Positions 1 through 45,677 of a stretch of DNA of 45,677 nucleotides are shown piece by piece. The first letter of the stretch is position 1, and each line of letters starts with the position of its first letter. Source of the stretch: Spirosoma endbachense (lineage in GTDB: Bacteria > Bacteroidota > Bacteroidia > Cytophagales > Spirosomataceae); the NCBI RefSeq assembly GCF_010233585.1, contig NZ_CP045997.1, positions 7,942,186 through 7,987,862 of the forward strand, read 5' to 3'. The notes beneath the pieces are model-generated. The model saw nothing but the letters and a program-made list of their open reading frames with translations. It had not been told where the DNA came from and did not search any database. The position numbers and the translations under genes were made by a program.

Positions 1-212
1 CGGCTCGATAGACTTCGGTAACCATTCGCTTAAAATGCAGCGACTTTCTACTTTTCTTATTTCGTTGTAATACGCTAATATACATAAGCTTACCGATTTA
101 ATGTACACAGAAATCAGTAGCATACGACATGTTTTATAATCACGTTTAAGTTAAGCGATTAATCACAGATTGATTCTGAAATAAAATAAGTCCATGTATT
201 AGAAAAAAGAAT

Positions 213-611
213 TTATAGCAGAAGCTTCTTATAGGTGGAGAGTTCTCTGATAATCAGATAAAACGAGCTGATAGCGATAAAGGTCGATACAACTTTAACA
301 GGAAGGGTATGAGTAAAGCACCAAGTCATAACGGCAATATTGAGGGCAAAAGGGAAATAAAGCAATACACCTAGTCGGCTCGTGTTGGGGATGATGATCA
401 GCATACCCAACACGAGTTCGCTTAGTGCAATGAATAGTCGGTATGGTTGCGAGTAGCCAAAGAAATACCAAACTAGAGTAACCGGGTCAACCTGATCAAT
501 AGGCTCATGAATATGTCTTCTTGGATATTGCATATCCAGAAATTGGATAACAGAATTCATAACAAACATACAACCCAAGAAAACTCGAAGGATAGTCAGA
601 GTATACCGCAT
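213..611 (-). CDS. DoxX-like small membrane protein
   Basis: This 132-residue protein has four hydrophobic segments: about residues 5-25 (a start with LRVFLGCMFVMNSVIQF), 55-75, 80-98 and 105-122. That layout fits the DoxX/DoxD-like family of inner-membrane proteins with four helices. The LRVFLG motif in helix 1 and a Gly in helix 2 (SELVLGMLIIIP) also fit. The exact role of this family is uncertain. It lies 27 bp downstream of the minus-strand membrane gene that ends at 639, so the two may be cotranscribed. A TACACAACAG motif sits just before its start codon. The family call is by overall pattern only. Confidence 0.6.
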   Translation of the reverse strand: MRYTLTILRVFLGCMFVMNSVIQFLDMQYPRRHIHEPIDQVDPVTLVWYFFGYSQPYRLFIALSELVLGMLIIIPNTSRLGVLLYFPFALNIAVMTWCFTHTLPVKVVSTFIAISSFYLIIRELSTYKKLLL

Positions 612-638
612 GATTCCTGTTGTGTAAGTGGCGATATA

Positions 639-845
639 TTAAGAATTAACTACTTTGTACAGAATTAACGCTAATTCTAGAATAAGATTAGCCATTACTG
701 ATAATAGCGCATATCTGTAGGTGAAGAGTCCTTCATAGAAAGGGCTTTTGCCTTTTCGTGCACTAATCTGACGGAGGAACATCTTTTGGCCGAAGACCAG
801 CCCTAGTACAATACCGTAAAACAGGACAAAGGCTGAAAAGCTCAT
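639..845 (-). CDS. small two-helix membrane protein, unknown function
   Basis: The reading frame opens at 911, but the preferred start is the ATG at 845, giving 68 residues that begin MSFSAFVLFYG. From that start the protein opens with a hydrophobic helix (residues 3-18). A basic loop (RQISARKGK) and a second helix (about 45-65) follow. A TATACAACA motif lies 10 bp upstream of this ATG, as it does before several neighbours, which favours the shorter form. The product would be an inner-membrane protein. I recognise no family. It is probably in one transcript with the DoxX-like gene downstream. Confidence 0.5.
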   Translation of the reverse strand: MSFSAFVLFYGIVLGLVFGQKMFLRQISARKGKSPFYEGLFTYRYALLSVMANLILELALILYKVVNS

Positions 846-925
846 AGGAGTCTTCTTTTGTTGTATACTTTCTGAAGCTGTTGCCAAAAGTTGATGGCAG
901 TGACGGGACAAGTCACCGGCCTTGC

Positions 926-1504
926 TTATGGCTTTCTACCCAAAAAATAGGTTATACCGAGTTGGGGTACTTGATAGTACTCAAAGTATCGTGAAAGTGC
1001 ATACTCTTGATAGCTAGTCCTGTTAAACCGATAACTCAAATAATATTCAAATCGGTAGCTCAAATCAAGTCGGAGCTTCGAGCTCAGTTGCCAGCTTAAG
1101 CCTGGCGTTAAACTTACCGAATGTGTAAGACGGCGTGGTTTATAGGTAATCTCTAGCGAATCGAGCCATTGTTTACCCACTTGATAAGAAGCCGCTAGAT
1201 AGGGCGATAATTTACTGTTGGTCAATTGGTAATGAACCCTTGGCCCAACACCCACACTGGTTAAAACGGGCGAGTTCCTCCATTCTCTAACCCAACTTGT
1301 CTCCAGACCTACTGACCATCGATTGCCGACAAAATAGCCCAGTTGAAGTTGAGTACTAAATCGATTAGGAAACGAACTTCCCGGACTATACCCACTTTTC
1401 AGTCCAATTTGCCAAGCGCCCGGACTAAATGGCGAAAGTCCACTGGATTGAGCCAGCAGGTTCCCAGGCATCACCAGTAAGACGATATAGAATAGTTTTT
1501 TCAT
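926..1504 (-). CDS. outer-membrane beta-barrel protein (paralogue 1)
   Basis: This 192-residue protein has a clear signal peptide (KKLFYIVLLVMPGNLLAQ). Alternating hydrophobic and polar strands rich in Tyr, Leu and Gly follow, and it ends in an aromatic strand (QLGITYFLGRKP). It shares motifs with the gene at 1728-2294: W-Q-[IV]-G-L-K near the N-terminus, [LI]SPY.[AE].SYQ in the middle, S[FL]TPGLS, [LI]DLSY.F and GITY at the end. The two are tandem paralogues. The likely form is a small barrel in the outer membrane. Function and ligand cannot be read from the sequence. Confidence 0.6.
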   Translation of the reverse strand: MKKLFYIVLLVMPGNLLAQSSGLSPFSPGAWQIGLKSGYSPGSSFPNRFSTQLQLGYFVGNRWSVGLETSWVREWRNSPVLTSVGVGPRVHYQLTNSKLSPYLAASYQVGKQWLDSLEITYKPRRLTHSVSLTPGLSWQLSSKLRLDLSYRFEYYLSYRFNRTSYQEYALSRYFEYYQVPQLGITYFLGRKP

Positions 1505-1727
1505 ACGAATAGGTAATCGGATTCAAGTCGCGCCCAAGTTTAGCGTATTAACCCATAAAACTGTTTTTAAAAAATGTTAATTAGCAAGCTGATACTTTCT
1601 GGATTGGTAAAATTGATATTCATTTAATTATTGCAACAGCGACTACTTTTATCATATTCGACAATTCCTAAAAAGTACCCGCAACGAATTATGTCCGAAC
1701 ACTTCCTATAATCCTACTTCATTCCCT

Positions 1728-2294
1728 TTAGAATCTTGATTGAAATAAGTAGGTAATGCCTACTTGTGGCTGGCCAGTGGGCCCATCAGGAAAACCGCCA
1801 CCACTGCCAATGAACTGAAAGCTATAACTCAGATCGATCCGTAAGCCAGCCAATAGACCAACACTTAATCCGGGTGTAAAGGAAAGTGATTTTTCCACCC
1901 GCGTGTTATGCCTTCCATATTGATAAGACAGTTCAGTATAGGGCGATAGGCGACCTGAACTAAGTTGATAACGGATCAGAGGCCCTAGGGCGACTATACC
2001 TTTATCCTGTATGGATAAACCAATCGCTTGATCAATATCGGGAACCTCTCGGCCGTATGAGCCACCAAAACCAATCAGCAATCGATTGGCTATATAATAG
2101 CCCGCTTGTAGGTAAACCGTATTCCTATGGCCTAGAAGTGGACTGCCCCCATACCCATCTTTTAAGCCTACTTGCCAACTCCCTTTACGAAATGGGAGTG
2201 GAGGGCTAACCGAACTTGTTTGCTGAGCGTAAACAACGGGCGTGTTTGCCCCTACGAGTGTATTAATTAACACGAGGAGTAGAAGGGCTTTCAT
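1728..2294 (-). CDS. outer-membrane beta-barrel protein (paralogue 2)
   Basis: This 188-residue protein starts with a signal peptide (KALLLLVLINTLVGA, cleavage likely after VYA). A beta-rich body resembles the gene at 926-1504, with shared WQVGLK, LSPYTELSYQ, SFTPGLS, IDLSYSF and VGITYLF motifs. It is probably a small outer-membrane barrel. The 223 bp between the two paralogues contains a lone GCAACAGC end (near 1627-1640), similar to the ends of the inverted-repeat elements nearby. A TATACAGCAG motif (2372-2384) points toward this gene from 78 bp upstream. Confidence 0.6.
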   Translation of the reverse strand: MKALLLLVLINTLVGANTPVVYAQQTSSVSPPLPFRKGSWQVGLKDGYGGSPLLGHRNTVYLQAGYYIANRLLIGFGGSYGREVPDIDQAIGLSIQDKGIVALGPLIRYQLSSGRLSPYTELSYQYGRHNTRVEKSLSFTPGLSVGLLAGLRIDLSYSFQFIGSGGGFPDGPTGQPQVGITYLFQSRF

Positions 2295-2371
2295 CAGGAA
2301 AAAGAGTTGTTTTTTGCCTAACGGAACCGGGTTCTATTCAGTATTCGTTTGACCGAACAATCAACTTATTT

Positions 2372-2384
2372 CTGCTGTATAAGT
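2372..2384 (-). promoter_or_regulatory. TATACAGCAG motif, outward from a repeat element
   Basis: Read on the minus strand this is ACTTATACAGCAG. It belongs to the recurrent motif found before several starts in the first 10.7 kb. It points toward the barrel gene ending at 1728. Its opposite-facing counterpart lies at 2511-2526. The two flank the short inverted-repeat element on both sides. Confidence 0.35.
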
Positions 2385-2389
2385 ATGGC

Positions 2390-2508
2390 GGCTGTTACAA
2401 AAGTCAAAATGGGATTAGTTCGGCTCAGCATAGAAGCGTTATTCGACCAAATTTTACCACGGAGCCTAAGAAGGAAGATTCAGACTAATATCGACTTTTG
2501 CAATGGCC
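2390..2508. repeat. short inverted-repeat element (MITE-like), degenerate
   Basis: The left end GGCTGTTACAAAAGTC (2390-2405) and the reverse complement of the right end (2493-2508) agree at 13 of 16 positions. The spacing gives an element of about 119 bp with no complete gene. The same ends, better preserved, bound 3072-3203. Size, ends and lack of coding capacity fit a non-autonomous IS derivative. The plus-strand frame across it (2349-2552) is likely not a gene. Confidence 0.5.
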
Positions 2509-2510
2509 AT

Positions 2511-2526
2511 CGTGATTATACAATAG
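2511..2526 (+). promoter_or_regulatory. CGTGATTATACAATAG motif before the lipoprotein gene
   Basis: This plus-strand copy of the recurrent motif matches the minus-strand copies at 4686-4702 and 10667-10683 closely. It lies 42 bp upstream of the start at 2569 and directly beside the right end of the short repeat element. It may be a promoter core or a 5'-leader element. Confidence 0.4.
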
Positions 2527-2568
2527 TAAAAATGAGGGTCTTTACGTTATGAAGCAAAACGGCAATCT

Positions 2569-3057
2569 ATGAAAAAATTATTCCAACCCTTTATCCTAGC
2601 TATTGGGATGTTAGTTGGTTTGTCTAATTGCATTGAGATCCACCCAATAGCACCTAATGAATTAGCAGCAAGGGGTAGTCAATCGGCTTCAAGCGGATCA
2701 TGTCAGCAAACTCCGCCCATTGAGCAAAACATCGTGGGTACTTGGTATGCCAAGTCTACTTATAAATCAGTGGGTTCAGTACGATCTGGCACTATTTCGT
2801 TTGGTACAAACGGGACCATCACTGATGTTAATTCTATTTTTGAAAACACGATTTCTTCTGGCCCCGTGCTTTCAAAGGTTTATCAATTTGCAGAAAACAG
2901 CTGGGGGCAGTCCGGTCAGTACATTCAAATCCGTTGGAATTCAGAAATAGGCCATCAAATGACTCCTTTCGTCATTATGAGTAATGCTTGTAACGAAATT
3001 ATTATAGGCCTGAATGGCTCTCCTAATGAGCAAAAAATTGTCTTAACGAGACAGTAG
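2569..3057 (+). CDS. small lipoprotein, lipocalin-like fold possible
   Basis: This 162-residue protein has a lipoprotein signal (KKLFQPFILAIGMLVGLSNC), with the lipobox Cys at residue 21. A polar, Ser-rich linker follows. The body begins IVGTWYAKSTYKSVG and ends IIIGLNGSPNEQKIVLTRQ. The GTW opening and short beta strands are typical of the lipocalin-like lipoproteins common in Bacteroidota. It should be anchored in the outer or inner membrane. No ligand is evident. It lies between the two short inverted-repeat elements. Confidence 0.6.
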   Translation: MKKLFQPFILAIGMLVGLSNCIEIHPIAPNELAARGSQSASSGSCQQTPPIEQNIVGTWYAKSTYKSVGSVRSGTISFGTNGTITDVNSIFENTISSGPVLSKVYQFAENSWGQSGQYIQIRWNSEIGHQMTPFVIMSNACNEIIIGLNGSPNEQKIVLTRQ

Positions 3058-3071
3058 CTTTACATATTGTT

Positions 3072-3203
3072 AGTGGCTGTTGCGAAAGTCCGTTGTGACC
3101 CAAATTGACGTCTTAAACTCATTGTTTTGGCGAAGAAATGAGATCCCAAAGTATTCACTTTATGGACTCAAAAAACCGGACATCGACTTTTGCAACAGCC
3201 ACT
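3072..3203. repeat. 132-bp inverted-repeat element (MITE-like)
   Basis: The left arm 3072-3090 (AGTGGCTGTTGCGAAAGTC) and the reverse complement of the right arm 3185-3203 match at 18 of 19 positions. The 94-bp interior has no complete gene. The end sequence GGCTGTTGCAAAAGTC is the same as in the element at 2390-2508, and its outer half is shared with 39845-39991. I could not define a target-site duplication. It sits right after the lipoprotein stop and before the convergent immunity-like gene. Confidence 0.6.
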
Positions 3204-3220
3204 CATTTTATGTTATTCGA

Positions 3221-3934
3221 TTATTCGAAGATTACTTGACTTTTTGGCTCATTTACTTTGTACCCAGTAATCTTGGCAGATTCAAATTTTTCAAGTAGCC
3301 CCTCAGATATATAATTGCTTATTGTCAGGAAACGAGTGCCCCAAAAATCCTGAGTACGATCAAAACTTGGCTTTAACACTAGTTTTGAAGCGTACATAGC
3401 TGGTGGGTATTGCTCAAAGATTTCTTGATAAGTAGTAAAAGTTTTTGGAGAGGATATTTGATCTGGATAACGTTGATCATGTACGCTATGATCGAATACA
3501 GAGGCTTCAAAATTGACGTTTTGCTCACCAGTCTCCATTTGGAAGTAAAACCACCAGTATCCATCAACCTGTTTAATAAGCTCCTTTTTTCGATTAAATT
3601 GATGAAAAGTGACTTCGTAGAATTTGTGATCAGGTAGGCAAGCTGGCTGCAAAAGGTTCTTTAATCGGTCACTAATAACATACCCTCGTAGAAGCGCACC
3701 GACACTCATAAAATCAGTAAGCTTTGCTCCATAGTTTAGAGTTACCCCTTCCATCATTACAGGGAAGTTTGGCTGTAATCCAGCCATGTAGGCCGAGTTA
3801 TCATTCCCAAACATAAATTGCTCTAGCTTGGGGTGTTTTTGCCAAAAGGCGTCAGGGAAGTGTGCCTGATCGGTTCCTCCTCGAATTCCGGAAACTATAG
3901 GATCTCTGTTTAGGCTTATCTGTTTATAGGCCAT
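3221..3934 (-). CDS. Imm11/Imm43-like immunity-type protein
   Basis: This soluble 237-residue protein has no signal peptide. Its C-terminal third carries a pattern I associate with imm11-type immunity proteins of polymorphic toxin systems: a segment near ISEGLLEKFESAKITGYKV, where an 'S-E-x-L...F...ITGY' helix-strand ends the protein, and an earlier V-I-S-D-R-L helix. Such proteins act in the cytoplasm to neutralise a partner toxin. No matching toxin adjoins it. The nearest candidate is the large lipoprotein at 4979. A TATACAGCAG motif lies 17 bp before the start. The family call is tentative. Confidence 0.4.
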   Translation of the reverse strand: MAYKQISLNRDPIVSGIRGGTDQAHFPDAFWQKHPKLEQFMFGNDNSAYMAGLQPNFPVMMEGVTLNYGAKLTDFMSVGALLRGYVISDRLKNLLQPACLPDHKFYEVTFHQFNRKKELIKQVDGYWWFYFQMETGEQNVNFEASVFDHSVHDQRYPDQISSPKTFTTYQEIFEQYPPAMYASKLVLKPSFDRTQDFWGTRFLTISNYISEGLLEKFESAKITGYKVNEPKSQVIFE

Positions 3935-3985
3935 AATGGACTGGTTCTATCCTGCTGTATAAGTGGCAGTATGATAATCAAACTA

Positions 3986-4666
3986 TTAAAACTGATGCAT
4001 CAGCTGCATTTGTAGGCCTATTTGATAGGAATGATAGTAGGCATATGTTGGATGAGATTGCACATTATATTGAATCGTTGGTTGAGCAACAATCAATAGA
4101 TGATTGTTTAGTTGGTAGATGGCTCCAACTCCAATTATGGGTGTAATAATTAAAGCTTTCCCAAACTTAACCGGCACTTCCTGCCCATTGCCTTCCAACT
4201 CAACGTAACTCACGCTTCTAAAGTCCAGTGAAGCACCCATCGAAAAATAAGGTGAAAGCCGTTTGGTAGACGACTCATAATTCACCAATAAAGGCACTTT
4301 ATACGCATTGGTAAAGGGATGACTGTAGCGATAAGGAAGTTGAGCTGAAATGCCATTTATATCAAAATGAGTTGTACCCGATAAGCCATGAGTGGCCCAG
4401 ATACCTGTCGAAGCAGACCATTTTGGCGAAAAGTTATATCGAGCTGACAGACCTAACATATAGTTAAGTCCATGCGAAGAAGAGGTAACGACTGTGGTTG
4501 GTGATTGCGTGTTTGAGTCGGGGAAAGGTAGAGTCGAATTATAATCCGTATGGGTGTAAATGGGGGCTAGGTTGATTGACAAAGCGAATTTCGTTTGCCC
4601 AAAGGTTGAATTGATGGTTCCCAGAAAAAGGAATCCGGTAATGCCAAGGTAGGTCCATGTTTTCAT
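3986..4666 (-). CDS. outer-membrane beta-barrel protein (PorT-like)
   Basis: This 226-residue protein has a signal peptide (KTWTYLGITGFLFLGTINSTFGQ). A beta-rich body follows with typical barrel strands: GLNYMLGLSARYNFSPKWS, LSPYFSMGASLDF and ITPIIGVGAIYQL. It ends with a strand closing in Phe (LQMQLMHQF), a usual outer-membrane insertion signal. It resembles the PorT/OMP_b-brl group of Bacteroidota. A 17-bp motif shared exactly with the region before the gene at 10113 lies 20 bp upstream of the start (4686-4702). Confidence 0.65.
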   Translation of the reverse strand: MKTWTYLGITGFLFLGTINSTFGQTKFALSINLAPIYTHTDYNSTLPFPDSNTQSPTTVVTSSSHGLNYMLGLSARYNFSPKWSASTGIWATHGLSGTTHFDINGISAQLPYRYSHPFTNAYKVPLLVNYESSTKRLSPYFSMGASLDFRSVSYVELEGNGQEVPVKFGKALIITPIIGVGAIYQLNNHLLIVAQPTIQYNVQSHPTYAYYHSYQIGLQMQLMHQF

Positions 4667-4978
4667 CGTCGTTAAGGAGTGAATTCTGTTGTATAATCAC
4701 GTTTATGTATAGAAGTACTGAAGCGGTATGATATAACGGTTGATCACCTCCACACGCCAGGTGGTTGCCTAGGTTATGATTAGTCTACGCCTTCGGCTAG
4801 ACCATTTTACGACAATATGTCAATAAACAAGCATAAATCAATGATTATCTGTATATTATGATACCTATATGTTTTTTTTATAAATTTAATGTATATATTT
4901 TTATTTTCATATAGATCAATTTAAGATATTTAGTTTTTCATTATACCACTTTCACTCATAATTTAATATTTACGTTCT
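4667..4978. other. AT-rich divergent intergenic region
   Basis: These 312 bp separate the barrel gene from the large lipoprotein gene. The left part holds the shared 17-bp motif (4686-4702). A bulged hairpin lies near 4783-4802 (GTCTACGCC / GGCTAGAC). The right part (4820-4978) is very AT-rich and probably holds the promoter of the plus-strand gene. No ORF is seen. Confidence 0.5.
4686..4702 (-). promoter_or_regulatory. ACGTGATTATACAACAG motif (exact copy 1)
   Basis: Read on the minus strand this 17-mer is identical to the one at 10667-10683. Near-copies lie at 131-145 and, on the plus strand, at 2511-2526. It lies 20 bp before the barrel start codon. It does not fit the TAnnTTTG -7 box of Bacteroidota. 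It could be an extended -10 of another sigma factor or a leader element. Confidence 0.5.
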
Positions 4979-6703
4979 ATGAAAACTAGGAGTTTTACTT
5001 ACCAAGTACTTATTACATTAATTCTGTTAATATCATGGAGCTGTCGAACTGATAAAGAGTCAGTGCTTAGACCTGAAGCAACAAAATTGATTACTATCAG
5101 TGAAGCTAAAGCATGGTACGAGGGTGCAAATAATAAGAATGCTCGGACTTCTACTAAGTCTCCTGCTAATCGGATGGTGTACTGGGACGGAGCTCAGACG
5201 ACTAAACTAAGTGATGGTTTACCTGTTGTCATTGCACCCCTTTTTTACAATTATGCGAATCCTATCATTCTGCCGCAAAACGCGTCACTAACTGATAACC
5301 AGGGTAAAACTCCCAGGCTATCGGCGAATATTGGTGATTTAAAAATCACAAAAAAAATAATTATATCGAAAGATGATCAGGGGAACTATCAGTCCTGTGT
5401 TATGATGATTGTGCCCAATAAAGAAAATCGTAGAATAAACTCAACTATCAAGATGGAGACATTTGAAGGTAGAGTTCTTATATATAATGAAGATGAGACG
5501 GACTTTTTATTAAGCATGGAATACAACAAAGGACGCCTAAAAAGTGTGTATCGACCCAATTCAACCAAGGGGGCCCGTCCTAGCGAATCTTGCTACCAAG
5601 CTGTTTACCAAAGTAATGGGCCCAATATGGTCGGTGGAAGCAGCGGGACACCACTCGGGAATTTAGCGGAGAGCTTGAATATCCCAATGAACTTTATGGA
5701 CAATGGAGGTAATTTTTATGTGTTAACAGATATTCTAAATTCCGACTGTGCAACTAGTACTCCAATTGGTCCTCCTTTTTCAGATCCCAATAACCCAAAT
5801 GAAGCTGATTGGATATTCCCTCATATTGGCGGTAGTGGTGGACCAAGTGGTGGTGGCCCAAACGATGGGCCTGTACCCATTGATGAAGGCCAACCAATTA
5901 ATTTAGGCCCGACAGATCTATGGCTTTGGGATATGCTTCATAGATCAGCAGGGCCAATTTATTTTAATGATGATGAATCCAATCTTATTCGCACATATCC
6001 TAATTTAACATACTCAATTGGGAACTATATTCAGCTGAATAACCAAAAACCCGATTTGCTTAATTTTTTCAATAATTATAAAATTCAAGGCCCTGATGTC
6101 AGAATATTTAATCTTAAGGAGAAATTGAACTGTTTTGGGGAGATTTCAGATAATGGAAATTATACCTATAAGGCAACTTTGTATGTTGATCAGCCAGTTC
6201 AGAATTCTAGAGATAAATATGCTTTGGGTAATGACGAAAGGAAGGTTGGGCATACTTTTGTTGGCATTGAAAAACATAATAATGTTACCAATGAGACCGT
6301 AAGGTTAGTATTTGGCTTTTATGTTGTGCAAGAATGGCAAGCTATGACAAATTTATCGGTAGCAGGTGCTTGGGGAGATGATGGAGGTTCTCAATACGAT
6401 GTTTCACTGACAAGTAATTTATCGGCGAGCCAGTTCTCAAACCTAATAAATACATTGAAATCAGTAGGAGACAATACAGCACCTAACTACCATATTGTAG
6501 ACAATAATTGTACAACTTTTAGCTACAATTTGTTAAGCGGTGTTATGTCACTTCCATCTGGAACGGGTCAGGTCGGCTTTTTGGGTACTGGAAAGAATCC
6601 TGCCGATATGTGTCAGGATATAAGGGGTAATTCTCAACAATATGGTGGTAGCCTAGTTTCGGGAAATAACATGGCCGCCCCAACTACTACAAACTGTAAT
6701 TAA
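4979..6703 (+). CDS. large lipoprotein with permuted NlpC/P60-like C-terminal domain
   Basis: This 574-residue lipoprotein has a signal peptide ending LLISWSC (Cys at about 22). Residues about 35-270 form a domain opening with ITISEAKAWYEG, an N-terminus often seen in secreted Bacteroidota proteins. A Gly/Pro/Asn-rich linker (about 278-305) follows. The C-terminal domain (about 310-574) has GHTFVGIE with His425 and NNCTTFSYNLL with Cys511. The order His then Cys, each beside a conserved strand or helix, fits the circularly permuted papain-like (LRAT/YiiX/NlpC-P60) fold. This is inferred from motif order, not from a hit. Such domains cleave or acylate cell-wall or lipid substrates. A membrane protein starts 4 bp after the stop, suggesting paired function. 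Confidence 0.5.
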   Translation: MKTRSFTYQVLITLILLISWSCRTDKESVLRPEATKLITISEAKAWYEGANNKNARTSTKSPANRMVYWDGAQTTKLSDGLPVVIAPLFYNYANPIILPQNASLTDNQGKTPRLSANIGDLKITKKIIISKDDQGNYQSCVMMIVPNKENRRINSTIKMETFEGRVLIYNEDETDFLLSMEYNKGRLKSVYRPNSTKGARPSESCYQAVYQSNGPNMVGGSSGTPLGNLAESLNIPMNFMDNGGNFYVLTDILNSDCATSTPIGPPFSDPNNPNEADWIFPHIGGSGGPSGGGPNDGPVPIDEGQPINLGPTDLWLWDMLHRSAGPIYFNDDESNLIRTYPNLTYSIGNYIQLNNQKPDLLNFFNNYKIQGPDVRIFNLKEKLNCFGEISDNGNYTYKATLYVDQPVQNSRDKYALGNDERKVGHTFVGIEKHNNVTNETVRLVFGFYVVQEWQAMTNLSVAGAWGDDGGSQYDVSLTSNLSASQFSNLINTLKSVGDNTAPNYHIVDNNCTTFSYNLLSGVMSLPSGTGQVGFLGTGKNPADMCQDIRGNSQQYGGSLVSGNNMAAPTTTNCN

Positions 6704-6707
6704 CAAC

Positions 6708-7133
6708 ATGAAAACTCAGACAAGTATCGATTATGAGGGTTTCTACCTCAAACCAAGAGTTCTTATTTTCATTTGTATTGTAGCGTTTTTGGGGATACAT
6801 CAATATGACGGCAAATGGAATTTACCTCTCATCATGTGGGGAGTAATGGGCGTTTTTGCAGGAGCAGGAGTAACAAAAATCATTTGTGGGTTCTTTGTAT
6901 TATGCTGGCTTTACCTTTGGGTATTAATCTTGCATAAAAATTTGGCGCTTAATGCCAAGCTAATAATCCCATTTATAGTTCTTTATGCCGATGCTTTATT
7001 TGCAGGGTATCAGCAAATAAACTATTATATTAGAGTTGAGCATGTAGATGAACAGGCTTTATTCTTCGTCATACCTTTTGTTATCTTTCTGGCCAGTAGC
7101 CTATTACTCATCAGGTTCTTAAAGGGGCAATAG
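6708..7133 (+). CDS. four-helix membrane protein paired with the lipoprotein
   Basis: This 141-residue protein starts 4 bp after the upstream stop, so translation is probably coupled. It has about four hydrophobic helices: near residues 13-28 (VLIFICIVAFLGI), 40-75, 82-102 and 118-136. I recognise no family. A small multi-helix membrane protein directly after a secreted protein with a possible hydrolase domain is the usual layout of a toxin with a membrane immunity protein. It could equally be an anchor or export partner. A terminator hairpin follows 30 bp after the stop. Confidence 0.5.
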   Translation: MKTQTSIDYEGFYLKPRVLIFICIVAFLGIHQYDGKWNLPLIMWGVMGVFAGAGVTKIICGFFVLCWLYLWVLILHKNLALNAKLIIPFIVLYADALFAGYQQINYYIRVEHVDEQALFFVIPFVIFLASSLLLIRFLKGQ

Positions 7134-7162
7134 ATACAATAGTTATTGATTAGTCGATTTTG

Positions 7163-7198
7163 AGCCCCTTTTTTGTTTGGAGAAGGGGCTTATTTTTG
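7163..7198 (+). terminator. intrinsic terminator
   Basis: The stem AGCCCCTT (7163-7170) pairs exactly with AAGGGGCT (7183-7190), followed by TATTTTTG. It lies 30 bp downstream of the two-gene lipoprotein operon. Confidence 0.7.
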
Positions 7199-7913
7199 TG
7201 GGATGTTGCTAAGGTTTTACCATTTATTCCTGCTGTTGTGCCACCCAGTCCTTGAGCTAGAACTAAACGTATCTGGGACATCTTGAGAAACTTGATTTAT
7301 GAGTACTAGTCTTGTTTCATATATGCCCGACTTTTCGCCGTACAATTGTATCGTGTCCTTCGTGCGTGGCGTGCTCTACCGAGAGAAACCGGAACCGGGA
7401 ATCAAAACGCAAAACAGTAACTTACTGACCTATAAGTAATTAACCAAAAAACGTGTGAAAAACAGCTTCCAAAACCGTTGCAAATCTGCTATGCCTTTTC
7501 ACGGCTATGGCATTGATTATCAGAAAGGTTGTGCGTGAAAAGGTCAATCAATAAAGAATTGTTCATTTGTTGGGTTTTTGACTCAGTTAGAGGATATTTT
7601 CAGAGAAATCGGTATCGTTTCAGTGAGTTTTCTGCCCGATTATACCCAGGCGTCTACTTCGCTTAAACCTGGTTATTCAGGTCATATAATTAAACGAGAT
7701 GGAGCCTTATTTATAGCTTCTGGGTCTGGACTCCTGAAGCTAGTTATACTAGACTGATTAATGTAAATTGGGTTGCCTTGCAGAATCGTACCGCCCGGCA
7801 CGGTCCGCCGTTGCGGGCCCGGATAAAACCTTACCCAATTCCTATTTCGCACGAAAGAAGGATTTATGAGGTAGCCCCTACAAGGAACCAGGAAAATTCG
7901 GGCCTAATCACGC
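7199..7913. other. intergenic stretch, no clear gene
   Basis: About 715 bp without a convincing gene. A 38-codon plus-strand frame starts with MPDFSPYNC near 7323 and has no recognisable features. A 10-bp inverted repeat, CCTTTTCACG / CGTGAAAAGG, lies near 7492-7539. The region may be decayed coding DNA. Confidence 0.35.
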
Positions 7914-8249
7914 TTACTCTTTCAATGGCTGAGATTTGGGCATGGTGATTTTCTCATTCGATATCCGAATTTGTTTAGTGCCAAAACGACAACGGACAAT
8001 CTTCATTTTTCGGAAACCATATTGGTCATTGACGAAAATAGTATCCTCGTAAATGGTTTTAACTGCCTCATAGCATTTTGGACACGTGGTGGCATTATAG
8101 GTCGTCGAATCAGCTAACTCACTGGCTGGCTTCTCCTTCACCTGAGCAACCGGTGTTATCTGGCCAAAATACATTGGCTTTTTCGAGACGGACAAGTTTT
8201 GAGAAAAACCATTAGTGGTCACTATCAGAAGTAATAGAATGATTTTCAT
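7914..8249 (-). CDS. small exported protein with a CPKC motif
   Basis: The frame opens at 8288, but the ATG at 8249 is the better start. It begins directly with a signal peptide (MKIILLLLIVTTNGFSQ), giving 111 residues. The mature part has a CPKC motif in TTYNATTCPKCYEAVKTIY and a further Cys later (VRCRFGTKQIRI). This suggests a small metal-binding or disulfide-bonded periplasmic protein. No family is recognised. It stands alone, with no close neighbour on its strand. Confidence 0.5.
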   Translation of the reverse strand: MKIILLLLIVTTNGFSQNLSVSKKPMYFGQITPVAQVKEKPASELADSTTYNATTCPKCYEAVKTIYEDTIFVNDQYGFRKMKIVRCRFGTKQIRISNEKITMPKSQPLKE

Positions 8250-8720
8250 GAATGTCGATCGATAATCTATGTTACTGAATAATAACAAAACGTATGATTG
8301 CTTGGCATCGAATGTAGCCTAGGGAATTGCTTTATTTTGGGCTGGTCAGCTAGTTGAGAAGGACAGCTTGGCGATTTCAGAAATAGGGGCTGTGAACCAC
8401 TTTTGGGATAGATCGTAAAAGCGGTTGATTGATTGAAAGGGGGCAGAAGAGTCTCGTCTGCGGTTCTGTTTGCCTTACGCGTCATTATGTCGTTCGCCTA
8501 ATCAAATCGTTTCAGCGACGGTTCAGGGCCACCCATGCGGGCTGTTGCCATCCGGTTCATACTTAGCTCTACAGTAACGGGTTTTGGGAAATCAGACCGT
8601 GCTATTACCAATTCATAAGGATTTGTGTTCGATTCTGCAAACGCACCCACTCTTGTAAGAAGGGTTTAACACTGATGTTTGAGTCCTAAATGTTGTTGAT
8701 TCATTTACGATAGAGTTATA
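8250..8720. other. intergenic stretch, no gene seen
   Basis: These 471 bp hold only a weak minus-strand frame (8267-8485) with no domain-like features. I see no strong hairpin or repeat. Confidence 0.4.
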
Positions 8721-9125
8721 TTATCTCTTCAACTTAACACCAATGAATAATAGGCCAAAAATAGAAAATAGCCAAAAAAACCAAAAAAATATTTTTGTAT
8801 TATTTGTAACTGTAAAATTAAATTTTCCGGTAAGGCCTGACTCTTTAGAAACCTCATAATAAGTAAAAAGCAAATGGTAAAGAATATAGAATGGAAGTCC
8901 AGCGAAGGCAAAAGTAATGAAAAGTTTATTCGAGTAAATTCCTTGTTTAACAGGAATACCATTATAGTTTCTAACGATTATAATTAAGTTTAGAAATAAG
9001 CTTCCGATGCCAGCACTTAGTTGAATAAGTGCCGAGTACCATGCAGGACTTTTAACAGTTCCCTTCTTAAAATACGCATGATGCATTGAAAAAAATGTGA
9101 AATAATACATGTATATGAATTTCAT
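8721..9125 (-). CDS. AT-rich membrane protein, unknown function
   Basis: This 134-residue protein has three to four hydrophobic segments: about residues 33-52 (IQLSAGIGSLFLNLIIIV), 66-88 (KLFITFAFAGLPFYILYHLLF) and 110-130 (IFFWFFWLFSIFGLLFIGV). It ends in a basic tail, VKLKR. The codons are strongly AT-rich compared with neighbouring genes, suggesting acquired DNA. No family is recognised. Confidence 0.5.
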   Translation of the reverse strand: MKFIYMYYFTFFSMHHAYFKKGTVKSPAWYSALIQLSAGIGSLFLNLIIIVRNYNGIPVKQGIYSNKLFITFAFAGLPFYILYHLLFTYYEVSKESGLTGKFNFTVTNNTKIFFWFFWLFSIFGLLFIGVKLKR

Positions 9126-9251
9126 CGTTTTAACTCAAAAATTTTGTTAGTAAATTAAACGTCCGGTCTTAAACATAGTTCACCATTTTTAATGTTGAGC
9201 CATGTTTAGGAGTTAATGCTTGTTTTTATTATAAATAGCCTTAACCAGAGG

Positions 9252-9347
9252 TTAATACCCATGCTCTTTTAAAAATTCATGCATTTTCCAAGCAAATAGT
9301 ACTGTACCTCCAACAACCAAAACACCTCCATTTAGCCCAAGAATCAT
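9252..9347 (-). CDS. 31-residue single-helix membrane peptide (possible)
   Basis: The peptide runs from MILGLNGGVLVVGG to a charged tail, KMHEFLKEHGY, and has one Gly-rich transmembrane helix. An AGGAG sequence lies 8 bp before the ATG. It follows the small lipoprotein frame at 9394-9477 by 46 bp. Too short for a family call. It could also be the tail of a lost larger gene. Confidence 0.35.
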   Translation of the reverse strand: MILGLNGGVLVVGGTVLFAWKMHEFLKEHGY

Positions 9348-9393
9348 AAGAGCCGCTCCTAAAAAGGCGTTTTGAAATTACTTTCTTACAAGC

Positions 9394-9477
9394 CTATCCT
9401 GTGGTATCTGTAGCCGGACTGGCTTGACGACAGCTCACCAAAGTTAAGGCAAGTATAACCCAGCGTAGCTTAGTCAT
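9394..9477 (-). CDS. 27-residue small lipoprotein, entericidin-like size (possible)
   Basis: The peptide starts MTKLRWVILALTLVSC, a basic start, a hydrophobic core and a lipobox LVSC with Cys at residue 16. Only eleven residues follow. Very small lipoproteins of this design exist as entericidin-like peptides, but no homology is claimed. A TATACAACAA motif lies about 40 bp upstream (9516-9531), as for other genes in this region. Confidence 0.4.
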   Translation of the reverse strand: MTKLRWVILALTLVSCRQASPATDTTG

Positions 9478-9607
9478 ACTAAGGTGAATTTCTCCAATAA
9501 CGCCTTAGACATTTTTTGTTGTATAAATGCGACTAGGTAAAGGAATTATTCATAGTAATTCTTAAAAAAACTAGGTAGGGCTATTTTGAAATAAGTAAAT
9601 ACAGCTG

Positions 9608-10079
9608 GTCACCGTTTCACTATAAAAAATACAACCAGTATGATTGCACCCCCGATAACAAGTTTATATAGGAGACTTGCCAATTGTAGTATTCTTGAAT
9701 GCGAAACCCAATTTTAGGGTACGAATTAATTTGTTGTTTCCATTGATTTAGCTCTTGTAAAGAAGCCGTTTGTACTTTAAAGTCAGGGCTGTCATCTCGA
9801 CTAAAGACGCAAATACTAGACCGGCTTTTCTTATACTTTTTTTAAAGCTTCCGAGGTGAGTCTAATCTCGGCCGTATAGTTAGTAAAGGATAGCTTATCT
9901 TTAACCACCGTAATCTGAGCTACTTCCTGAGCTTTTAAGAGGGTATACATATAGGCTGAACTAACGACCGGACCGCCACCCTCAGCGGCTAACAAACAAA
10001 GTAGAGAAGGAATCAATAAAGCAATAAACCACCCTCGATACTGGTGACTAACAAACGGTAAACGGGAGAAAATATCCAT
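9608..10079 (-). pseudogene. frameshifted gene resembling the FtsH extracytoplasmic domain
   Basis: The intact first part (10079 to 9831, 82 residues) has a transmembrane helix (GWFIALLIPSLLCLLA) and then a domain starting YTLLKAQEVAQITVVKDKLS. That resembles the periplasmic N-domain of FtsH, where a helix is followed by a 'v..v.v..~...~T' strand pair. It stops right after a run of seven A residues. A second frame continues at once (SRDDSPDFKVQTASLQELNQ), and a third ends in a helix (LVIGGAIILVVFFIVKR, stop at 9608). Two shifts are needed to join them, so the gene looks decayed. The FtsH resemblance is weak. Confidence 0.4.
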
Positions 10080-10112
10080 ACCAATCGAAAAAAATATATA
10101 CGTGAAAAGCGG

Positions 10113-10640
10113 TTAAGTAGTCTGCTTCTTTTTTAGTGAAAAGTTGAGCTTTCCACGTCTAAAATGGACGGAGCGAGAGCCCCCATGATCGTCCTGAAAA
10201 CGTATATCAAACCTACCCTTAAATGAACCAGTAGCCGAATCATAACAGGTAACCTGGAGCCATCCCTTAGCCTGTTTATATACTCTTGTCTTGATTCGTT
10301 CAATTCCAGTCGCTAAGTAGCTACTGACAATAGTTGTGCTGCCTAATGAATCGGAGTTGGACGAAGAAACTAAATAACGACCTGCCTGAAGGGGAATATT
10401 GCCAATAAGAAGCGTTTGGGTTTGAACACATTGTGCTTTGCAGCCGGTTATCCTACCAGTCGGTTTCTTGGCTAATTCAGGGTGTGGAAGATCAGTAGAG
10501 AAAATTAAGCCGAGTTTATTCCCATCATACACGTTAGGACTACCATTCGAAAAAGAAGCAAACCAAGCCGATCGGTTGAGTGAGGCTCTAACAGGGAAAG
10601 AAGTGGAACAGGATGCACACATGATCAGCAGAATGCTCAA
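10113..10640 (-). CDS. putative lipoprotein, start unclear
   Basis: About 175 residues. The N-terminus is SILLIMCASCSTSFP, a lipoprotein signal with an LIMC lipobox, but the only in-frame start in the hydrophobic part is a TTG at 10640, which gives too short a signal. The frame stays open upstream (…EKWTAIRISLS), yet the nearest ATG (10662) is out of frame, so the start may have been damaged by a one-base change. The body is beta-rich and ends SVHFRRGKLNFSLKKK. No family is recognised. An exact copy of the 17-bp motif lies just upstream (10667-10683). Confidence 0.45.
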   Translation of the reverse strand: MSILLIMCASCSTSFPVRASLNRSAWFASFSNGSPNVYDGNKLGLIFSTDLPHPELAKKPTGRITGCKAQCVQTQTLLIGNIPLQAGRYLVSSSNSDSLGSTTIVSSYLATGIERIKTRVYKQAKGWLQVTCYDSATGSFKGRFDIRFQDDHGGSRSVHFRRGKLNFSLKKKQTT

Positions 10641-10666
10641 ACTTATTCTTATAGCCGTCCATTTTT

Positions 10667-10683
10667 CTGTTGTATAATCACGT
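10667..10683 (-). promoter_or_regulatory. ACGTGATTATACAACAG motif (exact copy 2)
   Basis: Identical over 17 bp to 4686-4702 on the same strand. It lies 27 bp before the TTG start of the lipoprotein gene and 5 bp before an out-of-frame ATG. Confidence 0.5.
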
Positions 10684-10727
10684 ATGTGTAAAGTAAGACA
10701 GATTTTGCCACTTCAACCTCAGCTCAA

Positions 10728-11321
10728 TTAGAAGCTAGCCTGGCTTTCCAACTCATCGGCCTCCTGGTGTAAATAGCATCTGATTTCGTTATCCTCTTCC
10801 ACGAGTAGTTGTTGGTGAAGGGTTAGATAGCGCGCTTTTCGGGTCGAAAACGTATCGCTGGTCATAAACTCGGCCAACCAGTGACTCATATCCAGCAAAT
10901 CGGTTTGCTGATGCGTATAGGGGAAATGCGCCGTGAACCCAAGTTGAGCCATGGTTGACCACTCGTATTTGGGCAGCGGTTGAAGAGGCTGGCCGAAGAA
11001 CTTATCCAGTACATACGTGTTGGCACAAAAGGTTTGCCAGACCTTCACTTTCGCTTCAGCAAGTTTACCCGCCTTAAAGAGTAGGATTGCCCACTCAAAC
11101 AGGAAATCGGGAAAGCCAATGTCATCGGGAAACGTTTTGGCAAACCAGCGGAGGTAAGTAAGTCCTCCTTGATAATCGGCTAGCTGGATATAGTAGCGGG
11201 TGGGTAAATAGCGCAGGCCTCGGGAATCATCGTAGCCACCAAATTTTCGTTTCTCGGCGGCTAAGACTCGTTTGACATCAGCAATCTTTTTTTCCAGCCG
11301 TTGTCTTTGTTTGGGTGTCAT
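10728..11321 (-). CDS. conserved hypothetical protein of Bacteroidota
   Basis: This soluble 197-residue, helix-rich protein has no signal peptide. It opens with a charged coil (PKQRQRLEKKIADVKRVLAA). Next come a GGYDDSRGLRYLPTRYY motif and a pair of helical-repeat-like units (YQGGLTYLRWFAKTFPDDIG, FLFEWAILLFKAGKLAEAKV). I have seen this architecture in uncharacterised Bacteroidota proteins of the same length. A TPR-like scaffold is likely, but no activity is known. Confidence 0.5.
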   Translation of the reverse strand: MTPKQRQRLEKKIADVKRVLAAEKRKFGGYDDSRGLRYLPTRYYIQLADYQGGLTYLRWFAKTFPDDIGFPDFLFEWAILLFKAGKLAEAKVKVWQTFCANTYVLDKFFGQPLQPLPKYEWSTMAQLGFTAHFPYTHQQTDLLDMSHWLAEFMTSDTFSTRKARYLTLHQQLLVEEDNEIRCYLHQEADELESQASF

Positions 11322-11629
11322 GGCTAGCAGATGTAGTCGTCACTACAATTTAAGTCCAAAGACTAGCTGGCCAGTAAAGTAACCATAGCCAGCCACGCAA
11401 AAAACGATCATAGAAAATCCCTATCCAAACGATGATCGATTCCCAAAAATAGCCTTACAATCAGTAAACGAATCGAACAATTTTTAGATTAGATCAGTAC
11501 TCAATTTATTAGCTACTTAACATTGAAAAATACTATTTCTACTAAGCCTGACTTATTGGCCTCAATTTATCTACTTCTTCTAATAGTACAAAATGATAGA
11601 TTGTAGCCCTATTAGCTTATTCCCTTACT
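11322..11629. other. intergenic stretch, nothing seen
   Basis: 308 AT-rich bp between a minus-strand gene start and the long hairpin at 11630. No ORF, repeat or RNA is recognised. It may hold the promoter of the minus-strand gene. Confidence 0.4.
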
Positions 11630-11686
11630 AATTTACGGATTAACCAGGGGCTCCATTGCCGGGAGCCCCTGGTTAATCCGTAAATT
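11630..11686. terminator. 25-bp perfect hairpin overlapping a stop codon
   Basis: The arms 11630-11654 and 11662-11686 are perfect 25-bp reverse complements around a 7-base loop. The stop codon of the minus-strand small gene (at 11673) lies inside the right arm. It is probably a strong terminator, but the stem is longer than usual and the T-run is weak. Its place near a recombinase gene also allows another role. Confidence 0.5.
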
Positions 11687-11912
11687 TAAGGGGAGTGACG
11701 AATCGCCATCCGGACTCGGGATTGTTGCGCTCAAACATGATGTTGAAGGCGAACACGGTATTTTCTGACTGAATCTCAGTCAGCTTGTGTCCCTGTGGCT
11801 GATCCTGATTAAGGGGCTTATGCAAGGCTACTTTGTAGCGGGTGCTTCGGATACTCATTTGGTTAAGTCGCTGAGTTAATTCCTGGGTAAAGCGTAAGGA
11901 TATGGAATGCAT
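11673..11912 (-). CDS. 79-residue protein of unknown function
   Basis: The sequence starts MHSISLRFTQELTQRLNQ, and the C-terminal half has alternating hydrophobic positions (ENTVFAFNIMFERN, GWRFVTPLKF). No signal or domain is recognised. It is divergent from the recombinase gene. Both this gene and the 59-residue ORF at 13200 begin with a helix of the type 'LSLRF..EL...L', which suggests two small proteins linked with the recombinase. That is a guess. Confidence 0.4.
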   Translation of the reverse strand: MHSISLRFTQELTQRLNQMSIRSTRYKVALHKPLNQDQPQGHKLTEIQSENTVFAFNIMFERNNPESGWRFVTPLKFTD

Positions 11913-12023
11913 GCGTATTCCTTGATTGACGATTTCGTATATCTCTACAACGGGGGATAGCGCTGCTCAAGTCTTCCCATTTAATGTGATTTACTCAAAC
12001 AAACTGAAACTATAAAATTAGTA

Positions 12024-12052
12024 ACTCGTGATAATATTGAATTATCACGAGT
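12024..12052. repeat. inverted repeat, candidate recombinase core site
   Basis: ACTCGTGATAAT (12024-12035) and ATTATCACGAGT (12041-12052) are perfect 12-bp inverted arms around ATTGA. Taken as 11-bp arms with a 7-bp centre, this matches the layout of tyrosine-recombinase crossover sites. It lies 87 bp before the recombinase start. A second pair, TCAAACAAA / TTTGTTTGA (11994-12002 and 12091-12099), brackets it. Confidence 0.45.
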
Positions 12053-12138
12053 AATCCTATATTTGTCAAAACAAGCACATTTTGATAAAATTTGTTTGAA
12101 ACTGAATTGACTCAAGCTATCGTTTCCTTTTCCAACTT

Positions 12139-13122
12139 ATGAGCCTACCCGACAGTCCCCTTCAAGTCGTAACGATCATTCCAGTTTCTGAACAAAGCTT
12201 GTCGTTACGGATCGATGAACAGATTCATCAGGAAGCCCGGGAGTATTTGCGGGCGGGCCTGCAAGGTTCCCCCAATTCGCACCGGGCGTTTAGCACCGAC
12301 CTCAAGCAGTATTCAGCCTGGTGCCAACAGAATGGGTACGAACCAACGCCCTTGTCGGCGGTTGCCTTAGTCGAATATGTTACCTTCCTGGGACGCTCGC
12401 GTTCCTTCTTCACTATCCAGCGCCACCTGGCCAGTATTGCCAAACTTCATCGCCAGCATCGAGTCGACTCGCCGACCACCGACGAGCAGTTCAAGGTCTT
12501 TATGAAAGGCTTTAAGCTCAAAAAGACTGTGCGCCAAAAACAGGCGCCTGACTTTTCCCTCAAGCAGTTCCGCCAGGCAATAGACGCCTTACCTCACACA
12601 CCAACCGGTTTACGCAACCGGGCTATTCTGCTGTTGGGCTTCACCGGGGCTTTTCGTCGCAGTGAATTAGCCCAATTGGATGTCAATCATATTTTGATTG
12701 ATGATGCCGGTATGGTGATCCGGCTAGACCGCTCCAAAACCAATCAATTCGGAGAAGTCGAAGAAAAAGCGGTTACGTATGCCAGTGAAGTGGAGTATTG
12801 CCCCATTGGAGCTCTTCAAGCCTGGCTAGCGGTGGTAGGTCGGCATGACGGCCCTTTATTTGTGCGGATCCGAAAAGGGGAGCGAGTCACCCAGGAGCGT
12901 CTTTCCGATGAGTGGGTGAACGTATTAGTTCAGCACCAATTGGGCGAATCCTTTACGGCTCACTCGCTACGGGCCAGTTTTGTTACCATTGCTAAAGCTA
13001 ACGGAGCGGATGATCTGGAGGTGATGAATCAAACTAAACATCGAACCACGACGATGATCCAGCGGTATGATCGGCGTCGCAATATTCGTAAGCATAATGC
13101 CTCGGGTAAACTAGGCCTTTAA
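12139..13122 (+). CDS. tyrosine site-specific recombinase (integrase family)
   Basis: This 327-residue protein has an N-terminal SAM-like core-binding domain (about 25-125) with SHRAFSTDLKQYSAWCQQ. The C-terminal catalytic domain has all main active-site residues visible: Arg173 in TGAFRRSEL, His275 and Arg278 in HSLRAS, His301 in TKHRTT, and the nucleophile Tyr310 in IQRYDRR. It cuts and rejoins DNA at a short inverted core site. No excisionase or phage genes adjoin it, so it is a solitary recombinase. A perfect inverted repeat just upstream (12024-12052) is a candidate site. Confidence 0.9.
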   Translation: MSLPDSPLQVVTIIPVSEQSLSLRIDEQIHQEAREYLRAGLQGSPNSHRAFSTDLKQYSAWCQQNGYEPTPLSAVALVEYVTFLGRSRSFFTIQRHLASIAKLHRQHRVDSPTTDEQFKVFMKGFKLKKTVRQKQAPDFSLKQFRQAIDALPHTPTGLRNRAILLLGFTGAFRRSELAQLDVNHILIDDAGMVIRLDRSKTNQFGEVEEKAVTYASEVEYCPIGALQAWLAVVGRHDGPLFVRIRKGERVTQERLSDEWVNVLVQHQLGESFTAHSLRASFVTIAKANGADDLEVMNQTKHRTTTMIQRYDRRRNIRKHNASGKLGL

Positions 13123-13199
13123 CAACGGGGTGGATTGAGTAGGTATAGCCCTTGGCCTCAATGCTTATTACAGAAAATCCTTAAACTAGCTTATTAAGT

Positions 13200-13379
13200 A
13201 TGGCCGTTAAGCAGATCGAATTATCGCTAAAATTAAGTATTGAAGTTGACCAGGCGTTGCTGGATAAACTGACTCAGGGCTTAGCTGAGCAATATGTACG
13301 GATGATCGTTGAGGAGTTGAATCGGGATGGAGCCGATGTCGATCGTACCTCCTATAGAATTAGTTATGGCAAAGGGTAA
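13200..13379 (+). CDS. 59-residue protein of unknown function
   Basis: The sequence starts MAVKQIELSLKLSIEVDQAL, continues with a helix (LLDKLTQGLAEQYVRMIVEE), and ends YRISYGKG. It is 78 bp after the recombinase on the same strand. It is acidic and soluble, with no signal peptide. No family is recognised. Coding is supported by an intact frame and a normal codon pattern. Confidence 0.4.
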   Translation: MAVKQIELSLKLSIEVDQALLDKLTQGLAEQYVRMIVEELNRDGADVDRTSYRISYGKG

Positions 13380-13676
13380 GCTTATCGCCTTTGCCCAATA
13401 TAGTTTTTTTGGGCAGGGGCGGAGGGAACACGAAGTAACAAAACTCTAAACGAAACGGGATAAAAGCCGTGTCTCACAAACTCAGCTTGAATGTGAGATT
13501 TTGCGTTTGATTGGTGAGACGGCATTTTGAGACTAGGGCCCTAAGTTTGGCTATACGAGACTATAGTCGTGCTCAAAATGGGGGGGTTTGTGAATCATCA
13601 ACAAGCTGTAAAAACCCCGATGGTATTCACTCCAAGTTGATGCCATCAGGGATTTTATCATTATCATAGAGGCCCT
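13380..13676. other. intergenic region with degenerate repeats and a terminator
   Basis: AAAAGCCGTGTCTCAC (near 13460) and GTGAGACGGCATTTT (near 13515) form an imperfect inverted pair that may be an IS remnant. A hairpin at 13610-13656 (CCCCGATGG / CCATCAGGG, 8 of 9 pairs) with flanking A and T runs is probably the terminator of the minus-strand permease gene. Confidence 0.4.
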
Positions 13677-16367
13677 TTATTCAGATCGTAAACTCTTCAC
13701 CGGATTTACCAAAGCCGCTTTGATGCTCTGAAAACTAACTGTTAGCAACGCAATACCGACGACCAGCCCTCCTGCCAGGGCAAACATCCACCAAGCCAAC
13801 TCGACGTGGTAAGCAAATGTCTGTAACCACGTATGCATCGCCCACCACGCCAGTGGAGAGGCAAGGACGATGGCTACCCCGACTAATTTCATGAAGTCGC
13901 CGGAAAGTAAGGCTACAATACTGCCAATGCTGGCTCCCATCACTTTCCGTACACCAATTTCTTTGGTCCGTTGCTCGGCCATAAACATAGCCAGTCCAAA
14001 AAGACCTAAACAGGCGATCACAATCGCAATCAGCGCGAAATAGCGGGTTAGCTTGCCCACCAACGTCTCACTTTTGTACAATCTTTCAAAGCTTTCATCA
14101 GCAAATGTATAGGTAAAGGGATAAGCGGGATTGAACTGCTTTGTCAGTTGTTCCAGGCTGGCCAGGGCCCGTTCTGTCTGGCCAGCCTGGGTGCGCATTA
14201 TCAGCATCGTGTTCGTGGTGGCCAAGGGCATTACCAGTGGCTCAATGGCCACACGCACAGAATTTAGGTGGAAGTTTTTGACGACACCAACAATCGTTCC
14301 GTGTACATCTTCCAGGGAAAATTCCTGTCCAATAGGATGCTTAATACCCATACGCCGAGCGGCTTCTTCGTTGATAATATAGTTCGTGCTATCGGCCGGA
14401 AATGCTTTTGAAAACTCCCGTCCGGCCAGCAACCGAATGTTCATGGTTTTGACAAAATCATAGCTAACCGGCAGGACAAAAAACAGGGTATTATCAGTCT
14501 GGAGTTTGGTCCGCCAGGACACGCCCGTCGTGGAGTTGCCTGTATATAATGGATCTTCGGCTGCCGACGACACGGATTGAATGCCCGAAGCCTGCAATAA
14601 GGCTTGTCGGAATGGTTCGAAATGCTTGGTTAGTTCGCCATCTACCCGCATGTAAATGACGTTCCCCCGGTCGATACCGAGGTTTTTCGTGCGGATAAAG
14701 TGCATCTGCCGACTGATCACCAGCGTACCGATAATTAATAGCAAGGACAGGGTAAATTGAAACACGACCAGTCCTTGTCGCAGCAGTACAGCACCTGTTT
14801 TAAAGCGCAATAAGGCAGTCGAACTATTGGCTTTAAGCACCTTTACGGGTTGAAGCGACGACAGGAAAAAGGCAGGATAGATGCCCGCCAGCAGACCGGT
14901 TATGAGAGCCAAGCCCAACAACCCAGCCCAGAAAAAGGGGTTGGCGTAGGGAATAGCCATTTGTTTCTCGGTTAACTGGTTAAATAAGGGAATCAGGCAT
15001 TGAACCAGCGTTAACGCAATCAGGGATGATAAGAAGGTCAGCAACACAGCCTCGCCGGTAAATTGCCCAATCAGATAAGTCCGTTCGGCACCGATAACCT
15101 TACGAATACCGACTTCTTTGGCTCGCTTCGCTGAGCGAGCCGTGGCCAGGTTCATAAAATTAATACAGGCGATCAAGAGCAGAAAAACGGCTACGATTGT
15201 GAACAGCCGAACGTATTCGATACGTCCCCCATCGGGCTGACCATTCGTGAATTTCGAATGGAGATATGTATCCTCGAACCGAAACATAACCGTAGTCACC
15301 TTCGTCAGATCTGCATCGTGACGATGGATAAAATCCAGCATTTTTACGTTGAGAGCCGCTACATCCGTGTTTGGGCGTAGTAACGCAAAGGTTCGCCAGC
15401 CGTTCATGGACCACCGAGGTGTCCCGGATTTTTGTTTGATGTAGGGTTCTGACGGTAGAACAAAGTCGAACTTCAGCGACGAGTTCGCCGGGATGTCCTG
15501 GAATACACCGGTTACTTGTCGGTCGTCTTGATTGCCGACCCGAACTGAGCGTCCGACAACATCGGTTCGTCCAAAGAGTTTTCGAGCTACTGCTTCGGAA
15601 ATGACTAGCGACGATGGGCCAACTAGTGCTGTTTGGGGGTTCCCCTGCACCATCGGAAATGAAAAAATCCGAAACAAATCTGGACTGGCATAACAACCCC
15701 GCTGTCGATACGAATTCGTACCTACCGCTAAGAGGAGCATAGTTCCCGGGGTCATATGCACACTACGTTCCACTTCGGGCAATTCGGCCACCAACGCTGG
15801 AGCTAGCAAATGGGGCGTTGTGGGCGTTGTATTCAGGTCGTTCCCAGTTGTTTGTTGATTCTCATACAACTGATACAGATGTGATCCATTGGCGTGAAAG
15901 TGGTCGATGGTACGTTCGTCTTGCACCCACAACAGAATCAGTAGGCTGCTAGCTATGCCTAATACCAACCCCAGAATGTTAATGGCCGAAAAGGATTTGT
16001 GGCGAATGAGGTTGCGCCAGGCGATTTTGAGATAGTTTCGGATCATGTCAGGATTAATTAGTGGTGGCGAGGGGTGTTCAGGAGTAAAGAAAGAGTGGGG
16101 GGTAGCATGTCGCTTCAGGAAGAAATCCCTCGGCCAGTGGGTCAGCCTGGCCAATCGACGCCGTAGGTAATAGGGCCGAATGACTTTCAGGGCTTCCAGG
16201 CCATACCACCAACGAGCCCGCCGGAGGCCGACTTGGTCAAGCCGCTGGGCAAACTGCTCCTGCAGATCCCCCTGCAACTCTTCCAGCAGCTCAGCGGGCG
16301 TCAACCAGCCGAGCAGGCGGTCCGCCCATGGGGGCGTCCTCAGTGGGTTGGGAGAAGGCTTGTCCAT
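13677..16367 (-). CDS. FtsX/MacB-type ABC transporter permease with prefix domain
   Basis: This 896-residue inner-membrane protein starts with an N-terminal 'permease prefix domain' (about residues 10-75, PPWADRLLGWLTPAELLEEL), then an amphipathic stretch. Two repeats follow, each of a helix, a large MacB-type periplasmic domain and an FtsX three-helix core. First-repeat marks are AWRNLIRHKSFSAINILGL and AKRAKEVGIRKVIGAERTYL. Second-repeat marks are FALIAIVIACLGLFGLAMFM and RTKEIGVRKVMGASIGSIV. The paired 'E-[VI]-G-[IV]-R-K-V-[IM]-G-A' motifs identify the family. It is likely an exporter or mechanotransmission permease. No ATPase gene is present here. It starts 3 bp after the PadR gene. Confidence 0.85.
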   Translation of the reverse strand: MDKPSPNPLRTPPWADRLLGWLTPAELLEELQGDLQEQFAQRLDQVGLRRARWWYGLEALKVIRPYYLRRRLARLTHWPRDFFLKRHATPHSFFTPEHPSPPLINPDMIRNYLKIAWRNLIRHKSFSAINILGLVLGIASSLLILLWVQDERTIDHFHANGSHLYQLYENQQTTGNDLNTTPTTPHLLAPALVAELPEVERSVHMTPGTMLLLAVGTNSYRQRGCYASPDLFRIFSFPMVQGNPQTALVGPSSLVISEAVARKLFGRTDVVGRSVRVGNQDDRQVTGVFQDIPANSSLKFDFVLPSEPYIKQKSGTPRWSMNGWRTFALLRPNTDVAALNVKMLDFIHRHDADLTKVTTVMFRFEDTYLHSKFTNGQPDGGRIEYVRLFTIVAVFLLLIACINFMNLATARSAKRAKEVGIRKVIGAERTYLIGQFTGEAVLLTFLSSLIALTLVQCLIPLFNQLTEKQMAIPYANPFFWAGLLGLALITGLLAGIYPAFFLSSLQPVKVLKANSSTALLRFKTGAVLLRQGLVVFQFTLSLLLIIGTLVISRQMHFIRTKNLGIDRGNVIYMRVDGELTKHFEPFRQALLQASGIQSVSSAAEDPLYTGNSTTGVSWRTKLQTDNTLFFVLPVSYDFVKTMNIRLLAGREFSKAFPADSTNYIINEEAARRMGIKHPIGQEFSLEDVHGTIVGVVKNFHLNSVRVAIEPLVMPLATTNTMLIMRTQAGQTERALASLEQLTKQFNPAYPFTYTFADESFERLYKSETLVGKLTRYFALIAIVIACLGLFGLAMFMAEQRTKEIGVRKVMGASIGSIVALLSGDFMKLVGVAIVLASPLAWWAMHTWLQTFAYHVELAWWMFALAGGLVVGIALLTVSFQSIKAALVNPVKSLRSE

Positions 16368-16370
16368 GGC

Positions 16371-16715
16371 TTAGGCAAAGAAAGGGGTGGGTAAGGCCTC
16401 CCAAAACCCCATCCTGAGTTGACGCATCTCCCGCAGCACTTGCTGACCAGTCGCTGTCAGGGTGAATAGGCGTTTGCGCCGTCCACCCCGGGCTAAGGTA
16501 GCTCCGCCTAAGGCTGAGCCCACGAGACCTTTCTCCTCCAAACGATACAAGACCACATGCACCCCCGTCACAGAAGTGGTTCGTTGGGTACGTTGCTTAA
16601 GTTCGTCGGCAATCGAGACGCCATAGGCCCCAGTGGATTGTTGTTCCAGGAGAGCAACGGCGAGTAAGACCAACTCTTCAAACTCGCCCAGGTAGGTTCG
16701 ACTCATACCAAACAA
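16371..16715 (-). CDS. PadR-family transcriptional regulator
   Basis: This 114-residue protein has an N-terminal winged helix (LGEFEELVLLAVALLEQQSTG, then a wing with RTTSVTGVHVVLYRLEEKGLV). The strand GRRKRLFTLTATGQQVL is typical of PadR regulators. These repress efflux or stress genes and bind small ligands. The gene lies 3 bp upstream of the ABC permease with a prefix domain, the standard partner layout in Bacteroidota. It is probably the local repressor. Confidence 0.85.
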   Translation of the reverse strand: MFGMSRTYLGEFEELVLLAVALLEQQSTGAYGVSIADELKQRTQRTTSVTGVHVVLYRLEEKGLVGSALGGATLARGGRRKRLFTLTATGQQVLREMRQLRMGFWEALPTPFFA

Positions 16716-17397
16716 GCTACAAAAGGTGTATTTCTCTAGTACTTGTTGAACAAATAAGATGCCAATTCTGTAACTGGCTAATTTTCAAGGAACTACCTTG
16801 CTAAATAGTGAATACATGTCCGAAACCGTACAAAAGCTGTCCGATAATAGGTGAACATGGGCCTTGTATATGATCTCTGATTTACCGACGGAAACATTCT
16901 CAAAATACCCTCCCCTTCCTGAGATCCATCATTCATTTACCGTCTTCTGATGCATAGAAGCATTCAGCTATAAAAGCCGTTGTATTGGTGCCTAAAGATC
17001 TAAGCTATTGCGTGGATAGACAACCGAGTTGAGCAAACCTTGCAGGGCCAAAGCGATATTAGCCCAATGCAGGGACTGGAACATCAACTCGGCTTGAGTC
17101 GCTACGGGGGCCCTTGAAAGCAACGGGCTCAGTTCGGCAACTTAGGCGGTAAGCGAGCCCGAGCCCTCGCTAATTGCTGAGGATAACGGGTTACCCGCTG
17201 ACGCCATCTTCGCGGCTAGCGTTTGCCGACGTGGCCGTACCCGATAAATCCGATGATTATGGGGGTATGATGGGGGCTTGAGAAAGCGGAAACAGCCGGG
17301 AATGGCCAGGCTGAAATCCAGCAAGTGAGCTCCTGAGTGAAGTCACTTGCCTGGACTAGTGAATTGATGCCGGGGGATTGGATGCCACTACAAGCGG
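16716..17397. other. intergenic stretch with a possible gene fragment
   Basis: Most of these 682 bp hold no gene. A minus-strand frame of about 48 codons (stop at 16992) reads AELMFQSLHWANIALALQGL with a hydrophobic helix and no recognised family. It is preceded by a stop at about 17140, so it is likely a remnant. Other frames here look like noise. Confidence 0.35.
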
Positions 17398-18261
17398 TTA
17401 AGTATTCGGGAAATAAGTCGTTTTCAGGTACTCCCGAAGCGAAGTTGGCTGGCGGCCCAGCAGACGCTCGACGGTATCGAGCGTCCCGGCTAGCATGCCG
17501 TGTTGGGCGGCGGCGCCCCACTGGGCTAAGAAGTTGGCGACGAAGTCGGGGAAACCGGCGGCTACTTGCTGGGCGATGTAGGACGACAGCTCGATGCTTT
17601 GGTAAGAGATGGGCCGGCCCGCTAACGCGGAGAATTCCCGGGCGATATCGGCAAACGAATAGGCTTCGCTCCCTGATAAAGTATACTCCTGGTCGTCATG
17701 CCCTTCGCTGGTCAGCAGGGCAGCCGTGGCAGCGGCCAGTTCAGTCCGCTTGACGAAAGCGATCTTGCCTTCTCCTGCCGGGAAACGGATCTCGGTGTCC
17801 GGTACCTCGCTCCCAATCAGGTACCCAAGGCCTTCAAAGTAGTAGCCGTTTTTGAGAATGGTATATGTCAATCCGGACGCTTTCAGGTAGGCTTCCGTAG
17901 CCAGGTCGCTTTCCGTGACCTCCGGCATCACAAAATTGGTGCTGCGCTGGATGCTGGTGTAAAACAGGTGCTTCACCCCAGCTTGCTGAGCGGCGTCGAT
18001 AACGTTGCGGTGTTGACGCACCCGGTCGGTAAAGGCCACGGCCGAAACCAGCAGCACCTTCTCGACGCCCCGAAAGGCTTGCATCAGCGCAGGATAGTCA
18101 CCGTAGTCCGCTTGCCGGACGTCTACGCCCCGCTTCACCAGGTCGGTAGCTTTGCTGAGGTCGCGCACCAGGGCGGCGATTTTTGTGGCCGGGGTGGTCT
18201 TGAGCAAAACGTCGATGGTTTGGTGGCCTAACCCACCGGTGGCACCCGTTACTAGGATCAT
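17398..18261 (-). CDS. NmrA-like NAD(P)-dependent reductase (QorB-type)
   Basis: This 287-residue protein has an N-terminal Rossmann motif, VTGATGGLGHQTIDVL. A YGDYPALMQAFRGVEKVLLVSA segment and an NmrA-like body with GYYFEGLGYLIGSE follow. The family are NAD(P)H-binding quinone reductases or redox sensors of the atypical short-chain type. GC content looks higher than in neighbouring genes, which may indicate transfer. It is divergent from the HxlR gene with about 100 bp between starts. Two identical palindromes lie between them, so the pair is likely a redox-responsive regulator and its target, as in other HxlR/quinone-reductase pairs. Confidence 0.8.
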   Translation of the reverse strand: MILVTGATGGLGHQTIDVLLKTTPATKIAALVRDLSKATDLVKRGVDVRQADYGDYPALMQAFRGVEKVLLVSAVAFTDRVRQHRNVIDAAQQAGVKHLFYTSIQRSTNFVMPEVTESDLATEAYLKASGLTYTILKNGYYFEGLGYLIGSEVPDTEIRFPAGEGKIAFVKRTELAAATAALLTSEGHDDQEYTLSGSEAYSFADIAREFSALAGRPISYQSIELSSYIAQQVAAGFPDFVANFLAQWGAAAQHGMLAGTLDTVERLLGRQPTSLREYLKTTYFPNT

Positions 18262-18292
18262 GGTAAAAAGAACTAAATATCCGTGTATATTT

Positions 18293-18309
18293 ACTTGCGA
18301 TTTGCAAGT
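18293..18309. promoter_or_regulatory. HxlR operator candidate 1
   Basis: ACTTGC-N5-GCAAGT, a perfect 6-bp-arm palindrome, lies 32 bp upstream of the reductase start. An identical half-site pair with the same spacing recurs at 18328-18344, 35 bp away centre to centre. Confidence 0.6.
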
Positions 18310-18327
18310 TCAAAGGTATGTCAAAAT

Positions 18328-18344
18328 ACTTGCAAAAAGCAAGT
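18328..18344. promoter_or_regulatory. HxlR operator candidate 2
   Basis: ACTTGC-AAAAA-GCAAGT, a perfect palindrome, lies 20 bp upstream of the HxlR start. It matches the operator at 18293-18309 in arms and spacing. Confidence 0.6.
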
Positions 18345-18363
18345 AAAGCATAAATCGTTTTTT

Positions 18364-18780
18364 ATGAAAGCGCTAAAACAGCGGTCTACTTGCCCTGTCA
18401 GCACCTCGCTCGACGTGTTGGGGGACAAATGGAGCCTGCTCATTCTGCGGGACATGGTGTTTGCGGGGAAGTCTACTTACGGGGAATTTTTGCAGTCAGC
18501 GGAAAAAATAGCGACCAACGTTCTGGCCGACCGCCTGGCGGTTCTGGAGTCGCAAGGCCTCTTAACCAAGACTGTGGCCTCGGATAAGAGATCAAAGTTC
18601 ACCTACCGCCTGACCGAAAAAGGTGTTGATACCGTCCCAATTCTTATGGCGCTCATTCAGTGGGGAACCAAGCATTGCCCCACCATTGTCGACCCTGGTT
18701 TGGTGGAAGAACTTGAAGCTGGTGAAGACGCGGCGGTTGAGAAGTACCAAAGGCTGGCCCGCCAAAAGTCCCTGGTCTAA
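18364..18780 (+). CDS. HxlR-family transcriptional regulator
   Basis: The frame opens earlier, but the ATG at 18364 (MKALKQRSTCPVSTSLDVLG) gives the usual 138 residues. The winged helix follows the HxlR signature: CPVSTSLDVLGDKWSLLILRDM, then STYGEFLQSAEKIATNVLADRL and LTEKGVDTVPILMALIQWG. A conserved Cys (position 10) lies where redox-active HxlR proteins have their sensing thiol. Two identical palindromes lie in the gap to the divergent reductase gene, suggesting control of both promoters. Confidence 0.88.
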   Translation: MKALKQRSTCPVSTSLDVLGDKWSLLILRDMVFAGKSTYGEFLQSAEKIATNVLADRLAVLESQGLLTKTVASDKRSKFTYRLTEKGVDTVPILMALIQWGTKHCPTIVDPGLVEELEAGEDAAVEKYQRLARQKSLV

Positions 18781-19305
18781 CCTGGAGGCATGGATGCCCA
18801 GGCCTGGAAAGCGGTGCGATTCCAAGCCAGCTCTCCTACGCTTTCTTGGTATGGCCAGCGTAGCGCTTATTCAGTCCTCCACTATATATGATTGTTGCCA
18901 GCAGGGATGATAGTTCTCCTATCTACGGGCTGGATTATGTTAGGCTTGAATTTATGCGTCCAGGAAAGGCAAATTTGAAAGTTGATGCCTTCGTAGACAG
19001 TAATCCTTATTTAGGTGGTTCCGAAAAAAGTAAGCTGACTAGTGGTAGCTATGTCGATAAACCATTGGCTTAGGTAGGTCAGCGATAGGGATTCAGGTTG
19101 AGATCTATTGCGTTTTTCTCACAAATCGCTCCAAGCTGAGACGAAGGAACTTTCAAGTATTTGCTTCAAAAACTGGGCTTTAAGATGAGATAACCTCTCT
19201 TTCATTCTTTTCTTCAAAAAACGAAAGTTGACGTGGCAGGATTCACCTAAAAGCGCCTCTCTAGGACTCTCGAAATTTAGTTAACTAGCCAATCGGGTAC
19301 TTTTT
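18781..19305. other. intergenic stretch
   Basis: 525 bp between the HxlR gene and the tail of the esterase gene. A 61-codon plus-strand frame at 18888-19073 (ends TSGSYVDKPLA) has no recognised features. No strong hairpin is seen. Confidence 0.35.
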
Positions 19306-20499
19306 TTACTTAAACTGATCGGTAGCAAACTTGATAAAATTGCTCCAATCATAGGCCGTTAAGTTATGCTCCCCTTCCCGATTATGATAGCCTACGGATG
19401 AAGTCATAATGGGTTGGTTAATTCCAGGCGGGTTGGCTGGGAGATTGGCCTTAATACCGTATAACTCATAGACCTTACTAGCGAGTTTTACCGATAAATA
19501 GGTTCCTGTTGGGTCGGCCCACAAATCTTTTGACGCGTTGGTTGCGTATAGGGGTCTTGGGGCTATTGCGGCAAGCAGCATATGCTGATCCAGCGGCAAG
19601 GCCGCTTCGTTATCATTGTATTTCTTGTAGTTTTTTGCAAACCAGTGCGGAAAAACCGTATTGATTCGACGAATCGTTTCACCAAATCGCCGGTGCGATA
19701 AGGCTGCTCCTGTATTCCCTGAACAATTCGTGAAGCACATGGCAAACCGCTGATCTTCGGCAGCCGCCCATAACGACGCTTTCCCACCCCGGGAATGCCC
19801 CACAACCATTACCTTTTTGGCATCGATCGCTTTGTCTTTTTCAAAATAATCCAGTACCCGGCTCGCTCCCCAAGCCCAGGCACCAATGGCTTTCATGCCA
19901 TCGTTGGCGGTCAATTGCTCCGGATAAAGTTGTAACACACCATTGACGTACTTAGTCGTATCATCGGGAGCCAGATCACTTACGTGAAAAGCCGCCACCG
20001 CGTAGCCGCTGTCGATAACCATTTCAGCCGGCCAGAAATCACTTTTTTGCGCGCGGGTAGGGTCCATGTTGTCTTTGCCCCGGTTGTTAATCAGCAAAAA
20101 CACCGGAACAGGACTTTTCTTTTGATTCGGTACAAACAGCACTAGATTGATCGTCAACGGCTTATTGTTTTTGACTACCTCAATCGCCACCTCTTTCAAG
20201 GTTGCTTTACCGCCCATAGCCTGGGCATTCTCATTTTTTACCGTGTACGTCAGCCGATCATAGGATTTGGGCGTTTGGCCGTAGACGTTCTCTTCGAAGA
20301 GCCTGATGATTTCAGGGCGTCTTACTTTTTCCCAAGTCTTCTTATTCTGAACGGGTTGATTCGTAGTTGTTTTCAGTATATCCGGTAAGGTATAAGCCGG
20401 AACTTTTGCTTCGTCGTAATTGGCCTGAAACCCATTTTGCGCCTGTGCCTTGATGAGTATGGCGAAAAACAAGAAGGCAAAACTTCTGAACTGCTTCAT
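19306..20499 (-). CDS. CE15/acetyl-xylan-esterase-like alpha/beta hydrolase
   Basis: This 397-residue secreted protein has a signal peptide cleaved after about residue 20 (LIKAQAQ). The alpha/beta-hydrolase core has the nucleophile elbow GHSRGGK with Ser236, a SGNTGAALSHRRFGE segment, and a catalytic His378 in GEHNLTAYDW. The segment NASKDLWADPTG (322-331) probably supplies the acid. This order matches glucuronoyl/acetylxylan esterases (CE15-like). The likely job is to remove ester groups from plant hemicellulose in the periplasm. It lies downstream of the SusD gene on the same strand, and the hairpin at 20577-20612 lies between them. Confidence 0.75.
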   Translation of the reverse strand: MKQFRSFAFLFFAILIKAQAQNGFQANYDEAKVPAYTLPDILKTTTNQPVQNKKTWEKVRRPEIIRLFEENVYGQTPKSYDRLTYTVKNENAQAMGGKATLKEVAIEVVKNNKPLTINLVLFVPNQKKSPVPVFLLINNRGKDNMDPTRAQKSDFWPAEMVIDSGYAVAAFHVSDLAPDDTTKYVNGVLQLYPEQLTANDGMKAIGAWAWGASRVLDYFEKDKAIDAKKVMVVGHSRGGKASLWAAAEDQRFAMCFTNCSGNTGAALSHRRFGETIRRINTVFPHWFAKNYKKYNDNEAALPLDQHMLLAAIAPRPLYATNASKDLWADPTGTYLSVKLASKVYELYGIKANLPANPPGINQPIMTSSVGYHNREGEHNLTAYDWSNFIKFATDQFK

Positions 20500-20576
20500 G
20501 ACGGTAGAGTAAGGAAAATTATTATTAGCCTGTAAATAAACTTGTAAAGACGGGTCAGTTTAGGATTTTATAATCT

Positions 20577-20612
20577 AATAGAACGTGGATTTTCATAAAT
20601 CCACGTTCTATT
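20577..20612. terminator. 16-bp perfect hairpin between SusD and esterase genes
   Basis: The arms 20577-20592 and 20597-20612 are exact reverse complements around TCAT. It lies 8 bp after the SusD stop on the minus strand, so it could end or weaken transcription into the esterase gene. Confidence 0.6.
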
Positions 20613-20619
20613 AACAAGC

Positions 20620-22146
20620 TTACTGGAAAGCAGGGTAACCGGGATTTTGCGTCAGGGATTTATTGACATCTCGGGCCGATTGCGGTATGGGCAACAAAAT
20701 TATTTTCTGCTGAACCCAAGGCTTGGTATCTACCTGAATTTTGGCGTAATCAGCCCGGTTGGCTTTGATGAAATCCAGATAACGACCTCGCCGGTTGAGA
20801 TCAGAAAAAGCACCGGGCGGCTCCCAGATAAACTCCATTCGTCGTTCGAAAAAGACCGCATCTAGCACTTTATCTTTCGACAAATCGAGCGGTTTGGGAT
20901 CTAACGTAGCACGGGTTCTAACCAGATTGACCTGCTTCATGGCATCCGCCGAACGGCCTACTTCGTTGAGTGCTTCGGCATAGTTCAGTAATACTTCTGA
21001 ATAGCGTATAATTGGTACGTTAATGCCTGAGTTTACTAGCGAGGCTTCCTGCCAGTATTTAGTAACGATATAGCCCGTTTTCGTGTAAGGGTTCGGGAAC
21101 GTTAAGGGCATCACGAACCCTGGCATTTCCGGATGAGACTCACCTGGTCCAATGATTACCCCATAATAGCGCTGGTCTCTGATCTTGCCCGTCTGATCCC
21201 GTTCAATGGAATTGATCCAACTCGTCTGCGGCACAAAATTACTGTTGGCTGCTCGGCCAATATAAGCGGCTGGCGCTCCTCTGGGTGCCGACCGAACATC
21301 AAGACCGCTACCCTCGCTGGCATCATTCACCGACGAATATTGGGTAGAAAAAACCATCTCTTTGTTGTTTTCATTCGTCTTCAGAAACACGCTCCTGAAA
21401 TTGGGGAGAAGTCCATACACACCCAAAGCAATAATGGATTCGCTGCTGTTGACGGCCTCCTGGTATTTTTGTTGCCATAACTGCGCCTTGACCAGAAAAG
21501 CAAGAGCGGCTCCCTTTGTGGCCCGGCCAATGTCGCTACCGCTCCAGGTTAGGGGCAAATCCGCAGCCGCTTCGGTTAAATCGGTTTCCACCTGCTTCCA
21601 GATGTCGGCGGCCGACGCGCGGGGAATATCCAGTTTGGACGAGGCATTCAATTCAGTGGTGATTAGCGAAACGCCCCCGAAATAATTGACCAGTCGGTAG
21701 TAAAATATGCCCCGCAGGAATTTAGCCTGAGCCAGAATCGACGCCTTCACCTGTGGAGTCAGGTTAGCCATTTGCCCCACCCGTACGATCACAAAGTTAG
21801 CTCGACTGACGCCTTGAAACAGCGCCGAATACAACTGACCAATGTAGAGGTTATTAGCGGGCAAGCTCAGCATTTCGAGCTCGACGCGCGGGGTGTTTTG
21901 ATCCTGCTCATACAAATCACCACTCATGGTCCATTCGATGTTGGCCGCGTCAACGACATTGCCAAAGGTGGACTCTGATTGCACCTGACCATACACGCCA
22001 ATCAGCGCCGACTGCGCATCCGCTTCGGACTTAAAAAAATTAGCGTCCGTAAGTACATCCGTCGGGATGACACTCAGGTATTGATCGCCACAGGATGTCA
22101 TGGTTACCAGGAAAAGGATAACGATAACGCTGGCTATTGTTTTCAT
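20620..22146 (-). CDS. susD-like: SusD/RagB-type nutrient-binding lipoprotein
   Basis: This 508-residue protein has a lipoprotein signal ending TMTSC. The SusD start follows (LSVIPTDVLTDANFFKSEADA), then helical TPR-like segments (LRGIFYYRLVNYFGGVSL). The C-terminal part has VNLVRTRA, FFERRMEFIWE and ILLPIPQSARDVNKSLTQNPGY, all usual in SusD. It binds a glycan or other nutrient at the outer surface and hands it to the adjoining SusC channel. It follows SusC by 21 bp and is clearly cotranscribed with it. Confidence 0.93.
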   Translation of the reverse strand: MKTIASVIVILFLVTMTSCGDQYLSVIPTDVLTDANFFKSEADAQSALIGVYGQVQSESTFGNVVDAANIEWTMSGDLYEQDQNTPRVELEMLSLPANNLYIGQLYSALFQGVSRANFVIVRVGQMANLTPQVKASILAQAKFLRGIFYYRLVNYFGGVSLITTELNASSKLDIPRASAADIWKQVETDLTEAAADLPLTWSGSDIGRATKGAALAFLVKAQLWQQKYQEAVNSSESIIALGVYGLLPNFRSVFLKTNENNKEMVFSTQYSSVNDASEGSGLDVRSAPRGAPAAYIGRAANSNFVPQTSWINSIERDQTGKIRDQRYYGVIIGPGESHPEMPGFVMPLTFPNPYTKTGYIVTKYWQEASLVNSGINVPIIRYSEVLLNYAEALNEVGRSADAMKQVNLVRTRATLDPKPLDLSKDKVLDAVFFERRMEFIWEPPGAFSDLNRRGRYLDFIKANRADYAKIQVDTKPWVQQKIILLPIPQSARDVNKSLTQNPGYPAFQ

Positions 22147-22167
22147 GTCGCTCTGTGCTTGAATGAG

Positions 22168-25100
22168 TTAAAAAACAAGATTAATGCCGCCCATCAGTGT
22201 TCTTGGCTGCGGATAAACGCCCGTATCGATGCCGGAATTCAGCGGATTCGCGCTGCCTACTTCCGGGTCGAATCCCGAGTATTTGGTGAAGGTGAACAGG
22301 TTTTGGGCTGTGACGTATACCCGTAAACTCTTCACGGCGTTATGGGTGACTTTACGAATGAGGTCGGGTGATAGGTTATACCCTAACACGACGTTGCGAA
22401 CCCGCATGTAATCCCCATTTTCGACGAAAAATGACGAGGCATTAGAGTAGTTTCCGTTGGCATCAGTGTATTTCAAGCCAGGCTGATTGTTAATGCCGCT
22501 ACCCGGTGTCCAGTGATTTAGAATATCTTTAACCCCGTTGACAATCCCGTTCCCATTGTAATATTTCATCTGGTAGTTGGTGATCTTATTAGCGTGATAG
22601 AGTTGTGATCCGGTTATTCCTTGCAGCAATATGTTGAAATCGAATCCTTTATAGGATAAGTCCACATTAAAGCCGTACGTTAACGTGGGCCAGGGCTTGC
22701 CTAAATTTACTTTATCGGCATCGGTCAACGCACCGTCGCCGTTGACATCCCGGTATTTAAAATCTCCGGCAATGGCATTCGGTTGGAACGTTTTATTGAT
22801 CTCCTGAGCCGTCTGGTAAATGCCGTCGACGATGTAGCCCCGATAATAGCCAATGGGGTCACCTACTTTGGTATAAGTCATCACCATACTCGAACCGGCC
22901 AGCGTAGGACCAACAATGGGCTGACCAACGCCCAAACTAATTACCTCATTTTTTAAGGTGGTGGCATTCGCACTGACGTTGTAGCGCAAGTCGCCAACTT
23001 TACTCCGGTAGCCAAGTAACAACTCAATCCCCGTATTTCGCACCTGTCCCCCGTTGATGGTGGGCGGATTCTGAAAACCGGCTTCCAAGGAAACCGGTAA
23101 ACTGATCAACATGCCGATGTTATCCTTTTTGTAATAGTCGGCGGTTAAATACAGCTTATCCCCGAACAACGAAGCGTCCACGCCGATATCCAATTGCTGG
23201 GTGGTTTCCCACTTCAGATCAGCGTTGCCCGGTCGAACCAGGCTTGAGCCGATAATAATAGCCTGATCGCCGGTTCCTAACGCATAATTGTCGGCCGAAT
23301 TGCCGGTCCGAATGGTGCTCAGATAGCCAAATGCAGGAATCGCGTCATTCCCAACCCGGCCCCAGCTCGCCCGGAATTTCAGATCATTAATCACCGTATT
23401 TGTAAGCGGAGCCATAAAGGCCTCCTGCGAAATCCGCCATCCGCCCGATATAGCCGGGAAATAACCCCATTTGCTGTTCGGACCAAAGTTAGACGAGCCA
23501 TCCCGGCGCATGCTGGCCGAAATCAAGTATTTATCCTTGAAGGCGTAATCGATACGTCCGAAATACGAAGCTAATCGTGCGTTACTCGTGGTTCCGCTGG
23601 TGGTCCGCAAACTTACATCGCTGGCGTTAATCACCTGTAATTCTTCACTTAAAAACCCATTTCCCGTCGAGGCAATCTGGTTGATTCGGTTATTTTGAGC
23701 GCTTTGGCCTAATACGGCCGAAAACGAATGGTCGCCGATTTGTTTCGAATAGGAAAGGGTATTCTCGATTAGCCAGTTAAATCGATTATCAAAACCTTCC
23801 GAAAGTGTGGCGCGTGGATGCACGTAAAACCCGCGTTGAATTTTACCTTCCCAGGAGCGAGTTCGGTTAAAATTGGCATCGATACCCACGCTGGTTTTGA
23901 ACTTTAAACCCTTCAGAATTTCGATCTCTCCGAATGTACTGCCATATATTCTAGTACCAAATAGCTTATTATCAATCGCTTTGGCTTTTAGCAAAGGGTT
24001 ATCTCCATTGCTGGTATAATACACTCCATCCCCAAAAAAAGGAGCGTCTTGAGCCAACGTCGGAAAGAACTGTTGAGCCAGGTTGAATATTCCGCCCTGT
24101 AATGGGTCCGAATTTTGTCCTTTGGTTTCGGTGCTGGCAAAGGCCAGCGAGCCGCCGAAATTCAATTTGTCGCTCGCCTTTAAATCCGCCGTAACCCTAG
24201 CCGTATAGCGTTTGTAATACGTTTCGATCATGGTGCCTGTCTGATCATTATACCCTAGAGAAAGACGGGCTTTCAGGGTTTTGGTACCGCCCGAAATGCT
24301 GAGGTCATAGTTCTGTACAGGCGCATTCCGAAAAATAAGCCCAACCATGTCCGTCCCGACTCCGAACGATTTCGGATTTGCCCATTCTGGATTTGGTTTT
24401 ATGCCGGAATTAGTCGCCAGTTCGTTGGCCATCGTCGCAAATTCTTCCGCGTTCAGAAACGCTGGTTTCCGCCACAATTGAGCGCTACCCGCCGAGGCAT
24501 TTAGTGAAACTACGGCTGCCCCTTCCTTACCCCGTTTGGTCGTAACCAGAATAACCCCATTAGCCCCGCGTGAGCCATAAATAGCGGATGAAGCCGCATC
24601 TTTCAAGACTTCAATGGATTCAATGTCATTCGGATTAAGAATCGACATGGCATCGATGGCATTGGAGCTACCCGGAACGGACGTGCTCTCGCCGGTCATG
24701 GGAACACCATCTATTACGTACAAGGGCTGATTCGCACCTGTTGTACCGACGCCCCGTATGCGAACCGAACTAGCACTGCCGGGAGCACCACTCGTTTGTG
24801 TTACGTAAACGCCAGGAACCTTTCCTTCAATAGCCGACGTAAAGTTACTGGTCGCTACTTTCTGCAAATCTGTCGAACTAACCGACGAAATGGCACCGGT
24901 TAAATCGCGTTTCCGTTTCGTGCCATAACCTACAACGACCACTTCGTTAAGGACCTGATTGGAAGGCGTCAGGGATACGTTTAGATCAGCCTGGTTACCG
25001 ATCAGGATTTCGCGCGTCTCGAAACCAATGAAGCTGAAAACCAGCACGCCATTGTCGTCCGGCACCTGAATCCGGTAGCGACCATTCGCATCGGTGGATG

Positions 25101-25623
25101 TACCTTGCTGGGTGCCTTTCAGCGTAATACTCACGCCCGGTAGTGATTGGCCATTGCTACCATCCTGAACAACGCCCTGAATCGATTTCTCTTTGGGCGT
25201 ACTGATAGGCGTTAGCAACTGCGCCGGAAGTATTTCGGCTGGCTTGCCCGGTAAAGTCGCTGCGGGAGATGGTGTGTTTGGCGCACCGGTGGTCACCACA
25301 TACCCACCCGTTTTCATGCGTTTGAACGATAAGCCAAACGGGCTTAGCAAATCCGTTAACACCGACTCGAGAGGGCCTGCGAACCGCATTCGGCTTTCGG
25401 GTAGGCTGAACGGATCGAGCGTACGGCTTTCGTACAGGATATTGACCTTATACTGGTTCTTGACCTCTGTTAGCGCCTGGCGCAGGGATCGGTAAGCGAC
25501 TTGTCCGGTCAGGCCTGTCTGGGAAAGCCGTTCCGCTCGCGCCAGGGTTTGGGCCTGACAAATGACACCCAGACATCCTGCCAATAGCCAACTGAGCAGC
25601 AATAGTCGTACTAGTTTCTTCAT
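22168..25623 (-). CDS. susC-like: SusC/RagA-type TonB-dependent transporter with STN domain
   Basis: This 1151-residue protein starts with a signal peptide, then a secretin/TonB N-terminal (STN) domain at about residues 45-115 (KVNILYESRTLDPFSL). A carboxypeptidase-D-like regulatory domain (about 145-220, SIQGVVQDGSNGQSLPGVSI) follows. Then come the TonB box/plug start (LNEVVVVGYGTKRKRDLTGA), the plug (LQKVATSNFTSAIEGKVPGV) and a long barrel ending GGINLVF. The STN domain marks a transporter that signals through a FecR anti-sigma factor. The matching FecR and sigma genes lie directly upstream. It imports the ligand held by SusD. Confidence 0.95.
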   Translation of the reverse strand: MKKLVRLLLLSWLLAGCLGVICQAQTLARAERLSQTGLTGQVAYRSLRQALTEVKNQYKVNILYESRTLDPFSLPESRMRFAGPLESVLTDLLSPFGLSFKRMKTGGYVVTTGAPNTPSPAATLPGKPAEILPAQLLTPISTPKEKSIQGVVQDGSNGQSLPGVSITLKGTQQGTSTDANGRYRIQVPDDNGVLVFSFIGFETREILIGNQADLNVSLTPSNQVLNEVVVVGYGTKRKRDLTGAISSVSSTDLQKVATSNFTSAIEGKVPGVYVTQTSGAPGSASSVRIRGVGTTGANQPLYVIDGVPMTGESTSVPGSSNAIDAMSILNPNDIESIEVLKDAASSAIYGSRGANGVILVTTKRGKEGAAVVSLNASAGSAQLWRKPAFLNAEEFATMANELATNSGIKPNPEWANPKSFGVGTDMVGLIFRNAPVQNYDLSISGGTKTLKARLSLGYNDQTGTMIETYYKRYTARVTADLKASDKLNFGGSLAFASTETKGQNSDPLQGGIFNLAQQFFPTLAQDAPFFGDGVYYTSNGDNPLLKAKAIDNKLFGTRIYGSTFGEIEILKGLKFKTSVGIDANFNRTRSWEGKIQRGFYVHPRATLSEGFDNRFNWLIENTLSYSKQIGDHSFSAVLGQSAQNNRINQIASTGNGFLSEELQVINASDVSLRTTSGTTSNARLASYFGRIDYAFKDKYLISASMRRDGSSNFGPNSKWGYFPAISGGWRISQEAFMAPLTNTVINDLKFRASWGRVGNDAIPAFGYLSTIRTGNSADNYALGTGDQAIIIGSSLVRPGNADLKWETTQQLDIGVDASLFGDKLYLTADYYKKDNIGMLISLPVSLEAGFQNPPTINGGQVRNTGIELLLGYRSKVGDLRYNVSANATTLKNEVISLGVGQPIVGPTLAGSSMVMTYTKVGDPIGYYRGYIVDGIYQTAQEINKTFQPNAIAGDFKYRDVNGDGALTDADKVNLGKPWPTLTYGFNVDLSYKGFDFNILLQGITGSQLYHANKITNYQMKYYNGNGIVNGVKDILNHWTPGSGINNQPGLKYTDANGNYSNASSFFVENGDYMRVRNVVLGYNLSPDLIRKVTHNAVKSLRVYVTAQNLFTFTKYSGFDPEVGSANPLNSGIDTGVYPQPRTLMGGINLVF

Positions 25624-25646
25624 AAGAGTAAGGGAATAAAAAGCAA

Positions 25647-26660
25647 TTACTTCGTCGATTGGGAGAAGATGACCCGGTCACGCTGGCGAGTCACGCGGAT
25701 GGATAAAAGCTCTTCTAAGGCATTCAGTAGTTCGTCAACATTGGTCACATCGTAGGTGCCCGATACCTGCCGTTGAGCCAGCGACGATTCCTTTATTTCG
25801 ACCTTCAATCCAAAATCGTCCTGAATCATTCGGCCGATCTCGGTTAATGGGGTATCATTGAAGACATACTTCTGATTTTTCCAGGCGCTGAAATCGTTAG
25901 GCTGGGCTACGTTCGTTAGCTCTAGGGCTTGTTTATGGTCATTGAGTGTCACCTTTTGTCCGGGTGCCATCGTCAGCGTTTTATCGGCCTGTCGACTAGC
26001 TTGGTAGTGAAGCTTTACTTTCCCACGCATCAATACGACCCGGGTCGCTCGCTGGCGGGCTAGTACGACGAACTCCGTCCCCAATACTTCGACATCAAGC
26101 TTCCGATTCGTATGAACCACAAACTTCTGGTTATTAAGTAGATGCGTTACATTGAACTCGGCCTCACCCGTCAAAAAAACGTTTCGTTGAGACTCGTTGC
26201 TTAGCCATCCAAATCTGGACAGACGTAGTGTTGAATTTGCATTTAGAACCACCTTGCTACCGTCGGGTAGGGTAAGTCGTTGGACTTGTCCGTGCTCGGT
26301 AGCGTAGGTTTTGTATAAAATAGGCTCACGAAACAGCCAACCACTTAATATGAATACAGACACACAGGCTGCGGCTAGCCAACTGATCGGGAGCCGATTT
26401 AACAATGGTCTGACAGGGCTCCCCTGCGGATTGGTTGATACACTCGGAGGAGTGTTTTCTAATCGACTTCGAAAGCGATCCAGACCAGCTGTTATATTGG
26501 CTACGTACTGAGGATGAGTGGTTTCCCATTCAATCAGGGTTTCGTAATAGACGGATCGGTTATGAGGGTCTTCTAACCAATCTTCGATGAGTTTACGCTG
26601 GAGAGCCGTTACCCTTCCGGCGTGATAATCAAATAAAAGAGCTTTAGTGACAGGAGCCAT
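25647..26660 (-). CDS. FecR-type anti-sigma factor (DUF4974 C-terminus)
   Basis: This 337-residue protein has a cytoplasmic N-terminal part (LLFDYHAGRVTALQRKLIED) and one transmembrane helix (about 92-110, LPISWLAAACVSVFILSGWL). The FecR domain follows (HGQVQRLTLPDGSKVVLNAN ... FVVHTNRKLDVEVLGTEFVV). The C-terminal DUF4974 domain starts about residue 255 (VFNDTPLTEIGRMIQDDFGL) and would contact the STN domain of SusC. It holds the ECF sigma factor at the membrane until SusC signals ligand uptake. It lies 40 bp after the sigma gene and 23 bp before SusC. Confidence 0.93.
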   Translation of the reverse strand: MAPVTKALLFDYHAGRVTALQRKLIEDWLEDPHNRSVYYETLIEWETTHPQYVANITAGLDRFRSRLENTPPSVSTNPQGSPVRPLLNRLPISWLAAACVSVFILSGWLFREPILYKTYATEHGQVQRLTLPDGSKVVLNANSTLRLSRFGWLSNESQRNVFLTGEAEFNVTHLLNNQKFVVHTNRKLDVEVLGTEFVVLARQRATRVVLMRGKVKLHYQASRQADKTLTMAPGQKVTLNDHKQALELTNVAQPNDFSAWKNQKYVFNDTPLTEIGRMIQDDFGLKVEIKESSLAQRQVSGTYDVTNVDELLNALEELLSIRVTRQRDRVIFSQSTK

Positions 26661-26700
26661 TTCTAAGAGAATTTGCGTTTTTAGCGTTGAGGGTTATAAA

Positions 26701-27399
26701 TCAGAATCCAACTAAACTGACCATCAATACCCAGATCCACATGGGACGAAGCGCCTGGCGAAGGAGCGATAGGGCTTTGCTCATGTGCGTTTCTACCGTT
26801 TTTACACTGATCCCGAGTTCACTGGCAATCTCCTGGTATTTCCGGCCTTCAAACCGGCTTAGTATAAATACACGCTTTGTTTGCTGGGGAAGCTGATCAA
26901 TGGTTTGTTCAATGCGTTGATACAGCTCATCGTACTGAACAATCTCCGACGGGGAGGGCTGTTGGTCAGTAATGTTGACCGAATCGACGGCTGTTCCGCG
27001 TCGGGACTTGCTGAGTTCCCACCGCACATAATCGTAGGCCCGGTAGCGGACCGCCTGCATCAGATACGCTTTGTAGGAGATGGTAACCGTCTTGTACGAT
27101 TCTTCTTTGTAGAACTGATAGAAGACTTCGGAAACAATATCTTCGGCCGCTTCTTTTGAATAGACAAACCGACTGGCGTGACTGCATAACGCGACGTAAT
27201 ATTTTCGGAATAAGACTTCACAAGCTTCCCACGGATTGGTTTCCAATACTTGTCGAAGTGGCCAGTCTGGATCATTTTCCAGACTCGTAGAACCAGTTGG
27301 CCTGAGTGGGCGAATAGGGTTGTCAGACTTATCCAATAGCTGAAATAAAGGCTGGGGCATAGGCAATACTGGCTCGTAATTACGATCTATTAATCCCAA
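26701..27399 (-). CDS. ECF sigma-70 factor of the SusCD locus
   Basis: This 232-residue protein has sigma region 2 (YYVALCSHASRFVYSKEAAEDIVSE, about 68-92) and region 4 (LPQQTKRVFILSRFEGRKYQ, EIASELGISVKTVETHMSKA, about 170-210). It ends in a hydrophobic tail, WIWVLMVSLVGF, unusual for a soluble sigma factor. The 65-residue N-terminal stretch before region 2 is longer than usual, so a later start is possible. It should be held by the adjoining FecR and drive transcription of the SusC/SusD genes. Confidence 0.92.
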   Translation of the reverse strand: MGLIDRNYEPVLPMPQPLFQLLDKSDNPIRPLRPTGSTSLENDPDWPLRQVLETNPWEACEVLFRKYYVALCSHASRFVYSKEAAEDIVSEVFYQFYKEESYKTVTISYKAYLMQAVRYRAYDYVRWELSKSRRGTAVDSVNITDQQPSPSEIVQYDELYQRIEQTIDQLPQQTKRVFILSRFEGRKYQEIASELGISVKTVETHMSKALSLLRQALRPMWIWVLMVSLVGF

Positions 27400-28008
27400 G
27401 TCGAGTTTCCCCTAAAATACCCTGAGTTAATATGTGATTTTTTTCATAAAAATTTTACACGGACCAGAAAACCTTATAGGGAAGCCAGGAATACTGTCCA
27501 CGATAAGCAGCCAAAGTGGACAGTTTTAGACAATAGATAAGTCTGTGTGTAGGAGCTATCTTAGAAGAGCCAAATGGGGGCAGCGTTATTTTTAGAAACC
27601 TTTGTTGCTCGGATGGTAGCTTTGCTGATATCGGTTTCTTTAACCAATAATACACTCAACCAGCGCGAGATGAATATTCTCAAATAAGGCTCTTTTCGAG
27701 ATACACTTGCAAAATGCCTTTCCAGGCATTTTGTTATCTGTTCTGTCCAAATACATACGAGCGTATGCATGTGTACAAAATAGACAAATGAAGCATCCAC
27801 CGTCGCTCTTTCTGAGCATTTGTTGAGAATAAGGGAAACACTTTTATTTGCTGTTCAATCCAGTTAATAGCCTACCAGGGAGGTAACTCATTATTTACTT
27901 GGTAGGCGTCAACTATTTCTGTAGCTTACATTCCTAGGCTTGGCTTCGTGAGGGTTATTCAGTGATACACCCTTCTAGGCCAGATGAGGCCTGTTCACTT
28001 CTACCCGT
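27400..28008. other. intergenic stretch with hairpins
   Basis: 609 bp without a convincing gene. AAAATGCCT / AGGCATTTT (27711-27719 and 27724-27732) is a 9-bp-arm hairpin with a 4-base loop. CCTACCA / TGGTAGG lies at 27871-27877 and 27900-27906. Minus-strand frames at 27455-27800 look like noise. Confidence 0.4.
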
Positions 28009-28836
28009 ATGACCTGCCAGACTTGCGGCCATCTCAATCAGGAAAACTTTTGTCCCAACTGTGGGGAAAAACGCTTCGATCCCCATAGTTTAACCCTCAG
28101 CCATGTCTCGGAAGAAATCCTGGAGGGCTTTACCCATGCGGATCATACACTGCTGAGAACTCTAAAGACTTTACTGTTTCGACCCGGTCAGCTCACGGCC
28201 GAGTATGTAGTCGGCCGACGCGTTATTTACATGAAGCCCCTGGGCCTTTTTTTAGTGGTTAACCTGGTGTTCTTTCTGCTGGCAAGCTACAATGCCTTCA
28301 ATCAGCCACTGAGTAGCTTTCTGAACTACGCCAATTATACCGCTTTTGGGACCAAACAGGCCCTGCAGCGTGCCCTGGATCATGCCCACCAGACGCTGGA
28401 CACCTATCAGCCCCTCTTCGATGCGTCGATGAAAGCTAGTTCCAAAGCCTATCTAATAGTTCTCATACCGCTATACACGTTAATTTTTGGTGTATTGATG
28501 TGGTCGGCTCGACGGACATGGATTGAGCATCTGATTTTCTCAACCCACTTTCTGAGTTTTGTCTTGATCTTCTTTTTACTCCAGCAGTTATTGGTCGTTA
28601 TGCCCCTCATCGGATTAATTGGCCTTCACCAATGGGAAGTGCGGGGCGATTTGATCGTAAGCCTGGTAGGCTTGGCTTTTGTCGGCTTTTATCTGGCTCG
28701 TGGCTTTAGGCGATTTTATGGCACAGGTCCAGTTTGGTCCGCATTCGCTGCCCTCCTTAGTACGATTCTTTTTACGGGTGTGGTTATGGCGTATCGGCTT
28801 CTTCTGTTTTACAAGATCGTTTGGCTGAGCCATTAA
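28009..28836 (+). CDS. DUF3667 membrane protein with zinc ribbon
   Basis: This 275-residue protein opens with a CxxC...CxxC zinc ribbon (Cys3, Cys6, Cys15, Cys18: CQTCGHLNQENFCPNCGEKR). The DUF3667 signature follows: LSHVSEEILEGFTHADHTLL, FRPGQLTAEYVVGRRVIYMK and KPLGLFLVVNLVFFLL. Four or five more membrane helices follow (about 140-270). The family is common in Bacteroidota, with no proven function. It has no operon partner here. Confidence 0.85.
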   Translation: MTCQTCGHLNQENFCPNCGEKRFDPHSLTLSHVSEEILEGFTHADHTLLRTLKTLLFRPGQLTAEYVVGRRVIYMKPLGLFLVVNLVFFLLASYNAFNQPLSSFLNYANYTAFGTKQALQRALDHAHQTLDTYQPLFDASMKASSKAYLIVLIPLYTLIFGVLMWSARRTWIEHLIFSTHFLSFVLIFFLLQQLLVVMPLIGLIGLHQWEVRGDLIVSLVGLAFVGFYLARGFRRFYGTGPVWSAFAALLSTILFTGVVMAYRLLLFYKIVWLSH

Positions 28837-29007
28837 CCATGCCGGTAGTGGCCATTGGCGTCGCCAATTTACTTGTCAATTCAACGGAAACCGATGTTGT
28901 CTGGCCATCTCAATAATCACCCCTTTTACGGTACACTAGTTTTCTATAAATCAGCCGTTCTTTCCCTCTTGCCAAGCTAAGTAGTGGTAAACCTTGATTC
29001 GTTACGA

Positions 29008-30120
29008 CTATGAGCTTGTCCGAATCAATGGAATAGGCGCATTGGGTAGGGTATTGCCTACTTCTACAAACAGCTTCATCAGTGGTTGATTGACGTAATA
29101 ATTACTACGCCCGATTTTCTGTTTATGCACAAAGCCCTGCTCGGTCAATAAGTCCAGATAGCGGGTGGCTGTCAGGCGCGTTACGTGCAAATCGTCCATC
29201 AGAAAATCAATCTTGGTGTACGGGTGTCGAAACAAGTTGTTGAGCAAGTCCTGACTATAGAGCTTGGGCAGCCGTTGCCGCAGCATATGCTTATACTGTT
29301 GCATCAGATCACGAATAGTCTGTACCAGCACAATCGTTTGCCGGGCCGTTTGTTCTACCCCATCCAGCATATACAGTACCCAGCCTTCCCAGTCCTGTTG
29401 CTCGCGTACGGCCTGTAGTCGCTCGTAGTATCCGCTCTTATGCTGAATAATATAGCGGCTCATGTAGAGGATCGGCAAATGAAGCAACTCTTGCTGTACT
29501 AAATACAGCATGTTAATGATCCGGCCCGTACGCCCGTTGCCGTCGTAGAAGGGATGGATGCTTTCAAACTGGTAATGCACGACGGCCATTTTTACCAGGG
29601 GGTCGGCATCAAGCACCGTATCGTCGTTGATAAACCGTTCGAGGTTTGCCATCAGGCTTTCAATCTGACCAGCTTCCTGCGGGGGCGTATACACCACCTC
29701 TCCAGTTTGTCCATTGCGGAGCGTAGTGCCAGGTAAACGTCGAAAGCCAGCATTATTCTGCTCTAATTCTTGCTGAATAGCGATGATGTGTCGTAGGGTA
29801 AGAAGCTTTTGTTGCCGCACCAAGGCAAATCCTTTTTTTAGGGCACTGGCGTAGCGTTGTACTTCTTTGGTTGCCGGACTGGCAGAGGTATCTGTAAAGA
29901 GTTCTGCTCTAAACAGATCGTCATGCGTAGTGATAATGTTTTCAACCGCCGAGGAATCTTTGGCTTCCTGTAGGGCTAGGGTATTGATCAGGATCGATTC
30001 ATTGGGAATCGTAGCCGCCACACCTTTGAGCTCTGCCAGATACCGATGTGCGGCAGCTACTTTGCGTAGCACCAGGCGGGTTTCTAGATCAACCTTGGGT
30101 GGTAGAGGCGTTAAAACGAA
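29008..30120 (-). CDS. Fic-family protein (AMPylase-like) with C-terminal winged helix
   Basis: The frame opens at 30243, but the ATG at 30120 (MAFVLTPLPPKVDL) is preferred, giving 370 residues. A Fic_N-like region (1-90) holds the inhibitory motif SxxxEN (Ser58, Glu62, Asn63: SSAVEN), the N-terminal self-inhibition type. The active site HPFYDGNGRTGR is at 191-202. A winged-helix domain (about 290-345, IDFLMDDLHVTRLTATRYLD) ends the protein. It transfers AMP or a similar group to a target hydroxyl. The extra upstream 41 codons run through two palindromes and are probably not translated. Confidence 0.88.
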   Translation of the reverse strand, partial: FVLTPLPPKVDLETRLVLRKVAAAHRYLAELKGVAATIPNESILINTLALQEAKDSSAVENIITTHDDLFRAELFTDTSASPATKEVQRYASALKKGFALVRQQKLLTLRHIIAIQQELEQNNAGFRRLPGTTLRNGQTGEVVYTPPQEAGQIESLMANLERFINDDTVLDADPLVKMAVVHYQFESIHPFYDGNGRTGRIINMLYLVQQELLHLPILYMSRYIIQHKSGYYERLQAVREQQDWEGWVLYMLDGVEQTARQTIVLVQTIRDLMQQYKHMLRQRLPKLYSQDLLNNLFRHPYTKIDFLMDDLHVTRLTATRYLDLLTEQGFVHKQKIGRSNYYVNQPLMKLFVEVGNTLPNAPIPLIRTSS

Positions 30121-30161
30121 TGCCATAAGAACAATAGCAATGATAGGGCACTGAGTACTTA

Positions 30162-30189
30162 TGCATAAAAAGTGGGGTTTTTCTATGCA
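30162..30189. promoter_or_regulatory. palindrome 1 upstream of the fic gene
   Basis: TGCATA-AAAAA / TTTTTC-TATGCA form an inverted repeat (11 of 12 in the arms) around GTGGGG. Its centre lies 42 bp from that of the palindrome at 30203-30232, about four helical turns. Likely operator pair. Confidence 0.45.
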
Positions 30190-30202
30190 CATTGTGTGCA
30201 AT

Positions 30203-30232
30203 ATATATAGAAAATGCCACTTTTCTATATAT
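30203..30232. promoter_or_regulatory. palindrome 2 upstream of the fic gene
   Basis: ATATATAGAAAA (30203-30214) and TTTTCTATATAT (30221-30232) are perfect 12-bp arms around TGCCAC. It has the same design and A-run as palindrome 1. Confidence 0.5.
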
Positions 30233-30298
30233 ATTCTATTCACTGCGCTTGAGTGAATCTTGTAGAATAGTTGTCGATGTTGCCCTTAAGATATTCAA

Positions 30299-30517
30299 TC
30301 ATCCTAGGCCGTTTCCGCTCGACTTAAGCTTTATATGCGCATAGAAGTACGTTACAAAATTGATCTCGTAGTCAATGTGCGTTTTGGTATAATCAATCCA
30401 ATCATCGGATACGTATAATCTCAAGTAGGAGCATTTTACGAGATTGTACAGTCGGTGGTTGCTTGCTACAAATTCTAATAATTCGCCCCAGACGAAGCGC
30501 ACAACAACCAGTTCAGC
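30299..30517 (-). CDS. hypothetical protein or gene remnant
   Basis: About 68-72 residues; the first part reads VVVRFVWGELLEFVASNHRL and a later part reads DDWIDYTKTHIDYEINFV. The frame is open from a stop near 30518 and its only start is a GTG at 30502. Codon use looks coding, but no family is recognised and no normal ATG exists, so it may be the tail of a broken gene. Confidence 0.3.
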   Translation of the reverse strand, partial: AELVVVRFVWGELLEFVASNHRLYNLVKCSYLRLYVSDDWIDYTKTHIDYEINFVTYFYAHIKLKSSGNGLG

Positions 30518-30699
30518 CGCTCAGCAGTGCGGTACTTACCGGCTGTTTGTACCCGCAATCAACGGTTTACGGCTTGACGATGGTGGGTGTTTTAGAAAGC
30601 TGTCTGCGAACAAACCTACTACTGCCAATTTAACTACCAATCCTGAATAAAGAACTTTTAATCTCACCTCGCCAAGCCAATGATAACGGCGATCGATTT

Positions 30700-30831
30700 T
30701 TACTTATGTCGCGATAAAGTGGCTAATAACTCGTCCAGGTTTTTCATGGCCATAGCCGTTTCTTCCTGGAAGCCCATTACAAGCATCTTCTCCGATAGGT
30801 GATCATGAGTCAGCAGTTCACAAAGATTAGA
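30700..30831 (-). pseudogene. C-terminal fragment of an unknown protein
   Basis: A 43-codon frame includes LTHDHLSEKMLVMGFQEETA and LDELLATLSRHK, directly after a stop at about 30832. The helical, charged composition looks like real coding sequence, but the frame has no start. It is likely a remnant of a truncated gene. Confidence 0.3.
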
Positions 30832-30866
30832 CTACACTGACCTAGCATACTACTCTTTAGCCAAGC

Positions 30867-31493
30867 TTAAAAATTAAATCCAAAATGAAATCCCGGTTCT
30901 CCGACGATGAATTTAGACCATTTATCATCCAACTGTTTAAATCCATCTGGTAATTCTGTGTGATAAGCACGCTGGGTAATTGCAATGGATGTTTGAATAA
31001 AAAATCTGTCCTTAAAAAGTTTGATGTGATAACCTATACGGTAAGTATTGAAAATCTGAAATCCATTGTCAATTTTTTTGCCGTCATCATTCACAAAAAT
31101 TTGCCAGGTAGGCATTACATTAAGTTCGGCATATAAACCTTTCCACAAAAATCGTTGGTAAGCCACTGATAGGCCGTACTCACGAACGTATCCCGGAAAT
31201 TTTTCTTCCTGCTTTCCGTATGATTTGTTAAAAATTGGGTGAATACCATTCGGCCAAGCATACTTCCAAGTTTTTGGTTCTAATGTGATTACATCTTTTC
31301 CTGTAATACGATACCCAAAATTGAGTTGAGCGAAGTTGGGGGGATTTGTAGTAGCCAAATTGCCCAATAAAAATATAGTACTGCCAACAAACCACCGATT
31401 GTACGTACTGTCTTGCTTTTTATATTGTGCACTCACCTGCAAACTACTTGTCAATACTACGCCAAGTCCAATCCATAAAATTTTCTTTTGCAT
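30867..31493 (-). CDS. exported beta-barrel-like protein (paralogue A)
   Basis: The frame opens at 31526, but the ATG at 31493 begins a signal peptide (QKKILWIGLGVVLTSSLQ) and gives 208 residues. The body shares with the gene at 31754: YNRWFVGSTIFLLGN / YRRWFVGSSFYMLGN, QLNFGYRIT / QLNVGYRIT, and end motifs WSKFIVGEPGFHFGFNF / WNNYFIQPGLDFGFKF. The last Phe and strand pattern indicate an outer-membrane barrel. Its promoter block matches that of the paralogue (see 31524 and 32407). Confidence 0.65.
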   Translation of the reverse strand: MQKKILWIGLGVVLTSSLQVSAQYKKQDSTYNRWFVGSTIFLLGNLATTNPPNFAQLNFGYRITGKDVITLEPKTWKYAWPNGIHPIFNKSYGKQEEKFPGYVREYGLSVAYQRFLWKGLYAELNVMPTWQIFVNDDGKKIDNGFQIFNTYRIGYHIKLFKDRFFIQTSIAITQRAYHTELPDGFKQLDDKWSKFIVGEPGFHFGFNF

Positions 31494-31523
31494 ATCTGTT
31501 TTAATTGGTATTAAACGATAAGG

Positions 31524-31572
31524 CAAAAGTAGATTGAGGGATTACCCAATCTCGTTCACTTAAGTTAAGAAA
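31524..31572 (-). promoter_or_regulatory. promoter and upstream block of barrel paralogue A
   Basis: Minus strand: a -7-like box TACTTTTG (31531-31524), which fits TAnnTTTG, and a 22-bp block at 31551-31572. The block matches the one before the second paralogue at 21 of 22 positions, with exactly the same 27-bp offset to the box. Confidence 0.6.
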
Positions 31573-31680
31573 GAATTTACTGTTTACTTTTTTCAAGAGT
31601 TCTGGCTTTTAGTCTGCTTGAGATTTACACCTAAGAAACTTGCCAAGAATTTGACTGCCTTTGGGTATTGGTTTAGGAAA

Positions 31681-31708
31681 CCTCCTGAAGTTACAAAACT
31701 TCAGGAGG
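31681..31708 (-). terminator. 12-bp-arm hairpin after barrel paralogue B
   Basis: CCTCCTGAAGTT (31681-31692) pairs exactly with AACTTCAGGAGG (31697-31708), followed on the minus strand by TTTCC. It lies 45 bp after the stop of the gene ending at 31754. Confidence 0.6.
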
Positions 31709-31753
31709 TCCATATTTAATTCAAACAACTGCTTTCATCTAGTCATTGTAGTT

Positions 31754-32377
31754 TTAAAACTTAAATCCAAAATCAAGTCCAGGTTGAATAAAGTAGTTAT
31801 TCCATTTTTGTTCCACTGCTTTAAATGATTCTGGAACATTAGTTCTTACAGGCCAATAACTAATGCCAATAGCTGGTTCAAAAAAGAATCGGTCTTTAAA
31901 AAACTTAAACTGGTAACCTAAATAGAAGTCCAGATATAACGTATATCCATTACCAATCTTTTTATTGTTCTCGTCCATATATTTTTCAAACACATTCAAT
32001 GCATAAACGGATGTGTAGGCTCCTTTCCACCAAAACCGCTGATAGCCTACTGTAGGTGCCAGAATGCGTGCATGTCCAGGATAGTTTAGTCCCGGTGCAT
32101 CAAATGATGGTCCAAAAGGGATACCTAGTGGCCAGGAATAAATAGATCTTTTAAATCTAAAGGAAACGACATCTTTCGGGGTTATCCTGTATCCAACATT
32201 TAATTGTACGTACTCAGGTCGATTTGGATCATCGGGAATAAAATTTCCTAACATATAGAATGAACTCCCAACGAACCAACGTCTATACGAACTGTCTGTT
32301 TTAGCGTGTTGTGCTTTGAGTTGGAACGTACCTGTCAGTAATAAGACCAAACCGATGAAGAAAATCTTCTTTTGCAT
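31754..32377 (-). CDS. exported beta-barrel-like protein (paralogue B)
   Basis: This 207-residue protein has a signal peptide (QKKIFFIGLVLLLTGTFQ). It is a tandem paralogue of the gene at 30867-31493, with matching strands (RWFVGSSFYMLGN, QLNVGYRITPKDVVSFR, YQRFWWKGAYTSVYALNVF). It ends in a strand closing with Phe. It is probably an outer-membrane barrel. It has its own promoter, so the pair is not one simple operon. The Crp-type regulator gene lies 84 bp upstream on the same strand. Confidence 0.65.
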   Translation of the reverse strand: MQKKIFFIGLVLLLTGTFQLKAQHAKTDSSYRRWFVGSSFYMLGNFIPDDPNRPEYVQLNVGYRITPKDVVSFRFKRSIYSWPLGIPFGPSFDAPGLNYPGHARILAPTVGYQRFWWKGAYTSVYALNVFEKYMDENNKKIGNGYTLYLDFYLGYQFKFFKDRFFFEPAIGISYWPVRTNVPESFKAVEQKWNNYFIQPGLDFGFKF

Positions 32378-32406
32378 TTCTTTTGCTGTTACGTGAAACG
32401 ATACGG

Positions 32407-32455
32407 CAAAAGTGGGTCGGCGAAATGCCGTAACTCGTTCACTTTAGTTAAGAAA
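32407..32455 (-). promoter_or_regulatory. promoter and upstream block of barrel paralogue B
   Basis: CACTTTTG box (32414-32407) and the 22-bp block at 32434-32455, which matches the block at 31551-31572 at 21 of 22 positions at the same distance. The box starts 30 bp before the start codon, against 31 bp for paralogue A. Confidence 0.6.
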
Positions 32456-32461
32456 TGAACC

Positions 32462-33043
32462 TTACCCCTTATCTTTCTCTGTAATTCTGGCTCTTAATCT
32501 GCTTAATGACTGGGGTTTGATACCTAAATAGCTCGCTAACTGATGCTGAGGCACACGCTGAAGTAGGTCCGGTCTTTTTTGGATTAAGTTCAGGTAGCGT
32601 TGCTCAGGGGAAGAATTCTTAAACTCGTCAAAGTCTATTCGCTGTTTAGCTAACAATTCTTCTGCCAGTAGTTTACACATTATGTCAAACTTTGGAAATT
32701 TACTGTTTATTTCTACTTCCATTTCAGCATTGGAAACTAAAAGAATACTGTCTTCTACACAACTTACATAATAGTCGGAGGGAGTTTTGCTGGTCACACA
32801 AGGAGGTGTCAATGCGTCCATTTCGGTGTAGAAAGCAGTCGTTTTTTCATCACCCTCTACCACATAATAGGTCCGAATACAGCCCTTTAGAACAAAGTAG
32901 CTTTCGTTCGATCGTTGTCCTGCCTTGAGTAAAGTCGTCCCTTTCTTTAGGGAGAAGAATATGTCCAACGAAACGATTACGTTCTTCTCTTCTTCGGTCA
33001 GCGAAATGTATTTTGAGATAAAGTCAAATAGAATATTCTTCAT
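32462..33043 (-). CDS. Crp/Fnr-family transcriptional regulator
   Basis: The ATG at 33043 (MKNILFDFISKYISL) gives 193 residues; the longer frame start is unlikely. It has a cyclic-nucleotide-binding-like beta roll (about 25-110, LKKGTTLLKAGQRSNESYFV) and a C-terminal helix-turn-helix (RVPQHQLASYLGIKPQSLSR). The Crp/Fnr-like family in Bacteroidota often controls a nearby target. The two barrel genes downstream share a 22-bp block that is a good candidate operator. Confidence 0.88.
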   Translation of the reverse strand: MKNILFDFISKYISLTEEEKNVIVSLDIFFSLKKGTTLLKAGQRSNESYFVLKGCIRTYYVVEGDEKTTAFYTEMDALTPPCVTSKTPSDYYVSCVEDSILLVSNAEMEVEINSKFPKFDIMCKLLAEELLAKQRIDFDEFKNSSPEQRYLNLIQKRPDLLQRVPQHQLASYLGIKPQSLSRLRARITEKDKG

Positions 33044-33403
33044 TGATTTGTTGTTATTCGTGTCGTTTGCTACACTTGCCACTACCAAAGCACGATCCGA
33101 TTTTACGCCGAAGCGCGAACGGGTGGCCCGTGCGGCTCAAACGCAGTGTCGACTGAAGCCTGGAAATGCAAACCAAACTTGCTTAACTGAGACGTTTGGC
33201 TTGTATGCCGAAACGGGGCATACAAGCAATTTCCTGGACTCTTCACCAACCTATTATTGCAGGCAAGTTACTAAATCAAAAACTGCTCTAACATAATGAG
33301 GAATAGTTGATTGATCAAGAAAAGGCTAATCGTAGACGTAATAGTAATCCAGCGATTTATGAGATTCAGCAACGGCTAGTTTCAATGTTACTCAGCTTAT
33401 TTG
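33044..33403. other. intergenic stretch with a hairpin
   Basis: 360 bp with no gene. GCTTGTATGCC (33199-33209) and GGCATACAAGC (33217-33227) form an 11-bp hairpin with a 7-base loop. It may be a terminator for plus-strand reading or a remnant. Confidence 0.4.
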
Positions 33404-33568
33404 CTATTTCTTCTTGAGCATATCCTGGATCAGCTCTTCAAGCCGGGCCACTTTGACTTGCTGCTCTTCCAACTCAGTAACTCTCGCGTTTAAGGCCTGA
33501 TTCGTTCGCTCTTGCTCGATACTGTATAAAGGGGTAGTTAACACATTTAGGGTATATCCGCCACGTAA
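33404..33568 (-). pseudogene. C-terminal coiled-coil fragment of a larger protein
   Basis: The minus-strand frame reads LYSIEQERTNQALNARVTEL, EEQQVKVARLEELIQDML and KKK-stop. This coiled-coil end is common in long tail-fibre-like or T9-secreted proteins of Bacteroidota. It has no start and is cut off just beyond the 38-bp inverted repeat, which it partly overlaps. It is the truncated remnant of a longer gene, cut by the element at 33531-34744. Confidence 0.5.
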
Positions 33569-33773
33569 CGACTATAGCTACTTAAATATCAAATAGTTAC
33601 CAAAAGTTATTCCTTATATTGAGGCAGATGCTATCAAATCCTAGCTCGGTAGTTTCAACCAAGCGTATTTTCTCGCTATTTATTCCGTAAAAACCCTTGT
33701 TTTAGGGGGTGTCCTTGAAAGAATCCACCCGGGGGCACTACATTAGTTCAACTTGTCAAAACTCTATCAAGCC

Positions 33774-34358
33774 ATGCGATCTTCTCTGCTCTTTGTTGCC
33801 CCTTTTTTTGCTCTGCTCCTTGGCCTGGGTGCCTGCGGCTCAAAGGATTCTCCCCCTCCGGTTGAAAACCCCATTACCCAGTACCTGGATGCCGACACTA
33901 CCCTCAAACGGGCTGCTTATGGTCCAAATGCAATTGAGTTTGGCCTTGTGTTTAGTGCTACGGTCGACGGAAAACTAACGGAAGTGGGTTGCGAAATGCC
34001 CGATCCCGGTTCGTACCGGGTTAGTGTCTGGGACAACCAGACCAAGGCACTACTGCGGCAGAAAACCATTGAGCAGTCGTCGCCCGGAAAACTAACGATG
34101 AGCAGCATCGACGCCCTTGCCCTAACGGCCAATAAAAAATACATCATAAGTATCAATAGCCAGTCGGGGGGAGTGAACAGGAAGTATCATTCCGTGATAA
34201 AAAAGGCAGGGGGCGAATTTATTCCCTTTACGAAAGGGAGTATTCTGGTGTATAACACCAGTTACCGGACTACCGCGATGGCCGTTTTTCCCGATGAAAT
34301 CAATAACCTCAAGCAAGTCGTGTACGGCTATCCAGAATTCACGTTTGTAAAAGACTAA
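33774..34358 (+). CDS. DUF4082-like lipoprotein, cargo of the inverted-repeat segment
   Basis: The ATG at 33774 (MRSSLLFVAPFFALLLG) gives 194 residues with a lipobox ending LGAC (the longer TTG start is unlikely). After a Pro-rich linker (SPPPVENP), the body has YGPNAIEFGLVFSATVDGKL and GSYRVSVWDNQTKALL, the strands of a DUF4082-type beta-sandwich. The C-terminus is YGYPEFTFVKD. It is probably a surface or periplasmic binding module. It is the only gene between the 38-bp inverted ends. Confidence 0.6.
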   Translation: MRSSLLFVAPFFALLLGLGACGSKDSPPPVENPITQYLDADTTLKRAAYGPNAIEFGLVFSATVDGKLTEVGCEMPDPGSYRVSVWDNQTKALLRQKTIEQSSPGKLTMSSIDALALTANKKYIISINSQSGGVNRKYHSVIKKAGGEFIPFTKGSILVYNTSYRTTAMAVFPDEINNLKQVVYGYPEFTFVKD

Positions 34359-34706
34359 ACCCGTTGAAAGCGTTAAAGGCAGTACGACGGGGTCGCTGAC
34401 ACAGTTGGGTATATCCGCCATCAAAGCATGTTAACAGGCTATGCACTAGGATCTTGCCGAAAAATGTATGCATTTAACGTTCGTATTCAACAGTTAAAAA
34501 TTTTGCTGTTTATGGACGTGTAAAAGCATCATAATTATATGCCTTTAAGGCCAAAAATACCCTTCAAGGCAAACCCATTGCGAAAGGCATCTTTGGAAGT
34601 GAAATTGAGTCGTTTTGTAAGCCATTTAGCCAAAAGGGTGAAATTCCCCTTAAGTACAGATAGTTAAATCTGTATAACCATTTGATTGTTAGTTAATTAT
34701 AGGCTT
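34359..34706. other. gap inside the inverted-repeat segment
   Basis: 348 bp after the lipoprotein gene, with no gene. It contains the internal end copy at 34389-34420 and an AT-rich stretch leading to the right end. Confidence 0.4.
34389..34420. repeat. internal copy of the element end
   Basis: It runs GGGGTCGCTGACACAG then TTGGGTATATCCGCCA. The last 13-14 bases are identical to the 38-bp ends at 33531 and 34744, and the first 16 are related. It has the same orientation as the left end. It suggests nested or older insertions. Confidence 0.45.
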
Positions 34707-34744
34707 TACGTGGCGGATATACCCTAAATGTGTTAACTACCCCA

Positions 34745-34989
34745 CTCTAGAACCTGGCGACTCGATTGACTTACCGCCTAACAGTTTGCATACATTTACC
34801 AATGCAGGGGATGGGCCTTGCCGCTGGCTGAACGTACATAGCCCGAAGGGGTTTTTAACCTTTTTTGAAACGTTTGGCGTAGATTCTAATCAGGAAGATG
34901 CCTTCCAGAAATCGGTGGATGGCCAGCTCATTGCCGATGTCCTGCGGCAAGCAGCCAGTTATGATATGCATATTCAACTTCCCCAGTAG
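34745..34989 (+). pseudogene. truncated cupin-domain protein
   Basis: The plus-strand frame LEPGDSIDLPPNSLHTFTNA continues to WLNVHSPKGFLTFFETFG and ends HIQLPQ. This is the second half of a cupin barrel (the P-P-N-x-x-H motif is visible), with no start of its own. The first half is missing at the edge of the 38-bp repeat. The repeat-bounded segment probably replaced it. A full-length cupin lies at 36190. Confidence 0.6.
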
Positions 34990-35058
34990 CCCTGATCGGC
35001 TAACGTCAGCTCCACGCTGCTTTTTTTCTAACCTCGTTCCCAAAAACCACTGATTCGC

Positions 35059-35280
35059 ATGAAACGTATTCTTTTCCTCCTAACAACGATTTTGGTCTTG
35101 TCAATCGCGGGCAAGCCTGTTCAGGCACAACCAGAAACACTTACCTCCACTTTTTCTGCTAAATTAACCACGAATGGGAGCTGGACAGGCTTTTGGACCT
35201 GGGATCCGGCGAAACGGGTATGGTATTGGACGTGGGTTTGGATACCCTCTTCGCCTTATTCGGGTTACTCCGTCGGCTAG
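35059..35280 (+). CDS. 73-residue secreted tryptophan-rich peptide
   Basis: A signal peptide (MKRILFLLTTILVLSIAG, cleavage likely after VQA) is followed by about 49 residues. The end is very Trp-rich: GSWTGFWTWDP then VWYWTWVWIPSS, seven Trp in about 20 residues. It ends YSGYSVG. No family is recognised. It could be a membrane-active peptide, a beta-structured surface protein or a remnant. A hairpin lies just after the stop. Confidence 0.5.
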   Translation: MKRILFLLTTILVLSIAGKPVQAQPETLTSTFSAKLTTNGSWTGFWTWDPAKRVWYWTWVWIPSSPYSGYSVG

Positions 35281-35295
35281 CCCTCTTCGCTCCTC

Positions 35296-35346
35296 CTTCC
35301 CCCTCAGGCCCCTGCTCTCTATACGGGCAGAAGCTTGAGGGGGAAG
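35296..35346. terminator. hairpin after the Trp-rich gene
   Basis: CTTCCCCCTCA (35296-35306) and TGAGGGGGAAG (35336-35346) are perfect 11-bp arms with a 29-base loop. It is probably the terminator of the 35059-35280 gene, though no long T-run follows. Confidence 0.4.
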
Positions 35347-35522
35347 CATTCCCGAATAACAGGTTGCCTTTCGGCACCCCTACTTTGGACCTGTAACCGG
35401 TAGCCATCGTCAAACCAGCAAGAAGTTAATTCGGCTGGGTGTTCCAGCGATTGGCCCATAGATCAGTATGTCTGGCTGGTCGACAGCTATGCTTTATCGA
35501 AAACTAGTTCACTTAACAAGTC

Positions 35523-36110
35523 ATGGACATGGACACGAATCGATTGCTCACCGAATTACAAGCTAGACATGACTTCCCAGCCGGGCAATTTCCTCAATTT
35601 CTGGCCTTATTTGACCCCCTTTATATCCAGAAAAACCAAATCGTTTTTCTAGCGGGCGACATCGTGTCCTACGCCTATTTTATTGTTAAAGGCTGCCTGC
35701 GCCAGTATTATGTCAACGCCGAGGGTGTTGAGAACACCATCTATTTTGCCGAAGAAGGCGGGTGGACTGGGGAAATGAGCAGTTTTATCCACCGGGTACC
35801 CACCACCATGAACTTACAGGCCCTGGAAGATTCCCAGGCCCTGGTGCTTACACGAACTAACTGGGAACTGGCTACCCGAACCTTTCCTGATTATGCCCTC
35901 TACCAGATTAAAAACCGGGCGCGGAACATTACCCGCTTGAAGGAGCAGATTGGCCACGCTCAAACCGATACCCCCGATCAGAAGTACCGCCGGTTGCTGA
36001 CCGAAAAGCCGCATCTCCTCCAGCGATTGGCCCAGTACCAGATCGCTAACTATCTGGGCGTAACCCCGGAAACCTATAGTCGCATCCGAAAACGGAATAC
36101 GCCCCTCTAA
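35523..36110 (+). CDS. Crp/Fnr-family transcriptional regulator
   Basis: This 195-residue protein has a cNMP-binding-like roll (about 30-115, IQKNQIVFLAGDIVSYAYFI, GCLRQYYVNAEGVENTIYFA) and a C-terminal helix-turn-helix (RLAQYQIANYLGVTPETYSR). It is followed 79 bp later by a cupin gene. A Crp-type regulator plus a small cupin is a frequent pair, so the cupin may be a target. It resembles the regulator at 32462 only at the family level. Confidence 0.88.
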   Translation: MDMDTNRLLTELQARHDFPAGQFPQFLALFDPLYIQKNQIVFLAGDIVSYAYFIVKGCLRQYYVNAEGVENTIYFAEEGGWTGEMSSFIHRVPTTMNLQALEDSQALVLTRTNWELATRTFPDYALYQIKNRARNITRLKEQIGHAQTDTPDQKYRRLLTEKPHLLQRLAQYQIANYLGVTPETYSRIRKRNTPL

Positions 36111-36189
36111 TACAATCTTGATTTAAATCAAGATTTGTGCGCTTAGCCCCTGCTTACTTTGCGAGCGTACTTTTTACCAACTCAATACC

Positions 36190-36624
36190 ATGCAACATAC
36201 CGAAATCATCCGGCTAGGTGCCGGTCTGGAAATCCATATCCTGCTGGATACCCTCGATACCAACCGACAGTTTACCCTCTTCAAGGTCATTGTGGAGCCA
36301 GCCGCCAAAGTGCCCGCTGCCCACTATCATGATCAGTTTGATGAGACTATTTACGGACTCAAAGGCCTGCTGACGCTGACAATAGATGGCAAAACCATCG
36401 AGCTGGCGCCGGGGGAATGTTGTTTTGTTCCCAAAGGAGCAGTCCATCGTTTTGAGAATAAGACTGCCGAGTCGGTCGAGCTGCTGGCGTACGCTCAGTC
36501 GGGTGTATTTGGAGCTACCTATTTTCGGGAACTGGCGGAAGTGATCAATGTGGGCGGTCCCCCGGATGCAGGTAAGCTGAAAGCCATCATGCTCAGTTAT
36601 GGTTTAGTGCCCGTGTCAGGCTAA
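36190..36624 (+). CDS. cupin-domain protein
   Basis: This 144-residue single-domain cupin has motif 1 with metal ligands His-x-His and Glu (AAHYHDQFDETIYGLKG) and motif 2 (GECCFVPKGAVHRFEN). The product is cytoplasmic. Small cupins of this type act as isomerases, dioxygenases or ligand sensors. The specific activity cannot be told. It lies between the Crp-type regulator and the cyclodipeptide synthase gene, but 370 bp separate it from the latter. Confidence 0.8.
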   Translation: MQHTEIIRLGAGLEIHILLDTLDTNRQFTLFKVIVEPAAKVPAAHYHDQFDETIYGLKGLLTLTIDGKTIELAPGECCFVPKGAVHRFENKTAESVELLAYAQSGVFGATYFRELAEVINVGGPPDAGKLKAIMLSYGLVPVSG

Positions 36625-36997
36625 TTGCTTGTCGCCTATTCACCAGTTCTGATTAAGATGATGGGCAGAACTAAAGCTTTAGAATGGTCCAGGCCTGGAC
36701 CTGACAACACCCGTGATCACTAGCTTGCAAAGCCGACTGCCCTAATCCGGGTCTGGTTTCCCAGGTCGGCTTATCGTCCATTCCTAAGGGATGGACCGGG
36801 ACAAGTATCCAGGGGTTGATTGATCCCTATAGCCCAAGTCCGTTAACCCGCAAGGTAGTGCTGGTATCCAATGCGACCGATGCGCACCTGGTTTCCAGTG
36901 ACATTACCCGTGCCGGTCGATTCTCAGTATCAGAACGCCACAATTACCAAACTCTTTACTGCCAACGCCCTGCAGAACAATTGACTCAATTTATACT
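36625..36997. other. intergenic region upstream of the cyclodipeptide synthase
   Basis: 373 bp. It holds a 16-bp perfect palindrome, GGTCCAGGCCTGGACC (36686-36701), and an inverted pair AAGCCGAC / GTCGGCTT (about 36729-36771). A possible hairpin (GTCCATTCC/GGGATGGAC) lies at 36777-36797. A short plus-strand frame (36816-37001) and another with FTANALQNN end near the synthase start, possibly remnants of a lost gene. Confidence 0.4.
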
Positions 36998-37810
36998 ATG
37001 AATTCATTCCGTCGTTCACCCAATCCGACTGCCAACATGCCCAATCGATCCTTCCTCAATGTAGAACCGTTCGTATATACACACGAGGGTCCCGAAGGCA
37101 TTGAAGGTAAGCTTCGAATTTTACCAGTAAATCATAGCCGTGCCTTACGAACCGGACTCGACCTATTGACTCAGCGACCGCTTGCCCTGTTAGGCATTAG
37201 TCCCGGTAATGGCTTCTTTAACCAAAAGCGAATCGAAATCGGCATTTGTGGCATGGCTCACCTATTTGGGGAAGTCACTATTGTGATTCCAGACTCAATT
37301 GCCACGCATACCTTTAGGGCACTGGGATACGGTGAGGAGAAAGTTCGAGCTAAAGCAAGGACGGAAGGCCAGAAGATTAGGAATCGATGCCTACGCGCTG
37401 TTGAACGCGCTCAGCTGTTAAATCCGTCGGCCAGGCTGCGAATTCTTGACTGGGAAAGTGACATTGCTTCACTACCAGGCTATTGGAATGCCTACGCCCA
37501 GGTTTGTAAGCTCTTTGATACCAATAATCAATTCCAGCAAGATGTACTCGACAAGGGTTTCTCCTTGCTCCGGGGGAAACTTAGTGCAGACGCTATCACA
37601 CCCGCTACGGTTCGCGAATGCGTCGAGTATCTCCTGAAAGAGTTTGCCTACTTCAAGCTTTGTCGTGTGGCCTGCGGTCGTGATCTGATTATGCCCTATC
37701 ATCAAGACGCTGCTTTAGCCCATGGTTTTTGTGATGGTCGCTATCAGGAGCCACTGCCGGGTGTGGGTTGGCTGATTTATGACATCGAACTCTTCGGCGA
37801 ATCGGAGTAA
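36998..37810 (+). CDS. tRNA-dependent cyclodipeptide synthase (NYH type)
   Basis: This 270-residue cytoplasmic enzyme joins two aminoacyl-tRNAs into a cyclic dipeptide (2,5-diketopiperazine). The active-site features of the AlbC family are visible. Catalytic Ser68 and Asn71 lie in LLGISPGNGFFN (AlbC Ser37 and Asn40). Tyr211 and Glu215 lie in EYLLKEFAYF (Tyr178 and Glu182). Tyr234-His235 lies in MPYHQD (Tyr202-His203). Asn71, Tyr234 and His235 place it in the NYH subfamily. A run of basic residues (KVRAKARTEGQKIRNRCLR, 115-133) fits the tRNA-binding helix. The start at 36998 or at 37037 (257 residues) is possible. The amino-acid pair cannot be told from motifs alone. An Fe(II) oxygenase follows. 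Confidence 0.9.
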   Translation: MNSFRRSPNPTANMPNRSFLNVEPFVYTHEGPEGIEGKLRILPVNHSRALRTGLDLLTQRPLALLGISPGNGFFNQKRIEIGICGMAHLFGEVTIVIPDSIATHTFRALGYGEEKVRAKARTEGQKIRNRCLRAVERAQLLNPSARLRILDWESDIASLPGYWNAYAQVCKLFDTNNQFQQDVLDKGFSLLRGKLSADAITPATVRECVEYLLKEFAYFKLCRVACGRDLIMPYHQDAALAHGFCDGRYQEPLPGVGWLIYDIELFGESE

Positions 37811-37941
37811 CTGGGTTTGCTGCAACCGAGCCAATGGTTAGTCACGCTTGAGTAGCCATTCAGGCAATCCTGTTGTACTTACACAATTAATTCAATCCAG
37901 GTACCTTATCGAATTTTGAGTTTTATTCAAACTAATCTTAT

Positions 37942-39141
37942 ATGCAAACCGAACTAACCAAGGAGTACGAAAACTGGGATTTCAGCGCCCGCCAACAAAG
38001 CCAGTTGAATTGGTACGCTGAAACGGATGCCCCTACTGGTATTCCAGTCATTGACCTGGCCATCCTGCGCGGTGCCGCTGGGTCGGCCCAACGGCAACAA
38101 GCTTTAGACGCCTTGCGCGGAGCCATCACAGAATCCGGCTTTTTTTATGTGAAAAATTTTGGTATTTCTGAAGATGAGATTGAGGTTATTTCAAACGCCA
38201 CTCGTAGTTTCTTTGGCCAACCCGAGGAGTACAAGCAAGCCTTCAATCGGTATAAGCAAATCCGGGGCTATACCGGCTACCGATTTGAGAGCACTGCCAG
38301 ATTATTCGGCACCGGCCAGGGAAAAGACCTGTGTATGAAATATACGATGGGTCCCGAATTGTCGCCCGAAGAAGTGTTAGAGCGCATAACGTCGGAGGAG
38401 GATATTGCCTCAAACGCCTACTCACCTAATATCTTCCCCGACGCCGAATTTAGAAGGATCTGGGTTCATTATTACCAACGGGTACATCACACCTCTCTCG
38501 AGTTGCTGGAGGCCATGGGGGAGGCACTGAATCTTTCTGCTGAGAGCCGAAGTGTGCTGAGTGAGGCGCTTATCGAAAAAAGTTGCGGAGAGCTCAGATT
38601 TTTCCAATATCCGGATGTGCCCCTTCATGCGTGTGCTGATGTACCAGGAAATGGTATTGATCGAATGGCGGCCCATTTTGATATTGATGTTATTACCCTG
38701 CTACATCAAACTCCCTCTGAAAATGGGTTTATCAGTCTGGAAGCTAAGATTGGGGAAGACTTCGTTAAAATACCGGCAATCCGCGGTACACTGATAGTCA
38801 ATCTGGGTGAAGTGATCCGATTGCTGACGGGCAACCTCATTAAGGCAACGGTCCATCGGGTAGTGCGCCCGCCCCAGCGTCAGCATTTAGGAAGTGCTCG
38901 GGACGTTATAGTCTTTTTTCAGGCCCCTCCCCTCAATGCACGGCTGCGGCCCATCTGGGTTGAAGAGGGTGTTGTTGGGCGGGATACAATCTTCGATGAG
39001 CTTTATCAGCAGGCCGGCGAGCTTGGCTATGTAACCTTCGCTAAACTACGCTCCCGCATGTTCGCCGAATTTATTCAACATATGGAGGTAGCTGACGCCA
39101 GACATGAGGCTGATGCCCATCTGTTTTCGGAAATAAAGTAG
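37942..39141 (+). CDS. 2OG-Fe(II)/IPNS-like oxygenase, likely diketopiperazine tailoring
   Basis: This 399-residue soluble protein has an N-terminal DIOX_N domain (about 33-130, GIPVIDLAILRG, ESGFFYVKNFGISEDEIEVI). The double-stranded beta-helix core has iron ligands His245 and Asp247 (AAHFDIDVITLL) and His305 (ATVHRVVR). The Arg that binds the 2-oxoglutarate carboxylate is kept (Arg320), but the RxS motif reads RDV, so co-substrate binding may differ. It lies 131 bp after the cyclodipeptide synthase on the same strand. Similar enzymes tailor bicyclomycin. The expected role is hydroxylation, desaturation or ring closure of the diketopiperazine. Confidence 0.82.
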   Translation: MQTELTKEYENWDFSARQQSQLNWYAETDAPTGIPVIDLAILRGAAGSAQRQQALDALRGAITESGFFYVKNFGISEDEIEVISNATRSFFGQPEEYKQAFNRYKQIRGYTGYRFESTARLFGTGQGKDLCMKYTMGPELSPEEVLERITSEEDIASNAYSPNIFPDAEFRRIWVHYYQRVHHTSLELLEAMGEALNLSAESRSVLSEALIEKSCGELRFFQYPDVPLHACADVPGNGIDRMAAHFDIDVITLLHQTPSENGFISLEAKIGEDFVKIPAIRGTLIVNLGEVIRLLTGNLIKATVHRVVRPPQRQHLGSARDVIVFFQAPPLNARLRPIWVEEGVVGRDTIFDELYQQAGELGYVTFAKLRSRMFAEFIQHMEVADARHEADAHLFSEIK

Positions 39142-39484
39142 GGACTACGTCACTTAATACGAAACAAGGAATCTATCAACTGGTGGTGCGGCAGGTGGAA
39201 ATCTCCAAGAGCCCAAAAAACAACCACTTTCAGTTCAAAGAGCCGGTTTTACCCTGAAGTAGCTTAACAAAATCTCGTCAAACAATACTAGTATTTTGTA
39301 AGAATATTCCTTTAGAGATACAAATTGTATTAACGGGCGTCGTAGAACTAGTTAAAATTAGCGGAGTGAACTAGTTTCTATTGACAAAGAGTAATTCCGA
39401 TCTCCAACAAAGGACATGGGCAACGTTTTATAGTATTCGTAGTACCGACCGCTAAATTTAATTTGTAGTCCATTTTGTTGATAT
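39142..39484. other. intergenic stretch, nothing clear
   Basis: 343 bp between the oxygenase gene and the convergent small lipoprotein gene. No ORF or strong repeat is seen before the long hairpin at 39500. Confidence 0.4.
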
Positions 39485-39709
39485 TTAGCATCCAACGAAC
39501 AGAGATCCCCCACAGCATGGGAATCCATGCTGTGGGGGATCTCTGATTACATACTTAATCTGAGTTGAATCATAGTAAACAGTGCCATTTACATTATCCA
39601 CTCGTTTCACGAATGCCCCTCCATCGGTGCAATCGGCTGGGATATTCTTTTCACAACCAGAAAGCGAAACGAGTAGCCAAAATGTAAGTAAGAAGTAGAA
39701 GTGCTTCAT
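39485..39709 (-). CDS. small Cys-rich lipoprotein
   Basis: This 74-residue protein has a lipoprotein signal ending LSGC (Cys19). The mature part has further Cys residues (Cys27, Cys65, Cys66, Cys74). It ends HGFPCCGGSLFVGC, encoded across the perfect 21-bp hairpin at 39500-39545. No family is recognised. The hairpin may have been inserted into, and may have altered, the C-terminus. Confidence 0.45.
   Translation of the reverse strand: MKHFYFLLTFWLLVSLSGCEKNIPADCTDGGAFVKRVDNVNGTVYYDSTQIKYVIRDPPQHGFPCCGGSLFVGC
39500..39545. repeat. 21-bp perfect hairpin inside the 3' end of a gene
   Basis: The arms 39500-39520 and 39525-39545 are exact reverse complements around GAAT. It lies within the last 20 codons of the minus-strand lipoprotein gene, just before its stop. 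It could act as a terminator or an mRNA stabiliser. Confidence 0.6.
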
Positions 39710-39844
39710 AAGGGCTGTTGTTTCACACTCACGACACTTTTCAACAACTTAGGTTTGGAATTGCTGTTAAATTTGGAGCAGACAAATACTACTCGTCTCA
39801 GTTGAGAGCCTTTTGTTAGAGTGCTTGGTTTAAAAAAACGAGGA

Positions 39845-39991
39845 TGGCTGTTGCACAACTCTTTTGTGGGCCGGTGAGCTCCTAAACATATCATTAACCT
39901 ACTATTAGCATGGTGTTTTAAAACCCAAGAGTGGCTGATTAGGAGCTGAAATTGTTGATTTTCTTTCTGAATGAGAGTTGTGCAACAGCCA
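39845..39991. repeat. 147-bp inverted-repeat element (MITE-like)
   Basis: 39845-39862 (TGGCTGTTGCACAACTCT) and 39974-39991 are perfect 18-bp inverted ends. The 111-bp interior has no gene. The outer part, GGCTGTTGC, is shared with the elements at 2390 and 3072, but the inner part (ACAACTCT) differs, so it is a related but distinct family. Confidence 0.6.
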
Positions 39992-40100
39992 CGAGGGATT
40001 TGTGAGATTAGAGTTATTACTTTTCCAGACAAATGTTACTTAGATTTTTGTCAAGTAAAAGGTAGCATGTACAGATTTTTCTTTCTGTGTTTTTCATTCA

Positions 40101-40592
40101 TCATTGAATTATATCTAGATTGACAACTTTAACCATTGATACATTTTGAAAGCTTTCCTCGAATCGCCCTAAAAACTTTATTTCAAGTTCGGCTACTAAC
40201 TGGTTGTTGGCAATCTTAATACCTTGGATGGATAAAACATCAACAGGTACATGTGAGTCGTTGATGTATACCGAATTATCATTAAAATCAGGCTCGGGAT
40301 TAACAGGAAGCATTATCTTGTGCCCGATCATGCCCTTATATAAGTACATTTCGTCTATGGTCCTGTACAATAAACTAAGTGTAGATGAGGGCTGAAAACT
40401 CCAAAATATAGAAAGATGCAATTCTGCCGATTGCTCGTTTCCGCTTGTATCTACGTAATTAATATCTTTAAAGTAAATACTTGCCCGAAACCCATCCATA
40501 GGCTTTCCGTCCTTTGCTGATCTTATTGTATCAGCCCTAACAATCCCTTCTTTAAAAATTACTTTACGTTCAAAATCTAAAATTACTGGCAT
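40101..40592 (-). CDS. 163-residue soluble protein, unknown function
   Basis: The protein opens MPVILDFERKVIFKEGIVRAD, is beta-rich (RASIYFKDINYVD, VAELEIKFLGRFEESFQN) and has no signal peptide or membrane segment. No family is recognised. A perfect 15-bp-arm hairpin lies 17 bp upstream of the start (40609-40653). Confidence 0.5.
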   Translation of the reverse strand: MPVILDFERKVIFKEGIVRADTIRSAKDGKPMDGFRASIYFKDINYVDTSGNEQSAELHLSIFWSFQPSSTLSLLYRTIDEMYLYKGMIGHKIMLPVNPEPDFNDNSVYINDSHVPVDVLSIQGIKIANNQLVAELEIKFLGRFEESFQNVSMVKVVNLDIIQ

Positions 40593-40608
40593 TTGCTGTA
40601 GTGAATGG

Positions 40609-40653
40609 AATCTAGAACGCCGACAGTTTACTTTTCAATCGGCGTTCTAGATT
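40609..40653. repeat. 15-bp perfect hairpin upstream of the 40101 gene
   Basis: AATCTAGAACGCCGA (40609-40623) and TCGGCGTTCTAGATT (40639-40653) are exact reverse complements around a 15-base loop. Its place in the leader allows a terminator for incoming transcription or a regulatory stem. Confidence 0.5.
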
Positions 40654-40709
40654 AGTGGTGTTTTTAAAAGCTAATAATTAACTATGAGCAGCCTACTTCT
40701 CTTTATTCA

Positions 40710-40946
40710 ATGGTTATTTTGTGCCTCATTTCTTTTAAGAGTTTCCTTTTCTGGTTCCTACGGGGCAAATTACCGGCTCCCCGCTACCCGGTGAGCAAAC
40801 AGGTCTTAGTTTCTTATCGTAACTATACCCACAACTGTATGACAGTTGTCAGAGAGGATTTAGTTCGTCTAAAAATTCAGGCAATCAGTGATTTGCCAGA
40901 AGGAAAGGCATCTCACTTTTGGGAGCGTTTGATGAGATTTTTCTAA
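40710..40946 (+). CDS. hypothetical 78-residue protein (uncertain)
   Basis: An ATG-started frame has an aromatic N-terminus (VILCLISFKSFLFWFLRG) and a charged C-terminal half (VREDLVRLKIQAISDLPEGK). No family, signal or clear ribosome site is seen. It may be a small membrane protein or chance. Confidence 0.3.
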   Translation: MVILCLISFKSFLFWFLRGKLPAPRYPVSKQVLVSYRNYTHNCMTVVREDLVRLKIQAISDLPEGKASHFWERLMRFF

Positions 40947-41117
40947 TGGAATAAATTTATGTTGAATCCTTTTGAAACGCTTGGAATCTTCATTTTTTAA
41001 ATCCAAGAAACTGGACATGGGTGCTGTTGGTCAACTCTTAGTTTCTCCCCAGCTCACAAATCGGAAAGGCTGCCCTGCCTAAAGTCCATCCCTGAAAAAC
41101 AGCCAACAAAACACGCT

Positions 41118-42635
41118 CTACTTATGATTAAGTAGCTTCAGGGCAAAGTTCAGCTCGGTGTCCACACCATGAATCAGCTCCTCGATTGACGGCTCAATCC
41201 AATAATCAGGAATGACCCCTCTACCTTTGGTATACGTTACGGCATTAACCGTTTTGGTTAAAGGCACATCAATACGTATATACGTATTGGGCAAGGTTAA
41301 TTTCGTAAAAGACCTCGCCGTGGGGCCTTCCATTGCCCCACCGGTTTCCTCGCCAATAAAGACCGCCCGCTGATTCGACTTTATAAAACTACAGACAACC
41401 GCAGCCATGGAGCCCGAAGCCCCGTTAGCCAGCACCGTCAATTGTCCATTGAAATAGTTCGCTTTAGGTAACTGCTCCAGTAAGAGGGGTGTCCATTGGC
41501 GGTAGTATTCTGGCTTGGGTCGATAGCTGCCGGATGCCGTTTTATAAACGGTCGAATCCGCTACATAGAGTTTTTCCCCGTTCTCTAAATACGTACTTAC
41601 CGGGGGAAGGCCGACATATTTTTTCTCAATGTAATCAAAGTGCCGGTAGGGATTTTTTAATAAGTAAGCAATCAGTTCCTCCCCCGTAGTGTCTCCTCCC
41701 TCGTTATTTCGTAGATCCAAAATCAGGTGAGGTATGTTTTTAACCTTGAGCTCATTAAAAATCGCTTGATACAGCGAATCAAAGTTTTGCTTAAACCGTC
41801 GTCTGTGCCAGCCTAGAAACGAACTAATCTTTAGATATGCTACATCTTCTTTCAAATACGTAAACGTAAGTGGTTTTTCTAGAACCTGCCTCTGTTGATA
41901 AAATGTTCGATACTCGTCTTTGCTCAGACCAGCTACAACTACGGTTTGTTTGGTTGAGGGCTGGTCCGGCAAAATGTACTCCAGACGGAATGATGTGGCT
42001 TCTTCGACAAAAATGGGATACAGTATATCAAACAGATTCTCTTCTTGAGTGGTCGAGTAATCCTCCAGGTGACGAATCTTAAATGTTTGAATATAGCCAT
42101 CGGCCGGGATAGCAGGCAGTAACCGATTTAAAATCTCTTCCATGAGCCGGCCGTTAATCGAAATAAGCTCGGAACCCGCTTTAATGGGTGATGGGATGCT
42201 AGCACTCTTAACAATATAAAACCGCCGATTAATAATCTTGAAGGTAAAGGGGAAACTTTTAACCTTGTTGACAAACTGATTCTTGAAATAGTCAGGCGAA
42301 GGTTTAGCAATCAGATGCTCATCGTTTAGACGCGCACAGCAGAGCGCAATTATTTTATAAAATTCAGTTTCGTCCATCGGCCTATTGAGTAAGGAAAATT
42401 GCTGGTTCAGATACGTATTGATGGTAACCGAATCGGCATAGCGATATAAACTAGGATACGTAGTTTCCAGGGTTTTTCTAAAAATCAAGAAGTCTTCTTG
42501 TAAAGCCTTAGGCAGATATTGTTTGGGGGTAGTATCATCCACGACCACCTTTGTTTGGGCTAGCGTGCTAATGGACAATGCCAGTAGAATAAATAGGCAG
42601 GGAAATTTAACCCCAGCCAAGAAAACGGATTTCAT
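41118..42635 (-). CDS. S41-family peptidase (tail-specific protease type)
   Basis: This 505-residue protein has a signal peptide (about 1-26, CLFILLALSISTLAQ). An N-terminal helical region and a PDZ-like stretch (about 125-170, VKAGSELISINGRLM style, here IKAGSELISINGRLMEEIL) follow. The peptidase core has HLILDLRNNEGGDT, a typical S41 strand. ANGASGSMAAV (about 403-413) has the catalytic-serine position, Ser407/Ser409. FIGEETGGAMEG follows. It cuts unfolded or tagged proteins in the periplasm. A basic catalytic residue is not certain by eye. Confidence 0.85.
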   Translation of the reverse strand: MKSVFLAGVKFPCLFILLALSISTLAQTKVVVDDTTPKQYLPKALQEDFLIFRKTLETTYPSLYRYADSVTINTYLNQQFSLLNRPMDETEFYKIIALCCARLNDEHLIAKPSPDYFKNQFVNKVKSFPFTFKIINRRFYIVKSASIPSPIKAGSELISINGRLMEEILNRLLPAIPADGYIQTFKIRHLEDYSTTQEENLFDILYPIFVEEATSFRLEYILPDQPSTKQTVVVAGLSKDEYRTFYQQRQVLEKPLTFTYLKEDVAYLKISSFLGWHRRRFKQNFDSLYQAIFNELKVKNIPHLILDLRNNEGGDTTGEELIAYLLKNPYRHFDYIEKKYVGLPPVSTYLENGEKLYVADSTVYKTASGSYRPKPEYYRQWTPLLLEQLPKANYFNGQLTVLANGASGSMAAVVCSFIKSNQRAVFIGEETGGAMEGPTARSFTKLTLPNTYIRIDVPLTKTVNAVTYTKGRGVIPDYWIEPSIEELIHGVDTELNFALKLLNHK

Positions 42636-43034
42636 GATTAGTACAAGTAAGTTCAGTAGTAAATGGATTAAAATCGAGCAGGAAACTGACTTACCTCTAA
42701 AAGGTTACCGAATAAATTGGCTTCGGAGGCTACGGATTGAGCTGCGGTGACCGGTCGGAATGTCCCGGCGGGGAACCGCGTACTACCGCCAGAGCGAGAC
42801 CAATGGACAGACATTAAAACCAGCGTTTGTTGAGATTGATCGTCATTTACAAGCAAAGGAGATTGAGGGTCGAAGAAAGACTAACTTTGCACCAGCCAAC
42901 AAATAGTCCATCAAAGAGACTACGTTTACCCGTATGTAGGGCTGAACTACATAGCTTTTGGCTCAATATGTCCGGCCTTTGGCTCACATGAACGTTGAGC
43001 ATCACCTACTTTTATGAACTGATTTAACTAGATC
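42636..43034. other. intergenic stretch before the AraC gene
   Basis: 399 bp between divergent genes. A minus-strand frame at 42668-42856 lacks domain-like features. It should hold the promoters of the peptidase and AraC genes. No clear repeat is seen. Confidence 0.35.
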
Positions 43035-44036
43035 ATGTCCACCGCTCCGTCTACTCAACAAGTCGTTTTTATTGTACCACCTCTTGTCCACGTGTTGGAT
43101 CTGGCAGGACCCGTACAGTTATTTTACGAAGCCATCGAGTACGGAGCCCCCTACCAACTACGCTATTGCTCCTTCCAAAATCAGCTTATCAGTTCAGCGG
43201 GACTGGCTATAGGCCCAGTAGAATCCTTTACCCAACTGCAATTGCAGCCTAGCGATCTACTCGTTATCCCGGGCATGGAGATGGGTTATATCCGGTCGAC
43301 TGCGCTAAAAACAGAGCAAGATTTCTTGACCTGGCTCCGTGAGCAACACCACCAGGGGATAATTATATGCTCCGTTTGTACGGGTGCCTTTTTAGTTGCT
43401 CAGGCTGGCCTACTGGATGGCCGAAAATGTACGACTCACTGGAAACGTTTGGCAGAGTTGCAAACGACGTACCCCCAAGTGATTACTCAGCAGGATCGAT
43501 TGTTTATCCAAGACAGCGGAGTTTATACAAGTGCAGGCGTAACGGCGGGTATTGACATGGCACTGGCGATCTTGGAAGAGCGGCAGGGACCCTTATTTGT
43601 CTCGAAGATAGCCCGTGAATTGGTCGTCTATTTACGCCGTGGTCCCCACCATTCGCAAAAAAGCGTTTACCTCGATTATCGTAATCACATTAACGTGGCT
43701 GTTCACCAGGTTCAGGACTGGCTAATTACTAATCTGCAAACCAGGATCACCTTAGACGAGTTGGCCCAAGTGGCAGGTATGAGTACTCGCAACCTGACCC
43801 GAACGTTTCGAAAAGAAACAGGACTTTCCATTTGTGACTACACCACGCTGCTGCGTCTGGAGCGGGCGCGTACCCTACGACAAAATCCGGGCATGACCCT
43901 AGAGGCCATTGCCGGGCAATGTGGTTTTCAGGATGCACGTCAGCTGCGTCGAATCTGGCAGCAAGACGCATCTAAGAACAGTACCCATCACTTATCTAAA
44001 CTCAATGAACAAATCGATGAAACCCGAATTAAGTAA
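43035..44036 (+). CDS. GlxA-type AraC-family regulator (DJ-1/PfpI + HTH)
   Basis: This 333-residue protein has an N-terminal DJ-1/PfpI-like domain (about 5-185, VVFIVPPLVHVLDLAGPVQL) with the Cys elbow IICSVCTGAFLVAQAG. The C-terminal AraC domain (about 225-320) has two helix-turn-helix units (ITLDELAQVAGMSTRNLTRT, MTLEAIAGQCGFQDARQLRR). It binds DNA and likely senses a small molecule through the first domain. Its 3' end overlaps the start of the next gene by 32 bp, so the two are translationally linked. Confidence 0.9.
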   Translation: MSTAPSTQQVVFIVPPLVHVLDLAGPVQLFYEAIEYGAPYQLRYCSFQNQLISSAGLAIGPVESFTQLQLQPSDLLVIPGMEMGYIRSTALKTEQDFLTWLREQHHQGIIICSVCTGAFLVAQAGLLDGRKCTTHWKRLAELQTTYPQVITQQDRLFIQDSGVYTSAGVTAGIDMALAILEERQGPLFVSKIARELVVYLRRGPHHSQKSVYLDYRNHINVAVHQVQDWLITNLQTRITLDELAQVAGMSTRNLTRTFRKETGLSICDYTTLLRLERARTLRQNPGMTLEAIAGQCGFQDARQLRRIWQQDASKNSTHHLSKLNEQIDETRIK

Positions 44037-45222
44037 GCCGAAGGTTTGCAACAACTATCGCAAGAGTCGGGGCTTTGGCTGTTGGTGGTATGTATGTTTG
44101 GTGATAGTATGTGCGCTTACTCCAGTTGAAGCGGCTTTTTCCTGCACCATATTTGTTCTGACAGATGCGAAACGAACCTTGTTTTTCAATAACGAGGATT
44201 ACTCAAATCCAGCTACTCGTATCTGGTTTCAACCAGCCACCAAGGACTATTATGGCTGTGCCTATCTGGGATTCAATGACGGCTGGGCGCAGGGTGGCGT
44301 CAATCAGTACGGATTGGCTTTTGACTGGGTTGCTGGCGCAAATGAAGCGTACACGCCAGCCTCAAACTTGAAAAGTCTTCAAGGTAACGCGGCCGAGCGA
44401 ATGCTTGAATCCTGTAGAACAGTAAACGACGCCATCACCTTTTACCAACGTTACGCAGAACCCGGATTTGCTTCCGCCAGCATGTTGATTGCCGATAAGA
44501 CGGGGGCTTCGGTAATCATTAGTGCCCAAGATGAACAACTCCATTTTAACCAGTCTCATCAATCCAGAGGCTTCGGGTATGGTAACGAGTCGCTCAAAAA
44601 AATGCTTACCCCAACCCTTAGTCCATCGATCCAAAACGGATTACCCATTCTAAAAGCCTGTCGGCAGGAGGGTATATATGCCACTAAATATTCAAGTGTT
44701 TATGATCTAACCAAGGGCGATATCTCTTTGGTCTCGCTGACCGATAAGGGAGAAAGGGTAACCTTAAATTTACCCACAGAGCTAAAAAAAGGCGGTCATT
44801 ATTATGACATTCCGGCTATTGGCCAGCAGCGCTTACTGCCGCTGATGCCGCTGGTTGCGGGCATGAACCGGTACTTGTGGGAAGGGTACGAACCTTTCCC
44901 GGCGGACGAGCCCGTCACGACCAACTTGGTGCAGGAGGTGATCAAGAAAACTCAGGCTGGTACGCTTCGCCCAGACGATTTTACGCCCGAGTTTTGGAAG
45001 GTACTGGCTCCGATCCAGAAGGATATACAATCCGATTTACGAAGGTTGGGGACTTTGTTATCTGTAAGACTTTTGGAGCGAAAGCAGTCATCGCGCTTAT
45101 ATCTGATGGATTATCAGAACGCCACGGTCCTTCAACGCTTTGAGCTTGATTCACTGAACCGTATTGCTTCGATCAAGTCGGAAGCTGCGGAAATGAAAGT
45201 GAGCGTCGCACGAGAGAAGTAG
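44005..45222 (+). CDS. exported Ntn-hydrolase (choloylglycine-hydrolase-like)
   Basis: The start is the ATG at 44005 or at 44017; an earlier frame start is inside the AraC gene and unlikely. A signal peptide (GCWWYVCLVIVCALTPVEA) leads to AFSCTIF. Cys47 is where Ntn-hydrolases carry their N-terminal nucleophile after processing, followed by FFNNEDYSN and GGVNQYGLAFDWVA. The family cleaves linear amide bonds (bile-acid amides, penicillin V, acyl-homoserine lactones, or related). The substrate is unknown here. It overlaps the GlxA-type regulator, which probably controls it. Confidence 0.75.
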   Translation: MNKSMKPELSKPKVCNNYRKSRGFGCWWYVCLVIVCALTPVEAAFSCTIFVLTDAKRTLFFNNEDYSNPATRIWFQPATKDYYGCAYLGFNDGWAQGGVNQYGLAFDWVAGANEAYTPASNLKSLQGNAAERMLESCRTVNDAITFYQRYAEPGFASASMLIADKTGASVIISAQDEQLHFNQSHQSRGFGYGNESLKKMLTPTLSPSIQNGLPILKACRQEGIYATKYSSVYDLTKGDISLVSLTDKGERVTLNLPTELKKGGHYYDIPAIGQQRLLPLMPLVAGMNRYLWEGYEPFPADEPVTTNLVQEVIKKTQAGTLRPDDFTPEFWKVLAPIQKDIQSDLRRLGTLLSVRLLERKQSSRLYLMDYQNATVLQRFELDSLNRIASIKSEAAEMKVSVAREK

Positions 45223-45614
45223 GAAATCCTGATCAGACAAGCAAGCGGTTTGTGTAGTGTTGGGCCTACCAGTAATTCTTGTGTGGCCATTGGTAAGAAG
45301 TAGAGCATCGCGTAGTCAAGCATGGGCTAGTTATGGTTCGACCTCCCCTACGTCAATGCTTCTGCACTTTTGGTTGTAAAGTAGGTGAACTGGCTGTGGT
45401 GACCTTTATCAGTTGACAGGTTGATGAATGTATGAGTCTTTTTAAACGCCCCATTTATGAAGCAGATACATAATAAAACCATCATATTACTTTGAGGGCG
45501 TCTAACAGACATTCTCTAACGGTTGGAATTACACAATGAGTAGGTCAGGGGAGACTGCTCGCTAAACTGTGTCACAGGTGAATGAAAGGAGTAAAACCTC
45601 TAACTTTCACTATC
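45223..45614. other. intergenic region leading into an IS256-type element
   Basis: 392 bp without a gene. The part from about 45550 (with CTAAACTGTGTCAC) is probably the left end of the transposon whose transposase starts at 45615. The inverted end cannot be checked because its partner is outside the window. Confidence 0.4.
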
Positions 45615-45677
45615 ATGACTAACGAGTTCGATTTTGAAGCCTTTAAACAGGCAGCCATCAAAGGCCTTTATGAAGGC
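45615..45677 (+). CDS. IS256-type transposase, 5' end only
   Basis: The 21 visible codons begin MTNEFDFEAFKQAAIKGLYE. The pattern 'FDF..FK..A...L..G' is how many IS256-family (Mutator-type) transposases start. The gene runs past the window edge, so the family call rests on the N-terminus only. Confidence 0.5.
   Translation, partial: MTNEFDFEAFKQAAIKGLYEG

Follow-up and report, generated by a model that had tools for sequence, protein, structure and literature searches.

A cyclodipeptide synthase gene paired with an Fe(II) oxygenase gene in Spirosoma endbachense

In Spirosoma endbachense, a cyclodipeptide synthase (CDPS) gene is followed on the same strand by an Fe(II) oxygenase gene, and the two probably form a self-contained two-enzyme pathway in which the CDPS closes a ring that the oxygenase then oxidizes. 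As a complete pathway it would be very small, comprising two genes in approximately 2.1 kb. The window is the whole 45,677-nucleotide stretch analyzed (positions 7,942,186 to 7,987,862 of the source contig); the source genome is a single contig of 10.3 Mb with one CDPS match. The features of the locus are as follows.

35523..36110, + strand: regulator-like protein with a cyclic-nucleotide-binding domain, upstream (Pfam)
36190..36624, + strand: Cupin_2 protein, upstream (Pfam)
36998..37810, + strand: CDPS of 270 aa carrying the NYH residues (family scores, residues, and fold)
CDPS catalytic places: S68, N71, Y211, E215, Y234, H235
CDPS P1 pocket: L64, G66, V96, P98, L150, Y218, F219, M232
CDPS P2 pocket: K186, S189, L190, G193, Q236, A238, A239
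37811..37941, + strand: gap between the CDPS and oxygenase genes, 131 bp
37942..39141, + strand: DIOX_N/2OG-Fe(II) oxygenase, deacetoxycephalosporin-C-synthase-like, 399 aa (Pfam and Fe site)
Oxygenase Fe site: H245, D247, H305, with R320-D321-V322 instead of Arg-x-Ser

An earlier note on this DNA had placed both open reading frames on one strand at this spacing, and each was recovered with the coordinates and length listed. The first protein scored far above chance against PF16715 (E value of 2.9e-24; 86.5 bits, cut-off of 27) and TIGR04539 (E value of 1.1e-34; 119.9 bits, cut-off of 45); the cyclodityrosine model NF052540 was matched weakly (50.7 bits, cut-off of 300). All of the AlbC-type residues claimed in the note were present, with S68, N71, Y211, E215, Y234, and H235 aligning with S37, N40, Y178, E182, Y202, and H203 of AlbC. 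AlbC residues Ser37, Tyr178, Glu182, and Tyr202 are catalytic, and Asn40, Tyr202, and His203 mark the NYH subfamily. The CDPS fold is present in the window protein, and the top structural match was YvmC, a cyclo(Leu-Leu) enzyme. Family score, residues, and fold all place the protein within the CDPSs, and it would very probably use two aminoacyl-tRNAs to form a cyclic dipeptide.

The second protein matched PF14226 (E value of 7e-20) and PF03171 (E value of 3.3e-11), both over the cut-off, and its His245-x-Asp247...His305 iron site, which was present as the note described, aligned with the equivalent His-Asp-His residues in deacetoxycephalosporin C synthase. Arg-x-Ser is the usual 2-oxoglutarate motif of this oxygenase branch; it is absent from the window oxygenase, in which the Arg is retained and the Ser is replaced by Val. 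The oxygenase family was defined as 34 hits (P0015 to P0048), with P0049 (37% identity) and weaker hits falling outside. When all 34 were tallied, Arg-Asp-Val was found in 31 and Cys-Asp-Val in two, the one other sequence being incomplete; deacetoxycephalosporin C synthase and the outlying P0049 have Arg-Thr-Ser. Oxygenase profile A3 omitted P0045 and P0046, in which the iron Asp is lost, as well as P0024, P0030, P0031, P0033, P0039, P0040, P0042, P0047, and P0048. P0045 and P0046 (51 to 53% identity) also lack the co-substrate Arg and a segment at approximately 117 to 130 (window numbering), and by these losses are probably noncatalytic copies.

Genome collections were scanned with the oxygenase profile via two 8-residue patterns, a procedure that pattern-less relatives and records near the source genome may escape. 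Of the 75 stretches found, two encoded a relative, and both relatives lay directly behind a CDPS scoring over the Pfam cut-off. The spacing is 9 bp in Chitinophaga sp. strain CF418, and in a Polyangiaceae metagenome-assembled genome (MAG) the two reading frames overlap by 11 bp; the window gap exceeds both. The oxygenase directly follows the CDPS at all three DNA-verified oxygenase loci, and conservation of the pair extends to relatives in two phyla. Comparison of open reading frames (ORFs) of at least 70 aa from window positions 27000 to 45677 with loci L002, L003, and L019 gave syntenic matches for the CDPS, the oxygenase, and an antisense ORF inside the oxygenase; the remaining matches were between regulator-like ORFs at differing places. 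A large ORF behind the Chitinophaga pair (L002, 11094-13052, + strand) matched nothing in Pfam or NCBIfam.

In the protein database, 4 of 14 CDPS hits (the window's included) are listed with a contig equal in size to that of an oxygenase; of the other 10, six are on contigs of <2 kb, one is from Spirosoma aerolatum, and three are P0011, P0013, and P0014. None of eight further clade members had a partner by this measure. One of these eight, P0078, is identical to the Polyangiaceae CDPS from residue 2 onward, and its listed contig is 37,032 bases, versus 26,410 for its oxygenase, P0034; as contig matching missed this true pair, a lack of equal lengths was not read as absence of a partner. Distances between the CDPS proteins and between the oxygenase proteins gave a correlation of 0.76 over six pairs, three of them assigned solely by equal-sized contigs, a value reached by 2 of 720 relabellings, the true one included. 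One oxygenase-family protein, P0044, is named from an Alphaproteobacteria MAG.

A box of the consensus TAnnTTTG was not found in the 131-bp gap. The GC content is 0.496 for the CDPS gene, 0.502 for the oxygenase gene, and 0.453 for the window. None of the nine ORFs examined at 33753-45222 is a P450 or MFS gene, and the window contained no tRNA genes and no RNA families at gathering score. The cupin and regulator genes were considered as cassette members and rejected, since neither is matched in the sequence flanking L002, L003, or L019; the cupin thus probably lies outside the cassette, and the cyclic-nucleotide-binding-domain protein is at most a possible local regulator. The latter has 29 matches in its own genome and distant ones in 34 of 35 other congeners (no more than 36% identity among the matches listed), and a 163-aa protein at 40101-40592 (- strand) has no Pfam match and no matches in any of the 35 other congeneric genomes; with one neighbor multicopy and the other matchless, no cassette-free insertion site could be aligned. 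Elsewhere in the window are a phage-integrase-family recombinase (12139-13122, + strand) near a GC rise from approximately 0.38-0.40 to 0.50, a SusD/TonB-receptor/FecR set with a glucuronyl-esterase-type protein (19306-27399, - strand) that is probably a polysaccharide-use locus, and a Fic-domain protein with SoFic-like adenylyltransferase domains (29008-30243, - strand).

To place the CDPS among its relatives, an unrooted tree of 39 rows was used, excluding P0012, P0084, P0085 (fragments), and P0093, and also P0091 and P0092. The clade containing the window protein (support of 81/91), 15 references with the NYH residues (81/57), and three XYP-side rows (92/91), the last labeled by our own assignment, form three separate sides; the clade and the NYH references were joined by midpoint rooting only, across long branches. 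Placement of the clade as NYH by tree was dropped, as the unrooted tree puts it no nearer to NYH than to XYP. The NYH label of the earlier note rests on the residues N71, Y234, and H235 of the window protein; in the clade, 18 of 24 aligned rows carry the residue set and six depart from it, and the tree supports the clade as a separate branch only. In the same alignment, the NYH set is not shown by the CDPS of Porphyromonas gingivalis (PDB entry 9gun).

Pocket places were taken from PMC5816076. The P1 motif, LGVPLYFM, has five of eight residues in common with each of two Trp motifs, LGVPLLLA and LGIPLFFV, and equally with the Phe motif LGVVLFFT. All 24 clade rows have Pro at the fourth place; this residue is also found in one Trp set and in Pro-, Leu-, and Cys-type motifs, which differ at the fifth place by having Trp or Ser. 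From this resemblance an aromatic residue is predicted in P1 with modest confidence, the Phe and Trp motifs being tied. The P2 motif is KSLGQAA, with a first residue of Lys in 20 of 24 clade rows, Gln in three, and Thr in one. No Lys-initial P2 motif is among the 32 in the PMC5816076 table, which represents approximately one-third of the enzymes characterized by then, and the second amino acid was consequently not predicted. Deduction of the product from the pocket motifs was given up beyond "probably aromatic."

The CDPS is rare among related genomes. PF16715 was matched in one of 395 Bacteroidota genomes, the source genome, and the 222 genomes of the family held two strong CDPS matches and one weak partial match (G040; E value of 3.1e-4, query residues 166 to 236), which was not counted. 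A profile of the clade found one of 344 Chitinophaga-family genomes and one of 183 Polyangiaceae-order genomes, both already known. Some oxygenase match occurs in 207 of the 222 family genomes; the window gene aside, the matches listed have at most 36% identity and E values of 7.4e-25 or weaker. DNA of the pair was matched in 2 of 36 congeners, S. aerolatum matching over the CDPS part only. Across 72,556 plasmid records no close CDPS was found, only Streptomyces and Legionella places at 25 to 30% identity. This sporadic occurrence across phyla suggests horizontal transfer; the cassette probably moves as a unit between distant bacteria.

In S. aerolatum, the CDPS has a different neighbor:

L019 9291-10154, - strand: S. 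aerolatum CDPS
L019 7724-9220, - strand: FAD_binding_4 flavoprotein, 498 aa, 70 bp behind the CDPS

The family oxygenase is missing from this species (best match, 31%), and the CDPS-oxygenase pairing is therefore not obligatory. The top match of the flavoprotein is an entry named "Oxidoreductase" (E value of 2.3e-34), and its nearest named solved relatives are of the p-cresol methylhydroxylase, vanillyl-alcohol oxidase, and eugenol oxidase types, with the alignments falling mainly in the N-terminal portion. Near the C terminus, Y451-R452 aligns with a Tyr-Arg of the top match in a weak second stretch, and Gln74 stands at the place of a Tyr in that match. Such residues bind phenolate in vanillyl-alcohol oxidase, and enzymes of this type oxidize para-alkylphenols; the Tyr-Arg pair and phenol-type chemistry would fit a tyrosyl side chain as substrate. 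In the source genome, the flavoprotein is matched only weakly (E value of 2.5e-5). The exchange of the oxygenase for a flavoprotein, seen at a single locus, is a lead rather than proof.

In the proposed pathway, the CDPS would load one aminoacyl-tRNA and hold the aminoacyl group on Ser68 in the P1 pocket, as worked out for AlbC; a second aminoacyl group would come from the P2 pocket, and the dipeptidyl-enzyme would be cyclized to a 2,5-diketopiperazine, again on the AlbC precedent. This product probably bears at least one aromatic side chain, and the adjacent oxygenase, with 2-oxoglutarate as its probable co-substrate, would hydroxylate or desaturate a side-chain C-H, giving what we infer, as the earlier note did, to be an oxidized diketopiperazine; the reading given in that note is thus supported in the main. 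It is quite unlikely that the CDPS works while the oxygenase serves another substrate, the genes being merely co-inherited neighbors. That reading would accommodate the 131-bp gap, the retention of the CDPS in S. aerolatum with a different oxidase and without a close family oxygenase, and the lack, for most clade CDPSs, of a partner by equal-sized contigs, a method that misses true pairs; however, the oxygenase lies directly behind the CDPS at every DNA-verified oxygenase locus in two phyla with no third syntenic gene, the reading frames overlap at the Polyangiaceae locus, and the S. aerolatum neighbor is likewise an oxidase-type protein.

The retention of the motif Arg and the 2-oxoglutarate dependence of the closest sequence relatives make it improbable that the oxygenase uses another electron source, in the manner of isopenicillin N synthase and ACC oxidase, to desaturate the diketopiperazine or close a ring in it oxidatively. 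Such independence is favored by R320-D321-V322, shared by 31 of 34 family hits, versus the Arg-Thr-Ser of deacetoxycephalosporin C synthase and P0049; isopenicillin N synthase and ACC oxidase also retain the Ser, and losing it is therefore not diagnostic of 2-oxoglutarate independence. We likewise doubt that the CDPS yields a simple homodimer, e.g., cyclo(Leu-Leu) or cyclo(Tyr-Tyr), in an ordinary pulcherrimin- or mycocyclosin-type variant, as might be read from the top structural match to YvmC and the weak NF052540 match (50.7 bits against 300), since its P1/P2 motifs match neither YvmC (LGLAFFFL/MAAGRWK) nor Rv2275 (VGVTMLFN/LRFTQLP) and no P450 occurs among the nine ORFs. A more elaborate account is also unlikely, in which a distinct CDPS lineage, whose P2 pocket is of a type not seen before with Lys where AlbC has Met152, makes an aromatic diketopiperazine, an expandase-like oxygenase with a remodeled co-substrate site performs a new reaction on it (desaturation, ring closure, or ring expansion), and the phenol-oxidizing flavoprotein of S. 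aerolatum is a replacement that carries out the equivalent step on a tyrosyl side chain.

CDPSs have been reported from six bacterial phyla, with one gene in Bacteroidetes, and five types of alpha-ketoglutarate oxygenases have been noted near CDPS genes (PMC4159871). Neighbors of CDPS genes include 2OG-Fe(II) oxygenases and FAD-linked oxidases (PMC5767969), tailoring classes are listed in PMC11610984, and a CDPS cluster is listed among those of Kordia (PMC7477175). NYH enzymes were distributed among Actinobacteria (71.8%), Firmicutes (19.1%), and Proteobacteria (8.5%), with <1% of those known in 2017 outside these phyla (PMC5816076). The PDB also includes the P. gingivalis CDPS. These reports, together with PMC2922099, mean that neither CDPSs in Bacteroidota nor CDPS-oxygenase loci are new. 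The earlier note had called a two-gene form little described in this phylum; this holds for the pair itself, which appeared in no title or abstract among the matches listed (most subscription papers lie outside the search), but not for Bacteroidetes CDPSs or CDPS-linked 2OG oxygenases, which are already published. Within the same title and abstract scope, the clade, its pocket, the oxygenase type, and the partner exchange were not found in print. As the product could not be predicted from published pocket motifs, its identification would extend the CDPS code, and it would also reveal how an expandase-like oxygenase acts on a diketopiperazine. The oxygenase and a vanillyl-alcohol-oxidase-type flavoprotein beside the same synthase offer a natural comparison; among the papers listed, vanillyl-alcohol oxidase was mentioned in one, PMC11760959, for flavin chemistry only.

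Compared with known systems, the window CDPS has the same fold and S-N-Y-E-Y-H catalytic set as AlbC/YvmC-type NYH enzymes, but its clade is a separate branch with 26 to 33% identity to outside CDPSs among the matches listed beyond P0086 (30%), and its P2 motif, K-S-[LV]-x-Q, is not in the published table. The window protein is also approximately 30 residues longer than AlbC ahead of the catalytic Ser, the first 22 being poorly predicted. The nearest solved sequence to the oxygenase is deacetoxycephalosporin C synthase, or expandase (phmmer E value of 2.7e-33), with identical Fe ligands and a shared R-G-[FY]-T-G...E-S-T-A segment; it differs in overall sequence (approximately 31% identity by structural alignment) and in having Arg-x-Ser where the window protein has Arg-Asp-Val; further differences are an insert before residue 161 and the CDPS neighbor of the window protein. 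The bicyclomycin locus, to which the earlier note likened the pair, comprises bcmA with five 2OG oxygenases, a P450, and an MFS gene (PMC5930311), and thus also couples a CDPS to Fe(II) oxygenase tailoring. That comparison holds for the enzyme class; expandase is nearer by sequence, the bicyclomycin oxygenase entries 8XHY, 8XHP, 8XHQ, 8XHT, and 8XHX (PMC12089406) were missing from the listed PDB sequence matches to the oxygenase (56 and 59 distinct entries), and the locus has one oxygenase with no P450 or MFS gene in the nine ORFs examined (33753-45222). In Burkholderia sp. strain 383 and Pseudomonas fluorescens, as in the window, the CDPS adjoins a 2OG oxygenase, with side-chain hydroxylation suggested (PMC2922099). 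The oxygenase searches gave no Burkholderia contig, and Burkholderia was absent from those protein matches that carry an organism name, a minority of matches. The Burkholderia operon of a CDPS and a single oxygenase differs from the window pair in its siderophore import/export pumps (PMC5767969), the two oxygenases being compared by description only.
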